From Desulfobacterales bacterium (GTDB lineage: Bacteria; Desulfobacterota; DSM-4660; Desulfatiglandales; Desulfatiglandaceae), in the NCBI GenBank assembly GCA_014382905.1, contig JACNIU010000228.1:1-38108 (forward strand): a stretch of 38,108 nt of DNA, given 5' to 3'. The stretch's first letter is position 1. Every line of letters begins with the position of its first letter. Shown here piece after piece: positions 1 to 38,108 of the stretch. The notes under the pieces were generated by a model. The model saw nothing but the letters and a program-made list of their open reading frames with translations. It did no database searches and had not been told where the DNA came from. The position numbers and the translations under genes are program-made.

Positions 1-103
1 CGGAAAACAATAAGAACCGATTTTTTGATCTATGTGGCATTGTCAGGGCAACAAGTTTTGCAATTTACCTAAAATGCTAATTTATTTTAAGAAAAGATCT
101 CTT

Positions 104-136
104 TTTTCTTTGCCGTCCTCTCAACGGCAAAGAAAA
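104..136. repeat. Perfect 13-bp inverted repeat in non-coding leader
   Basis: Arms 104-116 and 124-136 are perfect complements with a 7-nt loop (core TTTGCCGT / ACGGCAAA). It is A/T-flanked, with a T run before and an A run after, so it does not have the order expected of a plus-strand intrinsic terminator. The following bases (about 149-172) carry the ctttgcgtcctttgcgtc type of degenerate repeat that is common between genes in this kind of genome. Apart from this palindrome and a possible promoter near 260, I see no gene in 1-385. Confidence 0.55.
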
Positions 137-259
137 CAAAAAACGACTTTGCGTCCTTTGCGTCTGCGGTGAAAACAACCTCATATCAAAGCTGCCCTGC
201 CTTGACTAACCGCACAGGACGAACCTCATTAGCGTCAAGGTGTAAAATGATAAAAAAGT

Positions 260-291
260 TTGACAAGGGCGTTAATATCGTTTTTTATAAG
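260..291 (+). promoter_or_regulatory. Possible sigma-70-like promoter for the lipoprotein gene
   Basis: TTGACA at 260-265 is a perfect -35. The -10 is ambiguous: TTTTAT at 283-288 gives a 17-nt spacer and TATAAG at 286-291 gives 20 nt. It lies about 100 nt upstream of the coding start at 389. Confidence 0.4.
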
Positions 292-388
292 AGGCTGTCT
301 GACCCGTGAGTCGAGGCCCCGTCAACATGACAATTGTCTGGAACTGACGGGATAATGGAATAACTCTTTAGCGAAGGGAGGGACTGTG

Positions 389-847
389 ATGTTTAAGAGG
401 AACATCAAAAAAAGATCCGTTTTACACAGATGGTTGTTATGCTGCGCACTGCTTTTCGGCTTTTCACTTGTTCTTTTTAGCTGCGCTACTTTGAAAGATT
501 CCAAACCTAAATCCCAGGAAGAGGCATTAATAAAAAAAGTCCTCGTTGCTTTTTGGGATGCATTTGAAAAGGGAGACGTAAAAGGAGTTTCAGCTCTTTT
601 AACTGAAAATGCTACATGCATGACGGGAAAGGACCGAAAGGTGTTTTCTAAGAAAGAATATTTAGACACTTTGTCGCAAAGAGCGGGAGATAGTCCTCAC
701 ATCGTTATGGGTGAACCTCAGATGAGTATCAAGGGAGATAAGGCAGACGTAAAATGTTCGGTGACGCGGGATCAGTGGTATGGTCAATTTGTTTTCCATT
801 TGATTAAAGAGAATGGAAAATGGCTTATTATGGGTTGGAAATACTAA
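389..847 (+). CDS. Small lipoprotein with NTF2/SnoaL-like domain
   Basis: A 152-residue protein of unknown specific role. A basic N-terminus and a hydrophobic stretch (about residues 14-31) end in a lipobox-like L-F-S-C with Cys32, so it is probably lipidated and exported to the cell envelope. The rest (about 38-152) has the pattern of an NTF2/DUF4440 fold: a helix with a WDAFEKGD-type segment, then beta strands ending in NGKWLIMGW. The start was moved from GTG 386 to ATG 389 because GGGAGG at 375-380 sits 8 nt before the ATG. It is monocistronic: 269 nt separate it from liv operon 1, and that gap shows no other convincing gene. The domain assignment rests on pattern only, and the ligand is unknown. 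Confidence 0.7.
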   Translation: MFKRNIKKRSVLHRWLLCCALLFGFSLVLFSCATLKDSKPKSQEEALIKKVLVAFWDAFEKGDVKGVSALLTENATCMTGKDRKVFSKKEYLDTLSQRAGDSPHIVMGEPQMSIKGDKADVKCSVTRDQWYGQFVFHLIKENGKWLIMGWKY

Positions 848-1116
848 GTGAGAAAAACCGGGGACTGCTGAATGCCTTAGGTGTCAAAATGTCTACCAAA
901 GCAAAGCTGTTAGTAGAGATGAAACGATTATAAATCTAGCGAAGAATTTCTTAACTTCTATACTACCCGTCTTTCCGATTTCCCTTGTTTGTGTCGCACA
1001 TGTGATGCTCGGATCTGAATTTGGCTCTATATCCGCTTCACATGTTGGGAAGGTTGACAAGATAAATCAATAGAGGAACTACAAACACTAACTTTAATGT
1101 AAGGAGGTATTGTAAG

Positions 1117-2343
1117 ATGAAACAGAAGTCTATCTGGATAATCGTAGTAGTTCTAGTCATAGCTGCTGTCGGAATCTACTATGCGATAAAACCCACTAAG
1201 CCCTTACGCCCTATTAAGGTGGGGATCATTGATTGCTACAGCGGGCCCGCGGCCGTTTATGGCAATGACGCACTCAACGGTTTTAAATTGGCCTTGGTTG
1301 ACATAAACAAAAAAGGGGTTTTAGGGGGAAAAATCGAGTGGACCAAGCGTGATACAAAATTCAAAGTGGATCTTGCCCTTAACATGGCTAAGGAGTTAGT
1401 CATGAGGGAGAAGGTTGATGTCATTGTCGGCACAATCAACAGCGGGGCTGCAATGGCGGTTTCAGAAGCAATTGCCAAGAAAGAGAAGGTGCCATTTATC
1501 ACATGGATCTCCAAAAGCGAAAGGATAACCGGAGAAAAAGGCCATCGTTATGTCTTCTCCTGTGGTGAAAATACGGCCATGGCAGGCAAGGCCGGGGGTG
1601 TTGCCCTTTCCAAGAAGCCGTATGTCAAATACTGGATCGCGGGAGATGACTATGAGTACGGACACGCCATTGCCAATGCCGCATGGCGCAATCTAAAGGC
1701 CATGAAGCCTGACGTGCAAAAAATCGGCGAATCATGGTGGAAGCCGGGCGAACCTGACCTGGTGCCTTATATTACTGCAATTCTTGCAGCAAAACCCGAT
1801 GCGGTCATATTCTGTACCGGAGGCCGTAGCATGACCAATATCATGAAGGCGGTCAAGGCAACCGGCATGGCAGAGAAAGTCCCCATCTGGATCCACACCG
1901 CCACCGACCACGCCGTCCTGAAGCCGCTGGGTGCCGAAGCCCCGGAAGGAGTGATGGGCACCATGGACTACCACTTCTATTACCCTGACACTGCGGCCAA
2001 TAAGGAGTTTGTAAAGAAATTCGAGGCCGCATATGGGCAGGCACCCGGATTCCCCGCTTTTCACGGTTACATAACCGCTTACTTCATTGCGGGGGCATAT
2101 AAAAAGGCAGGCTCTCTTGACAAAGAGAAGTTCATCGATGCCCTGGAGGGGATGAAGATCGAAAGCCCGGTTGGTCAGATTGAGATGAGGGCGTGCGACC
2201 ATCAGGTTGTTCTTCCCATGTATCTGGGGATTACCAAAAAAGAAGTGGGCAAGAATATTGTAATTTCTACCAACATCGTCACCCTGAGCGGCGCTGAGGT
2301 GATGCCGACTTGTGACGAGATCAAGAAGGCCCGCGGCAACTAA
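1117..2343 (+). CDS. livK: ABC transporter substrate-binding protein, LivK type (system 1)
   Basis: Type I periplasmic binding protein (408 aa) of the leucine/amide family. It captures a branched-chain amino acid or related compound and delivers it to the LivHM permease encoded just downstream. Residues 6-24 are one hydrophobic helix followed by a Pro/Lys-rich linker without a clear signal-peptidase site, so it may stay membrane-anchored. The mature part begins IKVGIIDCYSGPAAVYG and contains the family blocks VDVIVGTINSGAA and PDAVIFCTGG. A near-perfect Shine-Dalgarno AAGGAGGT lies 8 nt before the ATG. TTGACA at 1054-1059 may be a -35, but no good -10 follows. It heads a five-gene operon. The real substrate cannot be read from sequence. 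Confidence 0.92.
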   Translation: MKQKSIWIIVVVLVIAAVGIYYAIKPTKPLRPIKVGIIDCYSGPAAVYGNDALNGFKLALVDINKKGVLGGKIEWTKRDTKFKVDLALNMAKELVMREKVDVIVGTINSGAAMAVSEAIAKKEKVPFITWISKSERITGEKGHRYVFSCGENTAMAGKAGGVALSKKPYVKYWIAGDDYEYGHAIANAAWRNLKAMKPDVQKIGESWWKPGEPDLVPYITAILAAKPDAVIFCTGGRSMTNIMKAVKATGMAEKVPIWIHTATDHAVLKPLGAEAPEGVMGTMDYHFYYPDTAANKEFVKKFEAAYGQAPGFPAFHGYITAYFIAGAYKKAGSLDKEKFIDALEGMKIESPVGQIEMRACDHQVVLPMYLGITKKEVGKNIVISTNIVTLSGAEVMPTCDEIKKARGN

Positions 2344-2350
2344 CCAAGGA

Positions 2351-2415
2351 GGCCGTCCGAGAATGGCTATTTTCCTTCCGAGCCGGAGGCCGCAATCTCT
2401 CATTCTCGGACGCCC
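2351..2415 (+). promoter_or_regulatory. Hairpin downstream of livK1, likely processing/attenuation element
   Basis: Arms 2354-2365 and 2401-2412 are a perfect 12-bp inverted repeat (CGTCCGAGAATG) separated by 35 nt that can form a second small GC-rich hairpin. No T run follows, so it looks more like an mRNA-stabilising or attenuating structure than a full terminator. Such structures are frequent between a binding-protein gene and its permease genes. Confidence 0.6.
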
Positions 2416-2436
2416 CCTAAGTATCTGAGGAATAGC

Positions 2437-2481
2437 GAATTGAGGAATTGAATGCACTATCCCTTTTCAATTCCTCAATTC
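2437..2481. repeat. Perfect 16-bp inverted repeat in livK1-livH1 spacer
   Basis: Arms 2437-2452 and 2466-2481 (GAATTGAGGAATTGAA and its complement) are perfect with a 13-nt loop. It lies immediately upstream of the livH1 start. The upstream in-frame ATG at 2448 falls inside the stem, which argues for the later start at 2517. Confidence 0.7.
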
Positions 2482-2516
2482 GTCAATCCCAAAATTCCGT
2501 CGAGGAATCCGATATC

Positions 2517-3413
2517 ATGGAATTTGGGCATATCTTTACCTTTTCCGCATTAGGCAGTCAATTTCTCGTGGGTCTCAGCCGGGCAATGATCCTGTTCATC
2601 GTCTCTTCCGGGATGAGCCTCGTTCTGGGTGTACTCAGGGTCCCGAATGTTGCCCACGGGTCCCTTTACATGATAGGGGCATTCTCGGCCTTTAGCATAT
2701 CTTCCCTGTTTGGCGGTGGCTCTGCCGGTTTCTGGCTGGCATTATTGCTGGCCCCCATTGTGGTGGCCCTTGTGAGCTTTGTTGCGGAGAGATCGCTGTT
2801 CTGCCATCTTTATGAGAGAGAACACCTCATGCTCCTCCTATTTACCTTCGCCTTGATGCTCATCTTAGGCGATCTCGTAAAGATGTTCTGGGGCGCTGAT
2901 TACAGGTCTATCATGGCGCCTGAAATGCTCCGCGGCTCCGTGCCCATATTTGGGTCGCCGTTTCCCAAGTACAACCTGTTCCTCCTCATCGTAGGTCCTC
3001 TTGTGGCCATTTTGCTGTGGCTCTTCACCAACAAGACCAAGACAGGGAAGATCTCCCGGGCAGCAGCCGTTGACATGGAGATGGTTGGCGCTATAGGGAT
3101 CAATGTGAGCTGGGTTTTTGCCTTTGCATTCGTGTTGGGCTGTCTCCTTGCCGGATTAGGCGGGGCCTTAGTTTCCCCAATGGTAAGCATCACCTTAGGG
3201 ATGGATCATGATATCATAATGGAAGCCTTCCTCATCGTCGCCATTGGGGGCTTGGGTAACATGTGGGGCGCCTTGGTTGGATCACTAATATTTGGTTTGA
3301 CTCAATCCTTTGGCGTACTATTCTGGCCTCAATTCGCTATCGTTTTTCCATACGCCGCAGTGGTGATTGTGTTGACCTGGCGGCCTAAAGGCATTCTTAA
3401 ATCAGTATGGTAA
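2517..3413 (+). CDS. livH: Branched-chain amino acid ABC permease, LivH type (system 1)
   Basis: Integral inner-membrane permease of 298 aa with about eight hydrophobic helices. It shows the LivH pattern near the N-terminus (GMSLVLGVLRVPNVAHGSLY) and the conserved EAA-like block GINVSWVFAFAFVLGCLLAGLGGAL, followed by a C-terminal VAIGGLGNMWGALVGS. Start 2517 is preferred over ATG 2448 because the extra 23 residues are low-complexity, derive from an inverted repeat, and precede a GAGGA Shine-Dalgarno. With LivM it forms the membrane pore fed by LivK and driven by LivG/LivF. It ends 13 nt before livM. Confidence 0.92.
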   Translation: MEFGHIFTFSALGSQFLVGLSRAMILFIVSSGMSLVLGVLRVPNVAHGSLYMIGAFSAFSISSLFGGGSAGFWLALLLAPIVVALVSFVAERSLFCHLYEREHLMLLLFTFALMLILGDLVKMFWGADYRSIMAPEMLRGSVPIFGSPFPKYNLFLLIVGPLVAILLWLFTNKTKTGKISRAAAVDMEMVGAIGINVSWVFAFAFVLGCLLAGLGGALVSPMVSITLGMDHDIIMEAFLIVAIGGLGNMWGALVGSLIFGLTQSFGVLFWPQFAIVFPYAAVVIVLTWRPKGILKSVW

Positions 3414-3426
3414 AAAGGAGTGGATT

Positions 3427-4389
3427 TTGTCAAAGGGATTCTTCAATCTGAGATCACTTGGACCGATTGTCGCCATTCTGATTGTCCTGGTGATCCTCCC
3501 TTCAATCATTCCAAGGTTTTACACCTATATCCTTGCCGTGATTTTTATGACAGCCCTATTGGCCATGAGCCTCAACATGGTCGTGGGCCACGGCGGCCTG
3601 TTTCAATTTCATCATGGGGCTTTTTACGGCGTGGGGGCCTATACCGTTGCCTTGATGCTGACTAAGACCTCCCTCCCAATGTGGGTGGGCTTTGTGGCCG
3701 GACCTTTTGCGGCAGCGTTTGTGGGTCTGCTCATCGGCCTGTTTTGTGTCAGGCTCACCCGGCTATACTTCGGAATGCTGCAGATCTCCTTAGGATCACT
3801 CATCTGGGCGATCGCCTTTCGGTGGTACAGCTTTACAGGCGGCGACGACGGGATACACGGGATTCCTCTCCCTTCACTGATCTCATCTTCCACGGGCGCA
3901 TATTACTTTGGCCTGATCCTTCTGATAATTTCCCTGATCGTCATGTACCTGATTTTCAAGTCCCCCTTTGGCGCCACCCTCCAGGCCATTCGAGACAACC
4001 CTGAGCGTTGTGAAGCGATCGGTATCAATGTCAGGCGGCATCAGCTCATTGCTATCGTGATTGCCACCTTTTTTGCCGGAGTTGCCGGAGTTCTCTTTGT
4101 CGTGGTGGAAGGGTCCGTGTTCCCGGATCTCCTGTTCTGGGTCTTCTCCCTTGAGATATTCATCATGTGTCTGTTAGGCGGATGGTTTACCTTTGCCGGA
4201 CCCATTTTAGGGGCAGCCATCATGATATCTCTCAGGACCTTTGTGGGTATCTATACCGAATACTGGACACTGATCCTCGGGATCATACTAATCCTGCTCA
4301 TCTTCTTTCTGCCTGAGGGAGTATGGGGCTATATATCGGAGAAATGTGGTTTTCAGGCCAAAGAAACGGCTGAGAGGGAACGCGAATAA
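3427..4389 (+). CDS. livM: Branched-chain amino acid ABC permease, LivM type (system 1)
   Basis: Second permease subunit (320 aa), polytopic, partner of LivH. The signature LALSLNMVVGHGGLFQFHHGAFYGVGAY-like region near residues 40-65 and the block FGATLQAIRDNPERCEAIGINVRRHQ are typical of LivM. The start is a TTG at 3427, with AAGGAG at 3415-3420 6 nt upstream. No ATG gives a full-length N-terminus, so the rare start is well supported. The stop codon is directly followed by the ATG of livG, so the genes are probably translationally coupled. Confidence 0.92.
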   Translation: MSKGFFNLRSLGPIVAILIVLVILPSIIPRFYTYILAVIFMTALLAMSLNMVVGHGGLFQFHHGAFYGVGAYTVALMLTKTSLPMWVGFVAGPFAAAFVGLLIGLFCVRLTRLYFGMLQISLGSLIWAIAFRWYSFTGGDDGIHGIPLPSLISSSTGAYYFGLILLIISLIVMYLIFKSPFGATLQAIRDNPERCEAIGINVRRHQLIAIVIATFFAGVAGVLFVVVEGSVFPDLLFWVFSLEIFIMCLLGGWFTFAGPILGAAIMISLRTFVGIYTEYWTLILGIILILLIFFLPEGVWGYISEKCGFQAKETAERERE

Positions 4390-5124
4390 ATGCTGCGGGT
4401 TGAAGGAATACAAAAATCGTTTGAGGATTTCAAGGCTGTCAGCGGGGCTGATCTCACGGTGGAGAAGGGCCAGTTAGTGGCAGTTATCGGACCCAACGGA
4501 GCAGGAAAGACAACGCTTTTTAATCTGATCACCGGGCAGCTTAAACCGGATAGCGGAAAGATAATCTTCAACGATGAGAATATCGGTAAACTGCCTCCCT
4601 ATGAGATCTGCAGAAAAGGGATTGCCCGGTCATTTCAAATCGCAAACATCTTTCCCCGTCTCACGGTCTTCAGAAATGTGCATGTATCGGTTCTTTCCCA
4701 GCAGGGAAAGAGCACCCGGCTTTTCCGGCCTGCTCAAACATTAGCCGTGGAGGAAACCAACAGGATCTTAGAAAACGCGGGCCTTTCAGATAAGGCCGAG
4801 GATACGGCAGGTTCGTTGGCCCATGGAGACCAGAGAACATTAGAGATTGCCATCGCTTTGGGCAACAAACCTCAGTTACTGGTTCTTGACGAACCCACTG
4901 CAGGCATGTCTCCTGAAGAAACCACGGCTACCATGGAACTCATCAAGCGATTGGCCGATTCACAAGGATTAACCATCCTGTTTTGCGAGCACGATATGGA
5001 GGTGGTATTCAATGTTGCCCAGAGCATTATGGTCATGCATCAGGGGGTAACCATTATCCAGGGAGGCCCTGATGCCGTGAGGAATTCCAGTCGGGTTCAG
5101 GAATGCTACTTAGGAGGCGCCTAA
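4390..5124 (+). CDS. livG: ABC transporter ATP-binding protein, LivG type (system 1)
   Basis: Cytoplasmic nucleotide-binding subunit of normal length (244 aa). Walker A GPNGAGKTT is at residues 34-42, the Q-loop block is GIARSFQIANIFPRLTV, the signature is LAHGDQ, Walker B is LLVLDEPTAGM, and the H-loop is FCEHDMEVV. The signature differs from canonical LSGGQ, as is usual in LivG. There is no spacing from livM. It is a useful comparison for the second LivG (25527-26714), which carries a large insertion absent here. Confidence 0.94.
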   Translation: MLRVEGIQKSFEDFKAVSGADLTVEKGQLVAVIGPNGAGKTTLFNLITGQLKPDSGKIIFNDENIGKLPPYEICRKGIARSFQIANIFPRLTVFRNVHVSVLSQQGKSTRLFRPAQTLAVEETNRILENAGLSDKAEDTAGSLAHGDQRTLEIAIALGNKPQLLVLDEPTAGMSPEETTATMELIKRLADSQGLTILFCEHDMEVVFNVAQSIMVMHQGVTIIQGGPDAVRNSSRVQECYLGGA

Positions 5125-5126
5125 CC

Positions 5127-5825
5127 ATGTTGGAAGTCGAGGGGATCCACACCTACTACGGCCTGAGCCACATCCTGTTCGGGGTATCACTCGATGTCTC
5201 CGGGGGTGAGATCGTCTGTCTCTTAGGCAGGAACGGGGCCGGAAAAAGCACCACCATGAGAAGCATCATGGGCCTGACGCCGCCTAAGCGAGGTACCATC
5301 AGGTTTAAAGGGAAGACCATAAAGGGGAAGAAGCCGTATCAGCTTGCCCGGCAGGGTATCGGGTATGTGCCTGATAACCGCAGGGTCTTTGCCGATTTAA
5401 CGGTCGGAGACAACCTCGAGATATCGGCACGTAAAGGCGCGGGCACCGTAACGTGGACCAAGGAGAGCGTCTATGAGTTCTTTTCCGCCCTCGGACACAT
5501 AGATTCCCGTAAGGCCGGCTTTTTGAGCGGTGGGGAGCAGCAGATGCTGACCATTGCCCGGGCCCTTATGACCAACCCCGAATTCCTTCTATTGGATGAG
5601 CCCACAGAGGGCCTTGCTCCCCTGATAGTGGAGGTCTTAGAAAAACAGATAAGCAAATTGCGAGAAAAAGGTTTAACGGTCTTGTTGGCCGAGCAGAACC
5701 AAAAGGTTGCCCTGGGACTCAGTGATCGGGGATACATCATTGATAACGGGGTGATCCGTTACCATGCAAGTATAGACGAGTTGAGGGAGAAAGAAGAGAT
5801 CAGGAAAAAGTACCTGTTGGTCTAA
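5127..5825 (+). CDS. livF: ABC transporter ATP-binding protein, LivF type (system 1)
   Basis: Second nucleotide-binding subunit (232 aa from ATG 5127). Walker A is GRNGAGKST, signature LSGGEQQMLTIARAL, Walker B FLLLDEPTEGLAP, and H-loop region LLAEQNQKVAL, where Gln replaces the switch His, as is normal in LivF. The start was moved from an upstream in-frame codon at 5103 inside livG to 5127, where AGGAGG at 5112-5117 gives proper spacing. Last gene of liv operon 1. Confidence 0.94.
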   Translation: MLEVEGIHTYYGLSHILFGVSLDVSGGEIVCLLGRNGAGKSTTMRSIMGLTPPKRGTIRFKGKTIKGKKPYQLARQGIGYVPDNRRVFADLTVGDNLEISARKGAGTVTWTKESVYEFFSALGHIDSRKAGFLSGGEQQMLTIARALMTNPEFLLLDEPTEGLAPLIVEVLEKQISKLREKGLTVLLAEQNQKVALGLSDRGYIIDNGVIRYHASIDELREKEEIRKKYLLV

Positions 5826-5834
5826 GGCCCGCTA

Positions 5835-6014
5835 ATGGACACACCCTTCATTATCCATAGAGGTCAAAGACAATTCTTTAACATCCCTTCTGCGTGGAAC
5901 CTCCTGACATTTGCCAGCCTTGACGATCAGCCCCAGCCAAAAGATGTCAGCGGCCTGACCCAAAAGGCTTTAAGCGCCGCCCCGGCGTTCCCGGGCCTGA
6001 CATGGACATCGTAA
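5835..6014 (+). pseudogene. 59-codon ORF resembling N-terminus of LarA/DUF2088 protein, truncated
   Basis: ATG 5835 opens a 59-codon frame ending at TAA 6012-6014, too short to be listed by usual ORF cut-offs. The peptide contains an RGQRQFFNIPSAWNLL stretch followed by a KDVSGLTQKAL helix. This resembles, from memory, the first about 50 residues of nickel-dependent lactate racemase-like (DUF2088) proteins, which are normally above 400 aa. If so, about 90 percent of the gene is missing and the break is at the tilS start. The ORF overlaps tilS by 13 nt. Because tilS has no visible ribosome binding site of its own, this ORF may now act as a leader peptide coupling tilS translation to the liv operon transcript. 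The family match is tentative. Confidence 0.45.
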
Positions 6015-7429
6015 AGCATATCATCAAAAAGGTCGAAGACACCATTTCAAAATACCGGATGCTCCAGCGTGGAGATCGCGTAATCGTTGCCGTATCCGGC
6101 GGGGCTGATTCTGTCTGCCTCTTAGCCATACTCCACAGTCTTAAAGAGATTCTGGGGATAGAGCTGGCGGTCGCCCATTTTGACCACGGGCTCAGACCGG
6201 AAGCGGATGAATATGAGACCGGATTTGTCAAGTCTATCGCCCTGTCACTAAACCTCGATTTTGTCACGAAAAAGGGAGGGGGAGCGATACGGCCAGAGAG
6301 TGCCTCATTAGAGGAAAAGGCCAGAGATGCCCGATACAGGTTTCTCAAGGATGTCAAGAAAAGACTTTCCGCACATAAAATTGCCACAGGCCACACCCTC
6401 GATGACCAGGCCGAGACGGTCCTCATGAGGCTGTTGCGGGGAAGCGGTCCATCAGGACTTCAAGGCATACATCCTATCAGGGAAAAATGCATCATAAGAC
6501 CGTTGATCGAGGTGAGGCGGGCCGATATTGAATCTTACCTTTCAAGCCGGCATCTCCGGCATATAACAGATTCCTCCAATTTCGAAGTCAGGCATTTGAG
6601 AAACGACATCCGGCTGAACCTCATTCCTCAGCTTGAAAAATACCAGCCCAGGATCGTTGAGCTCTTGGGCCGCACCGCCCTGATCACGAGGGAGGAAAAC
6701 AGATGGGTGGAAGGGAAGGCTGAAAGATGGATTAAGAAGTGGGCGGAAACCGGTTCAAATAACGATATCGTGCTCCCTTTGTCCCGGTTCAAGGGATTGC
6801 CTGAGCCCCTGAAAAATCATGTTGTCAGGCAGGTGCTGAAAATGACGGCAGGGAGCCTCCGACGGATAAACCTGCTCCATATTGAAGCGATAAAGCGCCT
6901 AACAATGGGAAGAAAGCCACAGGCCCGGGTCATCCTTCCCGACACGCTTCTGGTCAGAAGAGTGTATGAAAAGCTGCTCTTTTCAAAGGGAAAAACGGAA
7001 GCAGCCGAGAGATTCTGCTACTTTTTTGAGAGGCACGGGGCCTTTCATCTGGAGACTTTAGGCTGCACCGTTCGCTTTGATGAGATTGAAAGAAACGCCC
7101 TGTCAGATCTGAAGACTGTACCCTGGACCGCCTGTCTGGACGCAGACCGGACAACCTTTCCCCTGATGCTGCGAAACTTCCGGCCTGGTGACAGGTTTGT
7201 CCCCATGGGCATGACAGGCCACAAGAAACTCAAAGATTTTTTTGTTGACATGAAGATCCCATCGGATATCAGGGCGCGTGTCCCCATATTGACCCAGGGG
7301 GATCAACCGATTTGGGTCTGCGGCCTGAGGATTGATGACCGATTTAAGGTCACTTCAAGCACCCAGAAGATCTTGAGGATCACCTTTGATGCCCACGGCA
7401 GCACCCTGGGTGACTACCAAACCAAATAG
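6002..7429 (+). CDS. tilS: tRNA(Ile)-lysidine synthetase
   Basis: TilS (475 aa) adds lysine to C34 of tRNA-Ile(CAU) so that it reads AUA and not AUG; it is essential in most bacteria. The PP-loop SGGADS is at residues 32-37, followed by HFDHGLRPEADEYE, the GHTLDDQAETVLMRLLRG block, and the TilS C-terminal domain (RNFRPGDRFVPMGMTGHKKLKDFF). Length is normal for deltaproteobacterial members. No Shine-Dalgarno is visible before ATG 6002, and translation may be coupled to the overlapping short ORF. It ends at TAG 7427-7429, and the same frame continues directly into PhaE-like sequence. The genes around it are fragments, so the locus seems rearranged around an essential gene. Confidence 0.95.
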   Translation: MDIVKHIIKKVEDTISKYRMLQRGDRVIVAVSGGADSVCLLAILHSLKEILGIELAVAHFDHGLRPEADEYETGFVKSIALSLNLDFVTKKGGGAIRPESASLEEKARDARYRFLKDVKKRLSAHKIATGHTLDDQAETVLMRLLRGSGPSGLQGIHPIREKCIIRPLIEVRRADIESYLSSRHLRHITDSSNFEVRHLRNDIRLNLIPQLEKYQPRIVELLGRTALITREENRWVEGKAERWIKKWAETGSNNDIVLPLSRFKGLPEPLKNHVVRQVLKMTAGSLRRINLLHIEAIKRLTMGRKPQARVILPDTLLVRRVYEKLLFSKGKTEAAERFCYFFERHGAFHLETLGCTVRFDEIERNALSDLKTVPWTACLDADRTTFPLMLRNFRPGDRFVPMGMTGHKKLKDFFVDMKIPSDIRARVPILTQGDQPIWVCGLRIDDRFKVTSSTQKILRITFDAHGSTLGDYQTK

Positions 7430-7489
7430 ACAAATCAGGATGCGTTCAAGGCCTGGACGGAAATTTATGAAGAGGAATTCAGGAAGTTT

Positions 7490-8038
7490 TTGAATGTGCC
7501 GCAATTGGGGTTAACCCGCGCCTATCAGGAAAGAATGGGTCGTTTTACTGACAGATTCAACCTGTTTCAGGGTGCGATGGCCCAGTTTATGTACCTGCTC
7601 TACCTGCCAATGGAAAAATCTTTCAAAGTGATGCAAGAAAAGCTGGAGGCGTTAACCGGGGAGGAAGGCCTTCCTGAGGATTCACAAGCCTACTATCGGA
7701 TGTGGGTAAAGATCCTTGAAGGCCATTACATGACCCTGTTCAAGTCGTCCGAATACATCCAGGTCTTAGGCAAAACCCTTGACGCAATGGAGGATTTTAT
7801 GGTGGCTAAGCACGAGATGCTTCAGGACTTCGTGCAAATGCTTCCAGTGCCCACACAGAAAGATATGGATGGTCTTTACAAAGAGCTTTACCTGTTGAAA
7901 AAAAGGATCAAGCAACTTGAAAAAAATCGGGGGGCAGCAGGCAGTAAGGGGTTAGGCAGCACATTGGGAGGAGATGTTTCATTAATTGGCAACCAAAATG
8001 GTGTGAGTTCTTTATCAGGTCAAAACCCAAGGAACTAA
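7490..8038 (+). CDS. PhaE-like protein (class III PHA synthase subunit), N-terminally truncated
   Basis: The 182 residues match the C-terminal half of PhaE, the non-catalytic partner of PhaC in class III polyhydroxyalkanoate synthases (PhaE is usually about 350 aa). Visible blocks include LGLTRAYQERMGRFTDRF, the central helices, and the end VPTQKDMDGLYKELYLLKKRIKQLEK, followed by a low-complexity tail. PhaE-like sequence continues upstream in the same frame to 7430 (KAWTEIYEEEFRKFLN), right after the tilS stop, with no ATG. The only starts are a TTG at 7490 and a GTG at 7496 inside the conserved region. No phaC is present. It is most likely a gene remnant, or a protein made only from a weak start. 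The family call is good and function doubtful. Confidence 0.7.
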   Translation: MNVPQLGLTRAYQERMGRFTDRFNLFQGAMAQFMYLLYLPMEKSFKVMQEKLEALTGEEGLPEDSQAYYRMWVKILEGHYMTLFKSSEYIQVLGKTLDAMEDFMVAKHEMLQDFVQMLPVPTQKDMDGLYKELYLLKKRIKQLEKNRGAAGSKGLGSTLGGDVSLIGNQNGVSSLSGQNPRN

Positions 8039-8388
8039 AGCGGGTTGCAGTCTCACTGAGATCTGCACTCGTTTGAATTGGGATTTTCATCCCCTCAATA
8101 ACGTTAAGCGCATGGGGAAACAGGGTCATAAAAGAAGCTGGCATGGACTATTCTCCTTTCCAGAAAAACTGAGTTTGCCTTTTGTTCTCACCCTACCACA
8201 TGCCTTGTTCAATTCCAAGCAATATGTTGTAGATTTAAAGACCATTGTCTACTATATTTGGGGTAATTCGCTCATCCTTACCACCTCTCAACAGAAAGCA
8301 GTCTGCAATAGAGACCATGAAAAAGACTTGACCAAAAACCTGTAATGATCTTAAAATCTAAGATCCTCACCACAAAAGGAGACAGACA
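8039..8388. other. Non-coding stretch between phaE-like fragment and next gene
   Basis: 350 nt without a supportable gene. A 90-codon plus-strand frame (8073-8345) lacks a ribosome binding site and recognisable motifs. On the minus strand, codons around 8144-8045 read like a conserved peptide (HALNVIEGMKIPIQTSADL) but run antisense into the phaE-like gene; it could be a fragment of another gene, which I could not identify. AAAGGAG at 8375-8381 is the ribosome binding site of the next gene. Confidence 0.4.
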
Positions 8389-8727
8389 ATGATCCGGGCA
8401 AAACTATGGTTTCGATGTGCCGCCATGCATGATCCGGTAACGCCGGTCATTGTTAAACCGGCCGTGATCGGATGGGATGCCAAGAAAAGGGAAGTGGATC
8501 TTACGATTGAACGTGCCTTTAAGGGCGAGGAGTTGGTCCTGAGGATGAAAGGCTGGGTAACCGTTGATGTAAAGAAGGCCATCGAGGTCATAAAGAAATA
8601 CGGTTTTATCAAGGTCTTAGACGAACGGGACCTCGCGGTAGAGATGGAAACAGAAAAAGACTTTGAAGCATTAAACGGGGAGCTCTCAGAAAGTTTCGGC
8701 GACCAGTTGGACCTTGAAAGGATATGA
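8389..8727 (+). CDS. Conserved hypothetical protein upstream of Smr
   Basis: A 112-aa soluble protein that I do not recognise. It has an alternating beta/alpha look, with DLTIERAFKGEELVLRMKGWVTV followed by a KKAIEVIKKYGF helix and an acidic C-terminal third. There is no signal peptide or membrane segment. AAAGGAG lies 7 nt before the ATG. Its stop overlaps the start of the Smr gene by 4 nt (ATGA), so the two are co-translated and probably functionally linked. Confidence 0.75.
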   Translation: MIRAKLWFRCAAMHDPVTPVIVKPAVIGWDAKKREVDLTIERAFKGEELVLRMKGWVTVDVKKAIEVIKKYGFIKVLDERDLAVEMETEKDFEALNGELSESFGDQLDLERI

Positions 8728-9011
8728 CAGGAACCGATTCCGAACCGGTTGAGGTCCCCATTGACGGGATCTTAGACCTGCACACATTCGCCCCGGAAGA
8801 CGTGTCTTCGGTGGTGGAAGAATACCTGTGGGCATGTCTCAAGGAGGGGATCCATGAAGTCAGGATTATTCATGGAAAGGGGAGGGGTGTCCTCCGCCGG
8901 ATCGTACATGCCCGGCTTGAAAGACACCCCAACGTCATAGACTTCGGGCTCGACTCCGGGCCTTCGGGCTGGGGGGCTACCGTGGTCCGCCTCAAAGCAG
9001 GCTCAGCGTGA
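8724..9011 (+). CDS. Smr domain protein
   Basis: A 95-aa stand-alone Smr (small MutS-related) domain. The landmarks are the DLHTF segment near residue 18 and HGKGRGVLRRIVHARLERHPNV at about residues 49-71, with the usual Gly-rich end GPSGWGATVVRL. Smr domains nick or cleave DNA or RNA, and recent work links them to rescue of stalled ribosomes; which applies here is unknown. It is a short, MutS-less form, fully overlapping-coupled with the 112-aa gene upstream. Its 3' end overlaps the convergent gene on the minus strand by 9 nt. Confidence 0.88.
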   Translation: MTGTDSEPVEVPIDGILDLHTFAPEDVSSVVEEYLWACLKEGIHEVRIIHGKGRGVLRRIVHARLERHPNVIDFGLDSGPSGWGATVVRLKAGSA

Positions 9012-10217
9012 ACCGGCAGTGAATTCCCGAACGGCTGAAAACATCCGTTCCCTGTCCACCGGAGCTACCTTTCTGACAATCCACTCCCGGAATTCTTGCC
9101 CGGCAGGGAGCGACTGTTTGTAGCTCATCAGGTCTAATTTGACGCCAAGGGCCTCAGCAACTTTTGTGGCCATGATGGGCCATATCTCGCCGATATCCCC
9201 TACCACAGGGACGCTGCCCGGGATCCTGGCAAACCCCGACATCTCCATGCGAAAAGGGATGCGCATCGACTTTGTCTTTGGAAGACCCTTGTGAACCGCG
9301 TCGGACACCATTCCGGACTCCCTCTCCTTGTTCCAGGCCTTCTCCAGGTTGGGATCGAGGTCTATTCTCACGATCTTCTTCTCTCTGAGTGAATAGGTCC
9401 AACCCCCTTCCCAGTCGGACCATATGCCGTGACCCGTAAAAAGCTCAAAGGGCCCGTCATGAATCTCCTGGGAAAGGGCAAGGGCTGACTCGATAATCAC
9501 ATCCGCGCTGTTAAGGAGTTCCGCAACCCGCTGGCACCGTTCGGATACAGGGATGGAATCACCGACTGCCAGACCCACCTCTCCACCCCCTATCATCTGT
9601 GGGACGGTAACGAGCACAGGGACGTTTTTAAGTGCCCCTGCCCCTATCATGGTGTAAGGGTCAGCACCGTAACCGGCAACCTGTTCAAAGGGGAGGCCGC
9701 ATCGTTTGGAAAGGGCAAGAATATCACGTGCCAGTCTTTCCGTGCGAAGGCCGGTGGGATAGGCCATATTCCCTGCAACCTTGATAATAATATTTCCCTT
9801 GGCCCGCTTCATCCTGTGGTAAAGTCCCGTGTCTATATAGATTTCTTTTTGATACGCCTCTAAACGGGCCTTTGAGATCATGCTGACCTCAAACTGTCCG
9901 TCGCAGGGGAGCTTCCCGGTTTCAAACCCAAAGACCTCTCCATCAAATCGTTTTACTTTTTCCAAGGTGCCTGCCATCTCATGATTGATGACCGCAGAGC
10001 TGGTGGAAACCCCATCAATGAGACCCTTGTGTATAAGTTCCGCAATAAGGGTCGTAACGCCCTCGTGGATATTCGGGCCGCTTCCCACCACGGCAACCAC
10101 CTTGCCGCCTCTTTCTTTGGCCTCAACGATCACTTTTACGGCCAGGTTCAACCTGGACCTGGTTCTTGCCGTAAGGCCTTTGTACATTGCTTCGATTGCT
10201 TTTTGATCAATTGGCAT
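9003..10217 (-). CDS. Conserved hypothetical protein, possible deoxyhypusine-synthase-like fold
   Basis: A 404-aa cytoplasmic protein of unknown function. The first half reads as a nucleotide-binding alpha/beta domain: KVVAVVGSGPNIHEGVTTLIAELIHKGLIDGV, then a STSSAVINHEMAGTLEKVKRFDGE block. Its order (pocket, Ile-Asp-Gly-Val strand, conserved His-Glu) recalls deoxyhypusine-synthase-like or ornithine-cyclodeaminase-associated folds. Later blocks include AGYGADPYTMIGAGALKNVPVLVTVPQMIGGGEVG and a Trp-rich TGHGIWSDWEGGW. The ATG is preceded by AGAAAGGGG. It follows the HD-GYP gene at 17 nt on the same strand, so they may be co-transcribed. The fold assignment is only a guess from motif spacing. 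Confidence 0.7.
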   Translation of the reverse strand: MPIDQKAIEAMYKGLTARTRSRLNLAVKVIVEAKERGGKVVAVVGSGPNIHEGVTTLIAELIHKGLIDGVSTSSAVINHEMAGTLEKVKRFDGEVFGFETGKLPCDGQFEVSMISKARLEAYQKEIYIDTGLYHRMKRAKGNIIIKVAGNMAYPTGLRTERLARDILALSKRCGLPFEQVAGYGADPYTMIGAGALKNVPVLVTVPQMIGGGEVGLAVGDSIPVSERCQRVAELLNSADVIIESALALSQEIHDGPFELFTGHGIWSDWEGGWTYSLREKKIVRIDLDPNLEKAWNKERESGMVSDAVHKGLPKTKSMRIPFRMEMSGFARIPGSVPVVGDIGEIWPIMATKVAEALGVKLDLMSYKQSLPAGQEFREWIVRKVAPVDRERMFSAVREFTAGSR

Positions 10218-10234
10218 TGGAAATAGCCCCTTTC

Positions 10235-11104
10235 TCAGAACATCCCTTTTTCTTTGATATCCTCAATAAAGGCCTCAACGAGTTCAGGGGATAGATTTTT
10301 CCCGCCAATTTTTCTCAGTATGGCGAATGCCTCTTCCATGGTTCTCCCCTTCTGGTAAGATCTGTCTGTAGTGATGGCGTCGAAACAATCCGCCACACTG
10401 ATCATCCTGGCCCCCACCGGGATTTCCTCCCCCTTAAGACCACCGGGATATCCTGTTCCGTCAAGGCTTTCATGGTGATAGTGAACGTAGTCAAGGACAG
10501 GCCCCAGAAAAGTAAGGTCTTTGAGAATATCAACTCCGATCTTGGGATGGTTGCGAATCTCCTCAAAGATCCCCTCACTGATACTGACGTCTTCATCGCT
10601 GAAAACCCGGTCACTGAACCCGATTTTCCCGATGTCATGGAGCACGCTTCCGATCCGGATCTTTTCCACCTCTTCGTCGGATAATCCCACTTTTCGTGCG
10701 AGCCTTTCCGAGTAAACAGATACCCGGTAGGCATGGCCCTTGGTATATTTATCCCTCGCCCCAAGTGCATTGGCAATGGTGATTACGGTCTGGGTGATAT
10801 TCTTCTGCAGCAACGCGTTCAGATCCCGGAGTTCATCGATCAATTGCTCCAACCGGACTTCCCTTGCCTCAACCCTGACCATCATCATGCCCATGGCCTC
10901 GGCAATCCTCTGGATCATTTCAGAATGCCCGGGCTTGGTAAACTCCATGACCTCATTGGAATAGTTCCCCTTGGCCACCGCTTCGATAATGTCAATGAGA
11001 TTACGGATCTCTTCTTCGGAGGCTTCATGCACGGCTGGCGTACTCCCGGAGCGACTGATCAATGGATTTCCCTCTCCCTGAACCTTGAACCCGTGAACGC
11101 TCAC
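10235..11104 (-). CDS. HD-GYP domain protein, probable cyclic-di-GMP phosphodiesterase
   Basis: A 289-aa soluble protein with a helical N-terminal linker (about residues 30-110, HAMP/coiled-coil like, no membrane segment) and a full HD-GYP domain. Seen are GHAYRVSVYSERLA (His124), VLHDIGK (H156/D157), NHPKIG (His186), YHHESLDGTGYPGG (H210/H211, GYP 218-220) and SVADCFDA (Asp239). All metal ligands are present, so it should hydrolyse c-di-GMP or a related dinucleotide. The start is GTG 11104; no Shine-Dalgarno is seen, and a strong promoter lies only 14 nt upstream, so the mRNA may be nearly leaderless. The C-terminus is 17 nt before the next gene. Confidence 0.9.
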   Translation of the reverse strand: MSVHGFKVQGEGNPLISRSGSTPAVHEASEEEIRNLIDIIEAVAKGNYSNEVMEFTKPGHSEMIQRIAEAMGMMMVRVEAREVRLEQLIDELRDLNALLQKNITQTVITIANALGARDKYTKGHAYRVSVYSERLARKVGLSDEEVEKIRIGSVLHDIGKIGFSDRVFSDEDVSISEGIFEEIRNHPKIGVDILKDLTFLGPVLDYVHYHHESLDGTGYPGGLKGEEIPVGARMISVADCFDAITTDRSYQKGRTMEEAFAILRKIGGKNLSPELVEAFIEDIKEKGMF

Positions 11105-11118
11105 TTTGGGCTGGTGTC

Positions 11119-11147
11119 AGTATATGCCAAACGCAAACGCGTGTCAA
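11119..11147 (-). promoter_or_regulatory. Near-consensus sigma-70 promoter of the HD-GYP gene
   Basis: Reading the minus strand: TTGACA (11147-11142), 17 nt, TATACT (11124-11119). The GTG start is at 11104, so the predicted transcript has a leader of about 8 nt. Confidence 0.7.
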
Positions 11148-11293
11148 AAAAACAAATGGCCCCTTCGGGCGTCGAGACGAAATAATTATTTGGAATTTAT
11201 CTTGAATTGCCTTATGATTGAAACGATGCAGTAAATGCAGCGGCCATTGGCTTCCCAATGGATCCCGGCTCCGGTGTTCTTTACATTAACATC

Positions 11294-11314
11294 AAGGAAC
11301 TCTCCCAGTTCCTT
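11294..11314 (+). promoter_or_regulatory. Hairpin in argF leader region
   Basis: A perfect 8-bp stem, AAGGAACT (11294-11301) and AGTTCCTT (11307-11314) with a CTCCC loop, followed by T-rich sequence with two copies of a TTTAGGCA-like word. It could be a weak terminator for upstream transcription or a regulatory structure for argF. I see no clear ArgR box. Confidence 0.35.
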
Positions 11315-11374
11315 TAACTTTAGGCATTTTAGCTCGATTTAGGCACTTTAGTTCACTTAATTGGGAGGTATGAA

Positions 11375-12295
11375 ATGACACGGTCATTCCTGACAGCAAA
11401 CGATTTGTCCTCAGAGGACCTTTTTGCAATCTTCGAGAGGGCCCGGATTCTGAAAGACGCCATCAAAAGACGAAAAACCCTCGACGTCCTCCGGAACAGG
11501 GTAATCGGCATCCTTTTCGAGAAGCCATCCACCAGGACACGAACAAGCTTTGAGTCGGCCATCCTGCGGCTTGGCGGCGCTGCAATCTACCTTGCGCCGG
11601 GCGATCTCCAGATCAAACGTGGAGAACCGATCGAGGACACAGGAAGGATGCTCGGAAGCTATCTCGATGCCGTTGTTGCAAGGGTCTATGCGCATCAGAC
11701 CGTGGAAGATCTTTCCCGCAATTCCGGCATCCCGGTGATTAATGGCCTGAGCGATCTGGAGCATCCTACCCAGGCCGTCTGCGATCTGTTTACCATACTT
11801 GAGGTCAAAGGTAAGGTTCAAGGGTTGACGCTTACATACATTGGCGACGGAAACAACGTATGCCATTCGTTATTAGCGATCTGCGCCTTAGCCGGCATGA
11901 ATATGAATGTTGCTTCCCCGAAAGGGTACGCTCCCCGTCAGGATATCTTGATGAAGGCGAATGAAATTGCAAAAAAAACGGGGGCCAGGTTGAACATTCT
12001 CGACCGCCCGAGAGAAGCAACTGCCGGGGCCGACATCCTTTATACCGATGTCTGGATCAGCATGGGAGAGGAAAAGGAAGAAGAAACAAAACTAACCGCT
12101 TTTCAAGGGTATCAAATAAACTCCGAGCTTCTGGAGATAGCGGCAGAAGATGCGGTAGTGATGCACTGCCTTCCGGCCCACAGAGGCCTCGAGATAACAA
12201 ACGATGTTATTGAGGGGCCCCAGTCTATCGTCTGGCAGCAGGCGGAAAACAAGATGCACGGGGCCGCCGGGATATTAGACTACTTTCTTTCATAA
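11375..12295 (+). CDS. argF: Ornithine carbamoyltransferase
   Basis: A 306-aa enzyme that joins carbamoyl phosphate and ornithine to make citrulline in arginine biosynthesis. The carbamoyl phosphate motif STRTR is at residues 52-56, HPTQ at 130-133, DVWISMG at about 225-231 and the ornithine loop HCLPAHRG at 264-271. All catalytic residues are present and the length is typical. GGGAGG lies about 9 nt before the ATG. It is single: no other arg gene is next to it. The downstream gene is convergent. Confidence 0.96.
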   Translation: MTRSFLTANDLSSEDLFAIFERARILKDAIKRRKTLDVLRNRVIGILFEKPSTRTRTSFESAILRLGGAAIYLAPGDLQIKRGEPIEDTGRMLGSYLDAVVARVYAHQTVEDLSRNSGIPVINGLSDLEHPTQAVCDLFTILEVKGKVQGLTLTYIGDGNNVCHSLLAICALAGMNMNVASPKGYAPRQDILMKANEIAKKTGARLNILDRPREATAGADILYTDVWISMGEEKEEETKLTAFQGYQINSELLEIAAEDAVVMHCLPAHRGLEITNDVIEGPQSIVWQQAENKMHGAAGILDYFLS

Positions 12296-12309
12296 GGCCG
12301 GCGTTATCC

Positions 12310-13287
12310 TCATTCAGGGGCTGCAAAAACCGCTGATCCGTAGCCGACAACCCACCGGCCCCGGCTTTCGGGGAAATCATCGCCGCTGTTGCGATAGTGT
12401 AAGACTGTTCCTTTCTTACATCCTTTAAGCTCCGCAAACCGCATAACCGCAAGGACCGGTCCTATCCCACAGAATGTCTGCCTCGAATAGCTCCAGTCTT
12501 TCTCAATCCCAGCGTGATCCATAACCCTCATCATCTCTAACGTATCCCTGTCTGTTTTTGTGACCCGCTCATAATTCGGATCATGCAACATATCACTGCT
12601 GGCGATGACCACGATTCTTTTCTTTCTGGAAAGGGTGTCCAGCACGGCCATAAGCTCGTTCAGCGTCTGGGGATCATGGTCCCCGATCAGTCCGACGATC
12701 AAACTAGTCCCCGGCAACGCTCTCTGCACAAAGGGAATCTCGTTTTCAGCCGAATGCTCACCCGCGTGGGGCCTGTAATCAAAGTATATCCGCGGGCTTT
12801 TTGCGGCCAAGAGCGCTGCGCCCTCTTTGTCAAGCACCGCCTCACCGAGTGGCGTCCCAATGGCATCTCCGTCCATGAGCGCTACGCCCGGGAATCCGCT
12901 GCGGTGACTGACCCCAAACACTACGACTGTTTCGGGCCGGCCCCAGGTTTCGGCGTTGTCTCTTATTGCACGAAATGCATATCCGGCCACCTTCCCGGAA
13001 TAGGCGTATCCCGCATGCGGCGCAATGGCACCCACGATCCTGCCATTCACTTTGTCTACCCGGGCCGTCTCAATGTATCCGTCGACCATTGTTTTCAACT
13101 CTTTCCCGCTTCCCGGGAACCATCTTCCGGCCCCGAAGGCCTTCCTGACCACCCGTTCAGTTCCCTTACTCATCTTTCCCTCCTCTCCCGCCCAGGAAAA
13201 CATGACAAAACAGGGCGCATATACACACGCCGTCAGCAACACCAGAAGAACGCATACACCTTTTCGTCTCGCAAGAATCAGATCCAT
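12310..13287 (-). CDS. MEMO family protein (AmmeMemoRadiSam system B-like) with export signal
   Basis: A 325-aa protein of the MEMO/AMMECR1-B family, metal-binding relatives of extradiol dioxygenases of uncertain biochemical role. Key blocks: RWFPGSGKELKTMVDGY, IAPHAGYAYSG, FGVSHRSGF, HAGEHSAENEIPF, ASSDMLHDP and FCGIGPV. These carry the conserved His/Asp/Cys residues expected for the metal site. Unusually, about 30 extra N-terminal residues form a signal: a basic start, a hydrophobic core, and L-T-A-C at 18-21 that fits a lipobox. So it may be an envelope lipoprotein, not cytosolic. GAGGAGG precedes the ATG. No partner AMMECR1 or radical SAM gene is in the window. Confidence 0.9.
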   Translation of the reverse strand: MDLILARRKGVCVLLVLLTACVYAPCFVMFSWAGEEGKMSKGTERVVRKAFGAGRWFPGSGKELKTMVDGYIETARVDKVNGRIVGAIAPHAGYAYSGKVAGYAFRAIRDNAETWGRPETVVVFGVSHRSGFPGVALMDGDAIGTPLGEAVLDKEGAALLAAKSPRIYFDYRPHAGEHSAENEIPFVQRALPGTSLIVGLIGDHDPQTLNELMAVLDTLSRKKRIVVIASSDMLHDPNYERVTKTDRDTLEMMRVMDHAGIEKDWSYSRQTFCGIGPVLAVMRFAELKGCKKGTVLHYRNSGDDFPESRGRWVVGYGSAVFAAPE

Positions 13288-13319
13288 ACGGCCTCCTCAG
13301 TTTTAGTGTTGCAGGTTGT

Positions 13320-13408
13320 GGGTTTGTTGGGTTACTTGGGTTTGTTGAGTTTATTGGGTTCAGGGTTCAGGGTTTTCAATCATCAATCGACAATCAACAA
13401 TCAACAAT
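13320..13408. repeat. Degenerate intergenic repeats (GGGTTTGTT / AATCAAC)
   Basis: Between the MEMO gene and the dnaE stop are tandem-like words: gggtttgttg, gggttcagggttcaggg and caatcaacaatcaacaat. The last 18-mer (13391-13408) recurs, inverted and identical, at 30022-30039. These look like dispersed low-complexity intergenic repeats and not a coding or regulatory element. Confidence 0.6.
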
Positions 13409-16400
13409 CTAATACAGTTCACATGCCTTACGCCCCAACAAGCCCTCAATCTCCGCGAGGAGTTCCTTGCAGGGGAGAACATTGAAACGACCCTGTGCAG
13501 AGATCGTCACGTCTTTCCCCCCGGGCACACTTACCTTGAAAATGAGTCTGCACTCTCCTGGATATTTGAACAAAATATCCCGCAGGTCTTCCAAAATTTC
13601 TCGTGAGAGGCCCCCATTTTCCAGTTTGAACACGACGGCCCTTACAGTGTTCAGTTTGAGAGCGCTTAACGTCTCAATTTCCTTTGCAAGTATCTTGGCT
13701 GAACTGTCCCCGATTTCCACTCCTCCTGTTATCAGCAGGGGCTCGTCGCCTTTCAGGAGCGGCGACACGGCTGTGAAAAGATCCGGGAATATAACCACTT
13801 CGGTGGAGCCGGTCAGGTCTTCAAGATGAATGACGGCCATCTTGTCACCTCTTTTGGTTCGCTTTATCTTCAGGCTTTCTACAACGCCGGCGACCTTGAC
13901 CAGGCTCTTATCCTTCTGTCCTGGAAGATCGTGTACCAGGCAGCTCGTAAACCGGTCGATCTCATCGTGAAAGCTATCTAAGGGGTGGCCTGTAATATAG
14001 AAGCCTAAGGCCTCTTTTTCCCTCCTTAACCTCTCTCCTTCATCCCATTCCGCGATATCAGGAAGTTCGAGGAGCCCACCGGAACTTCCGCTGTGAAAGG
14101 TCAAAGGTCCGAACATATTCAGTTGATTCGGGTCGTGGTTAGCGCCGCAGATCCTCAGGGCATCATCAAGGCCCGCAAAGAGCCTGGATCGGTAACTCCC
14201 TGTAAAATCAAATGCCCCGCACTGGATTAAACCTTCGAGGACTCTGCGGTTGACCTTGGATCCGTCTACCCGCCTGCAAAAATCGAGGAGATCGCCGAAA
14301 GGCCCGTGGCTATCCCTCTCCTCGTTGACCAGTTCTACCGCCTTCAGGCCAACATTCTTGACTGCCGCAAGCCCAAAACGGATTTTTCCATCCACCACGG
14401 AAAAGTCTGCCTGGCTTTCATTCACATCCGGGGGCAGGATTTCAATCCCCATTACCCGGCACTCCGCGATGTTCTTGATCGTCTTGTCCTGGTTCCCCAT
14501 ATCCAGAGTCAGAAGAGCGGCCATGAACTCCACCGGATAATGGGCCTTGAGATAGGCTGTCTGATACGCGATCATGGCATAGGCCGCGGAATGAGATTTG
14601 TTAAAACCGTAACCCCCGAACTTGTCTATCAGCCCGAAAAGCTTGTCCGCCATCTTGGCCTCAACACCGTTTGCCGTGGCCCCTTCAATAAACCTTGCCC
14701 TGTGTCTTGCCATAACTTCTGGTTTCTTTTTTCCCACGGCCTTTCTGAGTTCATCCGCCTCCCCCATCGTGTACTTTGCCAGGACCTGGGCGATCTTCAT
14801 GACCTGTTCCTGGTACAATATAACGCCGTAGGTCTCTTTAAGGATCGGTTCTAACTGAGGAATAAAATAATGAATCTTTCCTTTGCCGTGCTTCCCGTTG
14901 ACAAAATCATCGATCATGTTGCTCCCCAGAGGTCCCGGCCTGTAAAGGGCCATCAGGGCGATCATATCTTCAAAGATCTCCGGCTTGAGCCGTCTCAGAA
15001 GGTCTTTCATGCCGGAGCTTTCCAATTGGAATACGCCGGTGGTTTTTCCGTCAGAGCAAAGTTGGTAGGTGGCTGGATCATTGAAAGAAATTTTGCTCAG
15101 GTCTACCCTCTTGTGAGAGGTCTTTTCAATCAGACGAAGGGCTTCCTTGATCACCGTCAAGGTTTTCAGCCCCAAAAAATCAAATTTGATCAGGCCTAAC
15201 TGCTCAATCCTTTCCATGGTGAACTGGGCCATGACTTCCCCCTTGGACCCAGCATAAAGGGGGAGATATTCCACAAGTGGCCTGTCCGCAATAACCACGC
15301 CACATGCGTGGGTCGACGCATGTCTGGCTAAGCCCTCAACAGCACGGGATATCTTGAGAAGCTTTTTGAGCGGGCCTTCCCTCTCTTCCAATTCCCTCAG
15401 CTCCGGCTCTTCTCGAATAGCCTGATCCAGTGTGACGCCGGGCCCTTCCGGCACTAATTTGGCGATACGGTCCACCTCTCCCAATGGGATGTTGAGGCTG
15501 CGGCCCACATCCCGTATGGCCCCCCTTGCCTTCATGGTGCCGAACGTAATGATCTGACTTACATTGTCCCGCCCATATTTTTCCGCTACATACCGTATGA
15601 CCTGATCCCTGCCGTTGATGCAGAAGTCGATATCGATATCCGGCATGCTTATTCGTGCCGGATTCAGAAATCTCTCAAAAAGGAGCCCGTATCTTATCGG
15701 GTCAATGTTGGTGATGTTCAGGCAATAGGCCACCAGAGAGCCGGCTGCCGAACCACGGCCGGGCCCCACAGAAATATCGTTGCGGTATGCGTATTCGATG
15801 AAATCGGCCACAATCAGAAAGTAGCCTGCAAAATCCATATCGAGAACCACAGAAAGCTCAAATTCGAGCCTTTCCTGGTACTCGGATTGGACCGTTTCGG
15901 AAAGTGGTCCTTCTTTCTCTTCTTTCTCTGCCAATCGCACCGCAAGGCCCCTTTTGGCCTTGTCGGTCAATATTTCATTGAGGCTTCTCTTGTCCTCCGT
16001 ATGAAATACCGGGAATTTATATTTACCGAAATCCATTTCATACTCACAGCGACTTGCCACCTCCATGGTATTGTCCAAGGCCTCCTCATACCCTCTCAGG
16101 GCCTCCTCCATTTCCTGCCGGGACTTGAAATAGAACTCGTCAGATGAAAACTTGAGCCGCTTCTCATCGTCAATTGACTTCCCCGTCTGGATGCAGAGGA
16201 GGATATCGTGGGCCTCAGCGTCCTCTTTGTTTAAGTAATGGCAATCGTTTGTGCCCACCAAGGGTATGGAAAGATCGCGAGAGATTTCTTTGAGCACGCG
16301 GTTCACCTTTTCTTGTTCAGACAAATGATTGGCCTGGACCTCTAAATAAAACCGCCCATTGTCAAAGATAGACGCCATCTCTCGTGCCTTTTGCTTGGCT

Positions 16401-16873
16401 GACTCAACTTGTCCAGCGCCCACGAGATAGGGAACAGACCCTTTCAGGCAACCGGAAAAAGCGATAAGGCCGGCGTTATATTCCCTGAGGAGATCCATGT
16501 CTACGCGGGGATGGTAATAGAACCCTTCTAAATGACCCAAAGTAACCAGCTTGCTCAAATTCGCATATCCCTGTGCGTTCATGACCAGGAGGGTAAGATG
16601 ATAGGCGTTGGGTCTTCCGCCCGGTGATGGTGAACGATCCCGCCGGTCGCCAGGGGCCACATAGACCTCACACCCGATGATCGGTTTGATCCCTGCCTTT
16701 ACGGCCTGATCATAGAACTGCACAACACCGAACATGTTGCCGTGATCGGTAATGGCGACGCTATCCATCCCTAAGCCGCGCGCCTTGTCTAAGAGCCGGT
16801 CAATCCGGATAGCCCCGTCCAGGAGGCTGTATTCGGTATGCACATGAAGATGAACAAATGACGAGTCGGTCAC
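13409..16873 (-). CDS. dnaE: DNA polymerase III alpha subunit
   Basis: Replicative polymerase catalytic subunit of the DnaE1 type, about 1154 aa from GTG 16873. It has an N-terminal PHP domain (HLHVHTEYSLLDGAI, ITDHGNMFG), the palm catalytic Asp motif PDIDIDF at about residues 411-417, the GRGSAAGSLVAY block, the fingers, a helix-hairpin-helix region, and a C-terminal OB fold (VAGVVESLKIKRTKRGDKMAVIHLED). The frame opens 23 codons earlier at a TTG (16942), but that extension has no homology character, and the GTG is preceded by an AGGA-like site. A MITE-like repeat sits about 100 nt upstream. Monocistronic. Confidence 0.96.
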   Translation of the reverse strand: MTDSSFVHLHVHTEYSLLDGAIRIDRLLDKARGLGMDSVAITDHGNMFGVVQFYDQAVKAGIKPIIGCEVYVAPGDRRDRSPSPGGRPNAYHLTLLVMNAQGYANLSKLVTLGHLEGFYYHPRVDMDLLREYNAGLIAFSGCLKGSVPYLVGAGQVESAKQKAREMASIFDNGRFYLEVQANHLSEQEKVNRVLKEISRDLSIPLVGTNDCHYLNKEDAEAHDILLCIQTGKSIDDEKRLKFSSDEFYFKSRQEMEEALRGYEEALDNTMEVASRCEYEMDFGKYKFPVFHTEDKRSLNEILTDKAKRGLAVRLAEKEEKEGPLSETVQSEYQERLEFELSVVLDMDFAGYFLIVADFIEYAYRNDISVGPGRGSAAGSLVAYCLNITNIDPIRYGLLFERFLNPARISMPDIDIDFCINGRDQVIRYVAEKYGRDNVSQIITFGTMKARGAIRDVGRSLNIPLGEVDRIAKLVPEGPGVTLDQAIREEPELRELEEREGPLKKLLKISRAVEGLARHASTHACGVVIADRPLVEYLPLYAGSKGEVMAQFTMERIEQLGLIKFDFLGLKTLTVIKEALRLIEKTSHKRVDLSKISFNDPATYQLCSDGKTTGVFQLESSGMKDLLRRLKPEIFEDMIALMALYRPGPLGSNMIDDFVNGKHGKGKIHYFIPQLEPILKETYGVILYQEQVMKIAQVLAKYTMGEADELRKAVGKKKPEVMARHRARFIEGATANGVEAKMADKLFGLIDKFGGYGFNKSHSAAYAMIAYQTAYLKAHYPVEFMAALLTLDMGNQDKTIKNIAECRVMGIEILPPDVNESQADFSVVDGKIRFGLAAVKNVGLKAVELVNEERDSHGPFGDLLDFCRRVDGSKVNRRVLEGLIQCGAFDFTGSYRSRLFAGLDDALRICGANHDPNQLNMFGPLTFHSGSSGGLLELPDIAEWDEGERLRREKEALGFYITGHPLDSFHDEIDRFTSCLVHDLPGQKDKSLVKVAGVVESLKIKRTKRGDKMAVIHLEDLTGSTEVVIFPDLFTAVSPLLKGDEPLLITGGVEIGDSSAKILAKEIETLSALKLNTVRAVVFKLENGGLSREILEDLRDILFKYPGECRLIFKVSVPGGKDVTISAQGRFNVLPCKELLAEIEGLLGRKACELY

Positions 16874-16970
16874 TTTATCCTGATCTTTCTGTAAACGATG
16901 ATTGTAAGATACTAACTGAATATGATACGGTATATACGCCAAATCATCAAGGCCCTAATTTTGGCAGGAG

Positions 16971-17126
16971 GTAACAGTTCAGCCACTAAGGCACAAAGGC
17001 TCAAAGGAAGGACATGAATTTTAAACCCCTATCAAAAAGAGAAGAATCTATTGCTGATTAAAAACGGTATCAAGAGAATTATATTATAATCTTGGTGTCT
17101 TGGTGCCTTAGTGGCTGAACTATTAC
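16971..17126. mobile_element. MITE-like element, copy A (156 bp)
   Basis: Imperfect terminal inverted repeats of about 24 bp (GTAAYAGTTCAGCCACTAAG...) bound a non-coding AT-rich core. Its reverse complement is identical to 31761-31904 except for 12 extra bases (about 17075-17086) in this copy. It contains no transposase. It lies in the divergent intergenic region between dnaE and the histidine kinase gene, where it separates the two promoters. Confidence 0.8.
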
Positions 17127-17148
17127 GGAAGGAGTTAGGAAAAAACAG

Positions 17149-18741
17149 ATGAGCACAGAGGAAAAACACACCATTAAGGGCTGGGGCCACAGACTTAGAG
17201 AGGAGAACCGCAGCCTAAAAGAAAAAGCGGCCCGCCTCAAAAAAGAGGTGCGGCTTTTGCAGAAAGAGGTGGGGAACACCTGGAAATTGATAGAAGGTAT
17301 TCCGGGAGGGATTGTCCTCCTCCAGCAACAGAAGATCATTCTTGCCAATGACACGGCCTGCAGAGAGCTCGGGTATACCCGGGAGGAAATGCTGACCAAG
17401 GAACTCCCGGATATCGTTCACCCGGATTCAGCTCAAATTGCAGGTGCGCTCCAGCGTCGAACGGCTGCGGACCAAATCCTTCCCGGTCAATATGAGATCT
17501 ATCTGACAACGAAGGGTGGCCAAACCCTGTGTGCCGAAGTACGGGCCAATAAGATCTGGCACCATGGGAGAAGGGCACTTCTGCTCAACATGGTCATCGT
17601 TGATAAGAGGAGCGCACGGGAAAAGCGACTCAGGCAGTCCGTTAAAAGGGAGGCCCTTGTTAGGATGGCCTCCGGTTTAAATCACGAACTGGAAGAGAGT
17701 ATAGCCCTGCTCGGCGAGCAGATCCGGGTGTTTCAAGCGGCGGAACATATGGGCGGCATACCCCTGCAATCGTTGAGAAGGCTTGAGGCTGTAAGAGAAA
17801 ACGGGACGCTCCTTTTCCAGCATCTCGATTGTCTGACCAGGACCGAATATCATCCATCGGAACTTGCCCTTCTTGACCTGAAAAAAGTTTTAAGAAATTC
17901 GGTTACCATTTCCCGTCCAAAATTGACGGCAGGGCCTGAATTCAAGGCTGACAATTTCAAATTCAAGACCTACCTGAGGGCCCTGTCTCCGGTATATGGC
18001 TCCAGAAGGGACCTGCAGGATGTTTTTGTAAACCTGATTCTGAACGCCACGGAGGCCCTCAATGACGGGGGAGAGGTCTACCTTACCACAGAAGAACATT
18101 CAGGCGCTGCCCATATCTATTTTCAGGACACAGGGGCAGGCATATCTGAAGAGATCATTGATAGGATATTTGACCCCTTTTTCACAACCAAAGACGGGAC
18201 CCGGAGGGGACTTGGATTGAGCCTTGCTCATGCCATTATTGCCCGGCATGGGGGAGAGATCAGTGTCACCAGCCAGGAGGACCAGGGCAGCACGTTCGTT
18301 GTTAAACTCCCTCTCGCACAAAAGGCTTCTTTATTGAAAGGGAGTGCCGTCAAGAAAGGGCTCAAAGATGCGCGCATTCTGATCATTGGAGATGAGGGGG
18401 TAGTGACCGACATCCTTTACAAGTTAATGGCGGGCAAAGGTGGCAGAATTACGATCACCCCCTGGTATGACGAAGGGGTCAAGCTCTTGAAGGATAACGA
18501 GTTTGATCTGGTCTTGGTCGACCTGCATGCCGCAGAGACGGAGACAGTCAAAAATATTTCCCAGTTAAGACGGGTGAGGCCGGGTGTTCTCATTACCCTG
18601 ATCGATGCCATGGGAATGACCGGGTCCCTTGATAATTTTCAAAAGATGGGAGCGGACCTTGTTGTGGGCAGGCCTTTAGACATGGACAGACTGCTGTCAC
18701 GTATCTCAAGCCTGCTGGAAACAGGGACATCACCTGAATGA
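17149..18741 (+). CDS. PAS sensor histidine kinase with degenerate receiver-like C-terminus
   Basis: A 530-aa soluble sensor kinase. Residues 15-45 are a charged coiled coil, about 48-155 a PAS domain (ILANDTACRELGYTREEML), then HisKA with His179 in ASGLNHELEE, and a HATPase_c domain with N box NLILNATEAL, DTGAGI (327-332), FDPFFTTKDG, GLGLS (354-358) and GSTF. Residues 405-525 form a receiver-like domain with Asp458 (LVLVDLH), but the usual C-terminal Lys-Pro is Arg-Pro (VVGRP) and the N-terminal acidic pair is reduced to one Asp, so phosphorylation there is uncertain. No transmembrane segments, so the input is cytosolic. Its stop overlaps the rarA start by 4 nt, an unusual pairing. Confidence 0.92.
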   Translation: MSTEEKHTIKGWGHRLREENRSLKEKAARLKKEVRLLQKEVGNTWKLIEGIPGGIVLLQQQKIILANDTACRELGYTREEMLTKELPDIVHPDSAQIAGALQRRTAADQILPGQYEIYLTTKGGQTLCAEVRANKIWHHGRRALLLNMVIVDKRSAREKRLRQSVKREALVRMASGLNHELEESIALLGEQIRVFQAAEHMGGIPLQSLRRLEAVRENGTLLFQHLDCLTRTEYHPSELALLDLKKVLRNSVTISRPKLTAGPEFKADNFKFKTYLRALSPVYGSRRDLQDVFVNLILNATEALNDGGEVYLTTEEHSGAAHIYFQDTGAGISEEIIDRIFDPFFTTKDGTRRGLGLSLAHAIIARHGGEISVTSQEDQGSTFVVKLPLAQKASLLKGSAVKKGLKDARILIIGDEGVVTDILYKLMAGKGGRITITPWYDEGVKLLKDNEFDLVLVDLHAAETETVKNISQLRRVRPGVLITLIDAMGMTGSLDNFQKMGADLVVGRPLDMDRLLSRISSLLETGTSPE

Positions 18742-20081
18742 CCGAACAGACAAATACCTTCGACGTGCCGTTGGCCGAAAGGATGAGGCCAAACCGTCTT
18801 GAAGAGATAGTAGGCCAGGGACACCTCCTTGGCCCCGGCTCCTTTTTGGTTAAGGCCATACAGCGAAGCCATATATTTTCAGTGATTTTCTGGGGGCCTC
18901 CCGGTTCAGGAAAGACCACCCTGGCCAGACTGATGGGGCAGGTTGCTCAATATCCATTCCATGCCTTTTCCGCAGTCACCTCCGGTGTGAAGGAATTGCG
19001 GCAGATCATCTCTGAGGCCGAAGAAGAAAAGACCCGGTCAAACAAGCCGACCATCCTCTTTGTAGATGAGATCCACCGCTTTAACAAGGCCCAGCAGGAT
19101 GCGTTCCTGCCCCAGGTGGAAAGCGGGCTCATCATTCTGCTCGGCGCAACCACACAGAATCCCTCCTTTGAGGTCATCCCGCCGCTCCTCTCGAGGGCAC
19201 GGGTGGTGGTCCTTCACCCTCTGAAGAGAGACGACCTCAAGACCCTGCTTCTCCGTGCCGTTTCAGATAAGGAGCAGGGGCTGGGATCAATGGATATTGA
19301 AGTCATCCCTGAAGCGATTGACCATATTGTTGAATTGTCCCAGGGAGATGCCCGCGTGGCCTTAAACAACCTGGAATCCGCGGTTTACTATGCCGTTGAA
19401 GAGCACCCAGATGGACATATCCGTTTGGATCTGAGATGTGTTGAAAAAGCGCTTGACAGGAAGGCATTGCCTTATGACAAAGATGGGGAACAGCATTACG
19501 ACACGATTTCCGCCTTTCATAAGAGCCTGCGGGGAAGTGATACCCAGGCCTCGGTTTACTGGCTCTACAGGATGCTCATGGCAGGTGAAGATCCCCTCTT
19601 CATATGCCGAAGGATGATCCGATTTGCCTCGGAAGACGTGGGATTGGCCGATCCCAATGCCCTCGGTATAGCACTTGCAGCCTTTGAGGCATGGCAGAAG
19701 GTTGGCCCTCCTGAGGCGGAATTGGCCTTAGCCGAGGCTGCCGTCTATTTGGCCTCGGCCCCCAAGAGCAACGCCCTTTATTTGGCCGAAAAGGCCGTCA
19801 AGGGGGAGATCACACAGTCCGGGCCACAACCCATCCCTTTGCACATCAGGAACGCCCCAACTCACCTGATGAAGAAATTAGGTTACAGCCGAGGCTACCG
19901 ATACCCCCACAATTACCCCGGTGCCTGGATCGAACAGGAATATCTTCCGGAAAAGATAAAAGATCGGGTCTTTTACCGGCCCACACAGAGGGGATTTGAA
20001 CAGGAGATCCGGAAGCGGATGGAAAAACTCCAGAAGGCCGGATATGCAAAAAAGGGGAGCGTGAGAAAGGGTGAACGATGA
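18738..20081 (+). CDS. rarA: Replication-associated recombination protein A (RarA/MgsA) AAA+ ATPase
   Basis: A 447-aa clamp-loader-like AAA+ ATPase of the MgsA/WRNIP1 family, acting at stalled replication forks. It begins [22 protein letters not shown], with Walker [10 protein letters not shown] at 53-61, Walker [11 protein letters not shown], sensor 1 [12 protein letters not shown] and the RarA C-terminal tetramerisation part ([51 protein letters not shown]). Full length. It is translationally coupled (ATGA overlap) with the upstream histidine kinase. Its 3' end is 16 nt from a convergent gene. Confidence 0.96.
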
Positions 20082-20097
20082 AACAGATGATGGATAC

Positions 20098-20895
20098 CTA
20101 CAAAGGGGGGGACCACCGGCTGGTGGCGCCGTCGTAGGACCAGCAATCCTGGAGCGCCTTCCGGGATGTGTATTGGGGATTTTCCGCCCACAGGAGCATC
20201 TGCGCATGGGCATTATTCAGCTTTTTGAATCTCTCTTCATCTCCTCCCACATCAGGGTGGAGAACCTTGGCCATTCTCTTGTAAGCTGATTTTATCCTGC
20301 CTCTGCAGCTATCGGCGGACAGCTCGGTCCTCTGGAGCTTGAGGATCTCCAAGCATCTTTTTTCTTCTTTGGATAGCCTGGGACAGGAGCTCTTAGCAGG
20401 CCTGATACTGTTCGGGTGTATACTCTTTTCGTGGTTCTTGTTGACGAGCAAAAGAGATGCGTAACTCCTTGACCGGTTGTTATTCACAATATCGTGCCAT
20501 TCTTTTCCGAACTGGAGGACAAGGTTCTTCAGGTCCTCAGCAGGCTTGTTTCCCTCAATCCTTCTGTAGCCAAATCTCGATATGTGCTTTGACCAGACAG
20601 GAAACACGTCCAATATCACTCTGTCATCCGTGAACGAAAAGGCGGCATATCTGGCATTGACGGTCCTGAGCAACCCTTTTGAAAGGGAGAGAACCCAGTT
20701 GATGTGCTCCCTGCACCCCTTTGAGCAATATCGCCTTCTCGGCTTTATCCTGTCCGTTCCGCAGGAGAGGCATCTCCGCACTCCGACAGGAGCAGCACTC
20801 CTAACAGCTTTCTTGTTCAACCCTTGTACTGAAGGCGTTTTCATAAAATCGACCTGTTGAGGTCTGTTCATCTTTGAAAATAATTCTCGGGACAT
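20098..20895 (-). CDS. Zinc-ribbon and C-terminal J-domain protein of unknown function
   Basis: A 265-aa protein with an uncommon layout. Residues 42-61 hold a zinc-binding pattern (CLSCG...YCSKGC; Cys42, 45, 57, 61) like those near HNH nucleases. The middle (about 65-150) is uncharacterised, and residues 176-240 form a J domain with the helix II/III HPD motif at 213-215 (MAKVLHPDVGGDEERFKKLNNAHAQ). So it probably recruits DnaK to a zinc-finger-recognised client or nucleic acid. The start at 20895 has a weak ribosome site; ATG 20871 (M9) and ATG 20844 (M18) are alternatives. No catalytic HNH His-Asn-His is evident. Confidence 0.75.
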   Translation of the reverse strand: MSRELFSKMNRPQQVDFMKTPSVQGLNKKAVRSAAPVGVRRCLSCGTDRIKPRRRYCSKGCREHINWVLSLSKGLLRTVNARYAAFSFTDDRVILDVFPVWSKHISRFGYRRIEGNKPAEDLKNLVLQFGKEWHDIVNNNRSRSYASLLLVNKNHEKSIHPNSIRPAKSSCPRLSKEEKRCLEILKLQRTELSADSCRGRIKSAYKRMAKVLHPDVGGDEERFKKLNNAHAQMLLWAENPQYTSRKALQDCWSYDGATSRWSPPL

Positions 20896-20919
20896 TATCT
20901 GGCACAGGAAAGCAATGTG

Positions 20920-20948
20920 ATCTTACCCTGAACCCAGCCAATAATCAA
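20920..20948 (-). promoter_or_regulatory. Possible promoter of the zinc-ribbon/J-domain gene
   Basis: On the minus strand: TTGATT (20948-20943), 17 nt, TAAGAT (20925-20920). It lies about 25 nt upstream of ATG 20895. Moderate match only. Confidence 0.4.
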
Positions 20949-20955
20949 GTATGTC

Positions 20956-21867
20956 TTACACTTCTTCCGGTGTAAACGAGACTACTTCATCAATCATGTG
21001 TGCATCGGCAAACACCATTGTTAATCTGTCCACACCCAGGGCAATGCCCGCTGCCTCGGGCAGATGCTCAAGAGACCTCAGGAATCTTTCAGGTATGGGA
21101 TAGGTCTCTTTTCCCAAACCTTCCCTTAATTGCCGGTCCCTCTGAAATCTTTCCCTCTGCTCTCGGGCATCATTTAACTCGGAAAACCCATTGGCTAATT
21201 CTACCCCGCCCAAATAAAGCTCAAATCTCTCAGCTAATGTCCGGTTCCCGGGTTTCAGTCTTGCCAATGCTGCCAGGCTCGCCGGATAATCGTACAGAAA
21301 CGTCGGCCGATGCATACCCAGATTGGGCTCGATCTCCCCCACCACAGTCTGGTCAAAACGTTCCGACTCAAGGGCCTTCTCCAGGGAGATCGAGGCGTAT
21401 CGATCAAATGCCGCTCTTACCGAAATCCGGTCCCAAGGCTCTCTCAGGTCGATTTCCTTGCCCTTGTAAATAATCTTGTCTCCCATATCAAGGCTACGGG
21501 ACAGAAAGAGGATCAATCCTTCACAGTCTTTCATGAGCGCCTTGTAATCGACGCCGGTCCTGTACCATTCAAGGAGGGAAAATTCGGGCAGGTGGAGATC
21601 TCCCCGTTCTCCTTTTCTGAAGCATTTAGCGATCTGGAATATCTTGGGGAACCCGGACGCCACCAAGCGCTTCATGCACAGCTCGGGAGATGTATGCAGG
21701 TAACGGCCTTCGGCGCTGATTGCCTCGATATGCACTTCCGGGGCCGGTGCGGATATGAGTTGGGGAGTTTCTACCTCCAGATAGCCCCGGTCAATGAAAA
21801 ATGTCCTGATCGATTGAACCATCCGGGAGCGCAGAAAGAGATTCTGTTTCCAATCGGACAACCGCAT
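20956..21867 (-). CDS. epmA: EF-P lysine lysyltransferase EpmA (GenX/PoxA)
   Basis: A class II lysyl-tRNA-synthetase-like enzyme, without an anticodon-binding domain, that attaches (beta-)lysine to EF-P. About 303 aa from ATG 21867. Seen: motif 1 region RGYLEVETPQL, motif 2 FRKGERGDLHLPEFSLLEWY, and motif 3 ALGVDRLTMVFAD near the C-terminus. In-frame starts at 21909 (ATG) and 21930 (TTG) overlap efp; 21867 gives a typical N-terminus just ahead of the first conserved helix, but no start has an ideal ribosome site, so the choice is uncertain. It sits directly downstream of efp, its substrate. The EpmB partner is not in the window. Confidence 0.93.
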   Translation of the reverse strand: MRLSDWKQNLFLRSRMVQSIRTFFIDRGYLEVETPQLISAPAPEVHIEAISAEGRYLHTSPELCMKRLVASGFPKIFQIAKCFRKGERGDLHLPEFSLLEWYRTGVDYKALMKDCEGLILFLSRSLDMGDKIIYKGKEIDLREPWDRISVRAAFDRYASISLEKALESERFDQTVVGEIEPNLGMHRPTFLYDYPASLAALARLKPGNRTLAERFELYLGGVELANGFSELNDAREQRERFQRDRQLREGLGKETYPIPERFLRSLEHLPEAAGIALGVDRLTMVFADAHMIDEVVSFTPEEV

Positions 21868-21886
21868 CTGCTCACACCGGAACTGA

Positions 21887-22450
21887 TCACTCCTTGACCC
21901 GGGTGACATACTCCCCTGTCCGGGTATCAACAGTTATCTTCACCCCCTCTTCAACAAAAGGGGGAACCCTCAGCAGATAGCCTGTCTCCAATGTCACAGG
22001 TTTCGTATCACCGGCAACTGAATCCCCTCTTGCCCAGGGTTCGGCCTCCGCTACCCTCAGGTCAACAAAATTCGGCAGGGTGATCCCGATCGGTTTATCC
22101 CCGAAAAAGAGGATATTCACCTCTAAGTTATCTATCAGATAGTTCTTTGCATCGCCGATCTGATCCGCCGTGAGGACAGACTGTTCATAGTTTTCCACAT
22201 CCATAAACCAGTACTCATCGTCCTGGTTATACAGATACTGCATCTTCCGCTCGGCTAAATCAGCCGGTTGAAAACTGTCCACAGATCGATAGGTGGGAGA
22301 GATGATGACACCGGTAATCATATTTTTCAACTTGCAGCGGTAAAGGGCCTGGCCCTTCCCGGGTTTGACAAATTGAAACTCCGTCACGACATACGGATCA
22401 TTATCGATCTGGATCTTCAAACCCTTCCTCAAATCACTTGCACTGTACAT
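21887..22450 (-). CDS. efp: Translation elongation factor P
   Basis: EF-P (187 aa) binds between the P and E sites and relieves ribosome stalling at polyproline. It starts MYSASDLRKGLKIQIDNDPY and has the modification loop PGKG with Lys32 (the site equivalent to E. coli Lys34), in agreement with the adjacent epmA. The three-domain length is standard, ending GVKITVDTRTGEYVTRVKE. It is the first gene of the efp-epmA pair. A repetitive palindromic element lies right upstream. Confidence 0.97.
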   Translation of the reverse strand: MYSASDLRKGLKIQIDNDPYVVTEFQFVKPGKGQALYRCKLKNMITGVIISPTYRSVDSFQPADLAERKMQYLYNQDDEYWFMDVENYEQSVLTADQIGDAKNYLIDNLEVNILFFGDKPIGITLPNFVDLRVAEAEPWARGDSVAGDTKPVTLETGYLLRVPPFVEEGVKITVDTRTGEYVTRVKE

Positions 22451-22469
22451 TGTCTTTTTCTCCGATATT

Positions 22470-22624
22470 TGATGGCCTCGTAAAAAGTCAAATTTTGGAC
22501 GGCTTTGTAAAAAGCTCCAGATACAAGGCGCGCGAATTTTTAGGAATGAGGCCTACTTATCAGTAGGTCGCAGTGACTAAGAATGAAGCGCAACGCCGTA
22601 GATGGACTTTTTGCGAAGCCGTCA
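22470..22624. repeat. MITE-like palindromic element between purH and efp
   Basis: Ends 22470-22489 and 22605-22624 are imperfect inverted repeats (17 of 20 match; core TCGTAAAAAGTC / GACTTTTTGCGA). The 155-bp whole has no ORF. It ends 3 nt before the stop codon of the AICAR transformylase gene and lies just upstream of efp. Similar CTTTTTGCGAAGCC ends are a common repeat type in Desulfobacterota, as I recall. Confidence 0.65.
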
Positions 22625-22627
22625 TAT

Positions 22628-23920
22628 TTAATGCTTGAAAGCCCTCTGCCCGGTAAAGACCATGCTCACCTGGGGGTCTGCCTCATTACACGCCTCGATC
22701 ACCTCGAAGTCCCGGAGAGATCCCCCCGGCTGAACAATTGCCCGGATCCCTTCCCGGATCGCCACGTCCACCCCGTCCCTGAAGGGGAAAAAGGCGTCCG
22801 AGACCATACAGGCGCCGATCAGGCCCCCTTTTGCCGCCTCTGTTTCCCGGTCAATTTCCTCTATGACCTCCCGCTCCTTTTGCCCTTTCTCCACCATCAG
22901 CTCCAGCTCTTTGTAGGAAACGGCATACTTCCTGAAACAGACGGCGTCGGCATACTTGGTATAGGCCTTAAAGATGCCGATCTCAGCCACTCCTACCCGA
23001 TCCTGTTCTCCGGTTCCGATCCCGACGGTCACGCCGTTTTTCACATAGATGACAGAGTTGGAGGTAACACCCTGCTCCACCTGCCACCCGAATAACATAT
23101 CCGCATACTCTTCACCGCTCGGCCTTCGCGCGATGGTATAGGGCTTCCCATCGAACTGGGTAGTTGCAAGGGTAAAATCTCGGGCAGACTTTATCCGGTT
23201 CAAGGGGGATTGCTGAAGGATAATCCCGCCATCTATGAGGCTCTTGAAGTCCACGAACCGCTTTTGGGCATATCCGGAAAGCCTGTCCATCCTGGGGACA
23301 CGAATAATCCTGAGATTAGCCCTTTTCGACAGGATTTCCACGCTCCCCTCCTCAAAATCCGGGGCCGCTACCACCTCCAAGTAGTTCTCTGAAACACGCT
23401 CGGCGGTCGCCGAATCCATGGGACGACTGAAGAGCGCACATCCCCCGAATGCCGCAATCCGATCCGCCATATCTGCCTTTTCGTATGCCTCCACAAGTGT
23501 GGCACCGTAAGCAACACCGCAGGGATTGTTGTGTTTGACAATCACGACGGATGGACCTGCATTTAGGTATTTCATGATGTTCAGGGCGTTGTCCACATCT
23601 GTCAGATTGATCTTGCCGGGATGCTTTCCGCTTTGAAGCATATCCTTTTCCGTAATGGCGGAAACCAGGCCGGACCCCGGTTCGATGAACTGGCAGCCTC
23701 CTATTTCAAGATTGCCATTGACAAGCTCGTAGAGTGCCGCCTCCTGGCCAGGATTCTCGCCGTAGCGAAGCCCCTTTTCAATGAATTCGCCGCTCTGGTC
23801 AGAGATCTTCCACGACCGCTTCCGGTAGGTCAACGACGGGTCACCAAAAGAGATGGTTATCTCCGGAGGAAAATGGTCATCCATTACGGTCCGGTACATT
23901 TTCTTTAATTCATCGCCCAT
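22628..23920 (-). CDS. purH: AICAR transformylase (PurH C-terminal domain only)
   Basis: About 430 aa, starting at ATG 23920 (MGDELKKMYRTV). It carries only the AICAR formyltransferase domain: RYGENPGQEAALY, KHNNPCGVAYG (catalytic Lys-His pair), and the ends VSDAFFPFRDGVDVAIREGI and QPGGSLRD. The roughly 200-residue IMP cyclohydrolase (MGS-like) domain normally fused N-terminally in PurH is absent. The organism must therefore have a separate IMP cyclohydrolase. An in-frame ATG-like start at 23959 lies inside the upstream inverted repeat and would add 13 residues with no support; GAGGGTG precedes 23920. Probably transcribed with folE2. It catalyses the last but one step of IMP synthesis. Confidence 0.93.
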   Translation of the reverse strand: MGDELKKMYRTVMDDHFPPEITISFGDPSLTYRKRSWKISDQSGEFIEKGLRYGENPGQEAALYELVNGNLEIGGCQFIEPGSGLVSAITEKDMLQSGKHPGKINLTDVDNALNIMKYLNAGPSVVIVKHNNPCGVAYGATLVEAYEKADMADRIAAFGGCALFSRPMDSATAERVSENYLEVVAAPDFEEGSVEILSKRANLRIIRVPRMDRLSGYAQKRFVDFKSLIDGGIILQQSPLNRIKSARDFTLATTQFDGKPYTIARRPSGEEYADMLFGWQVEQGVTSNSVIYVKNGVTVGIGTGEQDRVGVAEIGIFKAYTKYADAVCFRKYAVSYKELELMVEKGQKEREVIEEIDRETEAAKGGLIGACMVSDAFFPFRDGVDVAIREGIRAIVQPGGSLRDFEVIEACNEADPQVSMVFTGQRAFKH

Positions 23921-23946
23921 TTTTTCACCCTCTTTCTTTGCGCAGA

Positions 23947-24004
23947 GCGCACAGAGCATAGCGCAAAGAGATACAAATTACGCTATGCGCTATGCTCTGT
24001 GCGC
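23947..24004. repeat. Perfect 18-bp inverted repeat spanning folE2 3' end
   Basis: Arms 23947-23964 and 23987-24004 (GCGCACAGAGCATAGCGC) are perfectly complementary with a 22-nt spacer. The right arm lies inside the folE2 coding end (its last seven codons); the left arm is in the leader of the AICAR transformylase gene. There is no T run after it, so it may stabilise or attenuate the folE2-purH transcript. Confidence 0.75.
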
Positions 24005-24762
24005 TTTTCTATATACGCGTAGGCATTATGGTTGTGTATGGATTCAAAATTCTCAGACCCTACGGAAAACCAGGTGATATTGGGATCATTCCCCAATTTA
24101 ACTGCGATCTCCCGCACAATATCCTCCACAAACATCGGGTTCTGGTACGCCTTCTCAGTCACATATTTCTCATCTTCCCGCTTGAGAACAGAAAAGACCT
24201 CACTTGAGGCAGATTCCTCCACCAGCCGGATCAGATCCTCTATCCACACAAATTTCTTGAACCTGACCTGGAGCCGGACCTCACCCCGCTGGTTGTGGGC
24301 GCCGAATCTGCTGATCTCTTTGGAGCACGGGCAGAGGGTTGAAATGGGGACATGAATCCCTATCACCAGATCGCTCCCTCTGCTTACGGATCCCTTGAAG
24401 GTGCACCTGTACTCCATGAGTCCCTCGGCGCCGGTTACCGGCGCGTACTTGTTGACAAAGTACGGAAAACTGATCTCCATGTGGGCGCTCTCCGCATTCA
24501 GCCTAACCTTCATCTCCTCAAGGATTCCGGAGAAATTCTGGAGGGATATCCGCCGGCTGTGCTCATTGAGGATCTCCACAAAGCGGCTCATATGGGTCCC
24601 CTTGTAATAACGGGGCAGATTAACGTACATGTTTATCTCGGCAATGGTCTGCTGCTCTCCCTGGTCCTTATCAAGGACAGTGATGGGGTACCGGATCCCT
24701 TTCACGCCCACCTGATCAATATCTATGTTTCGGAAATCCTTGTGGTTTTGAATATCTTCCAT
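23983..24762 (-). CDS. folE2: GTP cyclohydrolase IB
   Basis: FolE2 (259 aa) opens GTP to 7,8-dihydroneopterin triphosphate, the first step of folate (and queuosine) synthesis. It has the T-fold blocks YKGTHMSRFVEIL, the metal/substrate Cys in TLCPCSKEIS, AHNQRGEVRLQVRF, and C-terminal ENFESIHNHNAYAYIEK. It is a member of the metal-promiscuous IB class and not FolE1. The last residues (KRTEHSA) are encoded within a palindrome and may be an extension acquired from the repeat. A good promoter lies 32 nt upstream of the ATG. The following gene (AICAR transformylase) starts 62 nt after its stop. Confidence 0.96.
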   Translation of the reverse strand: MEDIQNHKDFRNIDIDQVGVKGIRYPITVLDKDQGEQQTIAEINMYVNLPRYYKGTHMSRFVEILNEHSRRISLQNFSGILEEMKVRLNAESAHMEISFPYFVNKYAPVTGAEGLMEYRCTFKGSVSRGSDLVIGIHVPISTLCPCSKEISRFGAHNQRGEVRLQVRFKKFVWIEDLIRLVEESASSEVFSVLKREDEKYVTEKAYQNPMFVEDIVREIAVKLGNDPNITWFSVGSENFESIHNHNAYAYIEKRTEHSA

Positions 24763-24793
24763 GAATCGTCTTTTCCTAAATTATATGGCATGC

Positions 24794-24821
24794 ACTATAA
24801 CTATCCCGCCGCCAAAGTCAA
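24794..24821 (-). promoter_or_regulatory. Sigma-70-like promoter of folE2
   Basis: On the minus strand: TTGACT (24821-24816), 16 nt, TATAGT (24799-24794). Predicted start about 24 nt upstream of the ATG at 24762, with AGGA between. Lies in the short gap after livF2. Confidence 0.6.
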
Positions 24822-24838
24822 TAACAACATGGCAATGC

Positions 24839-25540
24839 CTATCCCAAATAGGCCTCTTTTACCCTGGGGTTTTCGAGCAGGGCACGCGCTTTATCCTCAA
24901 GCACAACCTGGCCTGTCTCAATAACATAGCCATAATCGCCTAACTCTAAAGCGGCCTGGGCGTTCTGCTCCACAAGAAGGATCGTCAGCCCGTCATCCCT
25001 TATCCTCTGAATGATCCCCATAATCTGCTCCACGACAAGCGGGGCCAGGCCCAACGAGGGTTCATCCAACAGGAGGAGACGGGGTGTTCCCATCAGTGCA
25101 CGGGCGATTGCAAGCATCTGCTGCTCACCGCCTGAAAGCGTCCCGCCCATCTGTTCGCGCCTCTCTCTCAGAATCGGAAAGAGTGTAAACGCATTCTCCA
25201 TCGATTCAGCCACCTCCCTCTTTTTTCGCCTGAGATACGCCCCTAAGACCAGGTTTTCCCTAACGGTCAGATCCGGGAAGATCCGGCGCCCCTCAGGGAC
25301 CTGAACGACCCCCCGCCGCACGATCTCTTCCGGTGCCAACCTGTTCATCGTAGCCCCCATGAATTCGATTCTTCCGGAGGAAATCGGCTGAATCCCGCTG
25401 ATGGCCATGAGCGTGGTGGATTTCCCAGCACCATTCGCCCCGATAAGACAGCAGATGCTCCTTTCCCGGACCCAGAGAGAGACCCCTCTGAGGGCGTGGA
25501 TTTTCCGGTAATGACTGTGGACGCCCTCAAGTTTCAGCAT
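24839..25540 (-). CDS. livF: ABC transporter ATP-binding protein, LivF type (system 2)
   Basis: Nucleotide-binding subunit (233 aa). Walker A GANGAGKST is at 34-42, signature GTLSGGEQQMLAIARAL, Walker B LLLLDEPSLGLAP, and the H-loop position is Gln (LLVEQNAQAAL) as is usual in LivF. Normal length with no insertion, in contrast to the LivG next to it. Its ATG overlaps the end of livG2 by 14 nt, so translation is coupled. Last gene of liv operon 2. Confidence 0.95.
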   Translation of the reverse strand: MLKLEGVHSHYRKIHALRGVSLWVRERSICCLIGANGAGKSTTLMAISGIQPISSGRIEFMGATMNRLAPEEIVRRGVVQVPEGRRIFPDLTVRENLVLGAYLRRKKREVAESMENAFTLFPILRERREQMGGTLSGGEQQMLAIARALMGTPRLLLLDEPSLGLAPLVVEQIMGIIQRIRDDGLTILLVEQNAQAALELGDYGYVIETGQVVLEDKARALLENPRVKEAYLG

Positions 25541-26714
25541 GTGCCGCGCCCCCGCCTAAATAGGCCGATATGACTTTTGGATTGGTCCTGATGTCATCGG
25601 GTGTTCCATCGGCAATGAGCACACCATAATCAAGGACATAGATATGATCCGCTAAGTTCATCATGACCTTCATATCATGTTCGATGATCAGCACGGTGAT
25701 CCCTTTTTCGCGAATCTTGTGGATAAGCCGAATCAAGCTCGATGATTCCTGTGGGTTCATGCCCGCTGCCGGCTCATCAAGGAGGAGGAGTCGAGGGTTG
25801 GATGCCAGGGCCCGGGCGATCTCTAAGCGGCGCTGCTCCCCGTAGGCCAGGGTGCCGGCAAGGTCAAAGGCCCGGTGTCCGAGGCCAACAAAGCGAAGGT
25901 GTTCTATGGCCATATCTTCGATCAAGCCCTCTTCCTCTTTCTGAGATCGTGTCCTGAGAAGGGCGCCTAACAATCCGGAGCGCATCTGAACGTGAAAACC
26001 GATCTTTACATTGTCCAAGACGCTCAAATTGAAAAAAAGCCGGATGTTCTGAAAGGTCCTGGCCATCCCCAGATAACAGATGGCGTCAGGGCCCAATCTG
26101 AATCCGTAAAGCTGGCGGACCTCGCGCAAGAAGAGCTGCAAGACAAGGTATATGCAGAACGGTCCTGTTACGATGCCCCATGGAACGGCAAAATAACCAA
26201 GCGGAATACCGGTCCAAAGCAGGTATCCAAGGGACAAAGGGCGGGTCAGGCACCACACTGCAAAACCGAGGTCTGATATGAGAAAAACAAACATGAGACC
26301 CCATGCCCAAATCTGAAACCGCATAAGGCCCCTGACCAGGAGGAAGCGTATACTCAAAATAAAGATGCCTAAGAGGAACACCTCTACCTTGAAGAAGGTA
26401 TGCGGTAGGAGGAGGGACCAGAAAAGCGGTGCCCAGGCCAGACCTAAGACGAAAAAGAGAATGGCACACCTCTTGACGAGCCTCATCTTTACCGATGATG
26501 CCTGCGAAACAATCGGTCTGCCCACAAATTCGATCTGCCCGCCGGTTGGATAGTAAAGGCTGGTAAGACAGTTAAAGAGGGTGGTCTTTCCGGCGCCGTT
26601 GGGCCCAATAACGCCAACGATCTGGCCTGCCTTGGCCTCAAGGCTTATTTCTCTCAAGGCCGCCAGCCCCCCGAAAGCCTTTGAGAGTTTTATCACTTTG
26701 AGGATCGTATCCAT
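25527..26714 (-). CDS. livG: LivG-type ATP-binding protein with large transmembrane insertion
   Basis: A 395-aa protein; LivG is normally about 250. Residues 1-69 are a normal NBD start with Walker A GPNGAGKTT (37-45). Residues about 70-205 are an insertion with four or five strongly hydrophobic segments (about 82-101, 105-128, 132-156, 161-178, 179-196), without homology to LivG that I can see. The NBD then resumes with GMARTFQNIRLFF (Q-loop, 216-228), LAYGEQRRLEIARAL signature, Walker B LLLLDEPAAGM, and IIEHDMKVM (His346). All ATPase motifs are intact and there is no frame break, so the protein is probably functional and membrane-embedded. Compare the ordinary LivG at 4390-5124. Operon order and overlaps match the standard liv layout. 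What the insertion does is unknown. Confidence 0.9.
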   Translation of the reverse strand: MDTILKVIKLSKAFGGLAALREISLEAKAGQIVGVIGPNGAGKTTLFNCLTSLYYPTGGQIEFVGRPIVSQASSVKMRLVKRCAILFFVLGLAWAPLFWSLLLPHTFFKVEVFLLGIFILSIRFLLVRGLMRFQIWAWGLMFVFLISDLGFAVWCLTRPLSLGYLLWTGIPLGYFAVPWGIVTGPFCIYLVLQLFLREVRQLYGFRLGPDAICYLGMARTFQNIRLFFNLSVLDNVKIGFHVQMRSGLLGALLRTRSQKEEEGLIEDMAIEHLRFVGLGHRAFDLAGTLAYGEQRRLEIARALASNPRLLLLDEPAAGMNPQESSSLIRLIHKIREKGITVLIIEHDMKVMMNLADHIYVLDYGVLIADGTPDDIRTNPKVISAYLGGGAAHAET

Positions 26715-26775
26715 AAGATTGCTGATTGGAAATTAAAAACTGGCCATTGGGCAACCCGGGTAAGCCCAGCTTTCC

Positions 26776-26812
26776 AGTTTCAAGTTTCGAGTTTCAAGTT
26801 TCGAGTTTCAAG
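26776..26812. repeat. 14-bp tandem repeat extending into livM2 3' end
   Basis: Unit agtttcaagtttcg occurs at 26776-26789 and 26790-26803, with a partial third at 26804-26812. From 26780 upward it encodes the C-terminal repeat of LivM2 (RNLKLETRNLKLET). Confidence 0.75.
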
Positions 26813-27802
26813 ACGTTCCTGCGCAAGCCTTGCCTTCTTGGCCTGGGCCCATTCAAAAGGGACAAGCCCTTCCGGCCGCCACCGCATCATGAGGACCAGG
26901 ACCAGTCCGTATATCAGATAACGGGCATTGAACAGGCCCTGTGGCAGGAGTGCCCGCAAGACCTCGGACAGAGGAATGAGGATCAGGGCCCCCAACATGG
27001 TGCCGGCAATACTCCCCATCCCCCCAAATACGATCAGGCAAAGGATCAGTATCGATTCCCAGAACTTAAACATATCCGGGTGAATGAATCTGAACCATTT
27101 TGCATAAAAGGCCCCGCCCATAGCGCCTATGGAAGCGCTGATGGCAAAGGCCGTAACCTTGTATTGGATGAGATTGATACCGCAGCACTGGGCGGCAATC
27201 TCATCCTCTCGTATGGCAAACCATGCCCGCCCCAACCGTGAATCCTGCAGGCGTGTCACCACTAACAGGACGATCACCAGGAGCAGGAGGATCAGATAGA
27301 AGAACTGCCAATCTCGGGTAAGGGGATGGCCAAAGACAGACGGGGGAGAGATCCCCGGAAGACCCATCGGACCCCGGGTGAGCCAGAGTTCATTTCTGAG
27401 GACCAATACCACAAGTTCGGAGAATCCAAATGTGACGATGGCAAAGTAGTCACCGGTGAGACGGAGGGTCGGTGCGCCCAAGAGAATTCCCCAAAGGGCA
27501 CCATTAAGCGCGGCCAACGGGAGGATAATCCAGAGGCTGAGGTCATAGTGGATAGCCAGGAGCCCGGAGGTGTATGCCCCGATCCCGTAGAAACCGACGT
27601 ACCCCAAGTCCAAGAGGCCGGTGAAGCCGGGCACAATATTCAACCCCAATGCCAAGATCATATATAGGACCGCTGTCGTCAATATCCTGAGGATGTAATT
27701 GGTTGACGCACCCATGGGAAGCCAGGGTAACAGGAGGGCCAAGAAGATCAGACCTGAGAAAACGAACCGGGGGTTCCTCTTATATTGCCGCCAGTCCATC
27801 AC
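26780..27802 (-). CDS. livM: Branched-chain amino acid ABC permease, LivM type (system 2)
   Basis: A 340-aa polytopic inner-membrane permease. It shows LALGLNIVPGFTGLLDLGYVGFYGIGAY near residues 50-75, the ATLRLTGDYFAIVTFGF block, WFAIREDEIAAQCCGINLIQYKV, and GGMGSIAGTMLGALIL. These are diagnostic for LivM. Starts at ATG 27802, overlapping the livH stop by 4 nt. The C-terminus is peculiar: after AQAKKARLAQE the chain ends ERLETRNLKLETRNLKLET, encoded by an intergenic-type tandem repeat, so the original stop was probably upstream. Confidence 0.95.
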   Translation of the reverse strand: MMDWRQYKRNPRFVFSGLIFLALLLPWLPMGASTNYILRILTTAVLYMILALGLNIVPGFTGLLDLGYVGFYGIGAYTSGLLAIHYDLSLWIILPLAALNGALWGILLGAPTLRLTGDYFAIVTFGFSELVVLVLRNELWLTRGPMGLPGISPPSVFGHPLTRDWQFFYLILLLLVIVLLVVTRLQDSRLGRAWFAIREDEIAAQCCGINLIQYKVTAFAISASIGAMGGAFYAKWFRFIHPDMFKFWESILILCLIVFGGMGSIAGTMLGALILIPLSEVLRALLPQGLFNARYLIYGLVLVLMMRWRPEGLVPFEWAQAKKARLAQERLETRNLKLET

Positions 27803-28713
27803 ACTTTCTCCCCGATCTGTTTGCCGATAAGGCCCGAAGGTTTAAAGAGTATCACCGCTATCATGACGGCGTAAGAGATGCCGTCCCGATATTCGGACGA
27901 TATATATCCGGCGCCAATAACTTCTGCGATACCTAACACGCCGCCCCCTAACATTGCGCCTGGAACGCTCCCAATCCCCCCGAGCACAGCAGCGGCAAAG
28001 GCCTTAATACCGGCAATGTATCCCATGGTGGGAAAAATAGCGTTATAATATAATCCGACTAAGATGCCGGCCATACCCCCCATTGCAGAGCCGATGGCAA
28101 AGGTAAAGGAGATAACCCGGTTGACCCCGATCCCCATAAGGGCCGAGGTCGTCTTATCCTGGGACAAGGCACGCATTGCCGTGCCGATTTTCGTCCTGTG
28201 AATGATCAGATGAAGGATAATCATGAACAAAACGGTAATAGAAAGGATAAAGACCTGAAGCCAGGACAACGATACCTCACCGACGCTCAATGCGGGTTTA
28301 AGAAAGATGGCGGGAAGCACTTCCCGGGGATAGGACTTGATCTGGGAGCCCCAGATCATAAGGGCCAGGTTCTGGAGAAAAATGGACATCCCGATGGCGG
28401 TGATCAGGGCGGCCAGACGGGGGGCCTTGCGCAAGGGACGATACGCAACAAAATCTAATATAATCCCAAAACAGGAACAGATTAAGATGGTCAGAACAAA
28501 TGCCGCAAAGAAAGGGAGCCCGAGGACCGTAACCATGGTATAAGCAAGAAAGGCGCCTAACATGTAGATCTCGCCATGGGCGAAGTTTATCAACTGAATG
28601 ACGCCGTAGACCATGGTATAGCCCACCGCGATGAGTGCGTAAACCCCGCCTAAGGTGATGCCATTCACCAACTGCTGGAGAAAAAGGCTCGACTGATCGA
28701 GAAGATTTTCCAC
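27799..28713 (-). CDS. livH: Branched-chain amino acid ABC permease, LivH type (system 2)
   Basis: A 304-aa permease from GTG 28713, with about eight membrane helices. It has LQQLVNGITLGGVYALIAVGYTMVYGVIQLINFAHGEIYMLGAF, the N-terminal LivH hallmark, and the ALSQDKTTSALMGIGVNRV EAA-like loop. The frame is open to 28794, but those 27 extra codons include the terminator-like hairpin region, and GTG 28713 is preceded by AGAGGA at good distance. It partners LivM2. Confidence 0.94.
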   Translation of the reverse strand: MENLLDQSSLFLQQLVNGITLGGVYALIAVGYTMVYGVIQLINFAHGEIYMLGAFLAYTMVTVLGLPFFAAFVLTILICSCFGIILDFVAYRPLRKAPRLAALITAIGMSIFLQNLALMIWGSQIKSYPREVLPAIFLKPALSVGEVSLSWLQVFILSITVLFMIILHLIIHRTKIGTAMRALSQDKTTSALMGIGVNRVISFTFAIGSAMGGMAGILVGLYYNAIFPTMGYIAGIKAFAAAVLGGIGSVPGAMLGGGVLGIAEVIGAGYISSEYRDGISYAVMIAVILFKPSGLIGKQIGEKV

Positions 28714-28778
28714 CAGGATATCCTCTTTAGGAGCTTTCAGATCTTGCCGGCCGTCTCTGCCGGAGCGGGAATAAAGGC

Positions 28779-28811
28779 AAAAAGAGCAGGCCACTCCCGT
28801 ACCTGCCCTTT
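28779..28811 (-). terminator. Intrinsic terminator-like hairpin between livK2 and livH2
   Basis: On the minus strand, GGGCAGG (28808-28802) and CCTGCTC (28790-28784) pair (one G-U) around an 11-nt loop, extended by AAA/TTT, and are followed by five Ts (28783-28779). It probably gives partial termination after livK2, so the binding protein is made in excess over the permease. Confidence 0.65.
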
Positions 28812-28829
28812 AAGTAGATTTTAGATCCG

Positions 28830-29948
28830 TTACTGCAATTGCTTTTCAGCGCTGACCCACTTGCCTTTCTGGATCTGTTTGACAAAGGCTTCTTTGAGAC
28901 AGTCTCCGTTTTCGTCAAAATAGGTGTTTCCGGCCACTCCTTTATATGCCTTTTCCTTTGAATTAATGGACGCCAGGTAGTCACGGACCTTCACCCTATC
29001 CTCCCCTACCGTCTTGATGGCCTCGGCGGCCATGCCCACCGCGTCATAGGCGTTTGCGGCAAACCAGTTGGGGTCCTTCCCGTACTTTTTCCTGTAGGCC
29101 TCAATAAAACTGGCAGCCTGAGGTCCTGCCTTGTCGGGAAGAAACGGCGTGGTAACAAAGAGGCCTTCTGCGTCGGGATTCTTCACCATAAGGTCGTCAT
29201 CGAGCCCGTCACCGCCGAAAAAGGCGACATTCTTTATGCCGAGACTCCTTGCCTGCGAGACGATGAGGGTCCCCTGGGGTGCATACCCGGGGATAAAGAT
29301 GGCATCCGGTTTCATCATCTTGAACTTGGTCAGTTGCGGCTTGAAATCTGTGGTATCAGAGGTATATGCCTCTGTGCCCAAGATCTTGATGCCCAACTTC
29401 TTGGCCTCTTTCATAAAGGCCAACATCAGACCCATGGAGTAGTCATTTACCTCGTAAAATGTTGCCACTTTTTTGTAGCCTTTGACGAATTTTGCATATT
29501 TGGCTAAAAAAAGGCCCTGAAAATCATCCTTGTAGACATTGCGGAAATAAAAAGGGCTCATCTTTCCGATACTGACATTGGTGGATGCCGGCGAGATGGC
29601 AGGGAGTTTGGCTTCCCTGTATACGGGCAGGGCCGCCAAGGTCGCAGAGCTGCAAAGATGCCCCACCACTACCGAGACCTTTGGGTCATTCGCCAATTTG
29701 GTGGCGACGGTAGCCGCCTCCTTGGGATCACAGAGCTCGTCTTCTAAGACAATCTCCACCTTCTTACCGTTGATGCCGCCGGCAGCGTTGATTTCCTCTC
29801 CCTTCAGAATCGCCGCATTCTTGATCCCTTCACCGAACGAGGCCAACTGTCCGGTAAATGCGGCAGCCACAGGGATCTTAATGGAATCCGCCCACGCGAC
29901 GCCGGTTAACAGGACCCACGCAAACAAAAAACATACTAATCTTTTCAT
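28830..29948 (-). CDS. livK: ABC transporter substrate-binding protein, LivK type (system 2)
   Basis: Periplasmic binding protein of 372 aa. A signal peptide (MKRLVCFLFAWVLLTGVAWA, cut after Ala20) is followed by IKIPVAAAFTGQLASFGEGIKNAA and the LivK core with Cys pairs (EDELCDPKEAATVA, VGHLCSSATLAALPVY), FYFRNVYKDDFQG, and ATFYEVNDYSMGLM. It is closer to canonical LivJ/LivK than the binding protein of system 1, which has a different start and length. AAGGAG precedes the ATG. First gene of liv operon 2. Confidence 0.95.
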   Translation of the reverse strand: MKRLVCFLFAWVLLTGVAWADSIKIPVAAAFTGQLASFGEGIKNAAILKGEEINAAGGINGKKVEIVLEDELCDPKEAATVATKLANDPKVSVVVGHLCSSATLAALPVYREAKLPAISPASTNVSIGKMSPFYFRNVYKDDFQGLFLAKYAKFVKGYKKVATFYEVNDYSMGLMLAFMKEAKKLGIKILGTEAYTSDTTDFKPQLTKFKMMKPDAIFIPGYAPQGTLIVSQARSLGIKNVAFFGGDGLDDDLMVKNPDAEGLFVTTPFLPDKAGPQAASFIEAYRKKYGKDPNWFAANAYDAVGMAAEAIKTVGEDRVKVRDYLASINSKEKAYKGVAGNTYFDENGDCLKEAFVKQIQKGKWVSAEKQLQ

Positions 29949-29971
29949 GGCATTCTCCTTCAGGATTTATG

Positions 29972-30017
29972 CCCCGGTTAAATCCGCTCCGCTCTTCATT
30001 GGCCGAATTTAACGGGG
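29972..30017. promoter_or_regulatory. Hairpin in the livK2 leader
   Basis: CCCCGGTTAAAT (29972-29983) pairs with ATTTAACGGGG (30007-30017) with one bulged base and a 23-nt loop. It lies in the 5' leader region about 24-70 nt upstream of the livK2 ATG. It could be a regulatory leader or the 3' hairpin of the upstream gene; no T run is obvious. Confidence 0.45.
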
Positions 30018-30021
30018 TAAA

Positions 30022-30039
30022 ATTGTTGATTGTTGATTG
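30022..30039. repeat. Dispersed 18-mer repeat, inverted copy of 13391-13408
   Basis: ATTGTTGATTGTTGATTG here is the exact reverse complement of the 18-mer next to dnaE. Low-complexity, 7-bp internal periodicity. Confidence 0.6.
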
Positions 30040-30097
30040 AAAAAACCCGGAACCCCGCAATCCCGTTTTCAGCAGGGCAACCTGCAACTCGCAACAC

Positions 30098-31738
30098 CTA
30101 CGCCTTTCTCTTGCGGACCATATCCTTTATCCTGTTTATATGGCCGCGCCCCATACCCTTGACCTCGCAGCCCAACTCAAAATATTTCTCGATCCTACGG
30201 TCATCCAGGATCCCGAAACAGTCCACAACTGCCAGAGGGCCACCGGCCATGCGGACGACCTCTTCCGGCTCCACCTCCAGGTACGGCTTGTGTCGAACAG
30301 CAAAGATGACCGCATCAGACCCTTTCAGGGCCTCCTCCATGTCTGACGTCATGGAAAACCCAGAGAGGTGTTCCTGGTTGCGGAAAAACCTCGACCAGCT
30401 GGCGCCCACCGCTGGGTAGGAATCCTGTTTTTCAAGTTCCCACCAGTGTTGCACGTACGGATCATGGGCCTTGATATCGGCCCCCATTTCGGTCAGTTTT
30501 CGAACAATAATCTCTGATCCGCTGTAGCGCGTGTCCCCTACATCCTCGCGGTAAGAGGCACCCAGCAAAGTAATCTGCGAGGCGGCAACAATGCGCCCCA
30601 TGTTTCTCAGTGCGTCGCGAACCAACTGGGCCGCATGCAGTGCCCGGGTGTCATTGATGTTGATGGCCTCAGGGGTGATCTTGAATATATTATCATTCTC
30701 AAATCCCATCAGATGCTTGTAGGCCCAGAGACCCAGGCCACCATCCTTGGGGAGACAATACCCCCCGATGCCGGGCCCTGGAAAGAGGATATTGCTGTGG
30801 GTGGGGCGGACCTTTATGGCATTGATAACCTTGACAATGTCAACCCCGTTGGTCTCGGCAAACAGGCACCATTCATTGAGAAAGGCCAGTATGGTGGCCC
30901 GGTAGCTGTTTTCCACAATCTTGCAGGTCTCACTCTCAATTGGCCTGTCAAGCACGGTCAGGGGATACTTTTCCACATTGAGCACATCGGACAGAAAACG
31001 GGTAACTTTTTCTCTGCTTTCCTGGTTGATCCCGCTGCACACGCGCCAGAAATCCCTCACCGATTTCACATACTCTTTCCCGGGCATTACCCTTTCGAAG
31101 CTGTGGGCCAGCATCGGTTCTTCATCAATGCCCCGTGCCTTGAAACCCTTCTTGATGAGGGGATAGGCTATATATTCGGTAGTCCCCGGGGGTACGGTGG
31201 TTTCTATCAAGGTCAGACAGTGGGGGGAGATCTTCTCTCCAATGATTTTAAAACTATCTTCTAAGGCACCTATCTCTGCAAAGCCTTTTCTAAGGTTGCC
31301 CAACTCCTCCTTGAGAAAATCGCACTGCACATCAACGACTAACACGTCCGCCAATTTGAGGGCATCATAGGTGAAGGTGGCGGTAAGGGTCTTCTTCCCG
31401 GTGACGCATCGCTCGATCAGCGGTGCCACTTCCGGGTCCTCTGCCTTTACCGGGGAGATGCCGCGGTTGAACAGCGGGATCTTCCAGAAGCTGCGGGGAC
31501 TCGGCCGCTGCATGCCAATGACAAACTTATTGGGTTTCCCGGTTCCCCTGTTCACCGAGTCGGCCACTACGCCGGCCATGATCGCTCCCACGAATCCGAG
31601 GCCCATGACCACCACGATCTCGAACCCCTCCCGGCGCCGGGCCTCCACGACCTCTTTCAGTCTCTCGTATTCCAGTAAATAATCTTCTTCTTGCGGGAGA
31701 TCGAATCTCTCCCCATCCGGGCTCACTGAATATTCCAT
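30098..31738 (-). CDS. Nucleotide-sugar dehydrogenase (UDP-glucose/GDP-mannose DH family)
   Basis: A 546-aa NAD-dependent dehydrogenase that oxidises a UDP- or GDP-sugar at C6 to a uronate, for surface polysaccharide. It has the N-terminal Rossmann motif GLGFVGAIMAG (46-56), the ETTVPPGTT block (Glu180), KIVENSYRA (Lys273, Asn277), and the catalytic GGYCLPKD (Cys328). It is about 100 residues longer than typical family members, with an N-terminal acidic extension and extra residues in the C-terminal domain (WWELEKQDSYPAV region). No glycosyltransferase is near it, so the product is unknown. A MITE-like element lies upstream. Specificity cannot be given. Confidence 0.9.
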   Translation of the reverse strand: MEYSVSPDGERFDLPQEEDYLLEYERLKEVVEARRREGFEIVVVMGLGFVGAIMAGVVADSVNRGTGKPNKFVIGMQRPSPRSFWKIPLFNRGISPVKAEDPEVAPLIERCVTGKKTLTATFTYDALKLADVLVVDVQCDFLKEELGNLRKGFAEIGALEDSFKIIGEKISPHCLTLIETTVPPGTTEYIAYPLIKKGFKARGIDEEPMLAHSFERVMPGKEYVKSVRDFWRVCSGINQESREKVTRFLSDVLNVEKYPLTVLDRPIESETCKIVENSYRATILAFLNEWCLFAETNGVDIVKVINAIKVRPTHSNILFPGPGIGGYCLPKDGGLGLWAYKHLMGFENDNIFKITPEAININDTRALHAAQLVRDALRNMGRIVAASQITLLGASYREDVGDTRYSGSEIIVRKLTEMGADIKAHDPYVQHWWELEKQDSYPAVGASWSRFFRNQEHLSGFSMTSDMEEALKGSDAVIFAVRHKPYLEVEPEEVVRMAGGPLAVVDCFGILDDRRIEKYFELGCEVKGMGRGHINRIKDMVRKRKA

Positions 31739-31760
31739 ATAATAGCCTCTACGTTATTAG

Positions 31761-31904
31761 GTAATAGTTCAGCCACTAAGGCACCAAGACACCAAGATTA
31801 CTTGATACCGTTTTTAATCAGCAATAGATTCTTCTCTTTTTGATAGGGGTTTAAAATTCATGTCCTTCCTTTGAGCCTTTGTGCCTTAGTGGCTGAACTG
31901 TTAC
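31761..31904. mobile_element. MITE-like element, copy B (144 bp)
   Basis: Inverted copy of 16971-17126, identical in reverse complement except that it lacks 12 bp. Terminal inverted repeats of about 24 bp (one mismatch). A possible target-site duplication GTTATT flanks it (31753-31758 and 31905-31910), offset by two bases on the left. Lies between the sugar dehydrogenase and the FGE-like gene. Confidence 0.8.
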
Positions 31905-32007
31905 GTTATTTGTTATTATTGATGAACCTGTAAAAGCCCTCTGGTCTCGCGCAAAGGGGTACAGGGCAGGGCCGGAAGATCGTACTGGGGCGGCTTTCGC
32001 GTGAAGA

Positions 32008-32850
32008 TTATTGAGTCTCTCTGACGAGTCGAAAACCGGTGGTTTCATACCTGCTGGCGGGGTTGCTAAAGGTCCTGTTTGCACAGCGGCATCGATATCC
32101 GACCCCATACCAGCTTCCTCCCCTGCGGACCTTATCAGTTCCGGATTTGGACCCTCTTGGGTCCACCGCTTCGCCTGTTTCATAGCGTTCATACCAGTCC
32201 TGACACCATTCCCAGGCATTCCCCTCCATGTCATAAAGGCCCCAGGCATTCGGTTTGTAGGTTTTGACAGGGGCAGGCTGATCTGCTGGCAGTCCCTTTG
32301 ATTGAGCGGATTTCACACAGATATCGATCTTTAAGGTATTATTGCCATACATCGCCTGGGTGCAATCAATCGTCTTGCCCCAGCTATAGGCCGAGGTGCT
32401 GCCGGACCTGCACGCATATTCCCACTCCGCTTCCGTTGGGAGCCGGTAGGTGCCCTGATTCAGGGCATTTAATTTTCCTATGAAGTCCATGCAGTCCGCC
32501 CAGGAAACTCTCACCACCGGCATATCCTCTGTCCCCTTTTTCTTGAAGAGAAATTGTTTTCCCATGACGGCGCGCCACTGCTTTACCGTCACCTCCGTCG
32601 TCTGCATGTAAAAGGATTTGCTGATCGTCACCTGATGTCTTTTCTCATCCCCGTCACGATTCAATTCATCCGTAGGACTCCCCATGGTAAAAGTTCCTTC
32701 CGGTATCAGCACAAAGTCCATGCCTAAGGAATTAGTGAATGTCTTTTCATCTGCCAATACATGGAATGCGGAGACGGTAATTAGGATGAATGCGGCAAGA
32801 AACAAACCTGAGAACCGCGCCGAATTTCGTAGCATGTTAAACATGGTCAT
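32008..32850 (-). CDS. Secreted FGE-sulfatase (SUMF1) family protein
   Basis: A 280-aa protein from ATG 32850 (GGGGGTGTT before it). Hydrophobic residues 14-30 end in ADEK, a likely signal peptide. The FGE fold is clear: GMDFVLIPEGTFTMGS, SFYMQTTEVTVKQW, VSWADCMDFIGKLN, YRLPTEAEWEYACRSG, WGLYDMEGNAWEWCQDWY, and RRGGSWYGVGYRCRCANR...GFRL. True formylglycine-generating enzymes have two catalytic Cys in GGSxLCxxxYC; the first is Gly here, so sulfatase activation is unlikely. It probably belongs to the wider SUMF1-like group (PvdO/EgtB type). An upstream in-frame ATG at 32904 would only lengthen the signal. Confidence 0.9.
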   Translation of the reverse strand: MTMFNMLRNSARFSGLFLAAFILITVSAFHVLADEKTFTNSLGMDFVLIPEGTFTMGSPTDELNRDGDEKRHQVTISKSFYMQTTEVTVKQWRAVMGKQFLFKKKGTEDMPVVRVSWADCMDFIGKLNALNQGTYRLPTEAEWEYACRSGSTSAYSWGKTIDCTQAMYGNNTLKIDICVKSAQSKGLPADQPAPVKTYKPNAWGLYDMEGNAWEWCQDWYERYETGEAVDPRGSKSGTDKVRRGGSWYGVGYRCRCANRTFSNPASRYETTGFRLVRETQ

Positions 32851-32891
32851 AACACCCCCTATCTTGAGACCTTTGCAAAACGCCCCTTTCG

Positions 32892-32967
32892 CTCTCGGAG
32901 GCATAGGCCCGAGTATACCAACAGGAAACCTCTGGGCCGGACTCCGGCTGGCCTACGCCTCTGAGAG
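32892..32967. repeat. Imperfect 18-bp inverted repeat upstream of the FGE-like gene
   Basis: Arms 32892-32909 and 32950-32967 (CTCTCRGAGGCRTAGGCC) match 16 of 18, with a 40-nt spacer. It lies in the gap between the divergent start of the FGE-like gene and the convergent 3' end of the amidohydrolase. No ORF inside it is convincing. Confidence 0.55.
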
Positions 32968-33111
32968 AGGCTTGACGTTGACCGGAATTAAGCATGTTTC
33001 AAGGGTCTCATCTCTTGTAATGGAGAGTGAAAAAACTGAGAAACCGTTTCTTGAAGATACGGTATCAAAAAAATTAGATGAGGGGAAGTGAAAAAGTAAC
33101 CGTTCACGGAT

Positions 33112-33906
33112 TCAGGGTTCAGCCACGTCTCTGGCCTGGACCGCCCTCGCAAACGCCTCAAGACATCCCCGAACCTTTGAGGTGATCTCCGCTAATTTTG
33201 CCGGCAGAAATTCTCCGGTTCCCTGACCCAGGTATAGATCCTGATTGACCTCAATCTGAACCGCGAACTTTCCTCTGTCGGCTATTGCGTGGCCATAATG
33301 GGTGGTAATAAAACCTGCTGAATAGGGGTCGTTTATGGAAACAGAAAACCCGGCCTCCAAAAAGGTCTGTTTCATCAGTTTCAGGATCGTCACAGGGCAG
33401 GTGGTGCTCCCCAGGGCCGGGCTCATCTCGCCCTTATGATCCCCATTGTTACTCAGGACGATATCCTTTCTTTTTTTGCCCGCATCCGGGGCTTCTGAAG
33501 GCCCGACGCCGTTGAGGGAGTGACAGTCGATCAGTCCGATGATATGCGGTAGCGCTAACGCATCTCTCAGTCGATCATGATAAGGCCAGTAATATTCCCT
33601 TAGCCGATCCCCGATCTCCTTTTGATCCGGGACCATACCCGAATGATAGATGATCCGCCCAGAGTAGTCTATTCGAGCAATTACCCCTTTAAAATCCCGG
33701 CGCTCCGGGTCCCTGTTCAGATCCACCACTACCCTGCTCCACTGGGCGCACAGAACGTCCCCTGCCTCTAAAGATCCGAAGATCTCTCTCGTCCCCCAAT
33801 CTATGGAGTCAGCAATTTCAGCATCGCTGAGAGCAAGGGCCGGCTTCACCCGATCAGGGACCCGCCCGGAGCAGTGCGGAACAGATATGACAAATGGTAG
33901 TCTCAC
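33112..33906 (-). CDS. N-formylglutamate amidohydrolase family protein
   Basis: A 264-aa zinc amidohydrolase of the FGase family (HutG-type). It starts LPFVISVPHCSGRVPD with the first metal His, then WSRVVVDLNRDPERRDF, and GLIDCHSLNGVGP with the second metal/catalytic residues, and FAVQIEVNQDLYL near the end. The GTG start at 33906 has AAGGAG 8 nt before it. No other histidine-degradation gene is adjacent, so the substrate is not proven to be N-formylglutamate. It is alone between a palindrome and a regulatory gap. Confidence 0.9.
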   Translation of the reverse strand: MRLPFVISVPHCSGRVPDRVKPALALSDAEIADSIDWGTREIFGSLEAGDVLCAQWSRVVVDLNRDPERRDFKGVIARIDYSGRIIYHSGMVPDQKEIGDRLREYYWPYHDRLRDALALPHIIGLIDCHSLNGVGPSEAPDAGKKRKDIVLSNNGDHKGEMSPALGSTTCPVTILKLMKQTFLEAGFSVSINDPYSAGFITTHYGHAIADRGKFAVQIEVNQDLYLGQGTGEFLPAKLAEITSKVRGCLEAFARAVQARDVAEP

Positions 33907-34243
33907 AGCACATCTCCTTGCTGGATGCTGGATGCTGGATGGTGGTACACATCACATCGGCTGTGCCCATATCATAATCGGCTTGTTTCAGCCATTCATC
34001 GTGTTTACTGACCATCCATTCCAAACCTCATTATGAACAAGGCTAGACCTCATTGAAATTCACGACTGAAAGGATATTACCCACGGCCATGTTCCCAGGT
34101 CAATCCTTTTCTTAAATCACGTCCGGCATTCTGTTACTGGGGTCGCCCGTTAAAGTTTAGGGTGGTTGTTGACTTTTTTCGATATCTGCGCTTTAAGGAG
34201 GCAGATTCAGAGAAGTCACACGTATGGAAGGGGAGGGTTTCCC
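33907..34243. other. Non-coding gap with short tandem repeat and promoter
   Basis: 337 nt without a supportable gene. It contains the 7-bp repeat GGATGCT at about 33922-33940 (three and a half copies), then AT-rich DNA. A plausible promoter for the next gene lies near its end (34169-34197). No RNA gene seen. Confidence 0.5.
34169..34197 (+). promoter_or_regulatory. Possible promoter of the fusion remnant
   Basis: TTGACT (34169-34174), 17 nt, TTTAAG (34192-34197). A strong Shine-Dalgarno, GGGGAGGG, follows at about 34230-34237 before the ATG at 34244. Confidence 0.4.
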
Positions 34244-34732
34244 ATGGGGAACAGTCGGTCGAGGCAGAAGACGGATGTGGTGGTGAACGCGCTTCGCCCT
34301 TACGGGACATCCATTTTTACGGAAATGACCGTCCTCGCCAATGCCCATGGCGATGTAAATCTTTCCCAGGGCTTTCCGAGTCCTTCAACCGGAAGGGACC
34401 TATTATCTGGTGGCCGATATCACCCCCTCGAGTTCGATGACGATCTGGCCCTGTATGCCAAAACCCATCAGATTGGCCTGCTTCATGAGGACCAACATTA
34501 CGATCCTGGAGATCGGACGGCGTCTTTTCATCTAAATGACATGGAAGCGGCGTGTCTCATCTGTTATGATCTACGTTTCCCGGAGCTGTTTCACTCACTG
34601 GCAGACCGGTGCGCCGTCATTCTGGTTATTGCGTCGTGGCCGGGTGCGCGTCAGCGCCACTGGGACATCCTGCTGCCAGCCCGTGCCGTGGAAAATCATT
34701 CCAAATCGTTAGCTTGGCCCCCTGCCGAGTAA
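34244..34732 (+). pseudogene. Fused remnants of an aminotransferase N-terminus and an omega-amidase (nitrilase)
   Basis: 162 codons. Residues 1-46 match the start of class I aminotransferases of the YbdL/KAT type (PYGTSIFTEMTVLANAHGDVNLSQGFP), which are normally about 390 aa. From about residue 60 it becomes the middle of a carbon-nitrogen hydrolase: YAKTHQIGLLHEDQHYDPG with the Lys (73), LICYDLRFPELF with the Cys (107), and SWPGARQRHWDILLPARAVENH. It ends early at 162 and lacks the catalytic Glu near the N-terminus. So two neighbouring genes, known as partners in the transaminase/omega-amidase pathway, seem to have lost about 350 and about 140 codons by an internal deletion and a 3' loss. 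Cannot be active in either role. Confidence 0.75.
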
Positions 34733-34942
34733 CAAGTAAATTGGGATACTTCGGTAAAAACAGGATGAACAGGAAATTCCACAAGGAAAAAAATCCGATC
34801 ATTATCTTCGTGAAAGACCGTTTCAAAAGAAAGGCTTGCGGTCTTGCCTGTTGATATTTCCTCTGTAGATAGCCGAAATATTGATTAGGTGGGTTTTTCT
34901 CTTGACGGGAAGGAATTTTTGGGCCATTTTAGGTGAAAAAAA

Positions 34943-35458
34943 TTGGAAATTAGGGAGTTTTTCAACCAAAAGGATATGGTAAAGGGATATAAGACAGATC
35001 TGGTGATGAGATTGACCGGGGCGACGTCGAATCAATTGAAGTATTGGGCGCGTATAGAACTCGTTGCACCTCAGATAAACGGAAGACGCGCTCACTATTC
35101 ATTCAAGGATATTGTGAAGCTGAGGGTCCTTGTTTCCCTTCGAAAAAACGGTTTAAGCCTGCAGAAGGTTCGCCTTGGGATCAACCGCCTATCGGAGATG
35201 CTTCCGGACGATGAACCGCTTTCACGATTGATTATCTATACGGATGGCATGGACATGATCGTGGTTGAGAAAGGGAAGTATTTCAGCGCGATTACCAAGC
35301 AGCGATATTTCCAGTTCGATACCGAACAGATCGGAGCAGAGATCACGGAACTGCAGCAAAACGGCAAGCGACTCCCTTCAGCGCAAGCAGTTTCCCAGGC
35401 AAACGACTTTCCCTTGTCCCGACAGGGAGAAGGAAAATGGAGATCACTGGTGGGGTGA
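34943..35458 (+). CDS. MerR-family-like transcriptional regulator
   Basis: A 171-aa DNA-binding protein. Residues about 16-83 are a MerR-type winged helix-turn-helix: YKTDLVMRLTGATSNQLKYWARIELVAPQINGRRAHYSFKDIVKLRVLVSLRKNGLSLQKVR. The rest (90-150) is a small beta-rich part with no metal-binding Cys, then a polar tail. The start is probably TTG 34943, preceded by AGGTGA at about 6 nt; ATG 34976 is an alternative. Its 3' end overlaps a 40-codon ORF. Ligand and target unknown; possibly it regulates the toxin-antitoxin genes next to it. Confidence 0.82.
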   Translation: MEIREFFNQKDMVKGYKTDLVMRLTGATSNQLKYWARIELVAPQINGRRAHYSFKDIVKLRVLVSLRKNGLSLQKVRLGINRLSEMLPDDEPLSRLIIYTDGMDMIVVEKGKYFSAITKQRYFQFDTEQIGAEITELQQNGKRLPSAQAVSQANDFPLSRQGEGKWRSLVG

Positions 35459-35559
35459 GTGCCTTTCAGATTGTGAAGAAGGAATTGCAGGGGCTGGGAT
35501 ATGCCGGCAGTCTGTTAGAGAAAACGGAACTGGACTGGGAAGGGAGGGATGATAAATAG
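35437..35559 (+). CDS. Small ORF overlapping the MerR-like gene
   Basis: 40 codons (ATG 35437 to TAG 35559) in a different frame. AGAAGGA precedes the ATG by 4-5 nt. The peptide has GVSAFQIVKKELQGLGYAG, then KTELDWEGRDDK; hydrophilic and helical, no match that I know. It may be a real small partner of the MerR-like protein or the start of a lost gene. Confidence 0.35.
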   Translation: MEITGGVSAFQIVKKELQGLGYAGSLLEKTELDWEGRDDK

Positions 35560-35600
35560 GTCAACTGGTATTAGGCAGCAAAGATTTTGGACAGCCAAAG

Positions 35601-35632
35601 CATCGAATCTCTGGAAATTTGGGAGGTGCAAT
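35601..35632 (+). repeat. 32-bp leader repeat, copy 1
   Basis: CATCGAATCTCTKGAAATT...GGAGGTGCAAT matches 36407-36438 at 29 of 32 positions. Both copies end in GGAGGTGCAAT right before a start codon, so they carry a ribosome binding site. Confidence 0.8.
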
Positions 35633-35633
35633 A

Positions 35634-35681
35634 ATGACCGGCGAATGGAAAGAGGTTACACGGAGGCACGTTGATGATTGA
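35634..35681 (+). pseudogene. 15-codon ORF after the leader repeat, possible antitoxin remnant
   Basis: ATG 35634 reads MTGEWKEVTRRHVDD and stops at TGA 35679-35681. The leader is the same type as that of the VapB-like gene at 36437, so this may be the leftover beginning of a second antitoxin gene, or a leader peptide for the HEPN gene, which overlaps it by 8 nt. Weak. Confidence 0.3.
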
Positions 35682-36054
35682 CATCGATAAACAAATTGCC
35701 TTCTGGCGTGACAGTGCTGAAGAGGACATGATCGTTGCACGTGACCTGGTACATCGGAATCGTACCCGTCATGGCCTATTTTTCGCCCACCTCGCCCTGG
35801 AGAAGGCCCTGAAAGCGCATGTGTGTCGTGTAACCAAAGATATCGCACCCCGGCTGCATAACCTGGTTCGTTTGGCTGAACTGGCTGAGCTTCAGCCTAA
35901 ACCCGCCCAGATGGACACTCTAGCCGAAATGAATTCATTTAACATAGAAGGTCGTTATCCTGATACACTGTCAGCGCCGCTCTCTCAGGAGGGCGCCAAA
36001 CACTATTTGACCAGAGCCGATGAGGTGTTTCAATGGTTGATCGAACTATTGTGA
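35674..36054 (+). CDS. HEPN domain protein, toxin of HEPN/MNT pair
   Basis: A 126-aa all-helical HEPN domain. ARDLVHRNRTRHGLFFAHLALEKALKAHV (23-50), HNLVRLAELA and the conserved RYPD at 94-97 are typical of the DUF/PF05168 group. HEPN proteins of this kind are RNase toxins held in check by a minimal nucleotidyltransferase; here the MNT gene follows with a 22-nt overlap. The start is ATG 35674 with CGGAGG about 8 nt upstream. No truncation visible. Function inferred from the pairing. Confidence 0.85.
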   Translation: MIDIDKQIAFWRDSAEEDMIVARDLVHRNRTRHGLFFAHLALEKALKAHVCRVTKDIAPRLHNLVRLAELAELQPKPAQMDTLAEMNSFNIEGRYPDTLSAPLSQEGAKHYLTRADEVFQWLIELL

Positions 36055-36377
36055 AGAGCGTCCGAAATTACCTGAAAACTGTTCAAAGCGAGGGAATTGC
36101 TGTGCGGTTTGGAATCATTTTCGGCTCTCATGCAGCCGGCCATACGGGTCCCTGGAGCGATATTGACGTTCTGGTCGTCTCTCCCCTTTTTGATGCTCCG
36201 CGCAACCGGCGGGACGTTGATCTCCTTTGGCGAGTTGCTGCAAGGTCCGACAGTCGAATCGAGCCGATTCCATGCGGCGAACGACAATGGAATGAGGATT
36301 CTTCAAGCGCCATTGTGGAGATTGCGAGGCGGGAGGGGGAGACAATCCGCATTGATGAAACCGAGCAAAATCCCTGA
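36033..36377 (+). CDS. Minimal nucleotidyltransferase (MNT), antitoxin of HEPN/MNT pair
   Basis: A 114-aa protein with the nucleotidyltransferase motif GSHAAGHTGPWSDIDVLVVS (31-50), where the Ser and Asp-x-Asp (43, 45) hold the metal/catalytic residues. In studied pairs the MNT AMPylates the HEPN toxin and blocks it. It has a third acidic position only tentatively (Glu/Asp near residue 77). The start overlaps the toxin stop. Together they look like an intact two-gene module. Confidence 0.85.
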   Translation: MVDRTIVKSVRNYLKTVQSEGIAVRFGIIFGSHAAGHTGPWSDIDVLVVSPLFDAPRNRRDVDLLWRVAARSDSRIEPIPCGERQWNEDSSSAIVEIARREGETIRIDETEQNP

Positions 36378-36406
36378 GCGATATGGTATATAGCCGAGAA
36401 TCAACG

Positions 36407-36438
36407 CATCGAATCTCTTGAAATTCTGGAGGTGCAAT
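36407..36438 (+). repeat. 32-bp leader repeat, copy 2
   Basis: Second copy of the leader sequence at 35601-35632 (29 of 32 identical), ending one base into the start codon of the VapB-like gene. Confidence 0.8.
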
Positions 36439-36589
36439 GATAGCCGACAACGAGAAAGAGACTGTAAGACCGATTGAAGAGGTGTTGAGTGAGCTTGCGA
36501 AAGAAATTCCGCAGGAAGAATGGGACAAACTTCCGGAAGACCTGAATGATAATTTGGATCATTATCTGTATGGGGTTCCTAAAAAATGA
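36437..36589 (+). CDS. VapB-like small antitoxin
   Basis: 50 codons, shorter than usual ORF cut-offs. Acidic helical peptide IEEVLSELAKEIPQEEWDKLPEDLNDNLDHYLYG followed by VPKK. GGAGGTGCA gives a strong Shine-Dalgarno. Its stop overlaps the ATG of a PIN-domain gene by 4 nt, the classic toxin-antitoxin organisation. I call it antitoxin-like on context and composition; no DNA-binding fold can be proven. The partner toxin is truncated, so the module is probably dead. Confidence 0.6.
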   Translation: MIADNEKETVRPIEEVLSELAKEIPQEEWDKLPEDLNDNLDHYLYGVPKK

Positions 36590-36738
36590 AAAAGGTTTTT
36601 GCTGATTCTCATTACTGGATCGCTTTAGCCAAGCCGCGTAATCAATGGGCGGATGCGGCTAAAGCTGCAAAGGCATCATTGGGAGAGGCATTAATCGTTA
36701 CGACGGACGAAGCGTCTTATAAGCGGGACGCTCTTTAA
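36586..36738 (+). pseudogene. Truncated PIN-domain (VapC-like) toxin
   Basis: 50 codons: MKKVFADSHYWIALAKPRNQWADAAKAA...LIVTTDEAS. It is the N-terminal third of a PIN RNase (normally about 140 aa) with the first catalytic Asp (Asp7) and the TTDE block (second acidic residue), then five foreign codons and a stop. The break coincides with the 75-bp palindromic element at 36722-36796. No remainder of the PIN domain is found beyond it. Confidence 0.7.
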
Positions 36739-36796
36739 GACTTTAGTAACTTGTGAGGTCACTGTAACTTATTGAATTATCAAAGAGCGTCCCGCT
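36722..36796. repeat. 75-bp palindromic element at the PIN break point
   Basis: Perfect 15-bp inverted repeat AGCGGGACGCTCTTT at 36722-36736 and its complement at 36782-36796, with a 45-nt AT-rich centre. No ORF inside. It resembles REP-type or miniature transposon ends. Confidence 0.75.
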
Positions 36797-36907
36797 GTGT
36801 ATTAGTTCTCTCTTCGACCAAGTCACTATACGTACTGCAAAGAAAAACTGTCAGCGATCTTTTCATGCCTTGCCTATTTATCAGTGCCTAACGCTGGGCA
36901 TGAGTGG

Positions 36908-36933
36908 TTGAGAAAAGCGCAAGTTTTTCTCAA
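36908..36933. terminator. Perfect 9-bp hairpin downstream of the methyltransferase fragment
   Basis: TTGAGAAAA (36908-36916) and TTTTCTCAA (36925-36933) with an 8-nt loop. On the minus strand it follows the methyltransferase stop by about 24 nt and could serve as a weak terminator. The rest of the gap 36797-36956 shows no gene. Confidence 0.4.
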
Positions 36934-36956
36934 TCCATCTCCATGCCATTGTTGGC

Positions 36957-37667
36957 CTATCCCATTGTTTTTCTGGCTGACCGGACTTCGTAGAGAGCCT
37001 GGTCTTCACAAACTTGCATATGACCGGTATTGTCAAGAATCATTTTTTCAAATATCAATTCTGTGTTCAAAAAAAGATTGCCGCTTTCTTTTTTTAAGAA
37101 TTGTGCGGCCATACGACAATATTCGGGATCAATGTCTATCCCTATGCTGTTTCTTTCGTATTTTAAAGATGCCACCATGGTTGTTCCAGAGCCACAAAAA
37201 GGGTCTAGAACTGTATCACCCTGAAATGAGAACATTCTAACAAGACGGGATGCGAGTTTAATCGGGAAGGGGGCGGGGTGGTTCCGGGTTGATGCCCCAG
37301 TGATATTCCAAATTTGTTGAAACCAGGCATTAAAATCCTTCTTATCTATTTTGCTTAATTTTCTCTGCAATTCAGTTGGTTTTCGATAGCCGCCTGGTTT
37401 TCTCTGCATCAAAATGAATTCCATATCATTTTTAATGATTGCATTGGGTTCATATGGTTTCCCTAAGAATTTAGAACCATTTTCAACTTCGAAGCTGGCA
37501 TTTGCTATTTTATGCCAGATAATGGGATTGAGGTTATCAAAACCGATTTTCCTGCATAAAACACAGATATCAGAATGCAAAGGAAAAACAAGATGACGTC
37601 CGAATTTCCGTCTTGATACACACACGTCGCCCACAACGCATACTAACCTGCCCCCCGGAACAAGCAC
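36957..37667 (-). pseudogene. DNA methyltransferase, N-terminally truncated (beta-class N4/N6-type)
   Basis: 236 codons from a fortuitous GTG. The order is the beta-class one: motif VI-like VPGGRLVCVVGDV at the very start, HPAPFPIKLASRLVRMFS (X), DPFCGSGTTMVAS (motif I, SAM binding, 155-167) and GIDIDPEYC (II). Motif IV (DPPY/SPPY), needed for catalysis, is upstream and absent. The conserved reading continues two more codons (HisArg) to an in-frame TAA at 37674-37676, and at 37678 a palindromic repeat begins. So the 5' part, probably 60-100 codons, has been replaced. No restriction enzyme gene is recognisable. Confidence 0.8.
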
Positions 37668-37677
37668 ACGATGTTAC

Positions 37678-37776
37678 GGGTCAAATCTACGTTTGACTCT
37701 TATTAATTTCTGACAAAGGTCAAACGTAGATTTGACCCCAAGTCCAAAGGTCAAACGTAGATTTGACCCCAAGTCC
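37678..37776. repeat. REP-like cluster: three copies of a 20-bp palindrome
   Basis: GGGTCAAATCTACGTTTGAC at 37678-37697 is followed after 21 nt by its exact complement at 37719-37738, giving a 20-bp hairpin. The complement then sits in a 31-bp unit (37715-37745) that repeats perfectly at 37746-37776. Each unit also has internal GGTCAAA/TTTGACC symmetry. Probably a REP/BIME-type mobile repeat. Confidence 0.85.
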
Positions 37777-38108
37777 ATTCTTACGTGCTCAAAACGGGAT
37801 CTGGATAATAAAGGAAACTCCTACATGCAGGCTTGAGGATATTTCGGCTCTTCTAAAAATTGATGCATCTTTACTATATCCCGAATAATTCCTGGCATCG
37901 AAACGTTCTCATATGCCTTACATCATCCAATTAGCTGGTAAGGCCTCTGAAGTGACAGCTGAAATTCTTACGACCACAACATATAGGGCCGGTCAATTTG
38001 CCTCTTATTCGGTTGCAGGAAAGGACTACTTGCATAAGTCCTCTTAGCACATCCCCTCTGTGCCAATGATAGTGAGACACTTCCCCCCCAATAGTTTAGT
38101 GTAGGGCG
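37777..38108. other. Window end without recognisable gene
   Basis: 332 nt after the repeat cluster. Both strands give only short frames. A minus-strand frame with several Cys and His (about 38070-37935) is too short to name. Could hold remnants of the methyltransferase neighbourhood or of a mobile element cut by the window end. Confidence 0.4.

Follow-up and report, generated by a model that had tools for sequence, protein, structure and literature searches.

The DNA at 7430-8144 is, with a probability of about 90%, what remains of a class III PHA cluster formerly located between tilS and the gene at 8389; judged from sequence, no functional PhaE would remain here and the process would be one of ordinary gene decay. 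Positions refer to the window, the whole stretch of 38,108 nucleotides that was analysed (Desulfobacterales bacterium, contig JACNIU010000228.1). A relative keeps tilS, phaE, phaC, a GAF protein gene and a MaoC-like gene on one contig, and a PhaR-like and a PhaZ-like gene before the orthologue of the 8389 gene on another. The window keeps the 3' part of phaE and the 5' end of the PhaZ-like gene, both nearly identical to those of the relative, and the intervening genes are missing. Since a related bacterium still has the gene intact and almost identical in sequence, ordinary decay is the favored reading, most likely with no readthrough protein, and the phaE frame at 7430 is most likely a pseudogene remnant. 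Both deletion joins are known from draft assemblies.

The PhaE-like frame behind tilS

The tilS gene occupies 6002-7429 on the plus strand, is intact and encodes 475 amino acids; its last ~240 bp, from ~7187, lie within a tract of high identity shared with the relative. Behind its stop codon, TAG 7427-7429, the same frame stays open from 7430 to a stop ending at 8038 (plus strand, 202 codons). Residues 8-163 of this frame align to positions 153-310 of the 311 in PF09712 (E = 1.8e-23; 83.7 bits, cut-off 25.7), and a profile search of the whole genome matched positions 148-310 from base 7430, the sole PF09712 match found there. The stretch 7430-7918 represents the C-terminal half of a PhaE-like PHA-synthase subunit. 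The first-pass annotation had held that PhaE residues start right after the TAG in the frame of tilS and that no ATG precedes them, and both statements stand: the earliest ATG, GTG or TTG in the frame is TTG 7490. As the homology begins 13 to 20 codons upstream of that codon, profile coverage is not confined to the ORF that opens there, and the profile match from position 148 or 153 shows the N-terminus to be lost.

The remnant passes the curated cut-off of PF09712 and fails that of TIGR01834, at 77.2 bits against 154.95; the intact PhaE of the relative is likewise under the latter (73.6 bits). Alignment with three intact PhaE proteins shows that the frame at 7430 lacks the N-terminal part and start codon of a complete PhaE. 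PhaE likeness had initially been assigned to all of 7430-8038, and this holds up to near 7926, where the homology ends, but not for 7927-8038: the open frame finishes with ~37 residues that do not belong to PhaE, because 7927-7959 is filler and ~7960-8038 is antisense to a PhaZ-like remnant. The phaE remnant proper, a C-terminal part that has lost ~126 of 292 codons at its front, is therefore placed at 7430-7926 on the plus strand. Solved structures gave three weak matches, all unrelated transporters (best E 0.081), and none of the literature titles screened names the locus or a tilS-linked phaE.

An intact copy and a probable first deletion

A scan of genome contigs with the 202-residue frame matched three loci. 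The contig L005 comes from a Thermodesulfobacteriota MAG in the same family as the window's genome (G041 in one genome set and G057 in another, with contig numbers and places in agreement). Its gene order is tilS, phaE, phaC, GAF protein and MaoC-like protein (PF01575), beyond which two proteins are encoded on the other strand, one of 168 residues without a Pfam match and one of 521 residues whose only PhaC match is below cut-off (24.1 bits). Located between tilS and phaC, the phaE of L005 is intact, with 292 codons and its own ATG at 5623. The adjoining PhaC (364 residues) scores 429.7 bits with TIGR01836, above the cut-off of 365.3, and passes PF07167 narrowly, at 23.9 against 23.7 bits.

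Window positions 7434-7926 align to L005 6002-6494 over 493 bp at 97.6% identity and without a gap. Only 12 differences separate the two, 6 silent and 6 changing, distributed as 6, 1 and 5 over the three codon positions, and the open frame has been kept. The 9-mer ATCAGGATT occurs in L005 at 5530, near the end of tilS, and at 6002, within phaE, and nowhere else on that contig. In the window, ATCAGGAT occurs once, at 7434, and is followed by G, so that the ninth base differs from ATCAGGATT. The window is without the 472 bp that in L005 span one 9-bp direct repeat to the next; the join, at 7434-7441 on the plus strand, marks the removal of the tilS-phaE intergenic stretch and the 5' end of phaE, with ~126 N-terminal codons. 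A 472-bp gap between short direct repeats is the pattern that deletion between such repeats would leave, and either slippage or recombination involving the two 9-bp copies may have produced it. Of the two interpretations first offered for the frame, that of a headless remnant behind tilS in a genome from which PhaC is gone is borne out by the relative, whose copy has the N-terminus, an ATG and an adjoining phaC; that of a readthrough or TTG-started product is not.

A PhaE family that natively lacks the N-terminus was considered and found unsupported, since the three aligned intact proteins, from L005, L006 and L086, have 292, 295 and 299 residues (the L086 row of the alignment stops 8 residues short of its end). 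A distant, shorter PhaE of 232 residues, 26% identical, is encoded at L003 in genome G011, with an ATG and an adjoining phaC.

TilS and the candidate products

TilS would be normal. Its C-terminal domain is complete, with TilS_C reaching residue 457 of 475, and the protein has 475 residues in G062, 493 in G057 and 492 in G020. The frame shared by tilS and phaE follows from the position of the deletion join together with a 1-base difference from L005, just ahead of the tilS end, that gives the window its TAG. There is next to no chance that readthrough of UAG 7427 yields a TilS-PhaE fusion: while the shared frame is open past that single TAG, it is explained by one deletion and one base, and TilS is also 475 residues long in G062, where the sequence behind tilS is unrelated to the window's. 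Decoding of UAG as pyrrolysine would call for a PylS over cut-off in the genome, and the search returned two matches, of 25.8 and 21 bits against 178.15; among 14 control genomes the same search matched in 13, over cut-off in 1. Readthrough, with or without pyrrolysine, was rejected on these three grounds.

Translation of a short protein behind tilS from TTG 7490 or GTG 7496, functional as a phasin-like protein or as the partner of another protein, is very unlikely. From TTG 7490 the frame is open for 182 codons, and AGGAAG at 7481-7486 lies nine bases before GTG 7496. However, 7443-7515, which contains all three elements, is identical to the L005 coding part of intact phaE; being unchanged internal codons of that gene, they have not been shaped as a start. 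Moreover, no PhaC was found in the genome and the last ~37 residues of such a product would be filler and PhaZ-like antisense. The suggestion that readthrough or a TTG start makes a product thus gains no support from TilS length, candidate starts or PylS. There is only a very slim chance that a truncated PhaE, started at GTG 7496 or TTG 7490, is active in the absence of a class III PhaC, perhaps as a phasin-like protein that binds membranes or granules.

Search for PhaC

The window's own genome is a draft in 500 contigs, 97.87% complete and with 7.74% contamination. PF07167 found no PhaC in it (Caulobacter was matched among the controls), nor did the PhaC of the relative as a query, for which the only control is an indirect one, its tblastn match to a stretch of G074 at 81%. 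TIGR01836 gave a single match, at 23.4 bits against the cut-off of 365.3; this was rejected as PhaC, Pfam calling the protein an alpha/beta hydrolase (Hydrolase_4, 77.4 bits). These searches agree with the initial remark that PhaC is absent. Because the draft is 97.87% complete, the absence of PhaC from the genome as a whole is likely, not certain. The PhaC subunit of a class III PHA synthase was accordingly not found in the draft, and the organism probably makes no PHA with such a synthase.

The PhaZ-like remnant and a probable second deletion

Another contig of the same MAG, L007, carries a PhaR-like gene (PF07879) and, on the minus strand, the gene of a depolymerase-like protein of 470 residues (PF06850); the orthologue of the 8389 gene comes next. 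The depolymerase-like, or PhaZ-like, protein lies at L007:677-2089 and passes PF06850 (79.2 against 27), while it is below the cut-off of TIGR01849 (96.6 against 300.75). As a query it has one match in the window's genome, 62 of its 470 residues at 97% identity, at 8144-7959. A remnant of 62 N-terminal PhaZ-like codons is therefore placed at 7959-8144 on the minus strand. This component of the same decayed cluster is absent from the first-pass annotation.

Between the two remnants, at 7927-7959, lies a filler of ~33 bp. Searches for its 20-base core, allowing up to 3 mismatches in the window and up to 2 in the window's genome, each recovered a single occurrence, the filler itself, and a dispersed repeat was rejected on this ground as the cause of the second deletion. 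Since only 62 PhaZ-like residues are kept, with the filler in between, the second deletion would have taken the 3' end of phaE, phaC and all but the 5' end of the PhaZ-like gene, leaving the filler behind. We infer that L005 and L007, from the relative's contigs JAUPKI010000399 and JAUPKI010000068, are adjacent; if they are neighbors, the deletion may have removed ~7.7 kb or more, namely the 5,789 bp with which L005 continues from 6495 until its contig stops and 1,906 bp of L007. Positions 8145-8388, which separate the PhaZ-like remnant from the 8389 gene, are 90-95% identical to L007 and 36-52% identical to G020 and G062.

The site in related genomes

In G062 (L083) and G020 (L051), tilS is followed by a cyclase-family gene on the other strand (PF04199; 314 and 312 residues, respectively) and then by the 8389 gene. 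The cyclase-family gene, at L083:442-1386 and L051:7287-8225, stands where the window has PHA debris, and neither genome gave a match to the PHA proteins at this site. The 8389 gene itself (8389-8727, plus strand, 112 residues) has no Pfam or NCBIfam match, and the tract of high identity ends near its start. Its protein is present in 18 of 41 genomes, the window's own included, and in the window the gene after it, at 8724-9011, encodes a Smr-domain protein (PF01713). The family as a whole does not keep tilS and the 8389 gene together: the two were found on one stretch in 2 of the 19 examined (L051 and L083). At L085, the search recovered tilS and the Smr gene and not the 8389 gene; L054, L055, L056, L059, L060, L062 and L088 extend past the 8389 gene by 5 to 10.5 kb with no tilS, and the rest of the 19 are short, limited by contig ends or taken for another gene.

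DNA matches to the phaE part were found in three of 85 genomes of the order (G000, G057 and G074, the window's own included); in that search 52 of the 85 had a match to one part or another of the query, and scoring was limited to four candidates per genome, which could hide weak ones. As a protein query the remnant matches 2 of 41 genomes, again including its own (G000 and G011). In G074 (L086), phaE, phaC, the GAF and MaoC-like genes and relatives of the 168- and 521-residue proteins have the order and orientations of L005. In the two other intact clusters, no tilS was found in the 0.7 kb upstream of phaE (L006) or the 6.5 kb upstream (L086), and the tilS-phaE linkage is therefore known only from L005.

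Probable exchange between genera

The tract shared with L005 and L007, probably the rest of an exchanged PHA cluster, runs over ~7187-8420 and is 88-100% identical in 60-bp steps, with diverged flanks; its 3' border can be placed only between 8389 and 8420. Within tilS, the window and L005 agree at 65.2% of the 1181 sites compared in 6002-7185 and at 95.4% of the 218 sites compared in 7187-7404. On the other side, steps from 8502 on are 70-80% identical. Elsewhere, matches of at least 500 bases between window positions 1000-20900 and the genome of L005 are 64-81% identical, and two more of at least 500 bases that include part of the tract reach 72 and 84%. Two short stretches between predicted genes of the window, ~13308-13375 and ~11314-11362, have 13 and 6 counterparts, respectively, in the genome of the relative, at 83-94% identity over 36-61 bases; this hints at dispersed repeats in the intergenic DNA of both genomes.

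The genome of L005 is congeneric with G020, and its tilS (L005:4099-5580) is a mosaic in which the 5' part is nearest to that congener and the 3' end nearest to the window. In the 5' segment it is 80.2% identical to G020, its nearest, and 63.5% to G062; in the 3' segment the window is nearest (95.4%), followed by G062 (80.7%) and G001 (78.9%), with G020 at 73.4%. The 5' segment of the window's own tilS is nearest to G062 and G001 (74.8 and 74.2%). A tree of the 218 sites of the 3' segment groups the window with L005 at a support of 0.78, and the branches that set off G020 and G056 have 0.98. Past the tract, at 8421-8484, L007 and G020 are 97-100% identical and the window and L007 84-88% (32 sites a step). 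These comparisons suggest that the window's lineage, or one closely related to it, was the source of the tract in the genome of L005, a direction that rests on 218 sites and allows for a third donor. The relative would probably have acquired the cluster by homologous exchange through the 3' end of tilS and the start of the 8389 gene.

The same pattern might arise if a piece of an L005-like genome had been stitched into the window's contig during assembly or binning, given the contamination of the bin and a tract far nearer to L005 than its flanks are. Such an artefact is very unlikely: the tract is not identical to L005 and L007, it contains deletion joins at two different places and its portion of tilS belongs to a single unbroken gene. 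Furthermore, it is in the L005 genome that the 3' end of tilS disagrees with the congener, which suggests an exchange on that side.

With ordinary decay as the preferred reading, the locus makes a clean case of it, as the intact cluster, the repeats at the deletion ends, the two half-genes and the gene of relatives at the site have all been located. A further suggestion is that exchange by way of flanking genes carried a storage-polymer cluster from one genus to another within a family, and that the cluster was later lost on the apparent donor side. For annotation, 7490-8038 should be called a pseudogene.

Comparison with known PHA systems

Measured against the PhaE of class III PHA synthases (PF09712, TIGR01834), the window copy has the C-terminal half, over the PF09712 cut-off, but is without the N-terminal part, an ATG or a phaC partner that could be found, and is below the TIGR01834 cut-off. 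With the intracellular PHA depolymerase of L007 (PF06850; TIGR01849) the window shares the 62 N-terminal residues at 97% identity, the remainder having been deleted. For the phaE piece, identity is 97.6% with the cluster of L005 (G041/G057) and 74% with that of L086 (G074). Both of these clusters consist of phaE, phaC, the GAF and MaoC-like genes and then the 168- and 521-residue proteins on the other strand, whereas the window has kept only the ends of phaE and of the PhaZ-like gene.
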